From Clostridia bacterium (lineage in GTDB: Bacteria; Bacillota; Clostridia; Christensenellales; Aristaeellaceae): 64,000 nt of DNA. The translations under genes were made by a program, and so were the position numbers. Below are positions 1 through 64,000 of this stretch, in pieces (within the stretch, counting starts at the first letter, position 1; each line of letters starts with the position of its first letter). Below the pieces are notes generated by a model. That model saw only the letters and a program-made list of their open reading frames with translations. It was not told where the DNA came from and did no database searches. The stretch covers positions 1 through 64,000 of the forward strand of contig JAFSKN010000047.1 of assembly GCA_017448975.1 (NCBI GenBank). The letters are read 5' to 3'.

Positions 1-370
1 CAGGGCCGCTTGGCCCTGGACCCATCCTGGCGAATCAACTTGAATAGAAAAAAACAAAACAACATCCGCCTGTCGCTGGGAGATACGAAAGTTTGAGGGC
101 TTCTGGCCCAAGAAAGCCGGGAAAATCCCAGGGAAAAAGCTCGCTTTTTCCTCGGGATTATTCCCTGGCTTTCCCCGGATGCTTTGCATCCGGGTTGGCC
201 GCCAAAGGCGGCCGGGCCAGAAGCACAAGGCTATCAAGTTGGTCATTTCTTCCAAGTAACAGCGGGAACTTGCTTTCTTTCTGCGTCAGGTAATATCCGC
301 GGGTGAGGGTCCAGGGAGATCATCTCCCTGGTAGGGTGTGGGGCAAAGCCCCACTGGTCTCCTGGTTTCT
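1..370. repeat. Hairpin-rich intergenic region upstream of ABC permease
   Basis: No credible gene is visible in the first 398 bases. The stretch is packed with short-loop hairpins. One lies at 1-18 (CAGGGCC/GGCCCTG). A branched palindrome at 99-224 is closed by an 11-bp perfect stem (99-109 with 214-224). It encloses a stem at 112-173, a 9-bp hairpin at 174-194 and a 7-bp hairpin at 197-213. Two more hairpins are at 311-331 (CCAGGGAGA/TCTCCCTGG) and 340-354 (TGGGGC/GCCCCA). The apparent 66-residue ORF at 93-293 simply reads through these palindromes. The role is unknown: a dispersed intergenic element or the processed end of an upstream transcript are both possible. Confidence 0.6.
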
Positions 371-398
371 TAAAGTGTTCTTTCCATAAAGGAGTCAC

Positions 399-1139
399 AT
401 GAACAAGTTGCTGCGCCGGGCAGGTATCGGCGTTTTCTGGATTGGCGTTTGGTGGGCCATCGCTCTGGCGGTGGGCCTGCCCAAGCTGCTGCCGGGCCCC
501 CCGGAAACGGCGGAGGCCCTTTTTCGCTTGGCCGGAACGGAGACCTTCTGGCGCGGCGTGGGGCTGACGCTGCTTCGGGTGGCCCTGGGCTACCTGCTGG
601 CGGTGCTCACTGGCACGTCCCTGGCGGCGTTCTGCTGGCGGTTCAAGGGGATAGACGCGCTTCTTTCTCCCCTGCGCACGGTCATTAAGGCCACGCCCGT
701 TTCCTCTTTTATCCTGCTGGTATGGCTGTGGCTGAAACGCGTGCAGGTGCCGGTGTTCATTTCTTTTCTCATGGTGCTGCCCATCATCTGGACCGCCGTG
801 CAGGAAGCCTTGGGCGCGGCGGATGGGAATTTGAAGGAAATGACCGGCATGTACCGCTTTTCCCGCTGGCAGAAGATCAAGTATCTTTACGCGCCTTCTG
901 TCAAGCCCGCGTTTATGGCATCGGCGCTGACGGGCTTGGGCTTTGCCTGGAAAAGCGGCATCGCGGCGGAGGTCATCGCCCTGACGCCGGATTCCGTGGG
1001 CAAGCATTTGAGCGACGCCAAGAATTATTTGGAATACCCCGATCTTTTCGCCTGGACGCTGACGGTGATCCTGCTTTCCATGTTGCTGGAGGCGGCATTA
1101 AAAGCGGCGGCCCGGCGCGGAAAGGGGGCGAAAAAATGA
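399..1139 (+). CDS. ABC transporter permease, SsuC/TauC/ThiX-like
   Basis: This is the inner-membrane permease subunit of an ABC importer of the nitrate/taurine/pyrimidine-precursor class. The 246-residue protein has about six hydrophobic segments. An EAA-type coupling loop around residues 145-175 (GAADGNLKEMTGMYRFS) contacts the ATPase. The start follows a good ribosome site (AAAGGAG, 8 bases upstream). Its stop overlaps the start of the ATPase gene by four bases (ATGA), so the two are translationally coupled. The substrate-binding protein is not in the window and is probably upstream. The substrate cannot be told from this subunit; sulfonates, thiamin precursors or similar small organics are typical. 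Confidence 0.85.
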   Translation: MNKLLRRAGIGVFWIGVWWAIALAVGLPKLLPGPPETAEALFRLAGTETFWRGVGLTLLRVALGYLLAVLTGTSLAAFCWRFKGIDALLSPLRTVIKATPVSSFILLVWLWLKRVQVPVFISFLMVLPIIWTAVQEALGAADGNLKEMTGMYRFSRWQKIKYLYAPSVKPAFMASALTGLGFAWKSGIAAEVIALTPDSVGKHLSDAKNYLEYPDLFAWTLTVILLSMLLEAALKAAARRGKGAKK

Positions 1140-1699
1140 TCCGCCTTGCAAACGTCACCGCCGGTTATCCCGGCAAAACAGTGCTGCGGAATATCACCCT
1201 TTCTTTGCCGGAACAGGGAGCCGCCGCCCTGATGGCCCCCAGCGGCTTTGGCAAAACCACCCTGCTTCGGGTGCTGGCGGGGCTGTTAAAGCCTCAATCC
1301 GGCACAGTTTCCGGGCTGGAAAACAAGAAAATCGCCTTTCTGTTTCAGGAAGACCGGTTGCTTCCCTGGCTGACGGCGGAAAAGAATGTGGAAATCGTAA
1401 GCGATAAGGAAAAGGCCTTGTTCTGGCTGCAAGCGATGGAAATCGACGGTCCCGGCCAGTATCCCCATGAAATGAGCGGCGGCATGCAGCGCCGCGTCGC
1501 TTTGGCCCGGGCCATGGCTTTCGGCGGCGACGTGCTGCTGCTGGACGAGCCTTTCAAGGGCCTGGACGAAGCCCTTCGTGCCCGCGTCGCCGCCCGCATC
1601 AAAGACCAATTCCCCCTGACCGTGCTTTCCATCCACGATCAGGAGGAAGCGGAGCTCATGGGAGCAAGCATCCTGCGTTTGGATCAACTTATGGATTAG
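1136..1699 (+). CDS. ABC transporter ATP-binding protein (compact)
   Basis: This is the cytoplasmic ATPase that powers the preceding permease. All catalytic motifs are present in 187 residues: Walker A (APSGFGKTT, about residue 33), Q-loop (LFQEDRLLPW), ABC signature (MSGGMQRRVALARAM), Walker B with D-loop (VLLLDEPFKGLD) and H-loop (SIHDQEEAE). The protein is about 50 residues shorter than the usual 240-260 because it ends soon after the H-loop. No motif is lost, so it should work. The ATG overlaps the permease stop. A strong terminator follows directly, so this is the last gene of the operon. Confidence 0.88.
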   Translation: MIRLANVTAGYPGKTVLRNITLSLPEQGAAALMAPSGFGKTTLLRVLAGLLKPQSGTVSGLENKKIAFLFQEDRLLPWLTAEKNVEIVSDKEKALFWLQAMEIDGPGQYPHEMSGGMQRRVALARAMAFGGDVLLLDEPFKGLDEALRARVAARIKDQFPLTVLSIHDQEEAELMGASILRLDQLMD

Positions 1700-1703
1700 A
1701 TTG

Positions 1704-1728
1704 AAAAAGCGCCCCATCGGCGCTTTTT
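1704..1728 (+). terminator. Rho-independent terminator of the ABC operon
   Basis: A hairpin (AAAAAGCGCC/GGCGCTTTTT with loop CCAT) lies five bases after the ATPase stop and ends in a T run. It is symmetrical and could also stop transcription coming from the right. Confidence 0.85.
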
Positions 1729-1760
1729 GATTATAGAAAAGAACAATTTTTCATGGAGCC

Positions 1761-1807
1761 CTTTATTGCTTTCTCGGAAGGGGGTTCGGGGGAAACCACG
1801 CTTTGGC
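1761..1807 (+). repeat. Dispersed repeat and left arm of a split host hairpin
   Basis: The left half (GCTTTCTCGGAAGGGG, about 1768-1783) recurs at 43383 and 49586. The right half, 1785-1807, contains GGGGGAAACCACGCTTTGG. It is perfectly inverted at 29265-29287, about 27 kb away. An intact hairpin with the same plan (GGGGGAAACC, variable bases, TGG, short loop, CCA, variable bases, GGTTTCCCCC) is at 43401-43445. The simplest reading is that the island sits in the loop of such a hairpin. Confidence 0.7.
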
Positions 1808-1928
1808 AGGAGTAAGAGGTGATAAGGAACCATTCTGAACCGCTTGATTTACAGCTGACAGAACGCAGTGCTCGAAGTAAAGAAAGTCAACAAAAATCAA
1901 GCATCGGAGAGTAATAAGGAGGTACAGA

Positions 1929-2279
1929 ATGGATATCACCTATCACGAAGAGAACGGTTACCTGATCCCCAATGTCGTAGTTGGATTCGATACCACCCGT
2001 TCCATCGGCAAGTATGGCCGGATGCGGAGGGCGTATCTGCGGGAGCATCGTCCGGTTTTGTTTGGTCTCATGGTTCAGAACGGAACCTTGTTTGAACATC
2101 TAATCGAAACGGAGGACGCAGCCCAGAGCAGGCTGGAAGTGATTGTCTCCGCGTTAGCTAAAGCAGCGGGTGCCACAGAAGCGCTCAAAGCCGCCGATCA
2201 GATGAAGTGGGGCGGCATCATGAACGCCTGCAAAGCCCAAGCTGAAGAAGTGATCTTCCAGGAAATCATCTTCGCATAA
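1929..2279 (+). CDS. TnpV-like transposon-encoded protein
   Basis: The 116-residue protein resembles TnpV, a small protein carried by Tn4451-family and related clostridial integrative elements. The diagnostic stretch is IGKYGRMRRAYLREHRP around residues 26-42, followed by a helical region with AQSRLEVIVSALAKA and LKAADQMKW. TnpV's biochemical role is not established; it is thought to accompany the serine recombinase TnpX. It is the first gene inside the left end, and the recombinase is the last gene at the right end. The start follows a good AAGGAGG-like site (TAAGGAGGT). A terminator follows at 2307. Confidence 0.8.
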   Translation: MDITYHEENGYLIPNVVVGFDTTRSIGKYGRMRRAYLREHRPVLFGLMVQNGTLFEHLIETEDAAQSRLEVIVSALAKAAGATEALKAADQMKWGGIMNACKAQAEEVIFQEIIFA

Positions 2280-2306
2280 AGGATAGCACAAATACATAAC
2301 CCCGGC

Positions 2307-2344
2307 AAGCCGTCAGGAAGAATTTCAAGCCTGACGGCTTTTTC
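2307..2344 (+). terminator. Terminator after tnpV
   Basis: An 11-bp stem (AAGCCGTCAGG/CCTGACGGCTT) with a 12-base loop is followed by TTTTTC. It separates tnpV from the ParM-like gene. Confidence 0.85.
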
Positions 2345-2396
2345 TATACCAAATCATCAATTTGAAAGCCGATCTATACGGCGGAAAGGAAAGCAT

Positions 2397-3350
2397 ATGA
2401 AAGAAACGATGAACAACTACTTTGAAACAGAGGAAAAGGTACTGGTCGCTGCGATTGACCATGGATTTGGGAACATGAAAACGGTCAATACCTGTTTCAA
2501 GACGGGCGTGGTAGCCTATGATTCTGAACCGACATTCAAGAACAATCTGCTGGTTTATGAGGGCCGGTACTTCAAGATCGGCGAAGGCCACAAGGAGTTT
2601 ATCGCTGACAAAATTCATGACGAGGACTACTATATTCTGACTTTGGCCGCTATCGCGCGGGAAATGAATATTCGGAAAATGTATTCCGCGAAAGTGCATA
2701 TTGCCGCAGGCTTGCCCCTGACCTGGGTACGGGAACAGCGGGAAAGTTTTCGGAAGTATCTGCTGCAAAATGAAGCGGCTGACTTCTCTTTCAACGGAAG
2801 GGATTATCACGTCCAATTCGTCGGCGCGGATGTATTCCCCCAAGGTTTTGCGGCGGTTGCAAACAGGCTGGGCGAATTTAGCGGGGTGAACATGTTGGTG
2901 GATATTGGCAACGGCACCATGAACGTGATGTACATCAATGATCGGATGCCCCAAGAGCAGAAATGCTATACGGAAAAGTTTGGCGTCAACCAGTGTATGC
3001 TGGCAGTGAAAGAAAACCTGATGAAGCAATTCGGCGTGGCGGCAGATGAATCGGTGATTGAACGTGTATTCCGCTTTGGAACGGCAGAAATCAGCGAAAG
3101 GTTTCTGGTCTCCATCCGACAGACGGCAACAGCATATGTACAGGGCATTTTCCGTAAGCTGCGGGAACACGAATATAACCCGGAATTGATGCGGCTGTTC
3201 GTGGTGGGCGGCGGTGCCTGCCTGATTCGGAACTTTGCGGAATATGATTCGAAGCGGGTCATCATCAACGACGATGTATGTGCCGCTGCAAAAGGCTACG
3301 AAATGATGGCGAAGTGGAAGCTTACAAAGGCAGGGATTGCCATATGGTGA
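2397..3350 (+). CDS. ParM/StbA-like actin-family segregation protein
   Basis: This 317-residue protein is an actin-fold ATPase of the ParM/Alp type, which forms filaments that push apart plasmid copies. Visible signs are the phosphate-1 loop near residue 19 (AAIDHGFGNMKT), the phosphate-2 loop (MLVDIGNGTMNVM, around residues 164-176) and the adenosine motif (LFVVGGGACLIRN, about residue 264). It overlaps the next gene, which looks like its DNA-binding adaptor. In an integrated element such a pair suggests that the excised circle is maintained for some time. The ATG is preceded by GGAAAGGAAA. Family assignment is confident; active segregation is inferred. Confidence 0.8.
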   Translation: MKETMNNYFETEEKVLVAAIDHGFGNMKTVNTCFKTGVVAYDSEPTFKNNLLVYEGRYFKIGEGHKEFIADKIHDEDYYILTLAAIAREMNIRKMYSAKVHIAAGLPLTWVREQRESFRKYLLQNEAADFSFNGRDYHVQFVGADVFPQGFAAVANRLGEFSGVNMLVDIGNGTMNVMYINDRMPQEQKCYTEKFGVNQCMLAVKENLMKQFGVAADESVIERVFRFGTAEISERFLVSIRQTATAYVQGIFRKLREHEYNPELMRLFVVGGGACLIRNFAEYDSKRVIINDDVCAAAKGYEMMAKWKLTKAGIAIW

Positions 3351-3778
3351 AGGAACGGGAAACGATCAATACCAATATCCGGCTGAACCTTGCGAATCCA
3401 GATGATCGGGAAGCATGGGAGCATTTACAGCGCATGGACAGGAAGAAGTACAAATCTTACAGTCGGGCGGTAGTGATAGCGGTCAATGACTATTTTAGGA
3501 GAGCAGAACTGGCAGAAACTGATCCCTATCTGGAAACCCGAGAGAAGGAAGATGCTTTTCTGCAATCAGTCTTGGACGCGGTGGAGAAAGGCGCGATGGA
3601 TGCCATGCCGATGGTGATTCTGAATACGCTCATTGGTCTGCTTCAATCTGCGGCTGGCAACGGACAAATTGCAGCGAATCCGCAGCCTGTTGCTTCCAGC
3701 AAAGATGATGAATCCAGTGGAAGCGATAAGCAGGAAGCCTCCCTGGATGACGCTCTATCCTTCGTAGACAATTTCTGA
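3344..3778 (+). CDS. ParR-like small protein, partner of the ParM-like ATPase
   Basis: The 144-residue protein overlaps the ParM-like stop by seven bases, so the pair is coupled. The N-terminal part (NIRLNLANPDDREAWEHLQ, then KYKSYSRAVVIAVNDYF) has the beta-strand-plus-helix look of a ribbon-helix-helix DNA-binding protein. The C-terminal third is acidic and serine-rich and ends in LDDALSFVDNF, a likely interaction tail. ParR adaptors have this plan: an RHH domain, then a C-terminal segment that binds ParM. The sequence is not a close match to a named ParR, so the call rests on position and shape. A longer in-frame start at 3278 is rejected because it lies deep inside the upstream gene. Confidence 0.6.
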   Translation: MVKERETINTNIRLNLANPDDREAWEHLQRMDRKKYKSYSRAVVIAVNDYFRRAELAETDPYLETREKEDAFLQSVLDAVEKGAMDAMPMVILNTLIGLLQSAAGNGQIAANPQPVASSKDDESSGSDKQEASLDDALSFVDNF

Positions 3779-3826
3779 TCCTGCCAACCCTGTATATTTC
3801 AAACCCAAATTGGCAGGATTCTTCTA
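3778..3826 (+). terminator. Terminator after the parM/parR-like pair
   Basis: A 10-bp perfect stem (ATCCTGCCAA/TTGGCAGGAT) at 3778-3787 and 3810-3819 is followed by TCTTCT. The first bases overlap the stop codon. The T run is weak. Confidence 0.6.
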
Positions 3827-3954
3827 AGCGGTGCTGTCACTTTTTATCGAGCTGGTCAGTGCCGCTATTTTACTGCCGTTTTATGGCCAGTCAGCAGAAA
3901 AGAACTTGCGATATAGAGCGGAACAAAGGATTTCAACAGAAGGAGATGAGGACT

Positions 3955-4152
3955 GTGACAGAAAACGAGAAGAAATTGCTCCAAGCCCAGCACCGGCTGG
4001 AAGAAGCCCAGGCTCGTGACCGGGTGAAGGAACGGAAAGCCCGGACGAGGCGACTGATCCAGGAAGGAGCGATCGTGGAAAAAGTGTTTCCGACTGCCGT
4101 AGGAATGGATTTGACGGAGTTGGAACGAGAATTGGAACGAAAACTGAATTAA
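3955..4152 (+). CDS. Small coiled protein, DUF3847-like, before the relaxase
   Basis: This 65-residue, highly charged protein is mostly helix-forming (KKLLQAQHRLEEAQ, KERKARTRRLIQEGA, ELERELERKLN). It resembles DUF3847-type proteins often encoded next to MobA/MobL relaxases in gut Firmicutes elements. Its position beside oriT suggests an accessory role at the relaxosome, which is inferred. The GTG start is chosen because AAGGAG at 3940-3945 is correctly spaced. An ATG at 3946 is too close to that site, and the longer frame from 3859 has none. Confidence 0.6.
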   Translation: MTENEKKLLQAQHRLEEAQARDRVKERKARTRRLIQEGAIVEKVFPTAVGMDLTELERELERKLN

Positions 4153-4198
4153 CGAACGGGGCGTTTCGGGGAAACCTGAGGCGCTCCGTTTCTTATCT

Positions 4199-4231
4199 CC
4201 CGAAGGGCGCACTTACTCACCACCCTTCGGG
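4199..4231 (-). other. Origin of transfer (oriT), MOBQ/RSF1010-type nic region
   Basis: On the minus strand this reads GAGTAAGTGCGCCCTTCGGG. It contains GTAAGTGCGCCCT, the nic-region sequence I remember for the IncQ plasmids RSF1010/R1162, whose relaxases begin MAIYH as here. A 9-bp inverted repeat (CCCGAAGGG/CCCTTCGGG, 4199-4207 and 4223-4231) embraces it. It lies just upstream of the relaxase gene at 4610. By analogy the nick would fall within GTGCGCCC on the minus strand. The match is read by eye. Confidence 0.8.
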
Positions 4232-4236
4232 CGGTG

Positions 4237-4589
4237 GTATCCCTCCCTTTGGTCGGGCCGTGCGCTCTCCGAGGGGGATACGGCGTCTGCGGACGCCTTT
4301 CAGCCAATGTCGTTCTGGCCGGAGACAGAACGAGCATCGGCTGCGCAGTTGGCCTCTGCCTTCGGTAGATTCTGGCATGATGCTCATGCCTGCCAACTGC
4401 ATTTGCAAACCTGCCACTGGCAGCTTTGCCGGAGGCTGGATACCTGCGGGCATCCGTTCTTTTCGGCCTCGCCTTGCTTTGCAACGCGAGGCTTCGCTCG
4501 GCAAATGCAAGCATTTGCTTCCGCTTGTCAGCTTTTCAGGCTGACCTTCATTTTTGCGAAAGAGAACCAGAAAAAGGCTCTGCGGAGCC
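4237..4589. repeat. Tandem hairpin tract between oriT and the relaxase gene
   Basis: About 350 bases without a credible gene are filled with consecutive palindromes. The clearest are: 4237-4281 (GTATCCC/GGGGATAC), 4282-4297 (GGCGTC/GACGCC), 4311-4332 (CGTTCTG/CAGAACG) and a cloverleaf closed by GCAGTTGGC/GCCAACTGC (4345-4353 with 4392-4400) holding two inner hairpins. They continue with 4411-4423, 4466-4492 (GCCTCGC/GCGAGGC), 4501-4518 (GCAAATGC/GCATTTGC), 4527-4545 (GTCAGC/GCTGAC) and 4576-4589 (GGCTC/GAGCC). It could shape oriT as single-stranded DNA or form a long structured relaxase mRNA leader. An in-frame relaxase extension through it is rejected. Confidence 0.7.
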
Positions 4590-4609
4590 AGAGAGGAGGA
4601 AGGAACGAA

Positions 4610-6274
4610 ATGGCGATTTACCATAACGAAGTTAAGATCATCACGCGGGGAGAAGGACGGTCTGCTTGTGCAGCTGCCGCTTATATCGGGTGTGCGGCCA
4701 TCTATAACGACTACGACGGGATTCAGCACGATTACACGAAGAAACAGGGCTTGGTGTGGGATCAGGTATTCCTTCCGCCCATGGCACCAGTGGAATGGCA
4801 GGATAAGGAAAAGCTATGGAACGCGGTGGAAGCCGCCGAAAAATCCAAGGACAGCCGGTTGGCGCGGGAAATGATTCTGGCCCTGCCGATTGAGTTGGAC
4901 CAGAAAGAATGGATTGCAATCATGACCGAATATATCCAAGAGCATTTTGTTTCCGACGGGATGTGCGCGCAGGTTGCCATCCACGATACGGACGGAACAA
5001 ATCCTCACGCCCATATTCTGCTGACCGTGCGGCCTTTGAACCAGGACGGGACTTGGCAGAACAAAACGGAAAAAGAATACCTTTGCGTTCGCAACGGGGA
5101 AGAAAAAGGGTTTATCAGTACGGAATATAAGGCGGCACAGGCCGATGGGTGGGAGAAACAGTATCCTTACCTTGTGGGCAAGAAAAAGGTATACATGGCT
5201 CCACCCATTGCCGAAGCTCAAGGTTATGTCCGAGCCAGCAAGAATCCCAAGAGTACCAAATTCGGGCGGCAGAATCCCATTACGGAACGATGGAACAGCG
5301 AGGAACAATTGGAGAAATGGCGGGCGGCTTGGGCGGATGTGGTCAATCGGCATTTGGAAAAAGCCGACCATGATGAACGGATCGACCACCGCAGCAATGC
5401 GGCGCGCGGCATTGACGAGCAGCCCACTATCCATGAAGGAACTGCCGCCCGGATTTTGGAGAAAAAAGGCGGCATATCCGAACGGTGTGAACTGAACAGG
5501 CAAATTAGGAAGGACAACGCCCTCTTGCGCAAGCTGAAAGAGTGGGTGGAAAGGCTCATGCAGGCGGCAAAGCCGACCATAGAAGGCATTGCCCGCGAGA
5601 TGGAAACAATTCGGAAAAACGTGATCGTTTTTGTATACGGAAAGCTGCATAACCGAGCAAAGCGGGAACAAGACGAAGCCTATATTGCCTGGGCAAATTC
5701 ACTTTGTGAAGAATACGCCTTGATTCGCCAAAGGATCAAAGAAAAGATCAAAACGAGAAACAGGCTTCAAAGGAAGAAAGATGCTCTGCCAATCATGAGC
5801 TTTTTGAAACGGCATACGCTTTCTGATGAAATTGACCGTCTGGATTCCGAAATCATTGATTTACAGGATCAGGAGAACGCTGTCCTTCAAAAAGGGGGTG
5901 GAGAAAAAGCAAAAAGCATTCAAGAAATTCAGCACATGATGACAGAAAAAACCACTTCAAACAACCATATCACAACAATCAACGCAGCATTGGATGCTAA
6001 GATCAGAAAAGGAAAGCAAAAGTTTGTCGAACTGGCTGCTAAATCCATTGTTTTTGATCAAGTCGCCCTACTCACAATCCGAAAGGCTATTCGCCCGGAA
6101 TTGGAGCAGCAAGCGCGAGCGGAGATTCGAGCCAAAATTGACGATAAGATCAGCTTTGAAAAATATGAAGAAAGTTTGAGGGAGGCAGCACGATTATTGG
6201 AAGAAGAAAACAGAAAAATACAATTCAAGCAACAGCTTGAAAATCGAAAAGACAAGGCAACATATATGAAGTAG
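4610..6274 (+). CDS. MOBQ (MobA/MobL) relaxase
   Basis: The relaxase nicks oriT and pilots single-stranded DNA during mobilization. The 554-residue protein begins MAIYHNEVKI, the typical MobA/MobL start with the early catalytic-domain motif. The metal-binding histidine motif (GTNPHAHILLTVRP, about residues 130-143) is intact. Residues about 285-540 are a long charged helical tail (coiled-coil), with no primase domain. GAGGAGGAAGG precedes the ATG; the longer upstream frame runs through the hairpin tract. oriT lies about 380 bases upstream. No coupling protein or secretion channel is encoded nearby, so transfer must borrow another element's machinery. The last kilobase becomes AT-rich, like the cargo that follows. 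Confidence 0.88.
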   Translation: MAIYHNEVKIITRGEGRSACAAAAYIGCAAIYNDYDGIQHDYTKKQGLVWDQVFLPPMAPVEWQDKEKLWNAVEAAEKSKDSRLAREMILALPIELDQKEWIAIMTEYIQEHFVSDGMCAQVAIHDTDGTNPHAHILLTVRPLNQDGTWQNKTEKEYLCVRNGEEKGFISTEYKAAQADGWEKQYPYLVGKKKVYMAPPIAEAQGYVRASKNPKSTKFGRQNPITERWNSEEQLEKWRAAWADVVNRHLEKADHDERIDHRSNAARGIDEQPTIHEGTAARILEKKGGISERCELNRQIRKDNALLRKLKEWVERLMQAAKPTIEGIAREMETIRKNVIVFVYGKLHNRAKREQDEAYIAWANSLCEEYALIRQRIKEKIKTRNRLQRKKDALPIMSFLKRHTLSDEIDRLDSEIIDLQDQENAVLQKGGGEKAKSIQEIQHMMTEKTTSNNHITTINAALDAKIRKGKQKFVELAAKSIVFDQVALLTIRKAIRPELEQQARAEIRAKIDDKISFEKYEESLREAARLLEEENRKIQFKQQLENRKDKATYMK

Positions 6275-6413
6275 ATTACAAATTTACTTTATCAAGGCAT
6301 CCTCCCTGAAATTTAGCTCTATGTTTATCCATTTACTTGAGTACAGATTTAGCGTTGACTTCACTTATAGCCACTATGCATTATGTACTTTTAAATCGTT
6401 GTTTGTTAAACAA

Positions 6414-6441
6414 TTGACTTTTTAGTATATCGTGGTATAAT
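6414..6441 (+). promoter_or_regulatory. Sigma-A-type promoter for the phosphoesterase gene
   Basis: TTGACT at 6414-6419 and TATAAT at 6436-6441 are 16 bases apart. They lie 35 bases before the start of the phosphoesterase gene, in an AT-rich 200-base gap after the relaxase. Confidence 0.8.
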
Positions 6442-6475
6442 TATAGAAGAATTTAGGAATAATGAGGTGGAAGAA

Positions 6476-7987
6476 ATGAGATGGTTGCATTTATCGGATA
6501 TTCATTTTGCTTCTAATTTGGATGGAGCAACAACTATTCAAATTCGAGATAAGCTGGTAGAGTATTTGAGTAAAAAAGAAATAAAAGCAGATTGTTTATT
6601 TATTACTGGCGATTTTCGTTATGCAAAAACACAGAAGGATACCCAAGAGGCTGCGGATGCTGTCGCAGAATACATCAAGAAAATTGCCAAAACGGTAGGC
6701 GTCGATAACGTCAAAAAAATATTTTTAGTCCCCGGTAATCATGATTTAGATAGAAACCGCAAACTACGGAAAAGTCTAATTATAGGAATAATTGAACAAT
6801 ATGACATCAATCAGGGATGTTTTGATAATGAAGATTTGTTTGAGGCAGTTGAAGCCTTTACCTTTTTCTTCAAAATATGTAAAAGCCTTTATGGAGAAGC
6901 AGAGGCAGAGACCATTCATAAGAGAATGAGTACAGAAATACACTTGTTTTCGTGCCAAGACGATTATAACGTTTTGCTCTTAAATACGTCGGTTTGCTGT
7001 GTGAAAGACAATGAAGAAGGAACACTGATTATTGGGACAAAATATGTAATCGAAGCGTTAAAACATATCCAAGAAATCAATCCTGGGAAGCCAATATTTG
7101 CAATTGCGCATCATGGTTTGAGAATGCTAAATCATGCAGAACGAAAACGACTTCTATCAATACTTCGAGATTATGGAGTAAATCTATTGCTTTGTGGACA
7201 TGAGCATGAGATATGGCATGAACCATTAACGCAAGACCTTTATCAAATCAATATGGGGTGCATCAAACAAGACTCAAATGTCCAAATTGGGTTTTCGAGC
7301 GGTATATTAGATGTCCAAAAGGCTCACTTTCTTATACAAGCACATTTGTGGGATAGTCAGTTCAGCAGATGGGGTGTATATCCCCAGTTTGGGCTTGATA
7401 ATGAAGTTCTGAAAATTTGGATTAATACGCCTTTTGCAAAAGCTGAACTATTTAGTTCACTCCCTGAAATGTTTTCGGATGTTGAAGAATATATTATAGG
7501 TACAAGAATTCAAAATCAGACAATATATGGATATGGATTTGATTTGCAAGTTGTACTTCCATGGATTGAAAAATTAATGCAATCGAACCCTTTACACAAT
7601 TGTTACAAGATATTAGTTCAACCTAGAAACATAGACTTAAATAAACAAACTTCAGTTAAAAATGCTTTTAATCTAAGCACAATAGAAAACTCACTATCGC
7701 GGCTTGATGAAATTAAAGATGAATTATTACAGACAAGCAACCAATTAGAAGTTCGAGAAGCATTATTACCATATGCATTTCACGGATTATTTGTTAATAA
7801 ACAACTATACTTTACTTGGTCAATGATAAATGAAAATAATTATTTATCAAACCAAATGCCAATATACCGTATTACATGTGGCATAAATCCTCTTCAAGAT
7901 AACTTCGCGAATTCGTTTTCGAGCTGGTTTAGTTATTATTGGGAACATTCTAACATTCTTTTTTCTACCGAAACACCAGTTGCATGA
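6476..7987 (+). CDS. Calcineurin-like metallophosphoesterase with long C-terminal domain
   Basis: Residues 1-260 form a two-metal phosphoesterase. The motifs in order are SDIHF (residues 7-11), TGDFR (44-48), PGNHDLD (86-92), AHHGL (about 203) and CGHEHE (about 233). All metal ligands are present, so it should hydrolyse a phosphodiester or phosphomonoester. Residues about 280-503 are an unrecognised domain with no membrane segment. ATG 6476 follows GAGGTGG; a GTG three codons earlier is in frame but overlaps that site. Base composition is far more AT-rich than the backbone, which points to separate acquisition. The substrate is unknown. In a defence island a nucleic-acid or nucleotide-signal substrate is plausible, but nothing in the sequence proves this. 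Confidence 0.8.
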   Translation: MRWLHLSDIHFASNLDGATTIQIRDKLVEYLSKKEIKADCLFITGDFRYAKTQKDTQEAADAVAEYIKKIAKTVGVDNVKKIFLVPGNHDLDRNRKLRKSLIIGIIEQYDINQGCFDNEDLFEAVEAFTFFFKICKSLYGEAEAETIHKRMSTEIHLFSCQDDYNVLLLNTSVCCVKDNEEGTLIIGTKYVIEALKHIQEINPGKPIFAIAHHGLRMLNHAERKRLLSILRDYGVNLLLCGHEHEIWHEPLTQDLYQINMGCIKQDSNVQIGFSSGILDVQKAHFLIQAHLWDSQFSRWGVYPQFGLDNEVLKIWINTPFAKAELFSSLPEMFSDVEEYIIGTRIQNQTIYGYGFDLQVVLPWIEKLMQSNPLHNCYKILVQPRNIDLNKQTSVKNAFNLSTIENSLSRLDEIKDELLQTSNQLEVREALLPYAFHGLFVNKQLYFTWSMINENNYLSNQMPIYRITCGINPLQDNFANSFSSWFSYYWEHSNILFSTETPVA

Positions 7988-8241
7988 TAGTTATAAAATG
8001 ATAACGCTATGATTATGTCGCAATTATACAGATATTGTTTATTTGTGCCATTAAATCCAACTTCTCATAATACACGGATGCATGTATTCATGGTATTTGT
8101 GACTGATTAGTTGTATAAAATATTCGCCATATGCTTGGCAGTATAACTTTTTAAGCACGTTGAACCACATGAATTCGGGTAATTCTGCGGCCCCGTCTTC
8201 ATCCCTATTTGTACCGGTGCCGCACCAGCATGGAGATTTAT

Positions 8242-8736
8242 ATGAAGAATGTAGTATATGTAGGGAGCTTTGATCCAGCTCACAATGGCCATTTAAATAC
8301 ATATCGTAAGGCATCTTGTATTCTTAACGAACGGATAAAAATCTGTATTTGCTATAACGAATTGAAACCACAAGGAATGTTTTCAATAGATGAGAGGATT
8401 GCCATTGCCAAAGCTCTTTTCCACACAAATGATATATGCTCTTTTAAAAACTACTATGAAATAAAACAATTGATAGAAAGCTCAGATTTAATAGTACGAG
8501 GCTATAGAAAAACAGATGAGAATGCTGAAAAAGAATACAGTGCTAAATTGCTATCGTATTTGGGATTACAGGAGTTGAAGGATCGGCTTTTTTTCGTTGA
8601 CATTGATGAAGAGTATGAGAGTGTTTCGTCTTCATTAATAAGGGAATATGCCAAAACTGATATAAATTCAATTTCGCAGTTTCTAAACGAAGAAAGCTTT
8701 AGAATTGCAAAACATATACTTCTTAACAATAGATAA
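8242..8736 (+). CDS. CoaD-like nucleotidyltransferase
   Basis: The 164-residue protein is a small HxGH-family nucleotidyltransferase, the fold of phosphopantetheine adenylyltransferase and glycerol-phosphate cytidylyltransferase. GSFDPAHNGHL at residues 8-18 holds the HNGH motif, and SSSLIREY at about residue 137 is the second nucleotide-binding motif. Length equals CoaD. However, it sits in a mobile element beside a CTP-dependent-kinase-like gene, so it need not be the housekeeping enzyme. GGAGA lies eight bases before the ATG. The 254-base gap before it contains no gene I can support. AT-rich like its neighbours. Confidence 0.75.
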   Translation: MKNVVYVGSFDPAHNGHLNTYRKASCILNERIKICICYNELKPQGMFSIDERIAIAKALFHTNDICSFKNYYEIKQLIESSDLIVRGYRKTDENAEKEYSAKLLSYLGLQELKDRLFFVDIDEEYESVSSSLIREYAKTDINSISQFLNEESFRIAKHILLNNR

Positions 8737-8780
8737 GCCATAGGATTAATCGAGTGTCATGGATTATTGAGGAGGGGAAA

Positions 8781-9473
8781 ATGATGAGCAAAAACATTTT
8801 AGGTGTTATTCTTTCTTTTTTATATTTTTTTCTAATTATTTTTTTATCAAAACTGTTATTTAAAAAAAGAGGTGAAATGGCTCGCAAATTTGTACATATT
8901 ATGATCGGAAATTGGTGGCTAATTTTATTGGCACTCATAACAGAGACAATATGTGCATTAATCGTTCCAACAGCATTTGTTTTTATCAACTATTATTCTG
9001 TTACACGCGACCATAAAAATGGACTGCTAGCAAATTTAGAACGCAAAAAGGGAGAAAAAGCTTTTTCGTCATATGGTTTGATTCTTTATCCGATTTCTTT
9101 GGTAATTATGGTGGTTTTTTCCTATGTTCTTACAAACAAACACTATCTTGGAGGGGTAGGGCTTATTGTTCTTGCATATGGAGATGGTTGCGCCGCATTG
9201 ATAGGGAAAAAATGGCCATATGGCAAATACTGCGTGGGACGTGCGAAAAAAACCTTTTCGGGATCACTTTCTATGTTCCTTATTTCATCTATCATCCTAT
9301 TGGTATATTTATCAATTATTGTGGGGTTTCCAATTGGAGAAATCCTCAGTACCATCTTTTTGACGGCTACTTTATCGACGGTTGCTGAAGCGATTACGCC
9401 AAATGGTTTTGATAATATTTCCGTTCCAATAACAGCATTAATGACTTATTTATTTGGGTTATATTACCTTTAA
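8781..9473 (+). CDS. Polytopic SEC59/VTE5-like (dolichol/phytol-kinase-type) membrane protein
   Basis: The 230-residue protein has about six or seven hydrophobic segments and the signature motifs of CTP-dependent lipid kinases. These are ARKFVHIMIGNWW (about residues 33-45), AYGDGCAALIGKKWP (about 134-148) and a KKTFSGS motif (about 157-163). Family members phosphorylate dolichol, phytol or diacylglycerol using CTP. The start is set by GAGGAGGGG five bases before ATGATG; a GTG at 8754 lacks such a site. It follows the nucleotidyltransferase by 44 bases, so the two are probably one transcript. Together they suggest nucleotidyl activation and phosphorylation of a lipid or head group; the pathway is unknown. 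Confidence 0.7.
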   Translation: MMSKNILGVILSFLYFFLIIFLSKLLFKKRGEMARKFVHIMIGNWWLILLALITETICALIVPTAFVFINYYSVTRDHKNGLLANLERKKGEKAFSSYGLILYPISLVIMVVFSYVLTNKHYLGGVGLIVLAYGDGCAALIGKKWPYGKYCVGRAKKTFSGSLSMFLISSIILLVYLSIIVGFPIGEILSTIFLTATLSTVAEAITPNGFDNISVPITALMTYLFGLYYL

Positions 9474-9592
9474 TGGTAAAAACACCCATGCTATTTCATG
9501 ACTGCTGTGCAGCAACAGCCCTCCAATATCATTGAAAGTCAAATACTACTCAACTAATGGAATGGTCTCATCAGGTCTTTCTCTCTACATCG

Positions 9593-11542
9593 TTATGATA
9601 TACTCTGGGCTTTAATCTCGTCTATTATTTCAAATCCATAATCCATTAACATTTTGCGTTCCATTTCAGTAATTGGCGCGCTAACAGGATTTGGAATTCC
9701 TAAAGCCAACAAATGTTTTGCTCTGGAAAATGCTACATACGCAAGTCGTTGGGCTTCATCTATATTGCTTTCTTGATTAATGAACCAATCTTTCCAATAC
9801 GCTCCCGATCTATTGTCTCCACGAGAATAGCTTGATACGAATAATACGGAATCCAGACTCATGCCCTTGCAGCCGTGGATTGTCTCAATTTGTATCTTCG
9901 TCTTATTCTTATTTTTCAAGGAAAATGATTCTACAACTAAATCATTCTTAATACCGTTTTTTAATCGTTTTAAATCAGCTTTGCCAAGATAAGAAGATGA
10001 AACCCCATCCAAACATTTTCTCAGAGCCTTTTTCCAAATTTCCCAATTTTGAGATAAATCCAATACACATTCATTTTCAACAATAGTCTTCTGAATTAAT
10101 ATAATAATGTTAATCCAAGTTGATGTATCAATTTCTTCTGGCTTATATAAATTATTAGAATTTCCATGAACGCTTTTAGGGAAATAAGATTGTTGTATCG
10201 CGCGTGCCAGTATTTTAATTCTCTCTTGGAATCCATCCAGAGATTCATCATCAGTCAAAAAAACAAAATGCGCATAGTCTTCAATAATGTTGTCTGATAA
10301 ATCCCCTGCCTTCCTACCTAGTAATTTATCTTTCCCAGCATTATTCCTAACGATTATTCTGCAATTATTTTCCTCTATTCCTTTCTGTTCAAGGATACTG
10401 TGATATAGTTGCACAAGGTCTTTCTCCTCATTTTTGCGATAAAGAAACACCAGCAATGGTTTCTCTGTCATTTGGTTTCGCATGCCTACTATATGTTTTT
10501 TCCCTTGAACAATCTTGATAGAAGCATTAACAATGCTCTGATTGCTTCTAAAGTTTTCGTTCAGATTCATCTCTATCAGTTCGTTGCTTTTTATGAAAGC
10601 TTTCGTGTCTTCGATATCTATTTTCCTGAATTCATAAATAGCTTGATCTAAATCTCCGACAAGGTGAACCTTAGTTCCCTGTTCTCGCAATAATGACAGA
10701 ATCTTCAACTGAGGAAGAGATAAATCCTGGCATTCATCGACAATGATTAAGGGATATCTTTTAGCAATTATTCTTGTTATTTCAACATTGCGTTTTAGCA
10801 GAAGATATGATAATATTTCTACATCCTCATAAGTAAAAAAGCCGCTTTCCCAAAATTTGTTTTTAGTGTCACGAAGATCATTTTTCATATAATTTTTGTC
10901 TGATAGATAGGAATCAAATTCTTCTTTTCCTGATCGAGGAATCTGAGGGGTGTACACAAATTTTCTTTCTTTTATATCCCAGCAATATTGGTTTGCTGAA
11001 ATATGATTTAGCTTTTCCCCATAAGAATACTTCGTCTTATATGCATTTAGGAAGTCGCTTTTTGCATCATCTTCAACAATTCTTAGACGAGTATCATCCT
11101 TCCCATTTTCTCCATGTAAAGTAACAATTGATAAAAAAGGATTCGCTATATAACCATGCAGCCAGCTTGTAAATGTTCCAACAAAATGGGGATATTCTAT
11201 TCCATTAGGCGAAAATGAATTAATTCTATTTCGTATTTCATTTTCTGCAGAATTTGTAAATGTTAGTACAGCAATTCCAGAGTAAGGCTGCATCCACTTT
11301 TGGGTTTCATATGAATATTTTACGGCTATGACTTCTGTCTTTCCACTTCCAGGGCAAGCGTTTAAATATATGTTTTTATTAATATCTGATTCAACATAGT
11401 CAAGCTGTTTTTTAGTCAAGTGCAGTAGATTGCAATATCCATCTGCCATGCACTTATTTTTCAGCTTACCGTTACAGACACAGTATTGTTCAGGCATTGA
11501 ATCCACTCTACACAATACTGTCCCCAAAGAATCAACGCTCAT
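9593..11542 (-). CDS. gajB: UvrD/PcrA-like helicase, GajB-like
   Basis: This SF1A helicase has Walker A NACPGSGKTEV (about residues 61-71) and a DEXQ box VDECQDL (about 285). The late motifs are present, including QIETIHGCKGMSLDSVLF and AYVAFSRAK near the C terminus. Residues 11-37 contain five cysteines (C11, C21, C23, C31, C37) that could bind metal, which is not usual for this family. It starts one base after the GajA-like stop. This OLD-nuclease plus UvrD-helicase tandem is the Gabija / class 2 OLD arrangement. The 649-residue length is greater than the roughly 500 of described GajB. ATG 11542 is preferred over GTG 11551, which overlaps gajA. Confidence 0.8.
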   Translation of the reverse strand: MSVDSLGTVLCRVDSMPEQYCVCNGKLKNKCMADGYCNLLHLTKKQLDYVESDINKNIYLNACPGSGKTEVIAVKYSYETQKWMQPYSGIAVLTFTNSAENEIRNRINSFSPNGIEYPHFVGTFTSWLHGYIANPFLSIVTLHGENGKDDTRLRIVEDDAKSDFLNAYKTKYSYGEKLNHISANQYCWDIKERKFVYTPQIPRSGKEEFDSYLSDKNYMKNDLRDTKNKFWESGFFTYEDVEILSYLLLKRNVEITRIIAKRYPLIIVDECQDLSLPQLKILSLLREQGTKVHLVGDLDQAIYEFRKIDIEDTKAFIKSNELIEMNLNENFRSNQSIVNASIKIVQGKKHIVGMRNQMTEKPLLVFLYRKNEEKDLVQLYHSILEQKGIEENNCRIIVRNNAGKDKLLGRKAGDLSDNIIEDYAHFVFLTDDESLDGFQERIKILARAIQQSYFPKSVHGNSNNLYKPEEIDTSTWINIIILIQKTIVENECVLDLSQNWEIWKKALRKCLDGVSSSYLGKADLKRLKNGIKNDLVVESFSLKNKNKTKIQIETIHGCKGMSLDSVLFVSSYSRGDNRSGAYWKDWFINQESNIDEAQRLAYVAFSRAKHLLALGIPNPVSAPITEMERKMLMDYGFEIIDEIKAQSIS

Positions 11543-11543
11543 C

Positions 11544-13478
11544 TTATTCACCTATCTTTGCGAGGAAGTTAATGGCTTTACATATATATTGAGGAATATC
11601 AAATTTCATTTCCTCCTGTTTTGACAGTTTTTCAGCAAGTAACTGCGCAAACAATCCTTTGCCCATGTAGTCTGATTCAATTTGTTCAAGGATACTTGCA
11701 GCCATTTCCGGCTCATCAATCGTTTCTTCTTTAGCAATTCGAGTTATATAAGACTCTAACTGCTCTTTTATAGACCCATCAGTCGGAATAGCTTCCAACA
11801 GGATATTCAACATTATTTGTGCATTACACTTATTTTCTATTGACAGATCATATTCAAAAGTTTTCTTATTCACATATACACGGCAATTATCTGTCATAGC
11901 GGATACTTGTTTTCCAAACCACAGCTGCGGATTATTTCCTTCAACATCGTCATCGAGTGAAGGCTTTATTTTCTTTGCCGGATCGTTGTCTGTCAATACC
12001 GCACACCTGATATTTATACGGCTCGTAACCTCGTACTCTCCATTGCTAAGACGAGTTTTCTTTCTTAATTCTGTTATCTTCTTTGTATAGTTTTCTTTCG
12101 TTTCTCCAGCAACTCGTTCCGGGAGCAATATTTTATAACCATTATATAGCTGAAGGAAATAATGGAAATAGATTCCGTTCATGTTAATAACTGATATACC
12201 TGCTTCTTCCAAAGAAGATATGCTACAAGCGCCTTCTGCTTTCTTTTTGCTTAAATACCTTTTTGCAAGTATTGGGATTAAAATGGCTTCCCCAATTCCT
12301 TCAACAAACAGATTTCCTTTTGAAAAAAGCAAAGCGGTCTTTGTTGCATCGAGCCATCTATTCAAAAAACGGCTTGCGGAACATTCCATCCCGCAATCAA
12401 ACAGAGAAGTAATACTGCAACTACCATCAACTCTATTAAATGATATAATTTTATCTATAGGAACGCTTGCGGCAATCAGTGGTGAATGGGTGGAGATTAT
12501 AACTTGAATTCTACATTCATCCGTTTGTTGTTGTAAATATTTCAAAAGCTTAATTTGGAGTTGTGGATGCAAATGAGCTTCCAATTCCTCGATTAGGAGA
12601 ATTCGAGGTGTTGTATATTTATCTTTCAAGCCTTCAAATTCAGCAAGAATCGTGGCAATATAAATCAAATTATTATACCCCAAGCTATTCTCAGCTAAGT
12701 TTCGGAACCCATCTGTTCCCGCTTCTGAGAATAGAATTTGTAAAGATTCAATGATTCTTTCATAAGATAGCGTATTAAACTGTATCTGTGTTTTCTGCCC
12801 ATACACGCTTCCTGCGGCATTTTGAATACTATCATTAATAAGCTTATTTGCTTTGGCAATTTCTTCTTTCCCAGCAGCTTTTTCGTTAAATGCTTTCAAA
12901 TCATCTTCTAATGGCATGAGTTCTCCGTTTTTCCGCTTTTCTTTTAGTAAATCAGCAGACAGATTTGCGATAAAACGAGCCAGCCTTGAGCCCCTTCCAG
13001 TTCTTAGATTTCTTTCAGCGTCGCGAAGGGCAGGCAAATAAACGCATTGGATATCATTCAATGGTTCACTATCGAAAATACTGTTAGAAGAATTCCCACC
13101 CCATCGTTTTTGATTATACCTATTTCTGTTATTCAATCTATTCTGTACTTCCAGATTCAGTTTGGCGTTAAAAGAATTATCCAGCCATGTAAGATATTCT
13201 ATCTTTTGTTCCTCAGACAAATCTGAAAAAATGCCGGTAATAGAGAGCCGATCAGCTCCGTGCAAATCTGTACCATTATTATTGTTTGAAAAGTCTTCTT
13301 CCGTAATTCCTCTTCTTGAAAATTCGTTTTCATTCAACAATGCTCGTATTGCATCAAGTACGGCGCTCTTGCCAGAACCGTTTTCGCCCACAAGCAAATT
13401 TAGCCCCTTCTGAAAGGATACTTCTACCGGCTGAGAAAACAAACGAAAATTCTCAATGAATACTTTTGAAAGATACAT
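11544..13478 (-). CDS. gajA: OLD-family ATPase-TOPRIM nuclease, GajA-like
   Basis: The 644-residue protein has an ABC/SMC-type ATPase followed by a TOPRIM nuclease. Walker A is GENGSGKS (residues 31-38), the signature-like SLGYNNL is near 265 and Walker B LLIEELEAHLHP is at 294-305. TOPRIM acidic residues are E393 (FVEGIGEA) and the DxD of LTDNDP (about 496-500). This domain order and the downstream UvrD helicase are those of Gabija, in which the GajA nuclease is inhibited by nucleotides and activated when phage replication depletes them. The start has AGGAGAGGAAAA upstream. It is longer than the described GajA (about 580). It may be independently transcribed or the tail of the larger defence operon (51-base gap). 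Confidence 0.82.
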   Translation of the reverse strand: MYLSKVFIENFRLFSQPVEVSFQKGLNLLVGENGSGKSAVLDAIRALLNENEFSRRGITEEDFSNNNNGTDLHGADRLSITGIFSDLSEEQKIEYLTWLDNSFNAKLNLEVQNRLNNRNRYNQKRWGGNSSNSIFDSEPLNDIQCVYLPALRDAERNLRTGRGSRLARFIANLSADLLKEKRKNGELMPLEDDLKAFNEKAAGKEEIAKANKLINDSIQNAAGSVYGQKTQIQFNTLSYERIIESLQILFSEAGTDGFRNLAENSLGYNNLIYIATILAEFEGLKDKYTTPRILLIEELEAHLHPQLQIKLLKYLQQQTDECRIQVIISTHSPLIAASVPIDKIISFNRVDGSCSITSLFDCGMECSASRFLNRWLDATKTALLFSKGNLFVEGIGEAILIPILAKRYLSKKKAEGACSISSLEEAGISVINMNGIYFHYFLQLYNGYKILLPERVAGETKENYTKKITELRKKTRLSNGEYEVTSRINIRCAVLTDNDPAKKIKPSLDDDVEGNNPQLWFGKQVSAMTDNCRVYVNKKTFEYDLSIENKCNAQIMLNILLEAIPTDGSIKEQLESYITRIAKEETIDEPEMAASILEQIESDYMGKGLFAQLLAEKLSKQEEMKFDIPQYICKAINFLAKIGE

Positions 13479-13528
13479 GGCATTTTCCTCTCCTGGGCAT
13501 CGCCTGTCTGTATATTACTCCAAATATT

Positions 13529-16500
13529 TCACTCGTCAAAACTATAGTCATCAATATGAAGCGTTCTAAGGTTCTCCGTCACTGTCCTGACCGTGGGAAC
13601 GGGCGTCCCGTTAGGCATATCCGCTTCCACTTCAAGGCGAATCCGGACATTCGCCCCATCCACCTGCATCAAATGGTTGATGACTTCATCCATCAGGCGG
13701 CTGACATCCTTATTGACGCGGATAGTATCGATGTCCGCTGTCATATAGAACCGTTTATTCTTAAGCGTTTCGGGTTTCGGATTGACGGGAGGAGTGACAG
13801 GATCAACAGGCTGTACAGGAGAGACCGGATTGACAGGCAGGTTTACATGATCCGGGCTGTCTGGCCGTTCCGGAACGCGGGACGCTTCGGCGGCAATCTG
13901 TTTCAATGCAGCCACTTGTTTTACGATATAGCCGCTTCGATCCGCAAAAGGAATCTGACAGTGATACTTTAATCCGATAAATCTACCATCGGAAACACTG
14001 TCTGCATAGGAAAAGTATTCATCGCTATTCACGCCGGTTTGAACAGCGTCCGCAAGCACTTCAAAACTGACGAGCCTGGGCAGATAACAATAAGTGCAAA
14101 GCTGCCGCCACAGATCGCCGATATTTTTGCTGTCGCTGTCGCCCCAAAGCAGCTTATCCATTTCCATCAGCAGCAGCGCAGGAGCCCATTTTCCGATCAA
14201 TTGTTCATTCTGATCCATTTTCCGTGCGGCCTTAGTAACGATGGTGTCATCGCCGCCCCGGATGCTGTAAGTCTGCCATACGATTTCACTCTTGCTGACT
14301 TCCAAATCAATATAGGGAACCAGCAGCCAGCAATAGGTTTCCCGAATGCGATCCTCCATGGTGCGGTCGTACATGCGAAGCATATTGCCGGTTTCCCGGT
14401 TCTGGGCCGCGTCAAGGTTCAAGTCGTCCTTTTCATTCTCGATGGACTGCCATGCCAGAAAATGCTTGGCGGCATCCTTCAAGGAGGGCATGGTATTCAC
14501 ATCGGGGGCAATAAAGGTCAGCATATTGCGGTAAAGGCGCGGCGATTGTCCCCGGTTATTGAGGATGTCCAGCGCCGCCTGAATCGCGTGGTCTCCCGGC
14601 GCGTTGGACTTATACGTCGCGGAAACAGGCAGAATAACGAGGCCCACGTCCTGGTCGTCGGATACGTCGGCGGAGCTGGCCGGATTGATGTGCAGACGGC
14701 TGAACGGGCGCTCCTTGCGTATTTTCCGCAGACGGCGCTCAATTTCCATTTCCACGTTCTCCTTGGACTGTTGGCTGGCCCGGTCCTCGGCGGTCTTGCG
14801 CAGAGTGGGACGTGTATCATACCAGAAGCGATCTCCGGAGGAATTGGTGTACAGGTAAGTCAGACTGGTTTGCAGTGTGTTCAGTGCGTCGTTGAACGTA
14901 GCGATATTCTCGCCGGGCTGAATGGTGCCCAGACGGATACGGGAGGCTTCCAGCCCCCGGACAGACTGCTTCCGTTCACTGGGCGCGGAACCTAACATGA
15001 TGGTTCTGGCAACACGGCGGCAGGCCATCAACTGGCCGAAGCGAGACGTGTTCTGATCCTTCAAATAGGGGATAGAATCCTTGCCGTCCACCTCATGATC
15101 CACGATGGCATTCCAGTTATCCCTCACGTGCCGGGTCAGTTCATCCCGGACGGCAGGCACGTCCAGCGTCATGGAGCCGGGCATGATCATCAGGCCCGCG
15201 TCCTGATTCATCCACAAATCATGAATCACAGCAGCCATCAGTCGCAGCACGCCGCGCGTTTTCTGGAAATGCTCGATGGTAGCCCAATCCTCATACAGCC
15301 GATCAAAAACTTCCGGGTGAATCGGGTAGCAGGACCGCATGCGGGAAAGATAATCCACTTCCTTCGCCTCGATGGGAAAATCAGAGGCATTATCCTGATA
15401 CATCTGACTGAAAGCCACGCAGACCTGATCCCGCTTGGCCTCATCCTTGCAATTCTGGAACAGGCGGCGGCGCACGATTTCAAAGCCCTCGTTGGCGGCG
15501 ACTGGCTTCCAGATGGATTCCATACGGCCAAAGGTATGCTCGATAGCGGCCAGCGCTTCTTTACCGCCGCCTTCTCCCACCTCGATTTCGCTTTCGGGGA
15601 TGGACGCCACCACCAGACTGTTTTCACTGGCGCGGGCAGCTTCTGTAAGTGACTGAATGAAGGTGATCAGGCTATCAAAGGAACCGGCGGGCAGCCCTTC
15701 CTTGTGCCACATATTTTTCGCGTAGGCCACCAATTCGTCGATCAGAATCACGCAGGGACCGCAGGCATTGAACAAATCGATCAATGCCTTGGAACCGGGC
15801 GCGACGCCCTTTTTATCTGCTTCCTTGACAATGTCGTACAGCTTGGGCACGCCGGAATCCACCGCTAACTGTGCCGCCATTTCTCCCCAAAGCGTGTTGA
15901 TGGTCACGCCGGGAAGCTGTGGTTCACGGCGGCTCCTGGAGGGATCGAGGGCGGTGCCCACCAGCACGGCCACACGGCAAATGGGCGGGATTTTCACTTC
16001 CGCCGCATCCAAAACTGCTTTCAGGCTGGCCGCCTTGGCAATAGGCGCTTTTCCGCGCAGCAAATGATACAGCGCCAGCATGCTGTGCGTTTTGCCGCCG
16101 CCAAAGGCCGTCTTTAACTGGATCACCGGTTCCCCATCCTTGCCGGAAACCCGGCGCAGAGCCTGCACCAGCAGGCCCTTTATGCCTTCGGTCACATAGG
16201 TGCGGGAGAAAAACTCCAGGGGGTCTCTGTATTCATACGCGCCTTCACCCCGCGCCACCTGGGCCAAGTCAGCGGCGAACTCCGCTTTTTTATATCGGCC
16301 TTGGGCCACGTCCGGGTGCGGTTCCATCACATTGCGCCAACTTGGCAGACCGGTCACAGGCGTGTTCTGCATCACCCCCGACGTTTTCTTGGCAGCTTCC
16401 GCCGCCGTGTTCACAGCGTTCATAGAACCCTGTTCATTGCCATAACGCAGGATACGGATCAGCTTTTGCAGCGCTTCCGTTGTTTCGCCGGTGGTGTCGA

Positions 16501-16909
16501 TTTTATCCGCCAGCAGAGACATGGTATCCAGTGCCCGTTCCGTTTCCCTGTCGGTGAAATCGGTTCCGGTAAAGTGCGCCCAGGTGTTCCGGGCGTTTTT
16601 GATTTCCTTGCACCAGCTCCGCGCATTGGCGGGAAGCCGGTATTTGAACAGATTCGGCCAATGAAGGTCGATCAGGTTCAGACAGGCTGTAATGTCCATA
16701 CTGTCCTGACGTTCCGCATAATCGGCGCTGACAGACAGTTTTTCCGCGTCGCGCTCATTAAACTCGGATAAAACGCGGAGAACGCCGTCCTGCCACCATT
16801 GATCGTTGATTTTATATTCCGGGACGCTTTGAAGCTGTTGCAGAATATAACCAGCCAGCGGTTCCCGTAAGCTCTGGAACGCTTCGCCGATAATGCTGTG
16901 GTTTGTCAT
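13529..16909 (-). CDS. DUF499 P-loop ATPase with N-terminal Swt1-type HEPN domain
   Basis: The 1126-residue protein begins with a helical domain resembling Swt1-HEPN that includes RNTWAH at residues 107-112, the R-x4-H motif of HEPN ribonucleases. The ATPase core follows: Walker A TAFGGGKTHS (about 268-276) and Walker B-like CVILIDELVAYA (about 390). The C-terminal region has a proline/valine-rich linker around 1030-1050 and then a small domain. DUF499 proteins occur in anti-phage operons with DUF1156 methyltransferases, and a related ATPase (BrxC/PglY) is part of BREX. GGGAGG precedes the start. Whether the HEPN part cleaves RNA is untested; the motif is complete. Confidence 0.82.
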   Translation of the reverse strand: MTNHSIIGEAFQSLREPLAGYILQQLQSVPEYKINDQWWQDGVLRVLSEFNERDAEKLSVSADYAERQDSMDITACLNLIDLHWPNLFKYRLPANARSWCKEIKNARNTWAHFTGTDFTDRETERALDTMSLLADKIDTTGETTEALQKLIRILRYGNEQGSMNAVNTAAEAAKKTSGVMQNTPVTGLPSWRNVMEPHPDVAQGRYKKAEFAADLAQVARGEGAYEYRDPLEFFSRTYVTEGIKGLLVQALRRVSGKDGEPVIQLKTAFGGGKTHSMLALYHLLRGKAPIAKAASLKAVLDAAEVKIPPICRVAVLVGTALDPSRSRREPQLPGVTINTLWGEMAAQLAVDSGVPKLYDIVKEADKKGVAPGSKALIDLFNACGPCVILIDELVAYAKNMWHKEGLPAGSFDSLITFIQSLTEAARASENSLVVASIPESEIEVGEGGGKEALAAIEHTFGRMESIWKPVAANEGFEIVRRRLFQNCKDEAKRDQVCVAFSQMYQDNASDFPIEAKEVDYLSRMRSCYPIHPEVFDRLYEDWATIEHFQKTRGVLRLMAAVIHDLWMNQDAGLMIMPGSMTLDVPAVRDELTRHVRDNWNAIVDHEVDGKDSIPYLKDQNTSRFGQLMACRRVARTIMLGSAPSERKQSVRGLEASRIRLGTIQPGENIATFNDALNTLQTSLTYLYTNSSGDRFWYDTRPTLRKTAEDRASQQSKENVEMEIERRLRKIRKERPFSRLHINPASSADVSDDQDVGLVILPVSATYKSNAPGDHAIQAALDILNNRGQSPRLYRNMLTFIAPDVNTMPSLKDAAKHFLAWQSIENEKDDLNLDAAQNRETGNMLRMYDRTMEDRIRETYCWLLVPYIDLEVSKSEIVWQTYSIRGGDDTIVTKAARKMDQNEQLIGKWAPALLLMEMDKLLWGDSDSKNIGDLWRQLCTYCYLPRLVSFEVLADAVQTGVNSDEYFSYADSVSDGRFIGLKYHCQIPFADRSGYIVKQVAALKQIAAEASRVPERPDSPDHVNLPVNPVSPVQPVDPVTPPVNPKPETLKNKRFYMTADIDTIRVNKDVSRLMDEVINHLMQVDGANVRIRLEVEADMPNGTPVPTVRTVTENLRTLHIDDYSFDE

Positions 16910-16966
16910 TTGATGTTTCCTCCCTGGCTGATGTATCGTTCATCATATGAGTGCCGTGGTCACGCT

Positions 16967-17320
16967 TTATGAATCCTCGTCATGATCTAACAGGTCAAGC
17001 AATTGGCTCCGCAAAGTTGGAATATCTTCGGTCATGGTTTGCCACATGGTTTTATATTTCGTTTTTTCATAATCATGCACATAGATATTCCGCATACCGC
17101 GAATAGCGCGCCATGGAATTGAATCGTTGGCCGCAAGCGTTTCTTCCGTAAGCCGTGCCACCAGTTCACCAATTTGCACGATGCAGGTACTTACCGCGTA
17201 TTGATATGCCCGATCTTGCTCATAGGCTTCTTGGCTTTTTCCGAAACGATTCATCAACATATCAATTTCATTGCAATAATATATAATTTTTTGAAGAATA
17301 ACCTGATCACTATGCTTCAT
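16967..17320 (-). CDS. hepT: HepT-like HEPN toxin (DUF86)
   Basis: This is a small helical HEPN ribonuclease of the MntA/HepT toxin-antitoxin family. The catalytic motif RNIYVHDY (R-x4-H-x-Y) is at about residues 81-88 of 117. The start (MKHSD) overlaps the end of the MntA-like gene by 11 bases, the usual coupled order of antitoxin then toxin. In known pairs MntA adds AMP groups to the tyrosine of this motif and silences the toxin; that tyrosine is present. The pair sits between the methyltransferase and the DUF499 ATPase, so it may stabilise or guard the defence operon. Confidence 0.88.
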   Translation of the reverse strand: MKHSDQVILQKIIYYCNEIDMLMNRFGKSQEAYEQDRAYQYAVSTCIVQIGELVARLTEETLAANDSIPWRAIRGMRNIYVHDYEKTKYKTMWQTMTEDIPTLRSQLLDLLDHDEDS

Positions 17321-17603
17321 ATAAAACCACCTCATCCTTCTTGATGGTATGCAGAAATTCTTTATCTTCTATGCCGTCCATGACCACATCCACATGGCAG
17401 CCAAATTCATCCTCCAAATCCAGCACAAAGCCCATGTATTGAAATAATCCGCGCATTTTCCCTTCGTCGATCAGGAAGTCCAGGTCGCTGTCGTCCCGCG
17501 CTTCCCCACGGGCATAGGAGCCGAACAGCCCCAGCCGTTTGATACCGTATTTTTTCGCCAGAGGAACGGACTTTTGTTTGATTTCTTCCATGGTAAAGCA
17601 CAT
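17310..17603 (-). CDS. mntA: MntA-like minimal nucleotidyltransferase antitoxin
   Basis: The 97-residue protein carries the minimal nucleotidyltransferase motif GSYARGEARDDSDLDFLID (G-S-x10-D-x-D, about residues 29-47), with both metal-binding aspartates. It should neutralise the adjacent HepT by AMP transfer. GAGGAGGT precedes ATG 17603 at good spacing; an upstream in-frame ATG at 17636 and an internal one at 17591 are less likely. The gene lies 91 bases after the DUF1156 stop in the same direction. Confidence 0.85.
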   Translation of the reverse strand: MCFTMEEIKQKSVPLAKKYGIKRLGLFGSYARGEARDDSDLDFLIDEGKMRGLFQYMGFVLDLEDEFGCHVDVVMDGIEDKEFLHTIKKDEVVLYEA

Positions 17604-17694
17604 AACGAAACACCTCCTCGTGCTTTGATAATTCATTATACAGAATTGGTCTTCAAATCACAAGATATGCCTGGAATTGGGTCAAGGTAAACTT

Positions 17695-20535
17695 TTACAG
17701 TGTTCCCAAATCCATCGCCATCTGTTCCGGCGCTTCCGCCTTGATGGAAGCCGCCATGGAAAGGATTTCCGGCCAGGACACCACCAGATTGTTATAGGCG
17801 TAGCCCTCCTGAGCCCAACCCTTGCGCTCGCAGACGGTATACAGGCGATAGGCTAAAGCTTTGGCGTTTTCGGCGTTGCTGCTGTACATGAACGCAAGCT
17901 CCCTGGCGCAGCCCTTCACGCCCTCTTTTTCAAAGCGGTGGGCCAATTGCTGGGTCAGCAGCCAGATACATTCTTCTTTTCGGTTGATGTTATCCGGGAT
18001 TTCCTCCCGGGTCAGCAGGCGGACGCGGCCTTTGGCGGCTTGCAGTACGCGCCGGTCCGCCAGGGCCTGCAAGGAAGTGTTCTTGGCGGTCGCCAGAACC
18101 TGCGCTTCACCAAAGGCCATTTCATTGAACCCGAACTGCTGGAACAGATCGACGCAGAACCGGCTGCCGGAATCCATTTCTCCCTCCTGCTCGTGATAGA
18201 AGGCGTCCAATTCCTGATTGATGATTTGCAGGGCGGCGCGGACGGTCATGGGCTTGCCGTCCGCCTCCAGTACGCTCTTATAGCGGCTGAACACGCCGAT
18301 GCCGGGGCCGATGGCGCTTTGGGCCAAGTCCACAGGGGCGATGTTGGCGCTTTGCAGCTTTTCCAGGGCGGGCCGCATTTCCCGATGCAGAGCGTTGATG
18401 AACTCCCGGCGGGTGACGCTGCGGGCGGTTTCCTCCCGCTTGCGGCAGACCAGGACGATGGAGGAGGCCAAGGCGTTGGTGCCGCTGGCAATTTGGCGAA
18501 CAGCCATCTCTGTACGCATTGGCCATGTTCCTGTTATTGCAAACCCAGAACGAATAATTGCGGACAGCATTGTTTCCCAACCTGATGATGCAGTAATATC
18601 GTCTGAATTTGTATCGTTTTGCTTGAACGCATAATAAACTGTAACCGGTATATCTTCATGAGCGTATTTGTGCATTTGTACGCAAGTATTAAACATCCCG
18701 TCTTCAAAAAACTCTTTTGCTTCTGCCATACCACCTTTAAACCGATAAGGCGTTGCAACTAATTCTTCTGCTTTCGGGGTAAGCATTGTTCTAAAAATGC
18801 AAGGGAATGTGTCTTTAAGCGTTTGCCGCATCCATACATAGAAAAAATCAGATAAATCAGCATAACCAATATTATCATAATATGGGGGATCAGTAGAAAT
18901 CATTATTGATCTTAGCCCACAGTCGCTTTGAGCATCAAATTGTTTTGCATGTCCTGTATAGTTTGAACAAGGAAACATCTTAATGGCTTTATTCACCCAC
19001 TCAAGCATATTATCATAGCTGCCAGAAGAAGTGCAAAATGGATTGCATTCAGCGTAATCCCACACCATTGGGAGGGCTTGGCGGCCAAATGTATTCCTCA
19101 TTTTTTCACCGCTTGAATGCCATGAACAGATACTTGAATGATAATCTACCAATTTGTCCACAACAAACCCTAAATATATCCCAATCGCTTCTCCATAAGC
19201 ACGTGCCCCTGCTCCATTATCTTCAATTCCTATATGGTCATTAAACATACCACTGTTTTCTGCGTCTTTTTCAGCCTGTATCTGCGCTTCTTTTACGAGA
19301 GCGGAAAAGGTAGTCAATGCCTTCAATTGGCGACCGGTAAACAGATGCCCCCATGTAGTTAATCCATAAGCAGAGCAAACACCTCCTGTCACCATAGCGC
19401 GGGTAGGCGTACTGCCGTTTAAAAAAGTACTGCGAATATTGTTCGCTTCTTCGGTATCATTTTCATTTATTCCAAGTATTTCGTGTTCTCCATTGGGAGA
19501 AAAATAAACTCTCCCATTTTTTCCCTGTGCAACGATTGCCATTAGCCGCTGTGACAATTTTCCGGCTTTTCCTTGGTCTTGTATATACTCTCTTTGAATG
19601 GGCGCTTTTGTTAAACAGCAAACAAAGTCCTTTGCTTTGCCAGCTTTTGTTCCATATGCTTTTATTGCTTCTTCCTGCTTGGAAATTGATCCTGACTTGA
19701 CTTCAAATCTCCAACCATCTTTTTCATTTGAATCTTCCACAATTTCTACCCATGCTTTATTGCCTTTTTTGGTTGAAAGCATTTGAGAAGATATTAGCGG
19801 TACATATGCACCGTGCGCTAACGGATTGGGAGAAACAACTGTTCTTGCCCAAATCCAAGCAATTACTGTGTATTCATTTCCGTCATTATCCGTTATTTTA
19901 GGATACAATTCACCGATACGCTCAAAGGCTTTTTTCTTCATCCATTCGCCGTAATAGCGCACATCCTCCGCCAGCCCCGCCGCGCCGGTCCAGCCCTCTC
20001 CTTGCTCGCTGCCCATCTGCTTTTCCCGAATCTGCGGGTTCACCGGGGGTTGATTGGCGAACTTGGGCGGTATCTCGATCATGGCCTTGTTGATCATCAC
20101 GGCCACAGGGTTCAGGTCGTGGGCGTGGGCTTCCAGCCCCAAGCGCTGGGCCTCTAAGGGAATGGCCCCGCCCCCCGCGAAGGGGTCCAGCAGCGCCGGG
20201 GGATTGTTGCCCGTGGATTTCATGATCTCCGCCTTGGCTTCCTCCAGCACCAGGGGATTATTGCTGTTTTCCCATACCACCAGCCGGGACAGAATATCGA
20301 ACAGACGCTCCCGCTCCTTCTGCTGCGCTTCCTCCGTGGGGAACTGCTCCGGGTGGCTGGAAGGATCGTCCACCAACGACGACCAGATCACAGCCCGGGC
20401 CGTCGCCAAAGGCCGCCGTGCCCACCATAAATGCAGGGTGGACGGGTGCCCGTGACGAATGGACTTTTCCCGCGCCGATTCCGCGTTGATCTTTTCCAAC
20501 GGCAGAGCGACTTCGATTAACTTCTTCGTATACAT
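17695..20535 (-). CDS. DUF1156 N6-adenine-type DNA methyltransferase
   Basis: The 946-residue protein has the DUF1156 N terminus (LPLEKINAESAREKSIRHG, HLWWARRPLATARAVI), the SAM-binding motif I DPFAGGGAIP (about 117-126) and the catalytic motif IV DPPYYDN (about 546). DPPY methylases usually modify adenine N6. Family members occur in anti-phage operons with DUF499 ATPases and SNF2 helicases, presumably marking self DNA. About 20535-19955 and 18535-17695 are GC-rich like the neighbours, whereas about 19955-18535 (residues roughly 195-667) is clearly AT-rich. The middle, likely including the target-recognition part, may have been swapped. The reading frame is intact throughout. Confidence 0.85.
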   Translation of the reverse strand: MYTKKLIEVALPLEKINAESAREKSIRHGHPSTLHLWWARRPLATARAVIWSSLVDDPSSHPEQFPTEEAQQKERERLFDILSRLVVWENSNNPLVLEEAKAEIMKSTGNNPPALLDPFAGGGAIPLEAQRLGLEAHAHDLNPVAVMINKAMIEIPPKFANQPPVNPQIREKQMGSEQGEGWTGAAGLAEDVRYYGEWMKKKAFERIGELYPKITDNDGNEYTVIAWIWARTVVSPNPLAHGAYVPLISSQMLSTKKGNKAWVEIVEDSNEKDGWRFEVKSGSISKQEEAIKAYGTKAGKAKDFVCCLTKAPIQREYIQDQGKAGKLSQRLMAIVAQGKNGRVYFSPNGEHEILGINENDTEEANNIRSTFLNGSTPTRAMVTGGVCSAYGLTTWGHLFTGRQLKALTTFSALVKEAQIQAEKDAENSGMFNDHIGIEDNGAGARAYGEAIGIYLGFVVDKLVDYHSSICSWHSSGEKMRNTFGRQALPMVWDYAECNPFCTSSGSYDNMLEWVNKAIKMFPCSNYTGHAKQFDAQSDCGLRSIMISTDPPYYDNIGYADLSDFFYVWMRQTLKDTFPCIFRTMLTPKAEELVATPYRFKGGMAEAKEFFEDGMFNTCVQMHKYAHEDIPVTVYYAFKQNDTNSDDITASSGWETMLSAIIRSGFAITGTWPMRTEMAVRQIASGTNALASSIVLVCRKREETARSVTRREFINALHREMRPALEKLQSANIAPVDLAQSAIGPGIGVFSRYKSVLEADGKPMTVRAALQIINQELDAFYHEQEGEMDSGSRFCVDLFQQFGFNEMAFGEAQVLATAKNTSLQALADRRVLQAAKGRVRLLTREEIPDNINRKEECIWLLTQQLAHRFEKEGVKGCARELAFMYSSNAENAKALAYRLYTVCERKGWAQEGYAYNNLVVSWPEILSMAASIKAEAPEQMAMDLGTL

Positions 20536-20577
20536 TTTAAATATCCCCTATTCATTCCAATAAACTGATTTGATCTG

Positions 20578-21858
20578 TTATCTCATCCGTTTTGGAGGCA
20601 AACCTGCTAAAGCAAGCAAATCATTTCTATCTTGCGTAGCAAGCCAAATTAGAAAGCCCTTATCCACCACATGTAACTTAAGATTGGATTCATCATAGTC
20701 TAAGATAATAGGTTGAATTGACTTTGCTATCTGTAATGAAGAAACTGCTTTTAGAGCCTGAGTAACATTTCCAGGGTTTAGGTTTCTACCATTAGGATGA
20801 ACAGATTCAATAGTTGTTCTTATGGTACGATATGATAGTCCCCTGGATAATTCATTGATCCCAGAAGTGAGAACAGGATATAATAACCATTTATGCATTT
20901 CCAACGCTGTTTCTTGAAAACCTGTCGCATATTGTGAAAGAAATGTATTATAACGACCAGATTGTTCTTGAACAATTCTTCTGACGATTTCCTTTGCTGA
21001 AATGTTGTATCCAACACGTGTTTTTTGCTCCTGAGTAGCTAAAACTCCTTTTTCTTCACAAACAAGGTGGCAAGCTTCCTGAACAATATATACATTACCA
21101 GAAGCTACTTCAAGAAGTTCATTAATAAATCCTTCTGCAAATGAGATATTTAAACACGTTGCACCCTCTTGAATAACACGCTTTAAGTCATCATCATTCC
21201 ACAAGTCAGCATTGATCGGAATAATCCTTCCCGTAAGATCTCCGTTGTATATTACTAACTTGTTTTCATCGAGCCATACACCTACGATGATAAAGCAAAG
21301 GTCAGAACTCTCGTGAAAAGCTTTTAACTCAATGGCAAAGTCTCTTTGCGTTTCAGTTTTCAAATAATGAAAATCTTCCAGAACAATATACTTATGGAAT
21401 TCAATATGATCCAATGCTGCTATTATATCATTTGTATCATTCAAATCTATTTCCAAAGGTTGAAATGATTCTTCCTGCCCAAGAGTATTTTCAGTTTCAT
21501 ATCCTTTCGATGCGGTATATAACTCAGGAATTTTACCTGAAAACGTTGCGGTAATCTTTGTTTTTCCGCTAAAAGAAGTTTTTGAGCTGGTATTTATTTC
21601 ATACCCTGCCCGTTTAAGTATATTTGTGTTTAAATCGGATATAGTCCATCTATTACTGCATTGAATAAGAATATATTCTGATTCTTCTAAACAATGCTTC
21701 CTTAAGCATGTCTTACCTTGTTTTGAACTGCCAAAAATAGTTATATGCTTTTTCCGATTTAGATTATTCCGTAGTTTATTATCAACATTATCACGTTCGA
21801 CATAATTGATTGGTATATCTCTTGAAAGGCCATACACGTCTTCCAGTTTATAGTTCAT
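20578..21858 (-). CDS. AAA/STAND-like ATPase of the methyltransferase-helicase system
   Basis: The 426-residue protein starts with an ORC/AAA_22-like P-loop: Walker A FGSSKQGKTCLRKH (about residues 41-54) and a Walker B-like IVLEDFHYLKT (about 160). A helical region follows, which may include a winged helix at the C terminus. AAAGGAGTG precedes the ATG, and an in-frame start 27 bases upstream overlaps the helicase stop. It lies between helicase and methyltransferase genes in one operon. It could be the ATPase of a helicase-methylase-ATPase (Hma-like) trio, or a sensor. It is AT-rich, unlike the flanking helicase gene. Confidence 0.65.
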   Translation of the reverse strand: MNYKLEDVYGLSRDIPINYVERDNVDNKLRNNLNRKKHITIFGSSKQGKTCLRKHCLEESEYILIQCSNRWTISDLNTNILKRAGYEINTSSKTSFSGKTKITATFSGKIPELYTASKGYETENTLGQEESFQPLEIDLNDTNDIIAALDHIEFHKYIVLEDFHYLKTETQRDFAIELKAFHESSDLCFIIVGVWLDENKLVIYNGDLTGRIIPINADLWNDDDLKRVIQEGATCLNISFAEGFINELLEVASGNVYIVQEACHLVCEEKGVLATQEQKTRVGYNISAKEIVRRIVQEQSGRYNTFLSQYATGFQETALEMHKWLLYPVLTSGINELSRGLSYRTIRTTIESVHPNGRNLNPGNVTQALKAVSSLQIAKSIQPIILDYDESNLKLHVVDKGFLIWLATQDRNDLLALAGLPPKRMR

Positions 21859-21874
21859 TTTTTTCACTCCTTTG

Positions 21875-24800
21875 TTAATGTCCACTATCTAATTCTTCCA
21901 GAGTCCCAATCCTTATCAGATCGGTAATTTCATAATTCACGCTTGTCGCTCCCATATCCGGTGCGGTGTTGAATGGCCGTTTCAGATAGACAGCGTGGGT
22001 TTGGTCGCCGTCCACTTCCACAATTGCCAGAACAAATTCTTCCGGCTTATTCAGGGCCGTCAGGATTTCGTTCTTTGTTGCTGTAATAGTTGTTGCTCCC
22101 TTTTGCCGCCCTTTCACCTCGATGAACCGCAGGCAGTTTCCGCCATTCCGGTGATTCTCCGGCACGGTGGATTCGATATCATAGCCCACTTTTTCCATGC
22201 TCACGTCCCGGGAGATGTTGCCCATGGCCTGTTCATGCTGCATGACACAGTTCATGGCTGCCTTTTCTACCGCCGTCCTGTTCTGGCTGAACAAATCTCC
22301 CGTGTTGGGCTGGCCGGTGAGCCGGTTCAGCAAACCTTGGGGAATGATCAGTGCGCCGCCCGCAATCACCGGCGGGCAGGGACTGATGTGCTTTTCCTCG
22401 TCCAGTTCGCTGAGCCGTTTTTCCAGCCGGGCCTGCAAATCATCCGCCCGGCGCTGGGCGTTATCGGAATTCAGCTTCGGATTGCCTTTTCCTGCCGCTT
22501 CTTTCTGACGAAGATCGGAAGCGCGGTAGTCCCAATACTGTATTTCTTCCGTCAGGCGGGTCTTGACGGCCTTCGCCACCTTGTCGGCGTATTCCTGCCG
22601 CCGTTTCCGCACTTCCTGATAATGTACCGGCACGATATCCGTCATAGCGTAATGAATGGCGATGTCCTCGATATTGCCCGACAGCCAGGCTTGCGTTTTG
22701 GCGAATGCCAGTGCCGCCTTGGTTTCGTCCTCCGTGGCGGCCCGATAATCCAGGTACGGTGCGTACCCGGCTTTGCGCGCCTGGCCGGATTCATCGATCT
22801 CCACAAATTGCAGGCTCTTGTCCACAACGCGCTGTGCGCCGTTGGGGAGCCTGTGGCCGTCCTGGAAAGCGTCCTCAATATAGAACAGCAGCAGGGGCTG
22901 ATCTCCGGGATCATTCTCGTCGATCATCACCGCCCCGCGTTTCAGTACGTCCGCTCTCTGCTCCAGCGTCAGGTCGATCACGGCTTCCAGCAAGGGATGG
23001 CCGGGGCAAAGCTGATCCGCTACCGGCAGGCCGGGAACATGGACATACTGCTTATCAAAGCATACCCGCTCATACCGGGGAGCCACCGGAACGCCGAAAC
23101 CGATCTGCTGATCCCGGGAGCGAACCTTGTAAGGCACATTGGAAATCTCCCAGCGGCCCTTTTCCCGTTTGCGGATCGCGCCGCCCAGGGCCTTGAACGC
23201 TTCGATGAAGAACGCTTCCACAAAATGAGGCTGGAGCTTGTGGGCTTCCATGCGCTCCATGTCCTCGCGGATCATGTTGACCCGATGAACGTCCATTACG
23301 TCGTCGGTGAGCGCTTCCTCGTTCATCAAATCCAATAGCTTCTGCCGGTCCAGGCTGCGATCCACCACCTGCTGCATCCGGGCGCGGGTGGCGGGATCAT
23401 TGCCATAGCGAATCGCCTCCACCAGCAAATCGCGCAGAGGCTTGTTGTCGAAGGTGACTTTGCCTAAAATATCGAACACGCGGCCGGAAAGCGCCGCCTT
23501 TTCTTCTTCCAGCTTCTCAAATAAGCGCTGGAAAACCTCGCCTTCCCGGGTTTCCTGGGAAACCAGGTTCCACAGATAGCATACTTCCGTCTGTCCGATG
23601 CGGTGGATGCGGCCAAAGCGCTGTTCCAGACGATTGGGATTCCAGGGCAGGTCGTAATTCACCATCAAGTGCGCCCGCTGGAGGTTGATGCCTTCGCCCG
23701 CCGCGTCGGTGGCGATCAGGATGCGCACGTCTTTATCCTGCTTGAAGCTGGTTTCGATCTTCCGGCGGTCATCCCGCAGCATCCCGCCGTGGATGGTGAC
23801 CACCGCTTCCGGCTTGCCGAAAAGCGTGCGGATCTTATCCGCCAGATAGTTCAGGGTGTCCCGGTGCTCGGTGAAGATGATCAGCTTTTCCCGGCTGCCG
23901 TTTTTCTCATACATGAGCTCGTTTTCCTGGAGCAGGCTGGAAAGCTCGTCCCATTTTCGATCCTGGCCGCTGGCACGCACTTCGTTGGCCATCTGTTCCA
24001 GCCGGAGCAGCGTGTCGATTTCCGCTTCCAGTTCGGAAATGGTACGAGCGGCGGACGCCTGATCCGCCACCTGTTCTTCTTCCTGCTCCAGTTCATCCCC
24101 CGGCATTTCATCCAGATCATCCGGATCATCCGCGACGATCTCCTGAACGCGCTTTCCAAGCTTTTCTTCCGCGAGACGGTTTTGCAGCCGTTCCCGCCTG
24201 CGGCGAAGGGATTGATAAATCGCTTCCGGCGAAGACGCCAGACGGCGCTGCAGGATGGTCAGGGCAAAACCGACAGTAGACCGCTGCTGGCCGTCCAAAT
24301 GATCGGCGCGGTTGAATTCATCCTGTACGTAGGATGTTACCGCCGAATAAAGTCTTTCCTCGGCGTCGGAAAGATCATAATTCACCGTGTAGGCGATGCG
24401 CTCCGGGAACAGGGGCGTGCCGTCGAACTTGAGCAAATCTTCCTTGACCAGACGGCGCATCACATCGCTGACGTCAATGGACTGATTGCTGGTGCGCAGC
24501 GCGCCTTCAAAGCGATCCTGATCCACCAGGGACATGAACAACTGAAAGTCTTCTTCCTTGCCATTATGGGGAGTAGCCGTCAGAAGCAGGAAATGCCTCG
24601 TCAGGCCGGAAAGCAGGCGGCCCAGCAGGAAACGCTTTGTATATTTCGCTTCGCCGCCCCAAAAGGACGCGGACATCTTGTGCGCTTCGTCGCAGACGAT
24701 CAAATCCCATTCGGAAATTTTCAGCTTTTCCTGCAATTCCTCGTTTCGGGAAAGCTTATCCAGACGCGCAATGGCATAATTCACTTCCGTGAAGGCGTTG

Positions 24801-25378
24801 CCGGAAACAGCCGATTCAAGGCGGTCATTGGTTAGCAGTTCAAAACGCAGATGAAACTTGGAATAAAGCTCATCCTGCCACTGCTCGCATAGATTGCCAG
24901 GCGCAACGATCAAGCAGCGTTTCAGGTCGCCGCGTATGATCAGCTCCTTCAGCAGCAGGCCGGTCATGATGGTTTTGCCAGCGCCAGGGTCGTCCGCCAG
25001 CACATAGCGCAGAGGCAGACGGGGAAGCATTTCTTCATAGACCGCGCTGATCTGGTGCGGCAGCGGATCAATGGAGGACGTATGCACCGCCAGATAGGGA
25101 TCAAATAAATGGGCAAGCTGAATCCGGTACGCTTCGGAAACCAGGCGCATCTTGTCTCCGTCCACGTCGAAACTCCATGGCAGGCTTTTTGATACAATCT
25201 CCATGGAGGATTCATCTTCCCGATAAATCACACGCTCGCCAGTCTGTCCGCGATTGGTTTTATAAAACACTTCCAGGCACGCGGTTCCGTGCCATTTCGC
25301 CGTGACAACGGTGACCGGTTCGTGGGGGATGATGCCAAGAACGATGCTGCCATCGGTTAAGTCTTCAAGCCTTGCCAT
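21875..25378 (-). CDS. SNF2/DEAH-type helicase with C-terminal DUF3883 domain
   Basis: The 1167-residue protein is a superfamily 2 translocase. Its motifs are Walker A DDPGAGKT (129-136), DEAH (about 227), LLTATPHNGKEED (about 270) and the C-terminal arginine-finger motif FGRIHRIGQTE (about 590). A coiled acidic insert occupies about 395-450. The end carries a DUF3883-type nuclease-like domain (GYDIES, then RFIEVKGRQ, about 1070-1105). DrmD of DISARM and other phage-defence helicases share this architecture. It is the first gene of the minus-strand operon and is preceded by GGGAAGGG. It probably tracks along foreign DNA for the ATPases and methylase downstream. Confidence 0.85.
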   Translation of the reverse strand: MARLEDLTDGSIVLGIIPHEPVTVVTAKWHGTACLEVFYKTNRGQTGERVIYREDESSMEIVSKSLPWSFDVDGDKMRLVSEAYRIQLAHLFDPYLAVHTSSIDPLPHQISAVYEEMLPRLPLRYVLADDPGAGKTIMTGLLLKELIIRGDLKRCLIVAPGNLCEQWQDELYSKFHLRFELLTNDRLESAVSGNAFTEVNYAIARLDKLSRNEELQEKLKISEWDLIVCDEAHKMSASFWGGEAKYTKRFLLGRLLSGLTRHFLLLTATPHNGKEEDFQLFMSLVDQDRFEGALRTSNQSIDVSDVMRRLVKEDLLKFDGTPLFPERIAYTVNYDLSDAEERLYSAVTSYVQDEFNRADHLDGQQRSTVGFALTILQRRLASSPEAIYQSLRRRRERLQNRLAEEKLGKRVQEIVADDPDDLDEMPGDELEQEEEQVADQASAARTISELEAEIDTLLRLEQMANEVRASGQDRKWDELSSLLQENELMYEKNGSREKLIIFTEHRDTLNYLADKIRTLFGKPEAVVTIHGGMLRDDRRKIETSFKQDKDVRILIATDAAGEGINLQRAHLMVNYDLPWNPNRLEQRFGRIHRIGQTEVCYLWNLVSQETREGEVFQRLFEKLEEEKAALSGRVFDILGKVTFDNKPLRDLLVEAIRYGNDPATRARMQQVVDRSLDRQKLLDLMNEEALTDDVMDVHRVNMIREDMERMEAHKLQPHFVEAFFIEAFKALGGAIRKREKGRWEISNVPYKVRSRDQQIGFGVPVAPRYERVCFDKQYVHVPGLPVADQLCPGHPLLEAVIDLTLEQRADVLKRGAVMIDENDPGDQPLLLFYIEDAFQDGHRLPNGAQRVVDKSLQFVEIDESGQARKAGYAPYLDYRAATEDETKAALAFAKTQAWLSGNIEDIAIHYAMTDIVPVHYQEVRKRRQEYADKVAKAVKTRLTEEIQYWDYRASDLRQKEAAGKGNPKLNSDNAQRRADDLQARLEKRLSELDEEKHISPCPPVIAGGALIIPQGLLNRLTGQPNTGDLFSQNRTAVEKAAMNCVMQHEQAMGNISRDVSMEKVGYDIESTVPENHRNGGNCLRFIEVKGRQKGATTITATKNEILTALNKPEEFVLAIVEVDGDQTHAVYLKRPFNTAPDMGATSVNYEITDLIRIGTLEELDSGH

Positions 25379-25497
25379 GTTTTTTCCCTTCCCGTTTTTG
25401 CGTAGGTATGTCTTCTTTCTGCTGCTGCCGCCGTTTCTTCCGCGTCAGGGGGGATTGCGCTTTCCGGCAGTAAAGTATCGATTGCTCATACACCATG

Positions 25498-25526
25498 ATT
25501 TTATCATAGTTTCTTCCCTGCAACAA
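25498..25526 (-). promoter_or_regulatory. Candidate promoter of the defence operon
   Basis: On the minus strand TTGTTG (25521-25526) and TAAAAT (25498-25503) are 17 bases apart, about 120 bases before the helicase start. An inverted repeat CAATGAC/GTCATTG at 25524-25530 and 25548-25554 overlaps the -35 side and could be an operator. The rest of the 234-base gap between helicase and regulator genes shows no ORF I support. Confidence 0.45.
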
Positions 25527-25612
25527 TGACTTTTTTTCAGTAAGCAGGTCATTGTCCCATGGATTGCGGCACTTCTTTTGTATCCGCTGGATAGGGTTAA
25601 AAATACGTTATC

Positions 25613-26491
25613 TTAGTACCTTATCTTCCACACCCATTTTTCCATCCTCGGAATCAATTCCATTCGGATACCAAATTTTAGGGCTTCATCTTCCCCTGCC
25701 ATGATCTTTTCCACGATGGGGATCATCATTTCCCGCCGTTCCCCCAACAGGTCGCCAACGTAACGCGCCATTCGATTTTGCGGATCACGGAGCCATTCCA
25801 GCAAATCAGGCACCAGCAGCGCAAGCTGTTCGTCGGAAAGGCGCTGAAGATTGGGCAGGGCGTCGAGATCATTGTCCCGCTTGGGGAGCAATCTGCGAAG
25901 GGTATCCAATTCCTTTTTCTGACGATCTTCTTCCGGCTGCTTCCGCCAGTCCTTATAAGGGATTCTCTTTCCACAGTCGTCACTTGTTTCGGGCCAATTG
26001 ATCTTCCATTCAAAATATTCTTCCTTTGTGATCAGACCAATCCGCAGTTCATGCTGCCGGAAAGCCCATTCCGTCATGCAATCATCCAGGAAGGAACCAT
26101 ATCTCAGCCAGAATCCATGGGGCGCGTGGGCGGGCCAATAAGCGTTATCGTGGTAATACACATTGATATCCTCGGTGGTATCCACTCTTTCGCCGGGAAT
26201 CCGTTTCATCTGGAAAACGTGCATAAGGCCAGGGTTTTCTTCTTCCAGCCAGAAGAACAACTCCATCAATTCTGTCGTATTGCTGCCAGTCGTATCATAC
26301 AGCGCGTTGGGGGACACATCCAACGCCTTCGCCATCTTGTCCAGCAGTTCTTTCGACGGCGTTCTGAATCCAATTTCATATTGACCGATCCGTGCCTGAG
26401 ATGTATCTCCCATATCCAGCTTTCTCCCCAGTTCCGCCTGCGTCATGCCACGAAACTGGCGGATTCTTTTGATTTTGTCTCCGACCTTCAT
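25613..26491 (-). CDS. XRE-family (Cro/CI-type) transcription regulator
   Basis: The first 65 of 292 residues are a helix-turn-helix domain (KIKRIRQFRGMTQAELGRKL, then ARIGQYEIGFRTPSKELL, then LDVSPNALYD). The rest is an unrecognised, tryptophan-rich helical domain that may sense a ligand or partner. GGAATGGGAA precedes the ATG at 26491; the frame is open further upstream, but through the promoter region. Two inverted repeats with core AATTATC-N6-GATAATT flank the promoter driving rightward transcription, and one sits just upstream of this gene's own promoter. It therefore probably controls itself, the leader RNA and the recombinase side, a lysogeny-like switch. Confidence 0.8.
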   Translation of the reverse strand: MKVGDKIKRIRQFRGMTQAELGRKLDMGDTSQARIGQYEIGFRTPSKELLDKMAKALDVSPNALYDTTGSNTTELMELFFWLEEENPGLMHVFQMKRIPGERVDTTEDINVYYHDNAYWPAHAPHGFWLRYGSFLDDCMTEWAFRQHELRIGLITKEEYFEWKINWPETSDDCGKRIPYKDWRKQPEEDRQKKELDTLRRLLPKRDNDLDALPNLQRLSDEQLALLVPDLLEWLRDPQNRMARYVGDLLGERREMMIPIVEKIMAGEDEALKFGIRMELIPRMEKWVWKIRY

Positions 26492-26542
26492 ATACTTCCC
26501 ATTCCTTCTGTCAGTTTTCCCTGAAACAACAGCCCCATTCAT

Positions 26543-26571
26543 AGTATACAGCCATGGGCAGAATTTTTCAA
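26543..26571 (-). promoter_or_regulatory. Promoter of the XRE regulator gene
   Basis: Minus-strand TTGAAA (26566-26571), 17-base spacer and TATACT (26543-26548), about 50 bases before the regulator's ATG. The first operator begins six bases upstream of this -35. Confidence 0.75.
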
Positions 26572-26576
26572 CAGAA

Positions 26577-26598
26577 AAATTATCTGATTTGATAATTT
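26577..26598. promoter_or_regulatory. Operator 1 between the divergent promoters
   Basis: Inverted repeat AAATTATC-TGATTT-GATAATTT. It lies between the -35 boxes of the leftward and rightward promoters. The 14-base sequence ACAGAAAAATTATC is repeated exactly at 26571 and 26641. Confidence 0.75.
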
Positions 26599-26603
26599 TC
26601 AGC

Positions 26604-26632
26604 TTGACAAGAGTAGAAACCGGCGTTATAAT
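26604..26632 (+). promoter_or_regulatory. Strong rightward promoter toward the leader RNA and recombinase
   Basis: Perfect consensus: TTGACA (26604-26609), 17-base spacer, TATAAT (26627-26632). It is flanked by the two operators, so a bound regulator would block it. The nearest credible start codon is more than 500 bases downstream. Confidence 0.85.
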
Positions 26633-26639
26633 GGCATCG

Positions 26640-27095
26640 AACAGAAAAATTATCAATTATGATAATTCATAAATGTTCAATTACAATTTCATACGCAGCA
26701 TTCCAGTTACATTCCATACAGATGGAGCGACCCGTAAACTGCCGCCATGACCTGAAAGAACTCAGTGAGCGATCCACAGCGAACAAAACGAGTGGTGTGG
26801 TGCCATCCGATTGCCAAGATATCTGTAAACGTTTAGGAAAAGCGCAGCTTTTCCGGGTCGGCGGGCCCCGAATGGGAGCACGCCGACAAACGAGGGACAA
26901 TGATACTTCTGTCCAGTCACAGTCCGAGCGTAGAAGCGCGCAAGCGTGAGCCGTCGCAGACAATGAGGGCAGCCCGGCGGAACGCGGGGAGCCGAGAGGG
27001 CTATGATGCGAACCAATCGCAGGCTGGGATGTTCCCGATCAGTCCGGGGGCGGGCAGCAAATAGGACTGAAAAGAGTACGATAAGGCATGTTGTT
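26640..27095 (+). ncRNA. Candidate structured RNA or long leader upstream of the recombinase genes
   Basis: This is about 450 bases with no supported gene, starting at the predicted start of a consensus promoter. It contains many GC-rich helices: GGAAAAGC/GCTTTTCC (26836-26854), GTCGGCG/CGCCGAC (26857-26886), GGACA/TGTCC (about 26896-26915), a compound stem AGCCC/GGGCT enclosing CGGC/GCCG (about 26971-27002), TGCGA/TCGCA (about 27007-27021) and CAGTCC/GGACTG (about 27040-27069). I do not recognise a known RNA family; it lacks hallmarks of RNase P, tmRNA and group II domain V. No terminator separates it from the small gene at 27139. The alternative is a recombination site region. Confidence 0.5.
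26648..26667. promoter_or_regulatory. Operator 2 downstream of the rightward start site
   Basis: Inverted repeat AATTATC-AATTAT-GATAATT, with the same core and spacer length as operator 1. It covers about +10 to +30 of the rightward transcript. Confidence 0.72.
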
Positions 27096-27138
27096 TTTAT
27101 ACCAAGATTAATACAAAGATATAAAGGAAGTGATTATA

Positions 27139-27446
27139 TGCATGAAGAAACCAACGTCCCGGATTATTCTTCCGAACAAGAAGAAAGTTCCTGTGATGAA
27201 CTGGAAGAATGCCATTGGGATTTGTATTCTGTCTATGAGGTTCATGATGAGCCGCCGAAGGAACAGTTGGAATATTGGAAAAAGAAGCGAGAGGCAAATA
27301 ACGCGTTATTTGATATCGATTACCAGAAATTCGGCAAAACGGAGTTTTTTGTTTATTCCAGATATGCCGGTTCAGAGCATCTTCAAGGGAAAGTGAAACG
27401 CCTCCTGTTCAATGATCCCCTGAACCAAAAGGCTGTGTTCGCATGA
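27139..27446 (+). CDS. Unknown acidic 102-residue protein before the recombinase
   Basis: The ATG is set by AAAGGAAGTG upstream; the longer frame from 27003 passes through the structured region. The N-terminal half is acidic with three cysteines (SSCDELEECHWDLY) and the C-terminal half basic (KRLLFNDPLNQK). It has no membrane segment and I recognise no domain. It ends just before the recombinase gene, 80 bases from its likely start, so the two are probably co-transcribed from the operator-controlled promoter. A recombination directionality factor or excision accessory is possible from position alone; nothing in the sequence demonstrates it. Confidence 0.6.
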
Positions 27447-27526
27447 TGACAAATGAGTCAGATTGTGATATGATAAACACGAGCACTGCGGTACTGTCGG
27501 CTGATCCAAAGAAGGAGGCAAAAGAA

Positions 27527-29170
27527 ATGGGTCAGCAATTGATTACCGCGTTATACTGCCGTCTCTCCAATGAAGACGACCTGGACGGCGAGTCCAATTC
27601 CATCCAGAACCAACGCACTCTCCTGATGAAGTACGCTACCGAGCAAGGCTTTCCCAACATCCGTGTGTTCGTCGATGACGGTTACACCGGCACCAACTTC
27701 AACCGTCCCGCCATGCAGGAGCTTCTTTCCCTGGTAAGCGAAGGCAAGGTCGGCATCATCATTGTCAAGGACATGAGCCGTTTCGGACGCGACTACCTGC
27801 AAGTAGGCCGCTATACGGAACTCGAATTTCCTGACAACGATATTCGATTCATCGCTGTAAACGACGGCGTGGATTCCGCACGAGGGGACAATGACTTTAC
27901 CCCCGTAAGAAATCTTTTCAACGATTTCTATGCGAAAGACACTAGCCGTAAAGTACGCTCCATCGTGAAAGCAAAGGGAACCAGCGGGAAGCACATCGGA
28001 CGTCCGCCCTATGGCTACCTGGATGACCCGGAACAAAAAGGGCACTGGATCGTGGATGAAGAAACTGCTCCTGTGGTAAAGCGTATCTTCGACTTGGTAC
28101 TGGAAGGAAAAGGGCCGGAAAGCATTGCACGCATCCTGGAAGCGGATCACGTTTCGACGGCACATGCACTTTACTTGAAGCGTCACGGCAAACCACTGCC
28201 GGATCACCCTTACCGGTGGACTGACAGTTCCGTGACCGGCATCCTGAACCGGAAGGAATACACCGGCTGCACCTGCAACTTCAAAACCTTCTCCAAATCC
28301 TACAAGCTGAAGAAACGGCAGCCGAATAAAGAGGAAAACATCTCCGTTTTCCCCGATACTCAGGAAGCCATCGTTTCGCTGGAACAGTGGGAACGGGTAC
28401 AGGAGTTGCGGAAGATCAAGCATCGCCCGGTTCGCAGGGAAGCACAGAAAGGCTTCTTTTCCGGCCTGATCTTCTGTGCAGACTGCGGAAGCAAGCTGCA
28501 TTTCTGTTCCCGCCAGGAAAGCGAAGGAAAGCAGGATCGGTACGTCTGCTCTGAATACAAAAGCGGACGGGGCGATTGCACGGCGCACTACATCCGGGAA
28601 AACGTTCTTCGCAGCCTCGTTCTGGAACGGATTCGCACGCTGACTGCTTACGTGCGGGAGGACGTGGAACGCTTCGAGGAAGAATGGCTGCAATGCAGGC
28701 GGCAGAGTCAGGAAAAGAGCATCCGGCAGGATAGGAAGAAGCTGGCGCAAGCAAAGAAAAGGCTGGCAGAGCTGGACAAACTGGAACGCAGAGTCTACGA
28801 AGATTACGCTCTCGGCGATCTGCCCAAGGAACGCTATCAGCGTTTGTCCGCCGATTACGAATCCGAACGGGAAAGCCTGACCAACGAAATCGCCCGCCTG
28901 GAGAACCTGATTGTGTCACAGGAAGAAGTCAGCGACAACTATGACCGTTTCATGGCATTGGTGAATAAGTACGTGGATATTCCTGAACTCACACAGGCGA
29001 TGGTCAGCGAGTTCATTCAGAAAATCATCGTTTACGCGCCATTTGATTCGGACGGTCATCACGTCCAGCACATCGAGATCATTTTCAACTTCGTTGGAGA
29101 AATCAACATCCCGATGTTCAACGACCCTGTGACGGCGACATCTTCAACCAAAGAAAAGAAACCGGCTTAA
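27527..29170 (+). CDS. Large serine recombinase (TnpX-like)
   Basis: The 547-residue protein excises and integrates the island. It has the catalytic resolvase domain (ALYCRLSNEDD with the nucleophilic serine, residues about 8-18; VDDGYTGTNFNRP; VKDMSRFGRDYL). The recombinase domain (RPPYGYLDDP onward) follows, then a zinc-ribbon-type domain (FCADCGSKL, then YVCSEYK) and a long coiled-coil around 400-480, ending in a DUF4368-type tail. This is the Tn4451 TnpX plan. AAGGAGG lies eight bases before the ATG; the frame is open 84 bases further but without a comparable site. It lies about 95 bases from the proposed right end. Confidence 0.9.
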   Translation: MGQQLITALYCRLSNEDDLDGESNSIQNQRTLLMKYATEQGFPNIRVFVDDGYTGTNFNRPAMQELLSLVSEGKVGIIIVKDMSRFGRDYLQVGRYTELEFPDNDIRFIAVNDGVDSARGDNDFTPVRNLFNDFYAKDTSRKVRSIVKAKGTSGKHIGRPPYGYLDDPEQKGHWIVDEETAPVVKRIFDLVLEGKGPESIARILEADHVSTAHALYLKRHGKPLPDHPYRWTDSSVTGILNRKEYTGCTCNFKTFSKSYKLKKRQPNKEENISVFPDTQEAIVSLEQWERVQELRKIKHRPVRREAQKGFFSGLIFCADCGSKLHFCSRQESEGKQDRYVCSEYKSGRGDCTAHYIRENVLRSLVLERIRTLTAYVREDVERFEEEWLQCRRQSQEKSIRQDRKKLAQAKKRLAELDKLERRVYEDYALGDLPKERYQRLSADYESERESLTNEIARLENLIVSQEEVSDNYDRFMALVNKYVDIPELTQAMVSEFIQKIIVYAPFDSDGHHVQHIEIIFNFVGEINIPMFNDPVTATSSTKEKKPA

Positions 29171-29179
29171 AACGGACGT

Positions 29180-29267
29180 GGCTGGGAAAAGGAAAACCGC
29201 GTCACATCACAGCGCGCGGTTTTCCCCGGAACCACGAAAATGGTTCCCTATCACCCATTACCCAGCC
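29180..29267. repeat. Branched palindrome at the right end of the island
   Basis: The closing stem is GGCTGGG/CCCAGCC (29180-29186 with 29261-29267). It encloses an 11-bp hairpin GGAAAACCGCG/CGCGGTTTTCC (29191-29225) and a 7-bp hairpin GGAACCA/TGGTTCC (29228-29247). It starts ten bases after the recombinase stop, so it may end that transcript. It overlaps the inner inverted repeat (29239-29255) that matches the left end. Confidence 0.65.
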
Positions 29268-29287
29268 AAAGCGTGGTTTCCCCCGAA
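29265..29287 (-). repeat. Right arm of the split host hairpin
   Basis: CCAAAGCGTGGTTTCCCCC, the exact inverted complement of the arm at 1785-1807. Homology to the left copy ends at 29287; the GCTTTCTCGGAAGGGG part is present only on the left. It lies 17 bases from the stop of the SPOCS/LysM gene. Confidence 0.7.
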
Positions 29288-29303
29288 AATTTTTATCATA
29301 TTT

Positions 29304-30836
29304 TTATCGTTTATAGGCCAGCACCGGCGTTCCTGTGCGGGGGTCGGATTCCAATGCAGGGTTCAGGCGCTGGATTTCCTCCACCGGCAGGCGGCAGCGC
29401 TTGGCCGCGTCCCACAGGGTTTCGCCGGGCTGGAGGTAATACAGGGTGATGCCTCGGAAGGTTTCCTGGGCGGGCACTTCCTGGATGTCTACCAGCACCT
29501 GGGCTTCATGCTTGCGCACGCCGTCGGCGTTCAGGCGCAGGATGTATTTGAGCTCCGCCCGGTCCCCCGTCACGGCGCTGGGGTCCACCTGGGACGCTGT
29601 GAGGGATAAATGATCCTCCGGCGTGGCCTGGGTATCGAAAAGAATATGGAAAGGCTCCTCCTGCCGCACGGAAACGGGGGCGGCGCTGTCGTCGGTCTGG
29701 TAGATCAGGGTGATGTCGAGAATGCCGTCCGCTGCCAGCTTATCCTTCTGCCGGGTCGCTTCCACCAATACGGGCCGCACGAACGCAAGCAGCGCCGTTT
29801 TCATCCGGGGGCTTCCCTCTGGCAGAGTCAGCACCGTGCGCCCGCTTTCCGCCGCCGTCTCGTTCACGGTTCCGTCCCGAAATACGAGCTGCTGGGCATG
29901 GGTTTCCAAAGCGTCGCCCTCGGTGGTGAACACATCCCGCAGAACGGTCATGGTGCTGTCCTCTACGGCGGTCATTTCCGTGGTCAGTTGGATTTCGGCC
30001 CGCATGACGCGCCCGTTTTCCGCTTCCTGGCTCAGCACCGCCACGTCCCGCACCAGCGTGCGGGCGGTCAACGCGCTGCCCAGGGTGCCGGACAGCGTCA
30101 CCTGCTGTTCATACGGCGCGGTATGGCGGGTGTACACCAGAGACCGGCCGGGCAGGTCGGCGGTGTGGCAGGCTTCCAGCGTGACCGTGCCGGTAACGGT
30201 GGCCGTGCCGTCGCTGCCCGCCAAGATATCCTCCACCTGTGCCTGGGCTGTGGCGAAAAGCGTGTCCTTGATTTTCAGCACGTCGGACAGCTCAAATTCC
30301 TCCCGCAGCAGGGTCTGATTTTCCCCTTCGCCCACCGTGCGCTGTATGGCAATGGACTCCGTGGCCTTCTGCACGGGCGCGTCCGGGGCCGCGTCCTGAA
30401 TAAAAGATACGGTGCGGGGCAGGGCCGCTTCCGCGTTCAGGTTCACGATGGCCTGGAGCAAAAGCCTGCCATTGAATGCCTTGGCCGTCACCCGCTGCAC
30501 CTGGGCGCGGGGCTTTAAGCGCACGGCGGCGCTTTGCGCTTCCTCCGTGTTTAAGGGCATAACCTGGGAAAAGTCCGCGGCTGCTTCCAAAGCGTTTACA
30601 TGGGCAAGATCACCTTGGGCGTACAATATGTGAAAATTCACCCGCCCGTCCGCCGTGATGCGGCTGCCCGCCAGTTCTCCGCCGTTGACCTGCACTGTCG
30701 CGTCGGTGTAATAGACCCGCGCTTCCTCCCGCAGGCCCCCCGGCAAAGCCACCTCCGCTTCCACCGTCACCTGGGTGGGCCGGGCGGCGATGATCTGCTC
30801 CGTTTCCATATTTTCACGAATCCACTGCATTTCCAT
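29304..30836 (-). CDS. SPOCS (DUF3794) and LysM domain protein
   Basis: The 510-residue protein has repeated SPOCS/DUF3794 beta-sandwich modules over most of its length and a C-terminal LysM domain (YYLQPGETLWDAAKRCRLPVEEIQRLN, split here as LQPGETLWDAAKRC and LPVEEIQRLN, about 455-485). Proteins of this type are found in spore-forming Clostridia and are linked to the spore coat or cortex surface; LysM binds peptidoglycan. There is no signal peptide, which fits assembly from the mother-cell cytoplasm. GGAGGGAACG precedes the start. Before the island inserted, this gene was probably convergent with the ABC operon now at 399-1699. Confidence 0.82.
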   Translation of the reverse strand: MEMQWIRENMETEQIIAARPTQVTVEAEVALPGGLREEARVYYTDATVQVNGGELAGSRITADGRVNFHILYAQGDLAHVNALEAAADFSQVMPLNTEEAQSAAVRLKPRAQVQRVTAKAFNGRLLLQAIVNLNAEAALPRTVSFIQDAAPDAPVQKATESIAIQRTVGEGENQTLLREEFELSDVLKIKDTLFATAQAQVEDILAGSDGTATVTGTVTLEACHTADLPGRSLVYTRHTAPYEQQVTLSGTLGSALTARTLVRDVAVLSQEAENGRVMRAEIQLTTEMTAVEDSTMTVLRDVFTTEGDALETHAQQLVFRDGTVNETAAESGRTVLTLPEGSPRMKTALLAFVRPVLVEATRQKDKLAADGILDITLIYQTDDSAAPVSVRQEEPFHILFDTQATPEDHLSLTASQVDPSAVTGDRAELKYILRLNADGVRKHEAQVLVDIQEVPAQETFRGITLYYLQPGETLWDAAKRCRLPVEEIQRLNPALESDPRTGTPVLAYKR

Positions 30837-30903
30837 ATCGTTCCCTCCTATCGCTCCTGTCCATGGATATGCGGGAGTAGGGGATAATATACGCTTTTGA
30901 TTC

Positions 30904-30932
30904 TTGACAAAAACAAAGGAGCGGAATATAAT
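30904..30932 (+). promoter_or_regulatory. Promoter of the GNAT gene
   Basis: Perfect consensus TTGACA (30904-30909), 17-base spacer, TATAAT (30927-30932). Confidence 0.85.
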
Positions 30933-30937
30933 AAAAG

Positions 30938-30951
30938 TAAACGATCGTTTA
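30938..30951. promoter_or_regulatory. Perfect 14-bp palindrome over the start site, likely operator
   Basis: TAAACGATCGTTTA begins five bases after the -10 box, on the expected transcription start. Palindromes of this size and place are typical of TetR- or MarR-type repressor sites. No such regulator is encoded next to it. Confidence 0.6.
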
Positions 30952-30991
30952 TTTTTTGATTGTTTTGAAAACGAAGGGAGAGGGGAGACCC

Positions 30992-31630
30992 ATGGAAAAC
31001 GGAAACATCGTGATCCGCAGGGAAGAAGAGAAGGACTACCGCGCGGTGGAAAACCTGGTGCGGGAAGCCTTCTGGAACGTGTACAGGCCGGGCTGTCAGG
31101 AGCATTTTGTGCTGCACAGACTGCGGAACGATCCGGCCTTTGTTCCGGAACTTGACTTGGTGATGGAAAAGGACGGCGAACTGATCGGGCAGAACATGTT
31201 CATGCGGGCGCACATTCAAGCGGACGACGGGAGAAGCATCCCCATCATGACCATGGGGCCCATCTGCATCGCGCCCAAATACAAGCGGCAGGGATATGGA
31301 CAGATTCTGCTGGACGCGTCCCTGGAGAGGGCGGCGTCTTTGGGCTGCGGCGCGCTGTGCTTTGAGGGCAATATCCTGTTCTACGGAAAAAGCGGCTTTA
31401 CTTATGCCAGCCATTTCGGCATCCGTTATCATGATCTGCCTGAAGACGCGGATTCTTCCTTTTTCCTGTGTAAAGAGCTGATCCCCGGCTATCTGAAGGC
31501 TGTTGCCGGCGTGTACGGGCCGCCGGAAGGGTATTTCGCCGCGGAACGGGACCCGGTGGCCTTTGAAGCCTTCGACGCCCAGTTCCCGCCCAAGGAAAAA
31601 CTGAAGCTGCCGGGACAGCTGTTCGGATAA
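30992..31630 (+). CDS. GNAT-family N-acetyltransferase
   Basis: The 212-residue protein transfers an acetyl group from acetyl-CoA to an unknown amine. The acetyl-CoA pyrophosphate-binding motif is PKYKRQGYGQILLDASL (about residues 90-106), preceded by the beta-4 strand MTMGPICIAP. The end diverges from the small GNATs and includes an extra 60-residue tail. GAGAGGGGAG precedes the ATG. It is monocistronic: consensus promoter upstream, terminator at 31729. Confidence 0.8.
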   Translation: MENGNIVIRREEEKDYRAVENLVREAFWNVYRPGCQEHFVLHRLRNDPAFVPELDLVMEKDGELIGQNMFMRAHIQADDGRSIPIMTMGPICIAPKYKRQGYGQILLDASLERAASLGCGALCFEGNILFYGKSGFTYASHFGIRYHDLPEDADSSFFLCKELIPGYLKAVAGVYGPPEGYFAAERDPVAFEAFDAQFPPKEKLKLPGQLFG

Positions 31631-31728
31631 TACAGTTCTGACGTCTCAATCGAAGGTTAATTTGTTTCGAGATGAACGACGAGGCAGAAATCAGTATTGA
31701 ACGCGCGCCGGAAATCATGTATAACAAT

Positions 31729-31757
31729 GGGGTGGCTTTGAGCCGCCCCGGATTTTT
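31729..31757 (+). terminator. Terminator after the GNAT gene
   Basis: GGGGTGGC/GCCGCCCC-type stem with loop TTTGA, followed by GGATTTTTTTC. About 100 bases of DNA without a supported gene separate it from the GNAT stop. Confidence 0.75.
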
Positions 31758-31821
31758 TTCTTTTTCTGTAAGATTTCGCTGTGATCCGCGTCTAATAAAG
31801 TGAAAGGAGGGTGGGAGTTCA

Positions 31822-32211
31822 ATGCAGGTTGATTCTTTTGATCACATCTATCAAAGTTATTTCGACCCGGTATACCGTTATGTGCTCTCCCTCTCCGGAA
31901 GTTCGCAGATTGCCGAAGAGATTACGCAGGAGACCTTTTTCAAGGCGATTGGGTCCCTGGATCAATTTCAGGGAAAGAGCAGTCTGAAAAGCTGGCTCTG
32001 CGCCATAGCAAAGAATCTATGGCTGTCAGAACAGAGAAAGAAAAAGGATATGCCGATTGACGACGCGCTGCCTCTTTCCGATCCATCCATCGGGCCGGAA
32101 GAAGCGATCGTCCGTCAGGATGAAAGCATGCGCATCCATCGGCTTCTCCATCATCATGCAAGCAATCAGCGCGAATCAAGGTTCCAACCATCAAGCCCAA
32201 GGCTATTATGA
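31822..32211 (+). pseudogene. ECF sigma factor remnant lacking region 4
   Basis: The first 105 residues are sigma-70 region 2 (FDPVYRYVLSLSG, AEEITQETFFKAI, LKSWLCAIAKNLWLSEQRKK). A normal ECF factor needs region 4 for -35 recognition. Here the frame departs at about residue 110 (after EEAIVRQDESMRIHRLL) into unrelated sequence and stops at 130 residues. The next frame contains the end of a membrane protein. A single deletion joining the two genes near 32140-32156 explains both. The upstream site AAAGGAGGGTGGG is intact, so a truncated product could still be made. Confidence 0.75.
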
Positions 32212-32596
32212 ATTAACCTACTATCCCATACCTGATCGCCTGATCTATGGATTTGAACAGCCGCAGAAATTGCTGTGGGGACCCCCTATGAACGGTGGAA
32301 CAGAAATCCTTCCGCGCCTGGCCCTGTCATATTATCTGATGATTGCGGCGGCGTTAGCGGTATTATGCGGTTTGGTCTGGGTGATTTTCAGAAAACGAAG
32401 TTACAGTTGGATTCTTCGACAGTTGTTTTTTGCTCCTGTTTCCTATATTCTGTCGCATCTTCTATTAAAAGGATTGCATGCCGCAAGCTTTTTTATGGAG
32501 CGTGACATGATCAGTATTCTGATATTGGCAATGGCGCTCTACACTTTGCTGTCTTTTGTATGGCAGGCGTTCCTGCTGCGAAAGAAAGAACAATAA
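32156..32596 (+). pseudogene. C-terminal fragment of a membrane protein, deletion partner of the sigma gene
   Basis: The open frame shows three or four hydrophobic segments (YYLMIAAALAVLCGLVWVIF, then FFAPVSYILSHLL, then ISILILAMALYTLLSF). It begins abruptly with YELTYYPIPDRLIYG-like extracellular sequence and no signal or ribosome site. Its normal N terminus appears deleted with the end of the sigma gene. It may once have been the sigma factor's membrane-bound regulator or cargo; I do not recognise the family. Confidence 0.6.
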
Positions 32597-32628
32597 CGAA
32601 AACACTGTTGAAAGCCCCATATCGACAC

Positions 32629-32657
32629 AAAAAAGGACTGCCGCGGCTGTGGCAGCC
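32629..32657 (-). terminator. Terminator of the sdaAB-sdaAA operon
   Basis: On the minus strand, GGCTGCC and its partner form a GC-rich hairpin followed by TTTTTTG, 27 bases after the sdaAA stop. Confidence 0.65.
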
Positions 32658-32683
32658 CATTTTGATTGATAGGTTGTATTTTT

Positions 32684-33562
32684 TCAGCCGAAAACCTGCT
32701 TTTGCAGCCTTTGTCCCGTGGGCGTGGCCGCCAGGCCGCCTTTGGCCGTTTCTTTCAGGGAATCGGGCAGGACGTCGCCCACATGGCGCATGGCGTCCAA
32801 ACATTCGTCGGCGGGAATGTTGGCTTCGATGCCCGCCAGGGCCAAATCGGCGCTGGAAAAGGCGATCATCAGGCCGGACACGTTGCGTTTGATGCAGGGG
32901 ATTTCCACCAGCCCGGCCACCGGGTCGCACACCAGGCCCAATTGATTGACAATGGCGATGGCGCAGGCGTCCGCGCACTGGGCGGGGGTGCCGCCCATCA
33001 GCTCCACCAGGGCCGCGGCGGCCATGGCGGCGGCGCTGCCGCATTCCGCCTGACAGCCGCCCTGAGCGCCCGCGATGCTGGCGCGCCCCGCGATCACCAT
33101 GCCGAAAGCTCCGGCAGTGAACATGGACATGACCACGTCCTTTTCATCAAAGCCCCGATCTTCCCAAAGAGATACAAGGCACCCCGGCAGGATGCCGCAG
33201 CTTCCCGCCGTGGGGGCGGCCACGATCCTGCCCATGGAGGCGTTGCATCCAGCCACGGACAGCGCCCGGGAAATGGCTTTGGACAGCAGAGCGCCGCACA
33301 AGCCGCCCCCCTTTTGCTCGGTGTAGGCCTTCATTTTGTATCCTTCGCCGCCGGTGAGGCCCGACATGGATTTCTGGTTTTCCTCCTGGCCCACTTTCAC
33401 GGATTCCTGCATTACCAGGAAATCCAGCTCCATTTTTTCGTAAAGCTCCATGGGGGAAACCTCCATGGCTTCGGCCTGATCGGCAAGCACCAGTTCGCTG
33501 ATTTTTACGTTTCTCTTTTCCGCTTCCCGCACCAGCTCGCCGATGGATTCATACGTCAGCAT
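32684..33562 (-). CDS. sdaAA: L-serine dehydratase, iron-sulfur alpha subunit
   Basis: The enzyme deaminates L-serine to pyruvate and ammonia using a [4Fe-4S] cluster. The 292-residue length is right for the alpha subunit of two-subunit clostridial enzymes. Typical segments are GGGLCGALLSKAI, ASMGRIVAAPTAGSCGILPG (about residues 108-127, with a cluster cysteine) and CDPVAGLVEIPCIKRN (further cluster cysteines, about 220). It follows sdaAB by 15 bases in one operon with its own terminator. Confidence 0.93.
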   Translation of the reverse strand: MLTYESIGELVREAEKRNVKISELVLADQAEAMEVSPMELYEKMELDFLVMQESVKVGQEENQKSMSGLTGGEGYKMKAYTEQKGGGLCGALLSKAISRALSVAGCNASMGRIVAAPTAGSCGILPGCLVSLWEDRGFDEKDVVMSMFTAGAFGMVIAGRASIAGAQGGCQAECGSAAAMAAAALVELMGGTPAQCADACAIAIVNQLGLVCDPVAGLVEIPCIKRNVSGLMIAFSSADLALAGIEANIPADECLDAMRHVGDVLPDSLKETAKGGLAATPTGQRLQKQVFG

Positions 33563-33577
33563 TTTTTCCTCCCCCCC

Positions 33578-34246
33578 TTAGATTCGGCGCACTAAAATGG
33601 CGTTGGAAACATTTTCAATGTTTCGGATGGCGCTGATCAGGTTTTCCGGCGGCTGGCCGTCGATTTCTATGGTCATGATGGCGTCGCCGCCCTTGCGCTG
33701 CCGGGACAGATGAAAGCTGGAGATATTCAGCTCCGCGTACTCCCAATGCATGAGCTGGGTCACGGCGGCGATGACGCCGGGCTTGTCCCGGTGCATGACC
33801 AGGATGGTGTTGTTTTCCCCGTTGAACTCCACCTTCATCCCGTCGATCTGGTTCACCAGGATATTGCCGCCGCCCACGCTGGCCCCCTGCATTTCGCCCT
33901 CCCCGCCGTCCTCCAAATAATAATGGATGCGGGCGGTGTTGGGGTGCGCCCCTTTGATATCTTCTTTGATGAATTCAAAATCGATGCCTTTGTCCCGGGC
34001 GATGGACAGGGCATCCCGAATTTCCGGCGAATAGCTGTGATAGCCCATGATGCCCGCCAACAGGGCCCGGTCAGTGCCGTGGCCCTTGTAGGTCTGGGCA
34101 AAGGAGCCGGACAGGGTAATTTCCACCTTGCGCAGCTTGCGGCTGTCGATCAGCTTGTTGGCCACCCGGCCCAGGCGCACCGCCCCCGCCGTATGGGAAC
34201 TGGAGGGCCCGATCATCACCGGGCCGATGATATCAAACACGTTCAT
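33578..34246 (-). CDS. sdaAB: L-serine dehydratase, iron-sulfur beta subunit
   Basis: The 222-residue protein opens with the beta-subunit motif FDIIGPVMIGPSSSHTAGAV. It carries a C-terminal ACT domain from about residue 147 (ILVMHRDKPGVIAAVTQLM), which in other enzymes binds L-serine as a regulator. It is the first gene of the pair. The 86-base gap to the next gene upstream shows no clear promoter. Confidence 0.93.
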   Translation of the reverse strand: MNVFDIIGPVMIGPSSSHTAGAVRLGRVANKLIDSRKLRKVEITLSGSFAQTYKGHGTDRALLAGIMGYHSYSPEIRDALSIARDKGIDFEFIKEDIKGAHPNTARIHYYLEDGGEGEMQGASVGGGNILVNQIDGMKVEFNGENNTILVMHRDKPGVIAAVTQLMHWEYAELNISSFHLSRQRKGGDAIMTIEIDGQPPENLISAIRNIENVSNAILVRRI

Positions 34247-34332
34247 GCGTCATACTCCTCGCTGCTGTCCGCCGGGAACAGCGCTTTCACAGGATTTCCC
34301 GTTCTTCGGGCATTTATTTGGACAATGCGCGA

Positions 34333-35766
34333 TTATCTGCTTCTTCCGGCTTTCATTTCCTTCTTTTGCTCATACATGAGGTGATCGGCCTTGCGGAACA
34401 CGTCGTCCACCGTGTCCTCCCCGTTGTAAAGGGCGTAGCCGATGGCGGCGTTGACCCTTTCCCAGGGCTGTCCATTTGCCGTAGTCAACGCAGCCTCGCG
34501 GAACTGCTCGATCCGCTCCTCAATGGCGTCGTAATCCCGGCCTTTTATCACCACCACGAATTCGTCGCCGCCGATGCGATAGACGGGAGAATGCAAGAAA
34601 ACTTCACAGATCAGGGAACAGGTCTTCTGGATGGCGACGTTTCCTTGTTCATGGCCGTAGGAATCGTTCATCTTTTTCAGATCGTTCATATCCACCATTA
34701 CGATGCCGTACCGCGCGTCGCCCCGCTCCATTTCCTCCGCCAGCTTGAGCGCCTGCTGATCGTAGGCCAGCTTGCTTCCAACGCCAGTCAGCGCGTCCCT
34801 GTGGGCCAGCTCGTTCATTTCGTCGGCTTCGATCCTGGTTTTCGTCAGCTCCTGGGTGGTGGTTTTCAGGCTGTCGATATAACCGTGAATATCCTGCACC
34901 ATTTCGCGCATGGAGGAATACAGGGATTGAATTTCATCCTTGGATTTGATGGGCAGATGATCCAGCTCGCTGTGGTCTTCCTTCTGGGCGCTGTAATGGG
35001 CGGCGGCGCTGCTGAGCAGATTGATGGGCCGGATGATGAACCGGTTGACCGCCAAAATGCCGATGACGCATACGAAAACGGTGAGCAATACCAGCGCCCC
35101 GGTGTAAAAGAGGATGAACTGGCTTTGCTGGGCGCGGATGGTTTCCATGGAGATATCCCCCATGGCATAGCAAATGACCGAACCATCCGCGCCGAACACC
35201 GGCGCTCCGGCGGTAACGAGCCAGCCGTAGGCCTCCGTATCGGTGATATAGGGCTTAAAGCCGATGGCGGGGTTTTGCAGCAGCTCCCGGTTATCGTCAT
35301 ACAGCGGATCGATGCAGCCGGGCGGGCAGGCGTCCTCATAAGCGCCGTCCACCAGGTAAATAAACGATTCTGTGGGCACGTCCAGCATCGCTAAGTACAG
35401 GCAGTCCACGTCGTTTACGTCCTGGATGCTTCTGAGCTGCTGGCGCAGGAACTGGAAAGCCTCCGTCTGCTCCAGATGGGCGTACAGGGCGATGTAGGCG
35501 TCAAACTCCGGCGTGCCCCAGGATTCGCTGTCCACCCGTTCCGGCGTGGCATTGAAGATTTCCATGATGGCGTCTTTCAGCGTCGCGGCCTTTTCCGTAT
35601 CCAGCACCGCCGCCATGGTACGGGTCAGGTCGTTGGCCCGGTTCCGGTAGGAATCGTCCACGATCCAACTGATGGCCAAACTGCATATCACGGTCGCCAC
35701 GATACTGAGGATCGCGGCGATGGCAATAATCAGGATCACTGTTTTCTTGCGCAGAGAAAATCTCAT
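34333..35766 (-). CDS. Membrane-bound GGDEF diguanylate cyclase
   Basis: The order of parts is: an N-terminal membrane anchor (residues 8-33), an extracellular sensor region of about 170 residues, a second membrane segment (about 217-240), a HAMP-like linker, a coiled segment, then the cyclase domain from about 310. The active-site motif RIGGDEFVVV is intact at about 397-406, so it should make cyclic-di-GMP from two GTP. No inhibitory RxxD motif is obvious. The external region contains a Cache-like pattern (YLVDGAYEDACPPGCIDP), suggesting small-molecule sensing. An HD-GYP protein near 63177 could degrade the signal. Confidence 0.88.
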   Translation of the reverse strand: MRFSLRKKTVILIIAIAAILSIVATVICSLAISWIVDDSYRNRANDLTRTMAAVLDTEKAATLKDAIMEIFNATPERVDSESWGTPEFDAYIALYAHLEQTEAFQFLRQQLRSIQDVNDVDCLYLAMLDVPTESFIYLVDGAYEDACPPGCIDPLYDDNRELLQNPAIGFKPYITDTEAYGWLVTAGAPVFGADGSVICYAMGDISMETIRAQQSQFILFYTGALVLLTVFVCVIGILAVNRFIIRPINLLSSAAAHYSAQKEDHSELDHLPIKSKDEIQSLYSSMREMVQDIHGYIDSLKTTTQELTKTRIEADEMNELAHRDALTGVGSKLAYDQQALKLAEEMERGDARYGIVMVDMNDLKKMNDSYGHEQGNVAIQKTCSLICEVFLHSPVYRIGGDEFVVVIKGRDYDAIEERIEQFREAALTTANGQPWERVNAAIGYALYNGEDTVDDVFRKADHLMYEQKKEMKAGRSR

Positions 35767-35890
35767 GTTTTTTTCCCCGATTTGACCTCAAAATTCAGTG
35801 GGTTTATGTCAGATATTTTAATACATCCACAAAAATATTATAAACGAACAGCCAATAAAAGGCAAGAGCAAAACCCAAACCATGGAAAAA

Positions 35891-35920
35891 ATACATGAAA
35901 ATACATGAAAATACATGAAA
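35891..35920 (+). repeat. Three perfect tandem copies of a 10-base repeat
   Basis: ATACATGAAA occurs three times in a row with no spacer. It lies in the 206-base gap between the GGDEF gene start and the dapB terminator. It could be a regulator-binding array or slipped-strand expansion. Confidence 0.85.
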
Positions 35921-35923
35921 AAG

Positions 35924-35954
35924 GTAAAAAAAGAGAAGCTCGCGGGCTTCTCTC
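35924..35954 (-). terminator. Terminator of the asd-dapA-dapB operon
   Basis: Stem AGAGAAGC/GCTTCTCT with loop TCGCGG-like bases, then on the minus strand a run of eight T, 18 bases after the dapB stop. Confidence 0.85.
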
Positions 35955-35972
35955 ATTACTGGGGGAAAATGC

Positions 35973-36725
35973 TTAGCTTTCCAGCAGGGCCTGGGCCAGG
36001 GCGTCCATATCGTATTCCCCGGGCTTTTGACCGGCGATAAACCGGGCGGCGCGCAGGGCGCCCCGGGCGAAAATGGAACGGTCCTGGGCGGAATGGGTGA
36101 GGGTGACGACTTCGGAGGGGCCGTAAAAGCCCACCTCGTGGTCGCCGGGCACGCTGCCGCCCCGGATGGCGTGGATGCCGATCTCGTTCTTTTCCCGCTT
36201 CTGGGTGCGGCCGTTGCGGCCGAACACCGGCAGGGTGCCGGGGCTGCTCACCGCGTCGTACAGCATGAGGGCCGTGCCGCTGGGGGCGTCGATCTTCTGA
36301 TTGTGGTGCTTTTCGATGATCTCGATGTCGAAATCCGGCAAAAGCCGGGACGCTTGGCGGGCCAGGGTGCGAAGCACGTAAACGCCCACGCTCATGTTGG
36401 CGCTGCGGAAAACGGGAATGGTTTTCGCGGCCTCCCGGATGGTTTTCAAATCCTCGTCATTATAGCCGGTGGCAGCCAGCACCAGGGGCAATTGATGCTC
36501 TTTCGCGTGGGCCAGCAAAGCGGGCAGCCCTTCCGGGCGGGAAAAATCCACGATCACGTCCGCTTCCTCCCGCACCAGGGAGAAGGAGGGGTATACGGGG
36601 AAATCGCTCCATTGTTCGGCCCGCACGTCCACACCGGCGATAATGGCGGCCTGTTCGTCCTCCGCCAGCTGCGCCACCTGACGGCCCATCCGGCCGCACG
36701 CGCCGGATAACAGAATCTTCAGCAT
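35973..36725 (-). CDS. dapB: 4-hydroxy-tetrahydrodipicolinate reductase
   Basis: This is the NAD(P)H-dependent reductase of lysine and diaminopimelate synthesis. It has an N-terminal Rossmann motif (ILLSGACGRMGRQVAQ), the catalytic EIIEKHHNQKIDAPSGTAL (about residues 140-158) and the C-terminal FYGPSEVVTLTHSAQDRSIFA. Length is normal at 250 residues. It overlaps dapA by seven bases and is the last gene of the operon. The product also feeds dipicolinate for spores. The longer frame reaching to 36893 lies within dapA and is rejected. Confidence 0.94.
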   Translation of the reverse strand: MLKILLSGACGRMGRQVAQLAEDEQAAIIAGVDVRAEQWSDFPVYPSFSLVREEADVIVDFSRPEGLPALLAHAKEHQLPLVLAATGYNDEDLKTIREAAKTIPVFRSANMSVGVYVLRTLARQASRLLPDFDIEIIEKHHNQKIDAPSGTALMLYDAVSSPGTLPVFGRNGRTQKREKNEIGIHAIRGGSVPGDHEVGFYGPSEVVTLTHSAQDRSIFARGALRAARFIAGQKPGEYDMDALAQALLES

Positions 36726-37594
36726 ATCAAACCTGCCTTTTGCATTTCTTCTTTCAGCATGTGTCCGTGTTCGGGGGAGAGGGGCGTGAGGGGCAGCCGC
36801 ACTTCGTTCCGGCACAGGCCCAGCGCCGCCGCCGCCGCCTTCACGGGAATGGGGTTCACTTCCAGGAACAGGGCGGTCATGAGAGGCAGCCATTGCAAAT
36901 TGAGCTTCGCGGCCTGATCCATGGGCAGGCGGCAGATATCGCCGGCGGCCTTGGGCGCGATATTGGCCAGTACGGAAATGGCGCCCAACCCGCCCACGGC
37001 GCGCACCGGGGCGATGATCTCATCCGAGCCGGAATAGAAAGCGATTTTGTCCCCGCACAGCCGGATCATATCCATGATCTGGGTCATGTTGCCGGAGGCT
37101 TCCTTCATGGCGATGATGCCCGGCTCGTCAGCCAGCGCTTCCAGCGTCTTTGGCTGCATGTTCAGCCCTGTGCGGGAGGGCACGTTGTACACGATCACCG
37201 GAAGGGCACCGTCCCGCGCGATGGCAGTATAGTGGGCGATGAGCCCGTTTTGGGTGGTTTTGTTGTAATAGGGGGTCACGCAAAGCTGGGCGTCCGCGCC
37301 CAGTTCACGGGCCCTTCGGGCCTTCTGGATCACGTCTGCGGTGTTGTTGCCGCCGGTGCCCGCGATGACGGGAATGCGATGGCTGACCTGCCGGATGATG
37401 AAGGAAAGCACATCCTCCCATTCCTTCCCCGTCATGGCGGAGGGTTCGCCGGTGGTGCCGCAGGCGACGATGGCGTCCACGCCCTCGTTTACCTGGAATT
37501 CCACCAGGTTTTTCAGGGCGTCATAGTCCACCTCACCCTTTTGAAAGGGCGTAATCAGGGCTGTGGCACAGCCTGTGAACAGCACGTTGGACAT
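36719..37594 (-). CDS. dapA: 4-hydroxy-tetrahydrodipicolinate synthase
   Basis: The enzyme condenses pyruvate with aspartate semialdehyde. At 291 residues it shows ACGTTGEP (44-51), the YYNKTTQNGL stretch with the proton-relay tyrosine, YNVPSRTG (about 133-140) and the Schiff-base lysine in AMKEASGN (about 160-167). It lies between asd and dapB. GAAAGGAGC precedes the start. Confidence 0.94.
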   Translation of the reverse strand: MSNVLFTGCATALITPFQKGEVDYDALKNLVEFQVNEGVDAIVACGTTGEPSAMTGKEWEDVLSFIIRQVSHRIPVIAGTGGNNTADVIQKARRARELGADAQLCVTPYYNKTTQNGLIAHYTAIARDGALPVIVYNVPSRTGLNMQPKTLEALADEPGIIAMKEASGNMTQIMDMIRLCGDKIAFYSGSDEIIAPVRAVGGLGAISVLANIAPKAAGDICRLPMDQAAKLNLQWLPLMTALFLEVNPIPVKAAAAALGLCRNEVRLPLTPLSPEHGHMLKEEMQKAGLIC

Positions 37595-37631
37595 GGTTTG
37601 CTCCTTTCGATGCTTTTTATCAATGAACGGT

Positions 37632-38720
37632 TTACTTCCTCACAATATACCCCTGCGCGCACAGCAGCTCGGCGGACAGCACGCCGCCGCCGGCAGCGCC
37701 GCGGAGGGTGTTGTGGGAAAGGCAAACGAACTTATAATCGAAGATGGGGTCTTCCCGAAGGCGGCCCACGGAAATGCCCATGCCGCGCTCAAAGTCGCGG
37801 TCCAGGCGGGTCTGGGGCCGGTCCGGCTCCTCCATATAGCGGATGAAGGGGGCGGGGGCGCTGGGCAGCTTGAGTTTCTGGGCCACGGTTTCATAGTGTG
37901 CCCAGCGGTCCAGCATTTCTTCCATGGCGGGCTTGCGGTCAAAGGATACGCTCACCGCCGCCATGTGGCCGTCGGCCACGGGCACCCGCAGGCACTGGGC
38001 GCTGATCACGGGCAGCTCTGCCAGCTCGATGGCGTTGCCTTCGGCGTTCAGCTTGCCCCAAATCTTCCGGGGCTCCTGCTCGCTCTTTTCTTCCTCGCCG
38101 CCGATGTAGGGAATCACGTTGTCCAGGATCTCCGGCCAGCGGTCAAAGGTCTTGCCCGCGCCGGAAATGGCCTGGTAGGTGCAAACGAACACGTTCTTGG
38201 GGCCGAAATCCATGAGGGGCGTCAGGGCGGGCACGTAGCTCTGGATGGAGCAGTTGGGCTTCACGGCGATAAAGCCCCGCTTCGTGCCCAGGCGCTGGCG
38301 CTGGGCGGCGATCACGGCGGTATGGGCGGAATTGATCTCGGGGATCAGCATGGGCACGTCGGGCACCAACCGGCAGGCGCTGTTGTTGCTCACCACGGGC
38401 GTTTCGGCCTTGGCGTAGCTTTCTTCCAGCTCGCGGGTGGCCTTTTTGTCCATGGCCGTGGCGCAGAACACAAAATCGCACAGGGCGGAAACCTTTTCTA
38501 CTTCCGCCGCGTCCATCACGGTCATATTCGCCGCCTTTTCGGGAATGGGCCAGGAGAAGGCCCAGCGGCCCTCCACTGCCTCCCGGTAGGTTTTGCCCGC
38601 GCTGCGGCCGCTGGCGGCCAGGGCGGAAATCTCAAACCAGGGGTGATTCTCCAGGAGCGACACGAACCGCTGGCCCACCATGCCGGTGGCGCCGATGATC
38701 CCAACGCGATACTTTTCCAT
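37632..38720 (-). CDS. asd: Aspartate-semialdehyde dehydrogenase, archaeal/fungal-type length
   Basis: The 362-residue enzyme reduces aspartyl phosphate to aspartate semialdehyde. It has the nucleotide-binding start IIGATGMVGQRFV (residues 8-20), the catalytic cysteine in KPNCSIQSY (about 155) and a GAGKTFDRWPEIL segment after VCTYQAISG. This is the longer class found in archaea, fungi and some Clostridia. The order asd-dapA-dapB is the pathway order. The start is set at MEKYRV, preceded by GAAAGGATG; an ATG three codons upstream is possible. Confidence 0.92.
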   Translation of the reverse strand: MEKYRVGIIGATGMVGQRFVSLLENHPWFEISALAASGRSAGKTYREAVEGRWAFSWPIPEKAANMTVMDAAEVEKVSALCDFVFCATAMDKKATRELEESYAKAETPVVSNNSACRLVPDVPMLIPEINSAHTAVIAAQRQRLGTKRGFIAVKPNCSIQSYVPALTPLMDFGPKNVFVCTYQAISGAGKTFDRWPEILDNVIPYIGGEEEKSEQEPRKIWGKLNAEGNAIELAELPVISAQCLRVPVADGHMAAVSVSFDRKPAMEEMLDRWAHYETVAQKLKLPSAPAPFIRYMEEPDRPQTRLDRDFERGMGISVGRLREDPIFDYKFVCLSHNTLRGAAGGGVLSAELLCAQGYIVRK

Positions 38721-38786
38721 AATGCACATCCTTTCTTCATCCTATCCTATGCGGCGGGTAAAAAGCGGGTAACCGAGGGGGATATT

Positions 38787-39494
38787 TCAAAAATGTACCC
38801 GGCGGCGGACTTCCTCCCGCACGGACCGGTTGCCATTGATGAAAAACAGGGAAAGGGAAATGAACAGGCAGGGGGCCAGCACAAAGGGGGACCACACAAA
38901 TTCGCCCGCCATTTGATTTGCCGCGGCGTGCAGCCATTCGATCGCAAGGCATTCCAGCGCGCACCCCGCGAACGATACGGCGAGCAGCGTGAGCTTATTG
39001 AGCCATCCCCGCCGCCACAGCACGGTGATCAGGGTGATGATGGCCGCCCCTAAGGCAATGGACGGCAGGGCGATGGGGAAAAACCACCGGCCGGAGGAGC
39101 TTAGCCGCTCCACCAGGAACAAATACCCATTCAGGCACAGAAAGGAAGCGCCAATGGCAAAATAGGTATGATACCGGGGCACCGCCAGCGGTATGGACAC
39201 CGAAAGGAACAGCATGATCAGCGCGCCGGAGGCATAGCCGCTCCAGGTCACGCCCCCTGTGACCAGCAGATCGATCACCAGACACAGCCCGGCGGGAGCC
39301 AGCAGCATCAGGGCCGACAGCATGAGCAGAAAACGCTTGCTGCGCTTTAGCTCCTGTTCCGGCGTGCGCACCGGATAGGATTTTGGCGCGGCGTGCCTTT
39401 CCGGTTCCGCCGGGTCATAAACCGGCGTTTGGCACAGGGGGCAGCGCTTTTCGCCGTCCCCTAACTTCACGCCGCAGTGAACACAGTAAGCCAT
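38787..39494 (-). CDS. Zinc-ribbon membrane protein (DUF6320-like)
   Basis: The 235-residue protein starts with a zinc-ribbon CVHCGVKL and CPLCQTPVY (four cysteines, residues 4-24). After a short linker follow about six hydrophobic segments (from residue 53). It starts three bases after the condensation-domain gene, so the two are coupled. Similar zinc-ribbon membrane proteins pair with alcohol-acetyltransferase-like genes in gut Firmicutes. The function is unknown. Confidence 0.7.
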   Translation of the reverse strand: MAYCVHCGVKLGDGEKRCPLCQTPVYDPAEPERHAAPKSYPVRTPEQELKRSKRFLLMLSALMLLAPAGLCLVIDLLVTGGVTWSGYASGALIMLFLSVSIPLAVPRYHTYFAIGASFLCLNGYLFLVERLSSSGRWFFPIALPSIALGAAIITLITVLWRRGWLNKLTLLAVSFAGCALECLAIEWLHAAANQMAGEFVWSPFVLAPCLFISLSLFFINGNRSVREEVRRRVHF

Positions 39495-39497
39495 GCT

Positions 39498-40778
39498 TCA
39501 ATCATCCTCCATGTTGCTTTCCACCGTGACCGGCACGCCCTTCTCCACCAGAAAGCGCAGCATTTCCCGGGGCAGGGTGGTTTCCCGGATGTTGCTGGAA
39601 AAAATCAGGCGCAGGTCGCTGCCTGTGGTGACGGAGGCGCAGTTGCACAGCGGCGAGGAGGGCGGCCCCAACTGGAATTCAAAGCGGCGGATCAGCCGGT
39701 CCGCGCCCGTGGGCAGCTCGGTGCGGCCCAGATTGGAGAGCGTGGCGGTCACCAGCCGGTCGCCCGCCTTGTGGAAAATGCTGCTGATGACCCAGTTTTT
39801 GATGAAGCGGGGCACCAGACGCACCAGCAGGTTCTTTTCGTCCGCCACGTTGGTGGCGATCACGGCGCTGAGCAGCTTGGGGTTCACGGCGTACTTCATG
39901 TACGCGTGTACTTCGCCCACGATTTCCTCGAAGGTGTAGGCCCCTAAGCGCGGATCGATGCCGGGATTGACGAAGGTGGAAAAATTGCGCATGGTGGGCG
40001 AGGGGTAAAAGGCCCGCATGTTCACCGGCACAGATACCCGCAGGGGCTTTTTGCGCCGGGGGTGCTGGGCTTCCTGGCTTTGATAGGCCACCCACAGCAT
40101 CACGCTCACCAGATATTCCGTCACCGTGACGTTCAGCTTCTTCGCCTCGCAAAGCAGCGGCGCGCAGGGGATGGAAGCGGCGATGATGTGCAGGGTGTGG
40201 GGGATTTCCGCCGTGGCGGGGAAATGGTAAGCCGGTTCTTCCTTCCGGGACGCCCGCACCCGGGGCAGGGGCATGCGCAGGAAAGCGTCCCCCGTTTCCT
40301 CCGGGCTGGGCTTATCCAGGGGCCTTGCCGCGCCGTGATCGAACTGGACTTTTTTCCCGCCCAAGCGCAGGTATTCCACCGCCAGGGTCTTGATGAAGGT
40401 CAGGCCCCCGCTTCCGTCCGTCAGCGAATGGAAAAACTCCGCCGAAATGCGGCTGCGGTAATAGAATACCCGGAGCAGATACCCGTGATCCTGATGGAAA
40501 CGGAAAGGCATGCAGGGATGGCCCGCGTCCTGCCGCACGGTCAGCGGCTCCCGGATCTCCTCCAAGTAATACCAGAACAGGCCGGAGCGCATGCGCACCT
40601 TGAGGGAAGGAAAGCGGGGCAGCACGTTGTCCACCGCCTGCTGCAATCGCTTTGGGTCAACGGCTTCGGTCAGTTCCACCGAAATGCGGAAGGCGCTGCT
40701 CCACCGAAAGGAGGAAACCGCCGGATACAGCTTGCCCGCGTTATCCAGCTTGAACCAACGCTTCCCGCGCAAGGCCAT
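39498..40778 (-). CDS. Condensation/alcohol acetyltransferase-like protein
   Basis: The 426-residue protein has the chloramphenicol-acetyltransferase-like fold of condensation domains and alcohol acetyltransferases. The catalytic-type motif FFHSLTDGSGGL (H-x3-D-G) is at about residue 112. The end resembles papA/WES structure (SNLGRTELP about 350). It could acylate an alcohol or lipid. Its partner is the zinc-ribbon membrane protein directly downstream. ATG 40778 follows GGGAGGGAAT; the frame is open upstream only through the promoter. Confidence 0.7.
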   Translation of the reverse strand: MALRGKRWFKLDNAGKLYPAVSSFRWSSAFRISVELTEAVDPKRLQQAVDNVLPRFPSLKVRMRSGLFWYYLEEIREPLTVRQDAGHPCMPFRFHQDHGYLLRVFYYRSRISAEFFHSLTDGSGGLTFIKTLAVEYLRLGGKKVQFDHGAARPLDKPSPEETGDAFLRMPLPRVRASRKEEPAYHFPATAEIPHTLHIIAASIPCAPLLCEAKKLNVTVTEYLVSVMLWVAYQSQEAQHPRRKKPLRVSVPVNMRAFYPSPTMRNFSTFVNPGIDPRLGAYTFEEIVGEVHAYMKYAVNPKLLSAVIATNVADEKNLLVRLVPRFIKNWVISSIFHKAGDRLVTATLSNLGRTELPTGADRLIRRFEFQLGPPSSPLCNCASVTTGSDLRLIFSSNIRETTLPREMLRFLVEKGVPVTVESNMEDD

Positions 40779-40799
40779 TCCCTCCTCCCGTACTGGCAC

Positions 40800-40828
40800 A
40801 GTATACCATAAATAACCACGGCGCACAA
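40800..40828 (-). promoter_or_regulatory. Promoter of the acyltransferase-like operon
   Basis: Minus-strand TTGTGC (40823-40828), 17-base spacer, TATACT (40800-40805), 22 bases before the ATG. Confidence 0.7.
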
Positions 40829-40906
40829 GGCGCTGAAAGGAATTGTATGAAAGTTTATGCATCGTTTACAATCAGGCGGGATTTATCAAAATATCTGGGA
40901 TGGCTA

Positions 40907-40935
40907 TGGACGAAAAATGCAAATCATGCTATAAT
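40907..40935 (+). promoter_or_regulatory. Promoter of the first NlpC/P60-like gene
   Basis: TGGACG (40907-40912), 17-base spacer, TATAAT (40930-40935). The -35 is weak, the -10 perfect. The divergent gap 40779-40980 holds both promoters and nothing else I can support. Confidence 0.65.
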
Positions 40936-40980
40936 ATGCCATCCGTTGGCAAACGCGCGGAAAGAACAAAAGGAAGAAGG

Positions 40981-41907
40981 ATGGAACCTTTTATGAAAAA
41001 ATGTATCGCATTAGCGCTTTTACTGATCCTCCTTTGCGGCGTCGTGGGCGCGAGCGCGGAAGTGGAAAAAAACCCGCTGCTGGACGCGGCTTTTACCGCC
41101 ATTGAAAAGGACAATATTTTTCAGCGCCGCTATAACGAACTGACCGGGTCCAACGTGGAATCCCTGTTTGAGCTGGGCGTTCCTTACTTTTTCGGCCAGC
41201 AGGTCAGCAACGGCAAGCTGCTGAACAAAACGTATCTGGTTTCCAAATATCCGGAATACGCCATCAAAAAATGCTTGGAGGTCACCAAGACCTTCAGGAC
41301 GGGCGAACTGTATATTTATGGCTTTGACTGCTCCGGCTATACCCGGTGGATTTACGACCAGTGCGGCAAAGGCTTCCATCCCGGTCTGCAGGATATGATC
41401 GTCAAATACGAGAACCGGAAGTATCATCTGTATAACGGCGGCACCAACTGGACCAGCGCCAAGAAAGAGATGCCCCCCTACAACGAATTGAAGGACACCC
41501 TGCAGGTGGGCGATCTGCTGGTGACGAAACATTCCGCCCGCCATATCATGATGTATATCGGCACCTTGGCCGATTACGGCTTCACAGCGGAGGAAGTGCC
41601 CGATCTGGCCCCTTATCTGGACTACCCCCTGGTGATCCACTGCGGCCCCAGCCCCTTCTACGGCGATCGTTTCCAGAAGCTGATCGACGAGAACCCGGAG
41701 CGCTACGGCCGCTGCCATACCACCAACGGCGGCGTGGAAGTGTCCATTATCGGCGTGAAGCCCGAGGAAGCGACCCATCATATCACCGTTTATCATACCC
41801 CCATTTACAGCGTGGATTACGATTATTTCCTGATCGACGACGGCAATTACATGCTGACCCTTCGGGATATCGATAACGCCACCTCCTTCTGCTGGTACAG
41901 AATGTAA
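40981..41907 (+). CDS. Secreted NlpC/P60-like cysteine peptidase, copy 1
   Basis: The 308-residue protein has a signal peptide (LALLLILLCGVVGASA, cleaved before EVEKN). A domain of the NlpC/P60 type follows: catalytic cysteine in YGFDCSGYTRW (about residue 119) and histidine in SARHIMMYIG (about 189), with a further IHCGPSPF near 220 that may complete the site. It should act outside the cell, possibly cutting cell-wall peptides. There is no cell-wall-binding domain. AGGAAGAAGG precedes the start; MKK at 40993 is an alternative. It is about half identical to the next gene, a tandem duplicate. Confidence 0.72.
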   Translation: MEPFMKKCIALALLLILLCGVVGASAEVEKNPLLDAAFTAIEKDNIFQRRYNELTGSNVESLFELGVPYFFGQQVSNGKLLNKTYLVSKYPEYAIKKCLEVTKTFRTGELYIYGFDCSGYTRWIYDQCGKGFHPGLQDMIVKYENRKYHLYNGGTNWTSAKKEMPPYNELKDTLQVGDLLVTKHSARHIMMYIGTLADYGFTAEEVPDLAPYLDYPLVIHCGPSPFYGDRFQKLIDENPERYGRCHTTNGGVEVSIIGVKPEEATHHITVYHTPIYSVDYDYFLIDDGNYMLTLRDIDNATSFCWYRM

Positions 41908-42029
41908 CAAAAAAGAATTTTCCCCTGCGAAAGCCCATGTTCGCAGGGTAAAACTCTGTAAAGAGAGGATGAGCGCATGGGCGCTTCCGCATGGAAAAGC
42001 GGCGGGCATCCAAAAGAAAGGAAACGACG

Positions 42030-42908
42030 ATGAAAAGGATTTTTGCGCTGGCGCTGGTTTTGCTGTGCCTGGGAAGCCTGTGTCAGGCCCGGGCGGAGGT
42101 GGAGCGCAGCCCTTTCCTGGATCACGCCTTTGCGGCGCTGGAAAAAGGGAACATCTTTATGGAGCGCTACAACGCCCTCACCGGGGCCGATGTGGAACCG
42201 CTGTTTGAATTGGGCATTCCCTATCTGTTCGGCGGTACGGAAGGCGGCGGCGTATTCAACAAATGGCCCGAATACAACAAACGCCTCTGCTGGCAGGATT
42301 CCAAGTTTTTCGTGAAGGACAAGGTATACATCAACGGGTTTGACTGCACGGGTTTTACCCGCTGGGTCTACCACAAATGCGGCCTGCCGGAGCACGATAC
42401 CCTGGCGAACCTGGCCCTGAACTGGGGCGAATATACCCGCAATTACGTGTATTCCCAGCGTCCCGGCCAGCATCTGCCGCCCTACGAGGAGCTGAGCGCT
42501 TCCCTGCGGGTGGGGGATTTGTTCATCATGAAGCACCCGGATTCCACATACCGCCATATCGTCATGTACATTGGCACCTTAGCCGATTATGGCTTTACGG
42601 CGGAGGAAGTGCCCGATTTAGCCGATTATCTGGCTTTTCCCCTGGTGATCCATTGCAGTACCCATCCCCAGTACGGGGAGCGGTTCCAGCAATTCATCGA
42701 CAGCCACCCGGAGGAATACGGCAACTGCCTCACCACCGACGGCGGGGTGCAGGTGTCCATCATCGGCGTGCCGCTGGAAAAGACCCCTTATCACACCCAC
42801 GTGCAGAATACCGATTTTTCCTATTTCCTGCTGCCGGACGGCTCCGTCATGACGGCGCTGAACGTGTTTGGCCTGTCCTCCTACTGCTGGTACAGGATGA
42901 ACCCTTAA
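42030..42908 (+). CDS. Secreted NlpC/P60-like cysteine peptidase, copy 2
   Basis: The 292-residue paralog of the preceding gene has the same layout: signal peptide ending LCQARA, the FDCTGFTRW cysteine motif, TYRHIVMYIGTLADYGFTAEEVP and the CWYRM end. It lacks about 15 residues after the FG motif near position 70 compared with copy 1. AAGAAAGGAAACG precedes the ATG. A hairpin (CCCTGCGAA/TTCGCAGGG, about 41925-41950) in the 122-base gap may attenuate or end the first transcript. It overlaps the convergent MazG gene by four bases. Confidence 0.72.
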   Translation: MKRIFALALVLLCLGSLCQARAEVERSPFLDHAFAALEKGNIFMERYNALTGADVEPLFELGIPYLFGGTEGGGVFNKWPEYNKRLCWQDSKFFVKDKVYINGFDCTGFTRWVYHKCGLPEHDTLANLALNWGEYTRNYVYSQRPGQHLPPYEELSASLRVGDLFIMKHPDSTYRHIVMYIGTLADYGFTAEEVPDLADYLAFPLVIHCSTHPQYGERFQQFIDSHPEEYGNCLTTDGGVQVSIIGVPLEKTPYHTHVQNTDFSYFLLPDGSVMTALNVFGLSSYCWYRMNP

Positions 42909-43261
42909 TCCTTTAAGTACGCACGGTGTTCCCCCGGAAAATCCCGTTTCAGGTTCCGGTCGGCTTTTTCCTGGTATGCCCGCTCGAATTCCTCCGCTTT
43001 CACGCCGCAGCACAGCAGCACGTCCGTCAGGTACATGAACACATCCGCCATTTCCTCGCAGAAATGGGCGCGCACGGCTTCGTCATCCACCACCGCCTGC
43101 GCGCCTCTTTTTTTCAGGATGGCGGACACCTCCCCGATTTCCTCCACGGCGTAGAGCAGATGATGCTTGGCGGTTTCCGGGCTGTCGCCCTCCCAAACGC
43201 CTTTGTATTTCTCCTGCAATTCGTTCTGAATGTCCATCAGATCCTGCATGGTCATGCCCAT
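42905..43261 (-). CDS. MazG-like nucleotide pyrophosphohydrolase
   Basis: The 118-residue all-helical protein has the MazG metal-binding pattern EEIGEV (about residues 40-45) and EEMADVFMYL (about 69-78). Such enzymes hydrolyse NTPs or dNTPs to the monophosphate and act in house-cleaning or stress. The start is MGMT after ACGGAG; the upstream in-frame start lacks a site. Confidence 0.82.
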   Translation of the reverse strand: MGMTMQDLMDIQNELQEKYKGVWEGDSPETAKHHLLYAVEEIGEVSAILKKRGAQAVVDDEAVRAHFCEEMADVFMYLTDVLLCCGVKAEEFERAYQEKADRNLKRDFPGEHRAYLKD

Positions 43262-43371
43262 ATTTTTTCTCCGTTTCGTGTTATTTCTGCAACATTGTAC
43301 CACCAGGACGAGAAATCGTAAAGCAAAATAAAAAAACTGCCTCTCAGATGAAAGACAGCTTTTGAAAGTAA

Positions 43372-43445
43372 GCCTTTTTATGGCTTTCTTGGAAGGGGGC
43401 CTGGGGGAAACCGTTCTATGGCCTCCAAAGAACGGTTTCCCCCAG
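43372..43445. repeat. Dispersed repeat with intact GGGGGAAACC hairpin
   Basis: GGCTTTCTTGGAAGGGGG at 43382-43399 matches 1768 and 49585. A 21-bp hairpin follows at 43401-43421 and 43425-43445 with loop CCT and one mismatch. Its stem begins CTGGGGGAAACC and ends TGG. Against the split copy at 1785/29265, the middle of the stem differs (GTTCTA in place of ACGCTT) while its partner strand changes to match, so pairing is conserved. It lies 16 bases past the gdhA stop. Confidence 0.8.
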
Positions 43446-43461
43446 ATAACTCTTTAATGGC

Positions 43462-44919
<1,458 letters not shown>

Positions 44920-44923
44920 TCAT

Positions 44924-45128
44924 TACCATTCAGCTTGCGCCGAATGGTACGCATGAAATCGGAATCAGGATTCCGATTTCACGCGGAGCATCAATTTCTT
45001 GCAGAATGGCATTTCCGCAAGCGGAAACGCTCATTCTACGGCCAGAAATTGATAGCGGAAGCGGCATGGCCGCTCCTCGGCGACGTACACGCCGCCGCCT
45101 GCGGATTAAAGTCGGGGAGCGCCCCGAC
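44924..45128. repeat. Branched palindromic intergenic element
   Basis: The 389-base gap between gdhA and the M20 peptidase gene has no supported gene; about half is palindromic. Stems are TACCATTC/GAATGGTA (44924-44949), a 12-13-bp stem GAAATCGGAAT/ATTCCGATTTC (44954-44981) and ATCAATTTCT/AGAAATTGAT (44990-44999 with 45044-45053), which encloses AGAATG/CATTCT and TTTCCGC/GCGGAAA. They continue with AGCGGC/GCCGCT (45060-45074) and GTCGGGG/CCCCGAC (45111-45128). The design (long-range closing stem around short-loop hairpins) matches 99-224 and 29180-29267, though the bases differ. Confidence 0.65.
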
Positions 45129-45188
45129 ACCCCCGTTGGGCTTGTTGCTTGGTTTCTCTCAATTGCAGCGTATTTCACAGTTAGCCTG

Positions 45189-46625
45189 TCATCGCACGGC
45201 GTCGATCAGGTTTTTGTAGAAATCCACCGCGCCGGGGAGGCAGTCGATACCGATGGTTTCGTCGATGCCGTGCATGCCCTTCATTTGCTTGGGGCCGTAA
45301 ACCACCGGGGCGAAGCGCACCACGTTTTCGCAGATGTCCTGATAAAAGCGGGAATCGGTGGCCCCGGTCATGACATAGGGGCTGCTGGGGCAGCCGGGGA
45401 AGGTGCGCTCCACGGTGCGCTGCACGGTCTGAAAGGCTTCGCCGTGAATGTCCACGGGTTTCGTGTAATCGTTGGCGATCACTACGTCCATGGTCAGCTT
45501 GTGCTTATCCGCCAGCTTTTTAAGGATTCTCAGGCTTTCTTCCATGCCCTGGTGGGGAATGAAGCGCAGGTTGGCCCCTAAGGTGGCCTCCTGGGGCAGC
45601 ACGTTAAAAGCGTCGGAGCCGGAGAGCATGGTGAACGCCGCCGTGGTGCGGATCATCGCCCCGGCCTGGCTGCTGATCATGGGCAGCACCTTTAAAAGCA
45701 CCGGGCGGAACAGCCACAGGTTGGAGAAAATCAGCTTCATGGGGAAGGAGGCGTAAGGGGCCAGGGTCTCGAACATGGCCGCGACTTCTTTCGGCAGCTT
45801 CCGGCAGAACACAGGCTTGGTTTCCACTTCATTCACGAAAGCGGCCAATCTTGCGATGGGGGAATGGGCGGGGGGCGTGCTGGCGTGGCCGCCGCTGGAT
45901 GTGGCGGTAAAGCGCACGTTGGCCCGGCCCTTTTCAAACACACCCAACATGGCGAAATTGCCTTTGATGCCGCCCATGGGGTCGGTGATGACGCCGCCGC
46001 CCTCGTCGCACACAAGCCAGGGGCGCACGCCGCGCTTTTTCAGTTCATTCACCAGCTTGGGGCAGCCGTCTCCGGACCATTCCTCCGTGCAGGAGGAAGA
46101 AAGATACACGTCGTTTTCCGGCACGTACCCCGCCGCCAGCAGTTCTTCCACCGCCTGGAAAAAGGCCATGACGGAGCACTTTGTGTCCGACGTGCCCCGG
46201 CCCCAAACCAGACCGTTTTCGATATCGCCGGAGAAGGGGCCGTGCTGCCATTGGCCTTCGGCGGGCACCACGTCCTGGTGGCTCATGAGCACCAGGGGCT
46301 TTTCGGACGATTTGCCTTTCCAGAAAAACAGCAGATTGCCGTCGATCTCCGTTTTTTCCATGCGTTCATGCACCAGGGGAAACAACTCTTCTAAGATTTT
46401 GTGGAAACCCAAGAATTTTTCCCGCTGGTCCGTATCGGGCACGGACACGGTATCGTATTGCACCATGCGGGACAGCTTTTTCGCCAAGGCCATGGCCCGG
46501 TCCGGGTCGGGGGTGGGGACATAGGTGGATTTTTTGGCGGGGAGCAGCAGGGTGCGGACCGCGGCGATCAGCAAAAGGAGCACCACAAGGCCCAGCAGGG
46601 CCAGGATCACCCACAGCACAGCCAT
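45189..46625 (-). CDS. M20-family metallopeptidase with N-terminal membrane anchor
   Basis: The 478-residue protein has one hydrophobic anchor (residues 3-27), then an M20 (PM20D1/carboxypeptidase Ss1-like) two-zinc hydrolase. Zinc and catalytic motifs are LMSHQDVVP (about 111-119), GRGTSDTK (about 139-146) and SSCTEEWSGDG (about 174-184), with a dimerisation domain in the middle. It likely hydrolyses a peptide or N-acyl amino acid, perhaps outside or at the membrane. It lies four bases after a membrane-protein gene in a three-gene operon, so its substrate or product may be what the two membrane partners transport. Confidence 0.82.
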   Translation of the reverse strand: MAVLWVILALLGLVVLLLLIAAVRTLLLPAKKSTYVPTPDPDRAMALAKKLSRMVQYDTVSVPDTDQREKFLGFHKILEELFPLVHERMEKTEIDGNLLFFWKGKSSEKPLVLMSHQDVVPAEGQWQHGPFSGDIENGLVWGRGTSDTKCSVMAFFQAVEELLAAGYVPENDVYLSSSCTEEWSGDGCPKLVNELKKRGVRPWLVCDEGGGVITDPMGGIKGNFAMLGVFEKGRANVRFTATSSGGHASTPPAHSPIARLAAFVNEVETKPVFCRKLPKEVAAMFETLAPYASFPMKLIFSNLWLFRPVLLKVLPMISSQAGAMIRTTAAFTMLSGSDAFNVLPQEATLGANLRFIPHQGMEESLRILKKLADKHKLTMDVVIANDYTKPVDIHGEAFQTVQRTVERTFPGCPSSPYVMTGATDSRFYQDICENVVRFAPVVYGPKQMKGMHGIDETIGIDCLPGAVDFYKNLIDAVR

Positions 46626-46629
46626 GGTA

Positions 46630-47313
46630 TTACGCCTCCTTCGCGGCCCGGCGGTACTTGATATAAGCCAAAGCAATCGCCAGCGCGCCGCTGGGAATGA
46701 TCATGAAGCTGGTGGAGGAGGTGAGGGAAGGCACCAGGGTGAACAGCACCGTCATCACGGTCAGCGGCACCAGGGCCAGAAGGGGGCTTTTGCGGAAATA
46801 TTTGTACGCCATGGCGCCGAACAGGGCGGGAACCACGTTGGCAAAGGCGGGCTGGAGGGCGGGGCTTTGCAGCACGGGCTGCAGGGGGATCATGAGCAGC
46901 ACGCCCAGGGCCAGCACCAAAATGGTCACCAGGGAGGAAGCGGCGATGGACAGGGTGGAGATCACTTCGTTTTCCGCCGTGCCGGTCTTGGCGTCCACGA
47001 GTTCCTTGGCGTTCACCGCGCAGGGGATTTTCATATTGATCAGATTGCCGGTGATAAACGCCAAATAACTGCCGCCCGCGCCCAGCATGGGGGTATACAC
47101 CAGGAATTCCACCACGCTGCTCACCGTCCACACCAGGCCTACGGAGAGGAAGCCCTTGGCGGCGGCCTGCATATCCGGCATGGCCCCCAGCACCGCGCCG
47201 ATCACAAAGGGCGCGCCCAAAAGCAGGATCAGCGTCAGCACGGACACAGCGCGGCCCAGCCGGTGGGTGGATTTGAGGTACTTTTCATAATACGCGACCT
47301 GATTGTTTGACAT
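46630..47313 (-). CDS. Membrane protein, partner of the DUF5058-like protein
   Basis: The 227-residue protein has about six hydrophobic segments, including two with conserved-looking FLVYTPMLGAGGSYLAFITGN and a long ILVLALGVLLMIPL helix. I recognise the gene pair (DUF5058-type protein plus this one) but no named transporter family. Position between the DUF5058 gene and the M20 peptidase suggests the second half of a heteromeric permease. Confidence 0.6.
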   Translation of the reverse strand: MSNNQVAYYEKYLKSTHRLGRAVSVLTLILLLGAPFVIGAVLGAMPDMQAAAKGFLSVGLVWTVSSVVEFLVYTPMLGAGGSYLAFITGNLINMKIPCAVNAKELVDAKTGTAENEVISTLSIAASSLVTILVLALGVLLMIPLQPVLQSPALQPAFANVVPALFGAMAYKYFRKSPLLALVPLTVMTVLFTLVPSLTSSTSFMIIPSGALAIALAYIKYRRAAKEA

Positions 47314-47326
47314 TGCTTTTCCCCCC

Positions 47327-48076
47327 TTATCCCACGATCACCGCCGCCAGCATGCCGCACAGCATGCTGCCCGCGATGGAGAAGTTGTCCAGCCACGCCA
47401 TATTTTTCTTTTCGGCGAGGTAAGTGAACAGGGCCATCACCAGGGCCGATACACCCGCCGTCAGCAGGGGAGACCAGTCCCCGGCGAAGGAAAAAGCGCC
47501 GTTGCCGGAAATGAACGCGCCCAAATAGCTGCCGATGTAGGCGCTGACCATGCCGATGAACATAGCCGCCATGGCGTGATCGCCGAAGCCGCCCTTTTTC
47601 TTTTCTCCGGCGTCCTTGCCGCTGCTTTGCAGGCGGTTCAGATACCGGCGGTTGAAGAGCGCCGACAGCACCATGCCCCACATGATGCATACGCTCATGA
47701 GCAGGGCGATGGTGGAAAAGGCCTGGGCCGTCATGGGATCGCTGCCCAAACGGATGCCCAACTGCTCCGCCGCTGCGTCGGCCACCTGGGTTTCATAATG
47801 CAGCGCGCCGATCACCGACAGGCGCAGCCAGGGCCAGGGGGTGCCCAAACTGCCGCTTAAGGCCAGCACCCCCAGCAGGATGCCCACGCTGGGCAGCAGG
47901 GAAAAGGTGGCGCTGGAAACCAGGGCGCGCTTCATGCGCACGGTGTCCATGCCCAGCGCCTTGCCCGCCCGCCAGGCGCGCACCAGAAAGATAACGCATA
48001 CCACAGCGATAAAAGCGACGATGGCGCCGCAGATCAGATACAGCGCGCCGCCGTTCAATTGCTCCAAAATCGACAA
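47327..48076 (-). CDS. DUF5058-like membrane protein
   Basis: The 249-residue protein has six or seven hydrophobic segments (from YLICGAIVAFIAVVCVIFLV at residues 13-32). It shows the DUF5058-like stretch TFSLLPSVGILLGVLALSGS and LRLSVIGALHYE. First gene of the operon, followed after 13 bases by a second membrane protein and then the M20 peptidase. Likely a small-molecule transporter; substrate unknown. GGAGGTTCACTGC precedes the start. Confidence 0.65.
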   Translation of the reverse strand: MSILEQLNGGALYLICGAIVAFIAVVCVIFLVRAWRAGKALGMDTVRMKRALVSSATFSLLPSVGILLGVLALSGSLGTPWPWLRLSVIGALHYETQVADAAAEQLGIRLGSDPMTAQAFSTIALLMSVCIMWGMVLSALFNRRYLNRLQSSGKDAGEKKKGGFGDHAMAAMFIGMVSAYIGSYLGAFISGNGAFSFAGDWSPLLTAGVSALVMALFTYLAEKKNMAWLDNFSIAGSMLCGMLAAVIVG

Positions 48077-48111
48077 TGCAGTGAACCTCCTATACAGCAG
48101 AAATCTGGGAT

Positions 48112-48140
48112 ATTATAGCATCAATGTATCGAAAAAACAA
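48112..48140 (-). promoter_or_regulatory. Promoter of the DUF5058/M20 operon
   Basis: Minus-strand TTGTTT (48135-48140), 17-base spacer, TATAAT (48112-48117), about 35 bases before the ATG. Confidence 0.7.
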
Positions 48141-48193
48141 CAAGGTGCAAAATTCACCCTTTTATGATACAATAAAGCGGGAGGGGAAACTAT

Positions 48194-49537
48194 ATGAAAG
48201 GAAAAAAACGCGAAGGATACGTGTTTGATATATATTTCCCGCCGCTGGGCCAGCGCATCATGAAAACCAGCCTTGCGGTGTTCATTTGCCTGATGTTTTA
48301 CTGGCTGCGGGGCTACCGGGGGGTGGAAATGCCCGCGGAAGCGTGCATCACCGCGATAATCTGCATGCAGCCCTACGTGCAGGACACCGCCGTGTACGCC
48401 CGGGACCGGTTCGTGGGCAGCTTCATCGGGGCGCTTTGGGGACTGATGTTTTTGCTGCTGCTGGCGGTGTTCCCGGATTTGGGGAAAACGCCGCTGATTC
48501 TGTATCCCATGATGGGCGTGGGGGTATTGATTTCCCTGTACAGCGCTGTGGTGATGCACCGCCCGGATACCTCCGGTCAGGCTGCCATCGTGTTTATTTG
48601 CGTGGTGATCGCCTATCCCGAAATCGAAGAACCGATTTTGCAGGCTATGCACCGCATGATCGACGTGCTGGTGGGCACGGCGGCGGCCATCGGGGTGAAT
48701 GTGCTGCGCTGGCCGAGAGTAAAACGCAGGGACCGGCTGTTTTTCGTGCGCACCCGGGACATCGTGCCGGATCAATTGGCGCAAATGCATTCCGCCGTGC
48801 TGTTCCGGCTCAATTACCTGTTCAACGACGGGGCGAAGATTTGCCTCATGTCCGAGCACGCGCCCGCGTTCCTGCTGTCTCAGCTGGGCAATGCCCATGT
48901 GAACGTGCCTCTCATCGTGATGGACGGGGCGGGTATCTATGACGCCCAGGAAAACGAATATTTAGCTGTGGAAACGCTGCCGCCCGCTTCCTCCGCGTGG
49001 CTGATGGAGAGGCTGGACGAGCTGCACGCCAGTTATTTTATCTACACCGTGCACAATCACCGCACCTGCATTTTTCACCGGGGAAAGCTGAGCAAAGGGG
49101 AAAATTTAGTGTACGAGCGCATGAAACGCTCTCCTTACCGCCATTATTTGGAGGGCGACAGCTTTGAACCGGGGGAAATCGTGTATATCAAGGTGATCGC
49201 CGCCACCGTGGAAACGGACAGCATCCTGGTTTCCCTCCATGACGCGCTGCCCCATTGGGGGCTGAGGACCGCCGTGCGGGCCCAGGCGGGCCTGCCGGGC
49301 AGCGGCAGCCTGTATTTCTATTCCGCCGACGCCACCATGGAACGGGCCGAAGAAAAGCTGTTGTGCATGCTGCGAAAAAAAGACCCCGCTTTGCAGCCCG
49401 TGGAGGTGTTTTCCTTAACGGGTTACCGCACGGAGCACGACGCCGTGCATCTGGTGCAGGAGCTGGGCAAAAACTACGAACCGGTGGCGCTTTTCGCCTG
49501 GATAGAAGGTATATGGAAACGGTTCAAGACACAATAA
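48194..49537 (+). CDS. FUSC/aromatic-acid-exporter-like protein with C-terminal HAD-like domain
   Basis: Residues 1-175 form an aromatic-acid-exporter-type membrane domain with about five hydrophobic segments (YFPPLGQRIMKTSLAVFIC onward). Residues about 190-447 are soluble and resemble a HAD IIB (Cof-type) fold: GAKICLMSEHAPAFLLSQL, then PLIVMDGAGIYDAQENEYL. The usual N-terminal DxD nucleophile of HAD enzymes is not obvious, so this part may only bind. Fused FUSC-HAD-like proteins are uncommon. GGGAGGGGAAAC precedes the ATG. Confidence 0.7.
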   Translation: MKGKKREGYVFDIYFPPLGQRIMKTSLAVFICLMFYWLRGYRGVEMPAEACITAIICMQPYVQDTAVYARDRFVGSFIGALWGLMFLLLLAVFPDLGKTPLILYPMMGVGVLISLYSAVVMHRPDTSGQAAIVFICVVIAYPEIEEPILQAMHRMIDVLVGTAAAIGVNVLRWPRVKRRDRLFFVRTRDIVPDQLAQMHSAVLFRLNYLFNDGAKICLMSEHAPAFLLSQLGNAHVNVPLIVMDGAGIYDAQENEYLAVETLPPASSAWLMERLDELHASYFIYTVHNHRTCIFHRGKLSKGENLVYERMKRSPYRHYLEGDSFEPGEIVYIKVIAATVETDSILVSLHDALPHWGLRTAVRAQAGLPGSGSLYFYSADATMERAEEKLLCMLRKKDPALQPVEVFSLTGYRTEHDAVHLVQELGKNYEPVALFAWIEGIWKRFKTQ

Positions 49538-49576
49538 AATCGGCCCCGGAGCTTCTGCTTCAGAGCCTGAATTGAT

Positions 49577-49638
49577 TTTCCTTGTGGCTTTCTCGGAAGG
49601 GGACGAACCGACGATTTCCGCCAGTGGCGGAAACCAAA
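49577..49638. repeat. Third copy of the dispersed GGCTTTCTCGGAAGGGG repeat
   Basis: TGGCTTTCTCGGAAGGGG at 49585-49602 is followed by a different hairpin, TTTCCGCC/GGCGGAAA (49614-49633). It lies in the 110-base gap between convergent genes, the same kind of place as the other two copies. Confidence 0.7.
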
Positions 49639-49647
49639 TCGGCATAT

Positions 49648-51579
49648 TCAGTCTCCCATGCTGTTCAGCTCCGCGTCGTCGATCTTGCCCCAGGCTCCCG
49701 CGCCGTCGCACTGGACATGGATGCCCACGGTAAGGGTATCGCCTGCCTGCACGGTGATGCCGGAAAGCTCGGGGGTGTGCCATTCCGCCCATTTGGTGAT
49801 GACGGTGGGCTGGGTGGCAACAATTGCTCCGTTGATTTTCACATAGCTGTAAATATCCGTTTTGCCCCCGTCGCCGCCCTGGATGGAAACGCGGTACACG
49901 TACTGCCCGGCGGGCAGGCCGGCGATATCCTGCTCCAAATCAAAATGGACGGTGTTGGCTTTGGCGGAATAGAAATGCCAGTGCCACACACCGGTCTTGG
50001 AATCGTTTTTCTTTTCCTCCGCGTACAGCTCATTTGCCCCGGCGTAATCGGTTGCTTTCCACATGCTCCGGTCGCTGTCCTCAAAGCTGCTGTTGACCAC
50101 GAAATTGTATTTGACCATGTGCAGGTTCAGCGCCGCGTCCCGCCCGTCGGCGATTCCGTGGATCACGTAGCTGGCGACCCCCGCCGCTTTCAGGGCGGCT
50201 TCGTCCACAGCGTCCCAGGTAACGGGCACATCCTGCCGGGAATTGTCGTTCATGACTGCCGGGACGGTTTTGGGCAGCACAATATCCCCGTTGATGTCGC
50301 AGTACAGCGTCACATCCTCCAGGGCCTCCACCCGCAGGGGCGCTTCCCGGCCTGTTTTCACCAGATTGAACATGGTCAGAGAGGGCAGGGCGCGGCCGGA
50401 AAAATCAAACAGGGTTTGATTGTCGCAGGCACTGCCGCCGTAATATTTCCCCGCGTCGTTGGGGTCGTATTCCCTGGCGTAGCTGGCGGCCCAGCCGGAG
50501 CCGTATTGTTCCCACTTGGCGGAATTCTCTTCCCAGGAAGCCGTGCCCACCGGCACCCAGGCCCCTTCCCAATAACACACGCCGATGCCGCCGATGTCCG
50601 CCATGGCCTGCACCACGTCGGTGAACTCATTCACCTGCCCCTGCACGGAGAAGGGATAGGGCTTATCGTATACGCCGCCCTCGCCGATGCTGTTGCCGCT
50701 GAAATCCCCGTCCTCAGCCGTCCAGGCGTAGCTGGTTTCCATCACCATGACCCGCTTTCCGTACTTTTCCGCGATTTCGGAAAGGACGGCTTTCAGGTTG
50801 TCCAGGGTGCCGTGCCAGTAGGGATAGTAGCTGGTGCCGAACACATCGTAATCCAAATTGTAATAGGCCAGCTTGGAGGCCCAGGAACGGTAAGCGTCCC
50901 CGTTTTCCGGGTTGGCGAAGTGCACGGCGATCAGCGCGTCGGGGTACACTTCCCGCACGGCTCTGCTGCCCGAGGCCATGATCTTGTAAATGTTCATCCA
51001 GATCTTTTCGCCGCTCAGCATGCCGTTGGTTTCGTTGCCCAGCTGCACCATGGCCACGGTCACGCCCGCGTCTTTGAGCTTTTGCAGGCAGTCCCGGGTG
51101 TAGGCTTCCACCTGGGGTACTTTTTCCTCGTCGATATCCAGCCCCTTCCAGGCCTTGGGGACCATCTGCTTGCCGGGATCGGCCCAGAAATCGGAATAGT
51201 GGAAATCCACCAGCAGGGGCAGGCCCGCCGCCGCGGCGCGCTTGCCGATTTCCACGGCGGCGTTGATATCGCAGTTGCCGCCGCCGTAGCCCCGGCCCTG
51301 GCTGTCAAAGGGATCGTTCCACACCCGCACGCGGATCAGGTTCACGCCGTTTTCCGAAAGCAAGCCAAACAAATCCCGTTCGTTTCCTTCCGCGTCATAG
51401 TATTTGACGCCGGACGCTTCTTCCGCAAGCACGGAGGACACGTCCATGCCCAGGAAAAAGCCCTCCGGCAGGTTTGCCACCCTGCGCACGTACAGGGCGT
51501 TTTCCTCCGAAACGCCGGCCAGCGAGCCCAGCAGCAGCGCCGCCGCCGTCAGAAAGATCATGCACTTTTTGAAACTCAT
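49648..51579 (-). CDS. Secreted GH53 endo-beta-1,4-galactanase
   Basis: The 643-residue enzyme cuts the galactan side chains of pectin. The signal peptide is residues 1-24. The GH53 catalytic domain (about 38-400) has the acid/base glutamate in VQLGNETNGM (about 198) and the nucleophile in VMETSYAWT (about 300). It is followed by a bacterial Ig-like domain (DVPVTWDAVDEAAL) and a C-terminal carbohydrate-binding domain (YNFVVNSSFEDSD, CBM61-like). This shows a gut or plant-polysaccharide lifestyle. AAGGAGGGTAAATC precedes the start. No galactan transporter is in the window. Confidence 0.88.
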   Translation of the reverse strand: MSFKKCMIFLTAAALLLGSLAGVSEENALYVRRVANLPEGFFLGMDVSSVLAEEASGVKYYDAEGNERDLFGLLSENGVNLIRVRVWNDPFDSQGRGYGGGNCDINAAVEIGKRAAAAGLPLLVDFHYSDFWADPGKQMVPKAWKGLDIDEEKVPQVEAYTRDCLQKLKDAGVTVAMVQLGNETNGMLSGEKIWMNIYKIMASGSRAVREVYPDALIAVHFANPENGDAYRSWASKLAYYNLDYDVFGTSYYPYWHGTLDNLKAVLSEIAEKYGKRVMVMETSYAWTAEDGDFSGNSIGEGGVYDKPYPFSVQGQVNEFTDVVQAMADIGGIGVCYWEGAWVPVGTASWEENSAKWEQYGSGWAASYAREYDPNDAGKYYGGSACDNQTLFDFSGRALPSLTMFNLVKTGREAPLRVEALEDVTLYCDINGDIVLPKTVPAVMNDNSRQDVPVTWDAVDEAALKAAGVASYVIHGIADGRDAALNLHMVKYNFVVNSSFEDSDRSMWKATDYAGANELYAEEKKNDSKTGVWHWHFYSAKANTVHFDLEQDIAGLPAGQYVYRVSIQGGDGGKTDIYSYVKINGAIVATQPTVITKWAEWHTPELSGITVQAGDTLTVGIHVQCDGAGAWGKIDDAELNSMGD

Positions 51580-51623
51580 GATGATTTACCCTCCTTGGAA
51601 TTTTGAACCCGCGTTCATACCCC

Positions 51624-51652
51624 TTGCGGGAACGCGCGGCATTGGTTACAAT
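51624..51652 (+). promoter_or_regulatory. Promoter of the pentapeptide-like gene
   Basis: TTGCGG (51624-51629), 17-base spacer, TACAAT (51647-51652). An inverted repeat CGCGTTC/GAACGCG overlaps the -35 region (51611-51637). Confidence 0.6.
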
Positions 51653-51683
51653 AGAGAAAACGAAGGGGAAGGGGGAGTGGCGC

Positions 51684-52337
51684 ATGCTTCCGCCTAACGT
51701 GCCGGAAAACCTGACCGAAGCCATGCTGGAGGAAGCCGTTTCCCAGGCGGTGGAAGAAGGAACGGATATCGAAAACTGCCGCTTCTATGGAGACAGCCTG
51801 CCCGAGCTGCCGGGGGAAGTGCTGGAGTTTTCCGGCTGCTGCTTTGAAAAATGCACCTTCAGGCCCTGCGGGGCGGAGCGGCTTGTGTTCGTGGACTGCG
51901 TGCTGGAAAAGTGCGATCTAAGCGGCATGCGGTTTGAAAAATGTACCTTCCAGCGGGCCGTCTTCCGAAACTGCCGCATGACTGGGACGCAGTTTACGGC
52001 ATCTCCTCTCATGAACGTAGTTTTTGACGGGTGCCTTATGGATTTCGCGGGCTTTGCGGAAATCAAAGCGCAGCACGTGCTGTTTTCAGAATGCGTTATG
52101 AAGGAATGCGGCTTTTACCGTTTCCGCTGGCAGGACTGGACCCTGCGCGCCTGCAATTTGAACCGGGCGGAGATTCGGGAAACTTCCATGAAGGGCATGG
52201 ACGTGACCTCCTGCGAAATGGAGGGGATCACGGTGGATATCCCTTCCCTTTACGGCATGAAGGTGACCAGAGATCAGGCTTCCAGTCTGGCCGCCCTGCT
52301 GGGTTTGGTGATCAAGGACGCGCCACAGCCATTATAG
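51684..52337 (+). CDS. Pentapeptide-repeat-like protein
   Basis: The 217-residue protein shows tandem five-residue periodicity with F/C at the centre (FEKCTFRPC, FVDCVLEKCDLSGMRFEKCTF, FRNCRMTGTQF, FSECVMKECGF). It should fold as a right-handed quadrilateral beta-helix, as in Qnr and McbG proteins that mimic DNA. Cysteine content is high. An N-terminal 40-residue helical lead precedes the helix. Whether it protects gyrase is not shown. AAGGGGGAG precedes the ATG. Confidence 0.72.
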   Translation: MLPPNVPENLTEAMLEEAVSQAVEEGTDIENCRFYGDSLPELPGEVLEFSGCCFEKCTFRPCGAERLVFVDCVLEKCDLSGMRFEKCTFQRAVFRNCRMTGTQFTASPLMNVVFDGCLMDFAGFAEIKAQHVLFSECVMKECGFYRFRWQDWTLRACNLNRAEIRETSMKGMDVTSCEMEGITVDIPSLYGMKVTRDQASSLAALLGLVIKDAPQPL

Positions 52338-52415
52338 CAAAAAACCGGCGGCGGGAAAAGGAAAATATTTATGCATGTCATGCCGAAAAAACCCGCAATT
52401 TGGACAAAAAGCGCA

Positions 52416-52444
52416 TTGACAAAGATACAAAAACCCGCTATACT
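52416..52444 (+). promoter_or_regulatory. Promoter of the uracil permease gene
   Basis: TTGACA (52416-52421), 17-base spacer, TATACT (52439-52444). Confidence 0.85.
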
Positions 52445-52450
52445 TTCCAC

Positions 52451-52566
52451 AGTTCATCTTTAAGGCGGTACAGAGAGACCGGCAAGAGACGATGGAACGC
52501 TTTTGCAGTCATGGGCGCGAAGCGCTTGTGAAGGGTTCTGCTCTGTACGGGCAGGCCCTTTTTTTC
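52451..52566 (+). promoter_or_regulatory. PyrR-type transcription attenuator before the uracil permease
   Basis: The leader has TACAGAGAGACCGGCAAGAG (52469-52488), resembling the CCAGAGAGGCT-NGCAAG core of PyrR-binding pyr attenuators. A terminator follows: GGG..CTGC/GCAG.CCC with seven T (about 52533-52565). GTACAGA (52468-52474) is complementary to TCTGTAC (52542-52548) in the terminator loop, a possible antiterminator. When UMP is plentiful, PyrR would favour termination. pyrR itself is not in the window. Confidence 0.7.
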
Positions 52567-52618
52567 TGGGTATTGACGCTTCGGCGTTGATATAAAAAAT
52601 GGACAGGGGGAGATACCA

Positions 52619-53950
52619 ATGAAACTTGTCTACGACATTGCCGACAAACCGCCCATCAGAAAGAATCTGATCTACGCCTTCCAGCAGCTGCTTGCCATCA
52701 TGGCCGCCACATTGCTGGTGCCCATCCTGGTGGACGGCACGGGCGTTTACATGAGCCAGCCTGCCGCCCTGTGCGGCGCGGGCGTGGGCACGCTGTTTTA
52801 TCTGTTCATCGCCACCAAGAAAAAGAGCCCCGTGTTCCTCGGTTCTTCCTTCGCTTTCATCAGTCCCCTGGCGGGCGCTGTGGCCTTTGGCTTCCTGGGC
52901 ATCTTCTTGGGCGCCGTGTTCGCGGGCCTGGTATACGTGATCATCGCCCTGATCATCAAAAAGACCGGCTCCGCCTGGGTGAACAAGCTGCTGCCCCCCG
53001 TGGTCATCGGCCCCACCGTGGCCCTGATCGGATTGTCCCTGTGCGGCAGCGCGGTGAACAACATCAACAATACCGCCGCTGGCGAATATAACCTGGTAGC
53101 CATCCTGGTGGGCGTCATCGCTTTCCTGATCACCGTGTACGCCTCCACCAAGGGCGGCAAGGGCATGAAGATGATCCCCTTCATCATCGGTATCGTGGGC
53201 GCTTACATCGTGGCCCTGATTTTCACCTTCATCGGCAATGCCGCCAACATTGACGCCCTGAAGCTGGTAAACCTTTCCGCCTTTGACAACATGCAGGTCT
53301 TCAAGGCGCCCCGTTTCACGTTCCTGGGCATCTTCGGCGTGTATCCTGAAGCTACCAACAAGATCAGCTCCTTTGCCGATGTGATCAGCCTGCTGGTGCT
53401 GTTCGCCCCCGTGGCCTTCGTGACCCTGGCCGAGCACATTGCCGACCACAAGAACTTAGGCTCCATCATTGAACGCGACCTGATCACCGATCCCGGCCTG
53501 GACCGCACGTTGGTCGGCGACGGCGTAGGCAGCATCATCGGTTCCTTCTTTGGCGGCTGCCCCAACACCACCTACGGCGAATCCGTTGGCTGTGTAGCCA
53601 TCACCGGCAACGCCTCCATCAGCACCATCGCCATCGCGGCTGTATACTGCATCATCCTTTCCTTCTTCGATCCCTTCGTGTGCTTCGTCAACTCCATTCC
53701 CTCCTGCATCGTGGGCGGCGTGTGCATCGCGCTCTACGGCTTCATCGCCGTCAGCGGCCTCAAGATGCTCCAGCCCGTGGACCTCAACGACAACCGCAAC
53801 CTGTTCGTTGTGGCGGCCATCCTGGTGCCCGGCATCGGCGGCCTGACCCTGAACTTCACCCACATCACCGTTTCCTCCATCGCCGTGGGCCTGATTCTCG
53901 GCGTCATTGTGAACGTGATCTTCAACAAGCGGGATAAGGCGGGCAACTAA
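52619..53950 (+). CDS. uraA: Uracil permease, NCS2 family
   Basis: The 443-residue NCS2 transporter imports uracil with protons. It has about 14 hydrophobic segments. Diagnostic stretches include AFQQLLAIMAATLLVPIL near the start, the LVTLAEHIAD-like FVTLAEHIADH (about 267, with the substrate glutamate) and GGCPNTTYGESVGCVAITG (about 310-328). The pyr-type leader upstream supports a pyrimidine substrate. pyrP is the alternative name used in Bacillus. A strong terminator follows. Confidence 0.9.
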   Translation: MKLVYDIADKPPIRKNLIYAFQQLLAIMAATLLVPILVDGTGVYMSQPAALCGAGVGTLFYLFIATKKKSPVFLGSSFAFISPLAGAVAFGFLGIFLGAVFAGLVYVIIALIIKKTGSAWVNKLLPPVVIGPTVALIGLSLCGSAVNNINNTAAGEYNLVAILVGVIAFLITVYASTKGGKGMKMIPFIIGIVGAYIVALIFTFIGNAANIDALKLVNLSAFDNMQVFKAPRFTFLGIFGVYPEATNKISSFADVISLLVLFAPVAFVTLAEHIADHKNLGSIIERDLITDPGLDRTLVGDGVGSIIGSFFGGCPNTTYGESVGCVAITGNASISTIAIAAVYCIILSFFDPFVCFVNSIPSCIVGGVCIALYGFIAVSGLKMLQPVDLNDNRNLFVVAAILVPGIGGLTLNFTHITVSSIAVGLILGVIVNVIFNKRDKAGN

Positions 53951-53971
53951 AGAATAGTTTCCAAGCTTTTG

Positions 53972-54009
53972 CCGCGCGGCGCGAACGAAACGCCGCGCGG
54001 TATTTATTT
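53972..54009 (+). terminator. Terminator after the uracil permease
   Basis: 10-bp perfect stem CCGCGCGGCG/CGCCGCGCGG followed by TATTTATTT. Confidence 0.8.
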
Positions 54010-54036
54010 GACAGAATCAGGAATTTATGCTATCAT
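54008..54036 (+). promoter_or_regulatory. Promoter of the 5'-nucleotidase-domain gene
   Basis: TTGACA (54008-54013), 17-base spacer, TATCAT (54031-54036). Confidence 0.8.
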
Positions 54037-54042
54037 GCTTTC

Positions 54043-54158
54043 ACTGGCTGAAGCCGGTCCTGGGTTCGCAGAAGCGGGCCGGATGGATGATTTGGGTCGG
54101 AATGAAACGGTATCATGAAGGTGCCGAAGGCATGAGCTTCCGGCCCCTTTTTCTGTTT
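54043..54158 (+). promoter_or_regulatory. Unassigned attenuator or riboswitch-like leader
   Basis: GGGCCGGA (54076-54083) can pair upstream with CCGGTCC (54054-54060) or downstream with TCCGGCCC (54139-54146). The downstream segment is also part of a terminator hairpin GCCGAAG/CTTCCGGC (54123-54144) followed by CCCTTTTTCTG. The two folds exclude each other, the mark of a transcription attenuator. I do not recognise the sensing part. Confidence 0.55.
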
Positions 54159-54186
54159 TCGGATCGATCAAAAGGAGGAAACGAAC

Positions 54187-55044
54187 ATGAAAGCCATGAA
54201 AAGAATCGTTCTGCTGGCCCTGTGCCTGACTTTGGTCCTGACCGCCGCCTCCGCCGCAACCTTCACGGACGCCCACGGAAACGTGATCGAGTTGGACGAA
54301 ACCCTGGAAGCCTATGCTTCCTGCCTGCTCTTGGGCGCGGACAACGCCGCCCGGAAGGAGGAAACCAACTTAGGCGACCTGTGGGCCGATGCCCTGCGCT
54401 GGTTCGCCGTGTCCGGCGAAATCAACAACGCCTTTGAAGAAGACGACGTGACCGCCGGGATCACCTCCCTGGACGTGGATGCGGAGCACACCGTGGCCCT
54501 GTGGAACGGCGGCAACCTGCGGGCCGACATCCCCGAAGGGAAATTCGGCGTGGAAGCCCTGGCCCAGGTGCTGCCCTATCCCAACAAGGTGGCGGTGGTG
54601 TACATGACCGGCGCGCAGCTCAAGGAAGCGCTGGAAGCTGCCTCCCAGGGCCTGCCCTGCACCGAGGAAACCGCCGCCGCCTGCGCCGCCTTTATGCAGG
54701 TTTCCGGCCTCAAATATACCGTGGACACGGGCAAGGCATATGATCGGGGCGAAGCCTACGGCGACAACTGGTTCAAAGCCGCGTCCCTCTCCCGGGTGAC
54801 CATCACCGAAGTGAACGGCCAAGCTTTCGATACGGAAGCTGTGTATGCCGTGATCACCAGCAACGCCAATTTCAACGGCATGGATTCCTCCTATATGTTC
54901 AAGGAAGCAGCCCAGTTGAATGAGCGCTCCACCATCACCACCGCCGTTGTGCGGGACGTGGTATGGCGCTATTTAGCGGAAGAGCTGAACAACGTGATCG
55001 GCGAAGAATACGCCGTGCCCCAGGGACGCATTGCGATTCAATAA
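54187..55044 (+). CDS. Secreted protein with only the 5'-nucleotidase C-terminal domain
   Basis: The 285-residue protein has a signal peptide (LLALCLTLVLTAASA) and then the substrate-binding C-terminal domain of UshA/5'-nucleotidases: ETNLGDLWADALRW (about 58-71), WNGGNLRADIPEG (about 104-116) and YPNKVAVVYMTGAQLKEALE. The N-terminal metallophosphoesterase half is absent, so it may bind nucleotides or act with another protein. AAAGGAGGAAACG precedes the ATG. Expression looks controlled by the attenuator upstream. Confidence 0.78.
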   Translation: MKAMKRIVLLALCLTLVLTAASAATFTDAHGNVIELDETLEAYASCLLLGADNAARKEETNLGDLWADALRWFAVSGEINNAFEEDDVTAGITSLDVDAEHTVALWNGGNLRADIPEGKFGVEALAQVLPYPNKVAVVYMTGAQLKEALEAASQGLPCTEETAAACAAFMQVSGLKYTVDTGKAYDRGEAYGDNWFKAASLSRVTITEVNGQAFDTEAVYAVITSNANFNGMDSSYMFKEAAQLNERSTITTAVVRDVVWRYLAEELNNVIGEEYAVPQGRIAIQ

Positions 55045-55088
55045 TACGAATCAGGCGTTTGTTCAGTTTTGCCAAAGTGAAAATTGAA

Positions 55089-55161
55089 GAGTGAAAAGTG
55101 AAAAGATGTAGTTTAGACACGCTTCAAAACATCTCCACTTTCCGCTTTTCACTTTCCACTT
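55089..55161. repeat. Inverted array of GTGAAAA-type words
   Basis: AGTGAAAAGTGAAAAGATGT (55090-55109 region) is answered by ACATCTCC, CGCTTTTCACTTTCCACT (129-160). It fills most of the 163-base gap before the MoxR gene. A second array of the same plan but GAGAGTTGAGA words is at 61935-62033. Confidence 0.55.
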
Positions 55162-55207
55162 TTTGCGAGCTAATATGTGGAATTATGGGTTTAGGGAGGC
55201 GGCATCG

Positions 55208-56152
55208 TTGAGGACTGAATTGGAAGCAGTCCGGCGGGAACTGGAAAAGGTGATCGCCGGAAAATCGGATGTGATCGGCAAGGTTTTAACGGCGGTGATC
55301 GCCGACGGGCATATTCTGCTGGACGACGTGCCGGGGGTGGGGAAAACCTCCCTGGCCGTGGCCCTGGGAAAGGCCCTCGATTTGTGCTGCCGCCGCATCC
55401 AATTCACCCCCGACGTGCTGCCCTCCGATATCGTGGGCTTTTCCCTGTACGATAAGGACAGCGGGACGTTCCTGTACCGCCCCGGCGTCGTAAGCGGCGC
55501 GAACCTGCTGCTGGGGGACGAAATCAACCGCACCTCCAGCAAGACCCAGTCCGCCTTATTGGAGGCCATGGAGGAAAAGCAGGTGACGGTGGACGGCAAC
55601 ACCTACCCCATGGAAAAGCCCTTCCTGGTGATCGCCACCCAGAACCGGGTGGGCATGGCGGGAACCCAGGCTCTGCCGTATGCCCAAATGGACCGGTTTA
55701 TGGTGTGCCTTACCGTGGGCTATCCCGATCACGACGCCCAGATGGACATGCTCCGTGCCCGGCAGAGCGGCGATCCGCTGGAAAATGTACAAACCGTCAT
55801 GAGCCGGGAAACGCTGCTGGCTATGCAGCGGGACGCCCGGCGGGTAACGGTAAAGGACGCCATTGTGGATTATATCACCCGCCTATGCGTCGCTTCCCGG
55901 GCCCATCCCATGCTGGACGTGGGCGTCAGCCCCCGGGGCACGCTGCATGTGCAGCGGATGAGTCAGGCCAGGGCTTACGCCGAGGGACGGGATTATGTGA
56001 CGGGGGCGGACGTGCAGGCCGTGTTCCGTGACGTGTGCGCGCACCGCGTGGTGCTCAGCCGGAAGGCCCGGGCGGAAGGGATTGATCCGGCGCAGGCTTT
56101 GGACGCCCTGCTGCGCGACACGGCGAACCCCGACCGCGGAGAAAAAGCGTGA
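55208..56152 (+). CDS. MoxR-family AAA ATPase
   Basis: The 314-residue chaperone-type ATPase has Walker A LDDVPGVGKTSLA (about residues 39-51), Walker B LLLGDEINRT (about 104-113) and sensor IATQNRVG. MoxR proteins act with a DUF58/VWA partner, encoded directly downstream. TTG 55208 is chosen because GGGAGGC precedes it at good spacing; ATG 55175 in frame has no ribosome site and would add 11 residues. It overlaps the DUF58 gene by four bases. Confidence 0.85.
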   Translation: MRTELEAVRRELEKVIAGKSDVIGKVLTAVIADGHILLDDVPGVGKTSLAVALGKALDLCCRRIQFTPDVLPSDIVGFSLYDKDSGTFLYRPGVVSGANLLLGDEINRTSSKTQSALLEAMEEKQVTVDGNTYPMEKPFLVIATQNRVGMAGTQALPYAQMDRFMVCLTVGYPDHDAQMDMLRARQSGDPLENVQTVMSRETLLAMQRDARRVTVKDAIVDYITRLCVASRAHPMLDVGVSPRGTLHVQRMSQARAYAEGRDYVTGADVQAVFRDVCAHRVVLSRKARAEGIDPAQALDALLRDTANPDRGEKA

Positions 56153-57246
56153 TTTTCCGCAGGGTGGGGTATGCGTGCTGGCTGCTGGCGGCGGCAACCC
56201 TGTATTTCTTTGAAAACAACACGGGCACCCGGGCGGTGCTGCTGGCTTCCGTGATCGTTCCGGCCTTTTCCGTGTGCTGCGCCGCCTGGACGGCGAAAAA
56301 AGCGTCCTGCCGCCTGACCGTGCCCGAAAGCGCGAAAAAAGGGGAAACGGCAGCGTGCCGGTGCGACCTGTCCGGCCCCTGGACGAAAATCGGCTGCGTG
56401 CTTTCCTGCCGGGTGCGTTCGGAGCATTTGATGAACCATGAAATAAGCACTTGGGAGATCGAGGGAAAAGAATGCTTTGCCGTAAGAAACGCCCATTGCG
56501 GCACGCTGTATATCAGTGCCAAAGCGCTGACAGCCCGGGATTGGCTGGGCCTGATTCGCTTTTCCTGTAAGGCTTTCGACGGCGTTTCCCTGCTGGTCCT
56601 GCCCGATCTGTACCCGATACGGATCAAACGAAACGCCATGCTTTCAGAACCCCAGCGGGAGGAACTGCCCGGCCAGCTTCGGCGGGATGGCCTGGAAACG
56701 GAGAACGGCGGCGTGCGGGAATACGCGCCGGGGGATCCCGTGCGGCGCATCCATTGGAAGCTGTCGGCGAAAACAGACCGGGTACTGGTTCGGGAAGAAG
56801 AACAGCCCTTGGCGGGCTCCGTCCTGCTGCTTCTGGAAACATCGGGCTACGGCATCGATCCCCAGGATATGGACGGCGCGGTGGAAGCGCTGCTTTCGGT
56901 GAGCCGGGCCCTCAGGGAGGAGGGCGTTGCCCACAGCATTTCCTGGCTGGACCGGGGCGGCCTGGAATGGATAGATATTGCCTGTATGAACGATTATCTT
57001 GCCATGCGGGCACTGCTCAGCGCCCAGGGGCTGGAAGGAGAGGAAAGCATCGGGACGGCGTTCAGCCGCGCTTACCCCGATTTTCGGGCGGATCATGCAG
57101 TGGTTTTCAGCCCCCGCCCCGATACGGATTGTATCAGTCTGCGGGAAATTGGGGCGGTCACCTTGGTGCTGCCCCACAGTAAAGACGGAAATCCCGACCT
57201 CCGGGTGGTAAACGTATCACGGGAAGAACCGGAACTGGAGCTGTGA
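56149..57246 (+). CDS. DUF58 domain membrane-associated protein
   Basis: The 365-residue protein has one or two hydrophobic segments at the start (residues 9-45), then the DUF58 region with VREYAPGDPVRRIHWKLSAKT (split: VREYAPGDPVRRI, HWKLSAKT, about 190-210) and an incomplete VWA-like end. It is the usual partner of MoxR ATPases. GTG start overlapping the MoxR stop (GTGA). The third partner follows six bases later. Confidence 0.85.
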   Translation: MIFRRVGYACWLLAAATLYFFENNTGTRAVLLASVIVPAFSVCCAAWTAKKASCRLTVPESAKKGETAACRCDLSGPWTKIGCVLSCRVRSEHLMNHEISTWEIEGKECFAVRNAHCGTLYISAKALTARDWLGLIRFSCKAFDGVSLLVLPDLYPIRIKRNAMLSEPQREELPGQLRRDGLETENGGVREYAPGDPVRRIHWKLSAKTDRVLVREEEQPLAGSVLLLLETSGYGIDPQDMDGAVEALLSVSRALREEGVAHSISWLDRGGLEWIDIACMNDYLAMRALLSAQGLEGEESIGTAFSRAYPDFRADHAVVFSPRPDTDCISLREIGAVTLVLPHSKDGNPDLRVVNVSREEPELEL

Positions 57247-57252
57247 AAAAAG

Positions 57253-58389
57253 ATGAAAAGGAAAAATGCCTTCTATCGGAAAGCGGCAGTTTTCTTTTGC
57301 GCCGTGATGGCCGGGTCTCTCTTTTTGTTTTTTTTCCTGCCTTCGGCGAGGATGAGCGCCCTGGCCCTGTGCAATCAGCTCTTTGCCGCCAGCGAGCGGG
57401 CGAACGCCTATGCTTATGATTATTTCCAAACGCCTGAGAATCAGTCCGCGGTATTTGCGTGGGTGCTGACATCTGTTTTGATCGGCAGCTATTTCGGGCT
57501 GGCGCTTGCTCTGCGCAGCAGGCTTTTGCTGCTGCTGTTTGCGGTTCTGGCAGCACTTTTGCAGGCGTATTTCGGCTTGTCCCTGCCCGCGTGGGGCAAC
57601 GCGGCGCTGTTTTTATTGCTGGGCCTTGGCGTTGTGCTGTTTGGTTCTCCGAAAAAAAGCGCATTGCCCTTTGCGGCCCTGGCGCTGGTGGCAATGGTGA
57701 TTTCAGCGGCGCTTTTGCCCGGCACAGACGCGGCCACGGAAAGCTTATCGGAAACCGTAAGGGATTCTTTGGCCCCTGTGACCCGGCAGGAAGACGCCCT
57801 GACAGGCGAAAACCCGGATTCAGCCCTGGAAACCCGGCACATGAACAGCCGTTCTTTGCTGACGGGGGAGGAAAAATCGGAAGCAAGGAAAGAATACCGG
57901 CTGCTTACCGTGGAGGAACAGCAGATTTCAAAGCCCCGCTGGATCGATTATTTGAAAATCACGCTGCTCCTGCTGCTGTCCGCGGCGGTGGTGGTGCTGC
58001 CCTTCCTGCCATTTCTGTATGGAAACGCCCGCAGGAAGAAAGCCCAGGAAGCCCGGCGGATGTTTCAATCGGAAAACCCGGGGGAGGCGCTCTGCGCCAT
58101 GTTCCGTCACGCGGCAAAGTACCTGGAAACCGGCGGCTGCGGCGGGGGAAACCTGCCCTACCGCCAGTGGGCGGAAGCGTTCCCGGAGCGTCTGCCCGAA
58201 AGCTACAAAGAGCAATACGCCGCCTGCGCCGCGCTGTTTGAGGAAGCCGCATACAGCGAGCATCCCATGACGGAAGCCCAACGGGAACAAACCCGTCTGT
58301 TTCTTTCTGAAACGGAGCGGATTTTCTTTGACGAAGCGGACTGGAAGGAAAAGCTGCGGCTGAGGTACGGAAAATGCCTGCACGAATGA
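57253..58389 (+). CDS. Membrane protein with DUF4129-like C terminus
   Basis: The 378-residue protein has about five N-terminal hydrophobic segments (residues 10-155), an external linker, another membrane helix (about 234-256) and a cytoplasmic helical end (about 270-378). The end resembles DUF4129 (GEALCAMFRHAAKYLE, TEAQREQTRLFLSETERIFF). In MoxR-DUF58 operons this role is usually in a transglutaminase-DUF4129 protein; here the transglutaminase core is missing. Confidence 0.7.
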   Translation: MKRKNAFYRKAAVFFCAVMAGSLFLFFFLPSARMSALALCNQLFAASERANAYAYDYFQTPENQSAVFAWVLTSVLIGSYFGLALALRSRLLLLLFAVLAALLQAYFGLSLPAWGNAALFLLLGLGVVLFGSPKKSALPFAALALVAMVISAALLPGTDAATESLSETVRDSLAPVTRQEDALTGENPDSALETRHMNSRSLLTGEEKSEARKEYRLLTVEEQQISKPRWIDYLKITLLLLLSAAVVVLPFLPFLYGNARRKKAQEARRMFQSENPGEALCAMFRHAAKYLETGGCGGGNLPYRQWAEAFPERLPESYKEQYAACAALFEEAAYSEHPMTEAQREQTRLFLSETERIFFDEADWKEKLRLRYGKCLHE

Positions 58390-59339
58390 AAAAATATGTG
58401 TTGCTTCTCTTTATATGTCTGATGCTGACGGGCTGCCGGGCGCGCATCATTCAATCAGCCCCGACGGATGCCGATAAAAACGCTGCTGCCGGGGAAAGCA
58501 TGGGAAGCGGCCAAACGGAAGCAGACGCGGGAGAAAACCCGGACCGCACGACAGAAAACCCCGAGGCCGCCCAAAAGGAATTTGACGAAAACGCCGCCGT
58601 GGAAATCGTGGCGGGCACGGATCGCGCCCTGCACGGCCCCGGGGAAGGGGAAGGGGCTTATATTGCCATCGATTCGGGCCTGCCTGCCGCCCGGCTGAAC
58701 GCCGACGCGGCCGAAACGGCCCGTCAAACCGTTTCCGCCCCGGAATCGGATCGCATGGGCACGGCTGCGGACGCGGAAATGGCCGACAGCGCTTTTCGGT
58801 ATTATACCGTGCTGCTGAAAGAGCGCTCCGAATCCCTGTATGTGTGCAAGCGGCTGAACCTCTATTGGGAAACGGTGGAAGACCATGTGACCGTACACAA
58901 AACCTCGGATGAACACCAATTGATCCTGGATGCGGGGGCTTACGACGTGTCCGCCCGGCTGCTTCCGGAGAATTTGAAGGTGGACGACGGCTGGGTGAGC
59001 CGGAAAAACCCGGAAATCATCGTAAAAATCGTGCCAAGGAGCGTATTGGGCGGCGGCGTGCTGAACGCGGCGGCAGCAGCGGCGGAGCTGCAAACCCTCC
59101 TTTCCCGGCCCGGCTGGCAGGAGATGGACGCCGTAAAAAACAAACGGGTGCTGCTGCTTTCACAGGACATGCTGGAAGCGCCGCACCTGCGTTTGGCTGC
59201 CGGGCTGGTGATTGCCCAAACGGCCAACCCCGATGTATATGCCGACGTGGATCCGGCCCAGGCGCTGAGAGCGCTGACGGAGGAAGCCACGGGCATGGCG
59301 GGGGAAGGAATTTACTATTTGAGCCTTGGCGAGCCGTAA
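58386..59339 (+). CDS. Lipoprotein with BtuF/periplasmic-binding-like C terminus
   Basis: A lipoprotein signal (LLFICLMLTGC, lipobox LTGC) anchors it outside the membrane. A long acidic low-complexity linker (about 20-140) precedes a globular end: TVLLKERSESLYVCKRLNLYWE, RPGWQEMDAVKNKRVLLLSQD. The latter matches the final segment of BtuF/FecB-type binding proteins. The family match covers only the end. ATG 58386 overlaps the previous stop (ATGA). It lies 20 bases before an ECF S-component gene. Confidence 0.6.
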   Translation: MKKYVLLLFICLMLTGCRARIIQSAPTDADKNAAAGESMGSGQTEADAGENPDRTTENPEAAQKEFDENAAVEIVAGTDRALHGPGEGEGAYIAIDSGLPAARLNADAAETARQTVSAPESDRMGTAADAEMADSAFRYYTVLLKERSESLYVCKRLNLYWETVEDHVTVHKTSDEHQLILDAGAYDVSARLLPENLKVDDGWVSRKNPEIIVKIVPRSVLGGGVLNAAAAAAELQTLLSRPGWQEMDAVKNKRVLLLSQDMLEAPHLRLAAGLVIAQTANPDVYADVDPAQALRALTEEATGMAGEGIYYLSLGEP

Positions 59340-59359
59340 TTGCCGCCGGAAGGAAAAGC

Positions 59360-59917
59360 ATGATGAATACAAAAAAGGGACTTTCGTCCCGTCAAACGCG
59401 AAAAATGACCTATGCCGCCCTGTATTTGGGCATTGCGCTGGTGCTGCCCTTTATCACGGGCCAGATTCCTGAAATCGGTGCCATGCTGTGCCCCATGCAC
59501 ATCCCCGTTCTGCTGTGCGGTTTTCTGTGCGGCTGGCCCTGGGGGCTGGCGGTGGGGTTTATCGCACCGCTTTTGCGGTCCGTCCTGTTCGGCATGCCCG
59601 CGCTGTTTCCCACCGCCGTGGCCATGACTTTTGAACTGGCTGTTTACGGCGCTGTTTCGGGTCTGCTTTACAAAACGCTGCCGAAGATGAAGGGCAAGGT
59701 TTATATTGTTCTGATTCTTGCCATGATCGCGGGCCGTTTGATGTGGGGCGGCGCGCAAATGATTTTATCCGGCATCATTCACAGCGAGTTCACCCCCGCC
59801 CTGTTTCTGGCCGGGGCGGTCACCAACGCCATCCCCGGCATCATACTGCATCTTGTGTTAATTCCTGTGGTGGTGATGGCTATGGAGCGGACTGGATTGT
59901 CCTTGAACGATCAATAA
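59360..59917 (+). CDS. ECF transporter S component
   Basis: The 185-residue membrane protein has about six hydrophobic segments and the S-component opening YAALYLGIALVLPFITGQIP with CPMHIPVLLCGFLCGWPWGLAVGFIAPLLRS (split: CPMHIPVLLCGFLCG, WPWGLAVGFIAPLLRS). It captures a vitamin-like substrate for an ECF energy-coupling module encoded elsewhere. The substrate cannot be told; the upstream lipoprotein may be related. Its end overlaps the convergent spoVAE by seven bases. Confidence 0.85.
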   Translation: MMNTKKGLSSRQTRKMTYAALYLGIALVLPFITGQIPEIGAMLCPMHIPVLLCGFLCGWPWGLAVGFIAPLLRSVLFGMPALFPTAVAMTFELAVYGAVSGLLYKTLPKMKGKVYIVLILAMIAGRLMWGGAQMILSGIIHSEFTPALFLAGAVTNAIPGIILHLVLIPVVVMAMERTGLSLNDQ

Positions 59918-60273
59918 TCTTTGGGCTTGGGTTTAAAGCATATTGCCGCCAAAAAGCCGAAGAAAACGGCGGCGGCAATGCCCCCGGCGGCGGCGGTGAC
60001 GCCGCCGGTAAACGCCCCCAGCAGGCCCGTTTCCTGTACGGCGGAGATAGCCCCCTGGGCCAGCAGATGACCAAAACCCGTCAGCGGCACGGTGGCTCCG
60101 GCGGCGGCGAAACGAACCAGGGGCGTGTACAGCCCCAAGGCGCTGAGCACAACGCCGGCGGTGACGTACAGCACCAAAATGCGGGCGGGGGTCAGCTTGG
60201 TTTTCAAAATCAGGATTTCGCCCAGGACGCACAGCAGTCCTCCGACAATAAATACTTTCAGATACAGCAGCAT
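59911..60273 (-). CDS. spoVAE: Stage V sporulation protein AE
   Basis: The 120-residue membrane protein is part of the spore dipicolinate channel. It has four hydrophobic segments with FIVGGLLCVLGEILI at the start and VPLTGFGHLLAQGAI in the middle. The start is set by the overlap with the spoVAD stop; the long upstream frame lies inside spoVAD. Last gene of the operon. Confidence 0.93.
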   Translation of the reverse strand: MLLYLKVFIVGGLLCVLGEILILKTKLTPARILVLYVTAGVVLSALGLYTPLVRFAAAGATVPLTGFGHLLAQGAISAVQETGLLGAFTGGVTAAAGGIAAAVFFGFLAAICFKPKPKDY

Positions 60274-61295
60274 TATTCTTCTCCTCCTTCCAGCACCACC
60301 GCGTGGGCTATGCCGGGGATGGTTTCGCCCTGCTGGCTGGTGGTGGGGCTGAGCAGCGCGCCGGTGGCCATGAACAGTACCCGCCGCCATTCCCCGCGTT
60401 TCAATCGCGGCAGGATGGCCGCGCTCAAAATGGAGGCGGAGCATCCGCATCCGCTGCCCCCGGCGTGTACGTCGTCCTCTTTATGGAAAATGCTCAGGCC
60501 GCAGTCCATATATCGGCCTTCCGGGAGGGGATAGCCCCGTTCCGCCATGAGTTCATGCAGGATATCCGCGCCAACCTGCCCTAAATCGCCGGTAATCACC
60601 CGGTCGTAATCACCGGGCTTCCGGCCCGTATCCAGGAAATGGCGGCATAAGGTGTCCACGGCGGCGGGGGCCATGGCCGCCCCCATGTTGTTGGCGTCCC
60701 GAATGCCCAAATCGATCACCTGGCCGATGGTGGCGTGGGTCACATGGGCCAAAGCAGATCCTTCCTTCGTCAGGAGGCACGCGCCTGCCCCCGTCACCGT
60801 CCATTGGGCGGCAGGGGTGCGCTGATTGCCGTATTCTAAGGGGAAACGGTACTGCCGCTCGGCGGTGCAATAGTGGCTGCCAGCGGCGCAGAGCACGGGG
60901 GAAGCATAGCCGCCGTCCACCAGCACGCTGCCCAAAATCAGGGATTCCGCCATGGTGGAGCAGGCCCCATACAGCCCCAGGAAGGGGATGGACAGTTCCC
61001 GCGCAGCCAGGGAAGCGGCCATAATCTGGTTCAGCAGATCGCCGCCCAGCAGGGCCTGCACCCGCTCCTTGGGCATATCTGCTTTTTTGAGACACCGTTC
61101 GCAGGCCTCCTGAAACATGGCGTGTTCCGCCTGTTCATAGCTCTCCTGGCCGAAAAGGGCGTCCTCCAGCACCAGATCAAAGCCGTCGGCGTGAGGGCCG
61201 CGGCCTTCCTTGGGCCCCACCACGGCCGCGCTTTCTGCGATGCGGGGACGGTTGGGAAAAACGATGGTGTGATCGCCCGCGCGATGCAGCGGCAT
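60273..61295 (-). CDS. spoVAD: Stage V sporulation protein AD
   Basis: The 340-residue thiolase-fold protein binds dipicolinic acid in the spore inner membrane. Markers are LGLYGACSTMAESLILG (about residue 108-124), CAAGSHYCTAERQYRFPLEYG and HKEDDVHAGGSGCGCSA. It lies 13 bases after spoVAC and overlaps spoVAE by one base. The product is needed for dipicolinate uptake into spores. Confidence 0.95.
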   Translation of the reverse strand: MPLHRAGDHTIVFPNRPRIAESAAVVGPKEGRGPHADGFDLVLEDALFGQESYEQAEHAMFQEACERCLKKADMPKERVQALLGGDLLNQIMAASLAARELSIPFLGLYGACSTMAESLILGSVLVDGGYASPVLCAAGSHYCTAERQYRFPLEYGNQRTPAAQWTVTGAGACLLTKEGSALAHVTHATIGQVIDLGIRDANNMGAAMAPAAVDTLCRHFLDTGRKPGDYDRVITGDLGQVGADILHELMAERGYPLPEGRYMDCGLSIFHKEDDVHAGGSGCGCSASILSAAILPRLKRGEWRRVLFMATGALLSPTTSQQGETIPGIAHAVVLEGGEE

Positions 61296-61308
61296 AGCGA
61301 TTCCTCCT

Positions 61309-61782
61309 TTATTGCCAACGGATGAAATAGTACAGGATGCCCACGATCACCGAAGCGCTGATGCCGTACACCAGCACAGGACCGGCAATGGTGAACAGCC
61401 GCGCGCCCGTGCCCAGCACCCAGCCCTCCGGCTTGAATTCCATGGCGGGGGAGGTCATGGCATTGGCAAAGCCCGTAATGGGCACCACCGTGCCCGCCCC
61501 CGCGTACCGGGCGATGCGGTCGAATATCCCGATGCCGGTGAGCAGCGCGGTCAAAAAAACCAGCGTTACGGACGCGAAGCCGGATGCGGCGGACGCGGTC
61601 AGCTGCAGCCAAGCCGTGCCCATATCCGCCAGGGCCTGCCCCAGCACGCAGATACAGCCGCCCACCCAGAAGGCGCGCAGGCATCCCTGCCCCAATTTGG
61701 ATTTGGGGGTCAGCCGCGCAACCAGATTTGCATAGCGTTCCAATACTTGCTTCGCTTCATATTTCAGATTCTTTTCCGCCAT
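61309..61782 (-). CDS. spoVAC: Stage V sporulation protein AC
   Basis: The 157-residue membrane protein is a mechanosensitive-type component of the spore channel. It has about five hydrophobic segments and VPITGFANAMTSPAMEFKPEG (split: VPITGFANAM, TSPAMEFKPEG, about 95-115). The start is MAEK because AAAGGAGTGC lies just upstream; MKGV at 61800 is the alternative. A small ORF at 61757-61909 overlaps its start. Confidence 0.95.
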   Translation of the reverse strand: MAEKNLKYEAKQVLERYANLVARLTPKSKLGQGCLRAFWVGGCICVLGQALADMGTAWLQLTASAASGFASVTLVFLTALLTGIGIFDRIARYAGAGTVVPITGFANAMTSPAMEFKPEGWVLGTGARLFTIAGPVLVYGISASVIVGILYYFIRWQ

Positions 61783-61909
61783 TGTCGGCACTCCTTTCAT
61801 ATCGGACGCGGGGCAGGGCCGCGTTCGCGGCGGGTTTCGCGCGAATCTCCCGCATGCCGGGCCGGGGCAAATAATCCAGGGGAGAAGGGAAAGTGGGATG
61901 GTTCAACAT
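61757..61909 (-). CDS. Candidate small ORF upstream of and overlapping spoVAC
   Basis: A 50-codon ORF opens with ATG 61909 after a very strong site (CCAGGAGGACGC). It reads MLNHPTFPSPLDYLPRPG, then a basic alanine-rich stretch, and ends 25 bases inside spoVAC in another frame. Its overlap suggests translational coupling to spoVAC; codon pattern is plausible but the length is too short to judge. It lies in the 256-base gap between spoVAB and spoVAC. Confidence 0.4.
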   Translation of the reverse strand: MLNHPTFPSPLDYLPRPGMREIRAKPAANAALPRVRYERSADNGGKESEI

Positions 61910-61934
61910 GCGTCCTCCTGGTTTTGAGTTTTTC

Positions 61935-62033
61935 AGGAGAGTTGAGATGTGAGAGTTGGGAGTTGAGATTTTATAATGTAAATACTTTTCATCCTCACAT
62001 TGATCTTGCTATATTATCTCCACTCTCCACTCT
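61935..62033. repeat. Inverted array of GAGAGTTGAGA-type words in the spoVA operon
   Basis: Left words GAGAGTTGAGATGTGAGAG and GGGAGTTGAGATT (61937-61970) are answered by ATCTCCACTCTCCACTCTG (62016-62034), which is the reverse complement of similar GAGTGGAGAGTGGAGAT words. About 45 AT-rich bases lie between. It begins five bases before the spoVAB stop end. Confidence 0.55.
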
Positions 62034-62038
62034 GTTCT

Positions 62039-62428
62039 TTACCCGTTCATCAGCCCATACACGATCACGCCCGCCGTTTTCCCCAGGGCCAGAGCGGCGG
62101 CGGCGTAGCGCATATCGGCGGTAATGGAAAGGCGGTCGAAAAACACCGGGATCACCTCCACCGCTTCCGCAAGGGCGGAGCCTAACATGCCCACGAACAT
62201 GCCGCCTAAGCCCATGGCGCTCATGCCCGCGAACGCGGGCAGAAAGCCCGCGGCGTGCAGGGTGCCCAGCGCCGAGCCTACCGCCAGGGCAGCGGCGCAC
62301 AGGCGCATATTGGCCTTGATGCCCAGGATATCCGTCAGCCGCATGGGCAATTGCAGCATCATCCAAAGCGGCGCGGCGCATACGCCCACCGTAAGGCCGC
62401 CCATCAGGCCCAGCAGCACCGCCGTCAT
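62039..62428 (-). CDS. spoVAB: Stage V sporulation protein AB
   Basis: The 129-residue membrane protein has about four hydrophobic segments (LLGLMGGLTVGVCAAPLWMM at the start, GMSAMGLGGMFVGMLGSAL in the middle, ALALGKTAGVIVYGL at the end). The ATG overlaps the spoVAA stop by four bases. Together with the other spoVA products it forms the forespore-to-spore dipicolinate system. Confidence 0.9.
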   Translation of the reverse strand: MTAVLLGLMGGLTVGVCAAPLWMMLQLPMRLTDILGIKANMRLCAAALAVGSALGTLHAAGFLPAFAGMSAMGLGGMFVGMLGSALAEAVEVIPVFFDRLSITADMRYAAAALALGKTAGVIVYGLMNG

Positions 62429-62982
62429 GGGGTCAACCCCGAAACCTGCTCGGCGGACTGGCGGTATTCCTCCAGTTTGATTTCCAGCGGCGCTACCGTG
62501 CGTTTGCGGCCCAGCAGCGCGTAATACAGCGCGACGCCGATGAACACGCCGGCGGCATAGGGCGCTGTGATCAGCCAGGCGTTTTCCGCCTGACGGCCCG
62601 TGATCAGGCGGTACAGGGATTGCTGTGCGTCCATCATGTTCACATCGGCGTGAAACCAGGTGATGGCCAAGGCGCTGCCCGCCATAAGGATCAAAAAAGC
62701 CAGGGCGGTGCGCAGGGCGTGGGTATGGGTCCGCTTGTTTTCCGGCACGATATGCACGAAGCACTCCGCCGGGCCCAGCACCGTCAGGTCGGGGCAGACG
62801 CCGATCACGGCCTTGACCAGCGCCATGGCGGGCAACCGCCACACGCCTTCATTTTTCGTACATTCCACCGGCAGATCCATCACCCGCGCGCCCTGGGCGT
62901 CCAGCGCGTCGGCAACATGGCGCACCAGCAATTGTTCGCCGGGCTTTATGGTGGCCCGGGCTTTCAGCTGCAAATACAGCAA
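62425..62982 (-). CDS. spoVAA: Stage V sporulation protein AA
   Basis: The 185-residue protein has a soluble N-terminal half (LQLKARATIKPGEQLLVRHVADALD) and two membrane helices (about 92-110 and 138-158). First gene of the operon. The start is TTG at 62982 after GAGGTGATG; no ATG fits better. A sigma-G-type promoter is expected upstream but I could not identify one with confidence. Confidence 0.88.
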   Translation of the reverse strand: MLYLQLKARATIKPGEQLLVRHVADALDAQGARVMDLPVECTKNEGVWRLPAMALVKAVIGVCPDLTVLGPAECFVHIVPENKRTHTHALRTALAFLILMAGSALAITWFHADVNMMDAQQSLYRLITGRQAENAWLITAPYAAGVFIGVALYYALLGRKRTVAPLEIKLEEYRQSAEQVSGLTP

Positions 62983-63120
62983 TCACATCACCTCATCCCG
63001 TTTTTTCACAGTCTGCCCAAACAAGCGGTTTTTATTGCAAAAAAAACGAGGAAGAAATAACCGACGCCGTCACGCCTGCGAAAAATGATCGTTTCTATGC
63101 CCGTCGATTTCCCGTTACGA

Positions 63121-63160
63121 AACAAAACAAAGCCCCGGCCGATCAGGAAGCCGGGGCCTT
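63121..63160 (-). terminator. Terminator of the HD-GYP gene
   Basis: GCCCCGGC/GCCGGGGC stem (63132-63157) followed on the minus strand by TTTGTTTTGTTT, 17 bases after the stop. Confidence 0.8.
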
Positions 63161-63176
63161 TGAAGTGCAGAAAAAA

Positions 63177-64000
63177 TTATTTCACGGGCGTGTTTGCCGC
63201 GTCGATCAGTTCCCGCCGCATGCCGGATACCACACGGATGATGTCCGGATCGAAATGGGAGCCGCTTTCGGAAACGATCAGGTCCAGGGCGGCTTCCGGG
63301 GTCATGGCGGGCTTGTATACCCGCACGGACACCAGGGCGTCGAACACGTCCGCAACGGCCATGATCCGGGCGGGCAGGGGGATTTCCTCGCCCTTGAGCC
63401 CGGCGGGATAGCCCGTGCCGTTCCATTTTTCATGGTGGGACACGGCGATATCCTCGGCGATTTTCAGGAAAGCGGCGTCGTCCTCGAAGGTGGAGAAAAT
63501 GTTCCGGATCACCTGGCCGCCCTTGGTGGAATGCTTCTTGATTTCTTCAAATTCCTCCGGGGTGAGCCTGCCGGGCTTCAGCAGGATCAGGTCGCTGACG
63601 GCGATTTTGCCCACATCGTGCAGCGCCGCGGCGTTTTCGATTTCCAGGATCGTATGATCGGTGAGGAAGGCTTTGTACTGATCGTCCTTCTGCATTTGCC
63701 GGGCGATCATGCCCACATACTTCTTGGTGCGGAACACGTGCTCGCCGGTGCCTACGTCGCGGGTTTCGATGAGGGTGGCCAGGGCGTCGATCACGCGGGT
63801 TTGCAGGCCGTTCCTGCGCTCCATTTCCTCCTGAATCCGTTCGGACAGGTACGCCTGATCCTCCAGCATTTTGGCGTTCCGCCGGGTGATGCCGGAGGCC
63901 ACCAACGCCACCGACGTAAGGCAGATCAGCCGCGGCATGACGTAATGCCAGAACAGCTCCTTCATCCGCTGGGGTGCACCCAGGGCCAGCCGTTCGGCCC
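63177..64000 (-). CDS. HD-GYP domain protein, N terminus beyond the window
   Basis: The visible part ends with an HD-GYP phosphodiesterase domain that hydrolyses cyclic-di-GMP or a related signal. HD motif AALHDVGKIAVSD (about 113-125 from M at 63965), then HHEKWNGTGYPAGL with GYP, then FDPDIIRVV. Before it come a hydrophobic stretch (ICLTSVALVASGI) and a coiled segment. The frame stays open without a stop to base 64000 (reads AERLALGAPQR before the internal methionine), so the gene probably continues with a membrane or sensor part. Opposite activity to the GGDEF protein at 34333. Confidence 0.85.
   Translation of the reverse strand, partial: AERLALGAPQRMKELFWHYVMPRLICLTSVALVASGITRRNAKMLEDQAYLSERIQEEMERRNGLQTRVIDALATLIETRDVGTGEHVFRTKKYVGMIARQMQKDDQYKAFLTDHTILEIENAAALHDVGKIAVSDLILLKPGRLTPEEFEEIKKHSTKGGQVIRNIFSTFEDDAAFLKIAEDIAVSHHEKWNGTGYPAGLKGEEIPLPARIMAVADVFDALVSVRVYKPAMTPEAALDLIVSESGSHFDPDIIRVVSGMRRELIDAANTPVK

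Follow-up and report, generated by a model that had tools for sequence, protein, structure and literature searches.

Modules embedded in an Hma operon beside Gabija, carried by a mobilisable element of a Clostridia bacterium

Introduction

Do eight adjoining defence genes on one strand make up one system, or are they several systems that have come to lie together? The question is raised by positions 9593-25378 of a 64,000-nucleotide window (the whole stretch of DNA that was analysed) from a Clostridia bacterium, where a sequence-only reading had described eight minus-strand genes with small gaps, assigned a domain to each, and proposed that the full set could be a new multi-layer assembly.

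Results

Gene content and layout

According to the ORF list, this interval holds eight ORFs, all on the minus strand as had been described; neighbours are separated by 16-58 bp or overlap by 8-26 bp. These follow one another in a single-strand order:

hmaA, 21875-25378, minus strand: 1167 aa, G+C 0.562; PDLC00659, E 0 over residues 1-1156
S59, 20578-21858, minus strand: 426 aa from its likely start, between hmaA and hmaB, G+C 0.348 (ORF 20578-21885)
hmaB, 17695-20535, minus strand: 946 aa, DUF1156 predicted adenine-type DNA methylase, G+C 0.503; PDLC00660, E 0
mntA-like, 17310-17636, minus strand: minimal nucleotidyltransferase (antitoxin) between hmaB and hmaC, G+C 0.468; PF01909, E 6.8e-12
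hepT-like, 16967-17335, minus strand: predicted HEPN RNase toxin overlapping mntA, G+C 0.407; PF01934, E 2.6e-19
hmaC, 13529-16909, minus strand: 1126 aa, G+C 0.551; PDLC00662, E 0 over residues 188-1126
gajA, 11544-13478, minus strand: OLD-type ATPase/TOPRIM nuclease, G+C 0.370; PDLC00091, E 4.3e-219; PF20469 OLD-like TOPRIM, E 3e-11
gajB, 9593-11551, minus strand: UvrD-like helicase, G+C 0.345; PDLC00129, E 1.6e-178

PADLOC and Pfam model matches, together with intact motifs, confirmed the domain claimed for each gene; Gabija, Hma and the MntA-HepT pair had been identified correctly, and the embedding is real. The sequence-only reading had given a match of all parts to already named separate systems as an outcome that would refute it, and as far as tested this is what was found: HmaA, HmaB, HmaC, GajA, GajB, MntA and S59 each match a named PADLOC family, and HepT matches Pfam and NCBIfam models.

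Both S59 and the mntA-hepT pair lie between hma genes, the position that defines an Hma-embedded candidate, on the same strand as hma and with undamaged frames. The G+C content forms a mosaic, with the hma genes at 50-56%, S59 and Gabija at 35-37%, and HepT at 41%. A consensus scan of 9000-27500 found 39 promoter-like sites where 26.8 would be expected (sd 5.6), and 19 terminator-like sites where 21.2 would be. A promoter-like site with 10 of 12 consensus positions was noted at 17663-17635, in the hmaB-mntA gap. The embedded genes probably share a transcript with hma and are carried along with it.

The Hma core

The three-gene Hma set, also named the Type-1 BREX-related system, is complete by its sequence, with the SNF2-type helicase, DUF1156 methylase and DUF499 ATPase on the same strand in A-B-C order. 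HmaA combines the SNF2-type helicase with a C-terminal NOV_C/DUF3883 nuclease-like domain (PF13020, E 1.3e-20 over residues 1037-1131), in which the FIEVKG motif is present, as for the predicted PD-(D/E)XK-like C-terminal nuclease of Hma / Type-1 BR systems. The DPFAGGG and DPPY motifs are intact in HmaB (PF06634, E 8.9e-32). In HmaC, a Swt1-type HEPN domain (PF18731, E 1.9e-20 over residues 10-138) is fused to the DUF499 AAA+ ATPase, a trait of a subset of these systems that has been published in 1370 taxa. Its HEPN motif RNTWAH, read from the translation, is intact; among 106 long HmaC proteins, 98 have a loose R/K-N-x3-5-H pattern at the N-terminus. Moreover, Walker A is intact in HmaA, HmaC, S59, GajA and GajB.

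Set beside the Hma system as it appears in passages of the PADLOC 2021 paper (PMC8565338), the locus has the same hmaA, hmaB and hmaC, each matched at E 0 over nearly its full length, whereas here HmaC carries an N-terminal HEPN ahead of the PADLOC-modelled part (the match begins at residue 188) and two modules are embedded. With the Type-1 DUF499-centred BREX-related (BR) system, as given in passages of PMC12839542, it has in common the HEPN-fused DUF499 ATPase, an N6-type methylase and a helicase with a C-terminal PD-(D/E)XK-like domain, with no core difference seen; those passages place auxiliary HEPN, OLD, Schlafen and HNH nucleases inside or next to such loci and make no mention of the S59 ATPase.

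The embedded modules and Gabija

The MntA-like protein also matches PADLOC PDC-S09 (E 3.3e-22) and PDB 1wot (E 1.1e-9), and its motif GSYARGEARDDSDLD is intact. The same is true of RNIYVHDY in the HepT-like protein, where a Tyr follows the HEPN motif; for this protein no match was found among PDB sequences. As in the MntA-HepT type VII toxin-antitoxin, the nucleotidyltransferase gene lies 5' of the HEPN gene and overlaps it, and the GSx10DxD and Rx4-6H(xY) motifs are both there. In contrast, the pair is here embedded in hma, and its scores are below the NCBIfam equivalog cut-offs (MntA NF047752, E 1.1e-10, 41.3/60 bits; HepT NF047751, E 1.2e-7, 31.6/60 bits), and we therefore term it MntA/HepT-like, without certified orthologue status.

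S59 is an AAA ATPase matching PADLOC PDC-S59 (PDLC05049, E 1.4e-76, residues 10-414), and its start is probably at 21858 rather than 21885, judging from a methionine at residue 10, as in relatives. The overall fold is similar to Cdc6/Orc1- and STAND-type ATPases in a VIA-align comparison that re-examined only Foldseek's top chains, so that similarity to folds absent there may exist; searched against the PDB at E 0.01, the S59 profile had no hit. A literature search found no paper naming PDC-S59. Of the 59 distinct loci examined on viral contigs (70 fetched, 11 dropped as repeats of the same contigs, several of those remaining near-identical), each encodes the ATPase but no homologue of Hma, Gabija or MntA-HepT; it also occurs without Hma in the 5 genome loci and 6 plasmid loci read, and no match was found in the phages collection at E 1e-3. 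Since it stands alone in the viral contigs and is missing from other Hma loci save for a very distant relative in L164, we rejected S59 as a fourth Hma subunit. The L164 protein (15% identity, E 1.1e-8) is encoded 81 bp downstream of hmaC, and S59-superfamily ATPases are therefore perhaps not strictly unrelated to Hma.

Gabija lies 50 bp downstream of hmaC, with a GajA OLD ATPase-TOPRIM protein and a GajB UvrD helicase encoded by adjacent genes. Both subunits of the known system are present, their genes overlap and the matches are near full-length, with no notable differences.

The mobile element

All eight genes lie within an element that carries its own mobility genes:

mobile element, 1785-29287, no strand assigned: about 27.5 kb, with inverted ends of about 50 bp
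MobA/MobL relaxase, 4307-6274, plus strand: PF03389, E 1.2e-87
HTH_3 + DUF5071 gene, 25613-26656, minus strand: upstream of hmaA; PF01381, E 4.5e-11
large serine recombinase, 27443-29170, plus strand: PF00239, PF07508, PF13408, PF14287

The inverted ends (1785-1834 and 29239-29287) are identical at 45 of 50 positions, and the junction is located only to within them; a repeat scan (seed 14, length 30) did not call them. Two genomes of the same genus (L293 and L294) have the empty site, and a third (L295) has a sister element with the same backbone and other cargo, its cargo bay holding what look by eye to be sugar-use-type genes. The eight-gene cluster is thus cargo of a serine-recombinase mobilisable element. 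The HTH gene was considered as Hma cargo and rejected; it belongs to the backbone, because its DNA is aligned in L295, a genome in which HmaA found no match at E 1e-100. At that threshold HmaA found no match in 59 other relatives, and 28 other sampled genomes of the genus are without a strong HmaA match.

Other Hma loci and their junctions

For comparison, we used the best 80 of 582 relatives from a genome scan, 20 same-phylum regions chosen among the best matches, 31 more regions, and 10 hand-picked from 40 listed plasmid loci; most are drafts and contigs with unequal flanks. Two loci were dropped as duplicates, L117 sharing its contig with L045 and L189 with L096. In the 165 other Hma loci, many of which are cut short by contig ends, the full eight-gene set was not found, nor were GajA and GajB together within the fetched flanks. 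As far as tested, then, the arrangement does not recur elsewhere, an outcome that the sequence-only reading had itself named as counting against novelty. On this ground we reject the eight genes as one new system, and the proposed new conserved assembly is not supported by the sequences compared.

For the junction counts, 6 of 166 loci without an HmaB of at least 300 bits were dropped, leaving 160, of which 37 had no usable HmaA and 29 no usable HmaC in the fetched stretch; 6 partial and 3 opposite-strand A-B junctions and 10 partial and 2 out-of-order B-C junctions were also left out. Extra DNA of at least 250 bp is present at 57 of 114 intact A-B junctions and 38 of 119 intact B-C junctions, the window included and near-identical loci (e.g. 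L200/L202, L185/L215, L176/L177) kept. The filled junctions belong to loci of many phyla, and cargo families in the other operons include Schlafen, OLD/AAA, HNH, RloB, NYN, DUF3644, HEPN and toxin-antitoxin. Both junctions are filled together above expectation (19/90; Fisher p 0.013, ignoring relatedness). Among close relatives, L032, L035, L037 and L043 are unfilled (A-B 6-22 bp, B-C 13-19 bp), and in L031, L033, L034 and L082 the junctions are also filled, so that an unfilled junction is not simply the ancestral state. Among the best 80 of 582, the closest HmaB relative is L031, which has a B-C gap of 1657 bp with just one same-strand ORF, of 79 aa.

Toxin-antitoxin or antitoxin-type genes occupy 14 of the 38 filled B-C junctions, in about 10 lineages once near-identical loci are merged. 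Junction proteins were annotated in part, some being scanned singly and others taken from plasmid annotation. In L200, MqsA was identified by Pfam; XisH/XisI is the source record's own annotation, and the L071 antitoxin is just under the Pfam cut-off (28.8 vs 29.8); the 152-aa and 106-aa genes of L200 had no match among PDB sequences. L202 was assigned by similarity to L200, and the L204 HEPN by similarity to that of L203. The labels SecB-like, MqsR-like and Doc-like, and the reading of XisHI as a toxin-antitoxin, are assignments by eye or from general background rather than database calls. In L096, nothing follows MNT but a short stretch that looks by eye like a truncated HEPN start. At the A-B junction, L203 has MNT-HEPN, and a Pfam tally of 90 of 94 proteins of 70-420 aa, with 25 of 59 families listed, includes one PemK and one DarT protein. 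A toxin-antitoxin preference for B-C over A-B is not established (14/119 vs an incompletely counted few of 114): with between 2 and 5 cases assumed at A-B, the p values are 0.003-0.054 before relatives are merged and 0.03-0.29 once they are, the totals then being rounded. Nor is it established that such cargo compensates for an HEPN-less HmaC (4/20 vs 10/99).

Discussion

The arrangement is one already described, and the locus adds a new and well-preserved example of it. Defence genes embedded in Hma are known as 'Hma-embedded candidates' (HEC), with PDC genes, from Payne et al. (2024, bioRxiv 10.1101/2024.01.29.577857), as cited in passages of PMC12988326, PMC11411939 and PMC12255303. The principle cited there, defence genes within Hma, is the same, and PDC-S09 and PDC-S59 match our MntA and S59; the exact set found here, S59 and MntA-HepT plus Gabija, was seen in none of the other Hma loci compared. 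In passages of PMC12255303 and PMC11411939, DarTG2 or TgvAB, both active against phages, are likewise second defence modules inside RM-type operons (type I), though host operon and modules differ.

We consider it very likely that this is a restriction-modification-like Hma system with independent modules at both internal junctions, moving next to Gabija as cargo of the element. In favour of this reading are the family matches, intact motifs, tight junctions in some relatives, G+C mosaic, stand-alone S59, other cargo elsewhere, mobility, published embedding and the published HEPN-DUF499 fusion; the distant S59-like ATPase beside hmaC in L164, the filled junctions of some close relatives and the draft state of most loci compared count against it. 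Going by the protein families, HmaB would mark self DNA by adenine methylation, and HmaC and HmaA would form the machinery that scans and cuts unmarked DNA, with the HmaC HEPN domain as a putative back-up RNase. MntA would nucleotidylate and silence HepT; were the antitoxin lost or blocked during infection, HepT would cleave RNA and the cell would stop. S59 may be a STAND-like ATPase with a sensing or signalling role, and Gabija would add a separate DNA-nuclease layer. Each embedded module probably protects on its own.

It is rather unlikely, if conceivable, that MntA-HepT serves as addiction cargo, keeping the operon or element from being lost without contributing to phage defence. The pair does sit within a mobilisable element, several unrelated toxin-antitoxin types occur at the same junction elsewhere, and the apparently truncated HEPN of L096 fits decay once unneeded; however, the pair is placed inside hma, away from the mobility genes, and its antitoxin matches a PADLOC defence candidate, PDC-S09. 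That the eight genes of three to four systems are chance neighbours which accumulated in one cargo bay and form no operon seems improbable: Gabija's own low G+C and its absence as a pair from other loci would suit this, as would the sugar-use-type genes in the same bay of the sister element, but S59 and MntA-HepT lie inside hma at 16-58 bp spacing, on the same strand and undamaged, and filled junctions recur across many phyla.

By analogy with PrrC guarding EcoprrI, MntA-HepT (and S59) might instead watch Hma, such that a phage inhibiting or shutting off Hma would let labile MntA fall, unleash HepT and cause S59 to signal. We hold such a coupled guard assembly to be distinctly improbable. The PrrC precedent and the 2013 proposal of HEPN-RM pairs (in passages of PMC3710099), DarTG2 within a type I RM operon (in passages of PMC12255303), the recurrent B-C toxin-antitoxin genes and the joint filling of both junctions argue for it, whereas the unestablished B-C preference, with MNT-HEPN, PemK and DarT at A-B, the lack of a clear tie between HEPN loss in HmaC and toxin-antitoxin cargo, and the occurrence of S59 mostly alone in viral contigs argue against it. 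A bolder variant strikes us as highly improbable, namely that Hma junctions are selected docking sites at which exchangeable toxin-antitoxin or STAND modules become coupled guards of Hma, MntA perhaps also modifying the HmaC HEPN and S59 perhaps gating it.

With the embedded modules read as independent cargo, the locus illustrates modular assembly cleanly: a single mobile element, recognised by its empty site, brings into the genus a restriction-like system that has two modules inserted in it, together with Gabija. The cassette is also tractable for asking if such modules act as guards of Hma or simply accompany it.

Gene content of the Hma locus

The span 9593–25378 is occupied by eight open reading frames, all on the minus strand, as the sequence-only reading had claimed. 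In transcription order, these encode HmaA, an AAA ATPase with a PDC-S59 match (S59, a Cdc6/STAND-like ATPase), HmaB, MntA, HepT, HmaC, GajA, and GajB, as assigned with PADLOC, Pfam, and NCBIfam. The matches of the Hma, Gabija, and S59 proteins span most of each protein's length, which upholds the Hma and Gabija identities proposed earlier, and the active-site motifs, read directly from the translations, are undamaged. The anticipated MntA-HepT pair likewise has family matches and intact motifs, but since its NCBIfam scores fall below the equivalog cut-offs, we refer to its members as MntA/HepT-like. This pair is embedded at the hmaB-hmaC (B-C) junction and S59 at the hmaA-hmaB (A-B) junction, and the G+C content is divergent.

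Hma (HmaA-HmaB-HmaC) was named by PADLOC in 2021, with 1,638 instances reported in 26 phyla (PMC8565338), and redefined in 2026 as a Type-1 DUF499-centred BREX-related (BR) system. The 2026 paper also reports DUF499-fused HEPN for 1370 taxa and describes nucleases of the HEPN, OLD, Schlafen, and HNH types as auxiliaries inside or beside BREX and BR loci (PMC12839542). An operon of HEPN-DUF499 with an SNF2-DUF3883 helicase has been on record since 2013 (PMC3710099). Compared with these, the window locus is a standard member of the HEPN-bearing kind. PADLOC models PDC-S09 and PDC-S59 match its MntA and S59, respectively, and the A-B gene of L185 matches the HEC-09 model (E 1.4e-95). As such PDC and "Hma-embedded candidate" genes were derived through guilt by embedding (preprint by Payne et al., 2024, as cited in PMC12988326, PMC11411939, and PMC12255303), the principle of embedding defence genes in Hma is already in print. 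The locus is a further example of it, and the new multi-layer assembly that had been raised as a possibility is not supported. A search of one literature library for papers naming PDC-S59 found none.

S59 ATPases without Hma recur in IMG/VR viral contigs (L142 and 58 further loci), L142 having by eye a filamentous-phage look from its Zot-like neighbour. Among the INPHARED phages, S59 had no match at a cut-off of E 1e-3.

Junction cargo across Hma loci

We compared the window with 165 other Hma loci, drawn, after removal of two duplicates, from 80 named genome loci (the best 80 of 582 relatives), 20 same-phylum genome regions, 26 viral contigs, 10 plasmids, and 31 genome regions of two other phyla; of these loci and the window together, 160 had a usable HmaB. 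With the window counted, gaps of at least 250 bp (filled junctions) were found at 57 of 114 intact A-B and 38 of 119 intact B-C junctions, in a sample skewed toward close relatives of the window HmaB and with many loci cut by contig ends. Where both junctions are intact (n=90), A-B is filled in 43, B-C in 28, and both in 19 (Fisher p 0.013, loci treated regardless of relatedness). Among close relatives, L032, L035, L037, and L043 have unfilled junctions (A-B 6–22 bp, B-C 13–19 bp), and at least one of the two junctions is filled in L031, L033, L034, and L082. L031, the closest HmaB relative among the best 80 of 582, has a 1.66-kb B-C gap (12755–14411) with a lone short same-strand ORF (79 aa).

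Cargo elsewhere includes Schlafen-type, OLD/AAA_21, HNH, RloB, DUF3644, Swt1-HEPN, and Macro proteins, with NYN proteins making up 5 of the 90 A-B proteins scanned. A second, shorter HmaB-like methylase (733–777 aa) occupies B-C in five loci (L047, L082, L149, L034, and L040), and six A-B junctions share a protein cluster, mostly of 1400 aa (one member 490 aa), whose single scanned member has TmtA model matches and a Sacsin domain.

Toxin-antitoxin or antitoxin-type genes at B-C (14 loci)
Window: MntA-HepT-like pair
L096: MNT
L070: DUF433-DUF5615
L071: Phd/YefM-like (marginal), with HNH
L176, L177: HicB, RelE/ParE (record annotation)
L183: XisH-XisI (record annotation)
L185, L186, L215: small protein and PIN
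L201: MazE and PIN
L200, L202: MqsA-type
L204: MNT and HEPN-like

A preference of such genes for B-C is not established, because they occur at A-B too (MNT-HEPN in L203, one PemK, and one DarT); with 2–5 A-B cases assumed, p is 0.003–0.054 unmerged and 0.03–0.29 with relatives merged. In L096 (5393–5760), the MNT gene is followed only by a short frame resembling, by eye, a truncated HEPN start, and hence the pair may be decaying. L109 carries an additional MNT reaching the contig end. At B-C, L200 and L202 carry a set of three genes, among them an MqsA-type antitoxin (identified by Pfam in L200) and a SecB-like chaperone gene (by eye). This set is possibly a toxin-antitoxin-chaperone module within Hma; two PDB searches with its flanking genes gave no match.

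The mobile element

The locus lies in a ~27.5-kb element (1785–29287), with a MobA/MobL relaxase on its left side and a large serine recombinase on its right. Its flanks directly adjoin in two same-genus genomes, L293 (aligning to 376–1808 and 29263–31600) and L294 (376–1728 and 29301–31600), which thus hold the empty site. An HmaA match at E 1e-100, sought in 59 other relatives (28 same genus, 7 same family, 24 same order; several incomplete), was found in none. A sister element in another genome (G1221; L295/L296) has the same ends, relaxase, and recombinase, and shares a backbone (1787–6278 and 25611–29285), each segment aligning in two pieces at 87–94% identity, around different cargo whose ORFs look by eye like sugar uptake and glycosidase-type genes. 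This delimits the cargo bay to 6279–25610 and places the HTH gene that lies upstream of hmaA in the backbone.

1785–1834 and 29239–29287: element ends, inverted copies, 45/50 identical
6467–7987, plus strand: metallophosphoesterase-type gene, G+C 0.345
8209–8736: cytidylyltransferase-like gene
8754–9473: further gene of the same block

The last three form a convergent low-G+C cargo block, which may be another defence module; in PADLOC, its first gene matches an endonuclease model labelled "Effector" (E 3.6e-41) as well as PDC-S60.

Proposed working

Judging from the protein families, the methylase would mark self DNA and the helicase-nuclease attack unmarked DNA, with the HEPN domains as RNA-cutting back-ups. 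HepT would be silenced by MntA, S59 would act as a STAND-like sensor of unspecified input, and Gabija would add a separate layer as a DNA nuclease. By analogy with PrrC, the embedded modules could possibly guard Hma, though the tests run gave this relationship no support. In the most likely case, S59 and the MntA/HepT-like pair act on their own and benefit from common transcription and common mobility.
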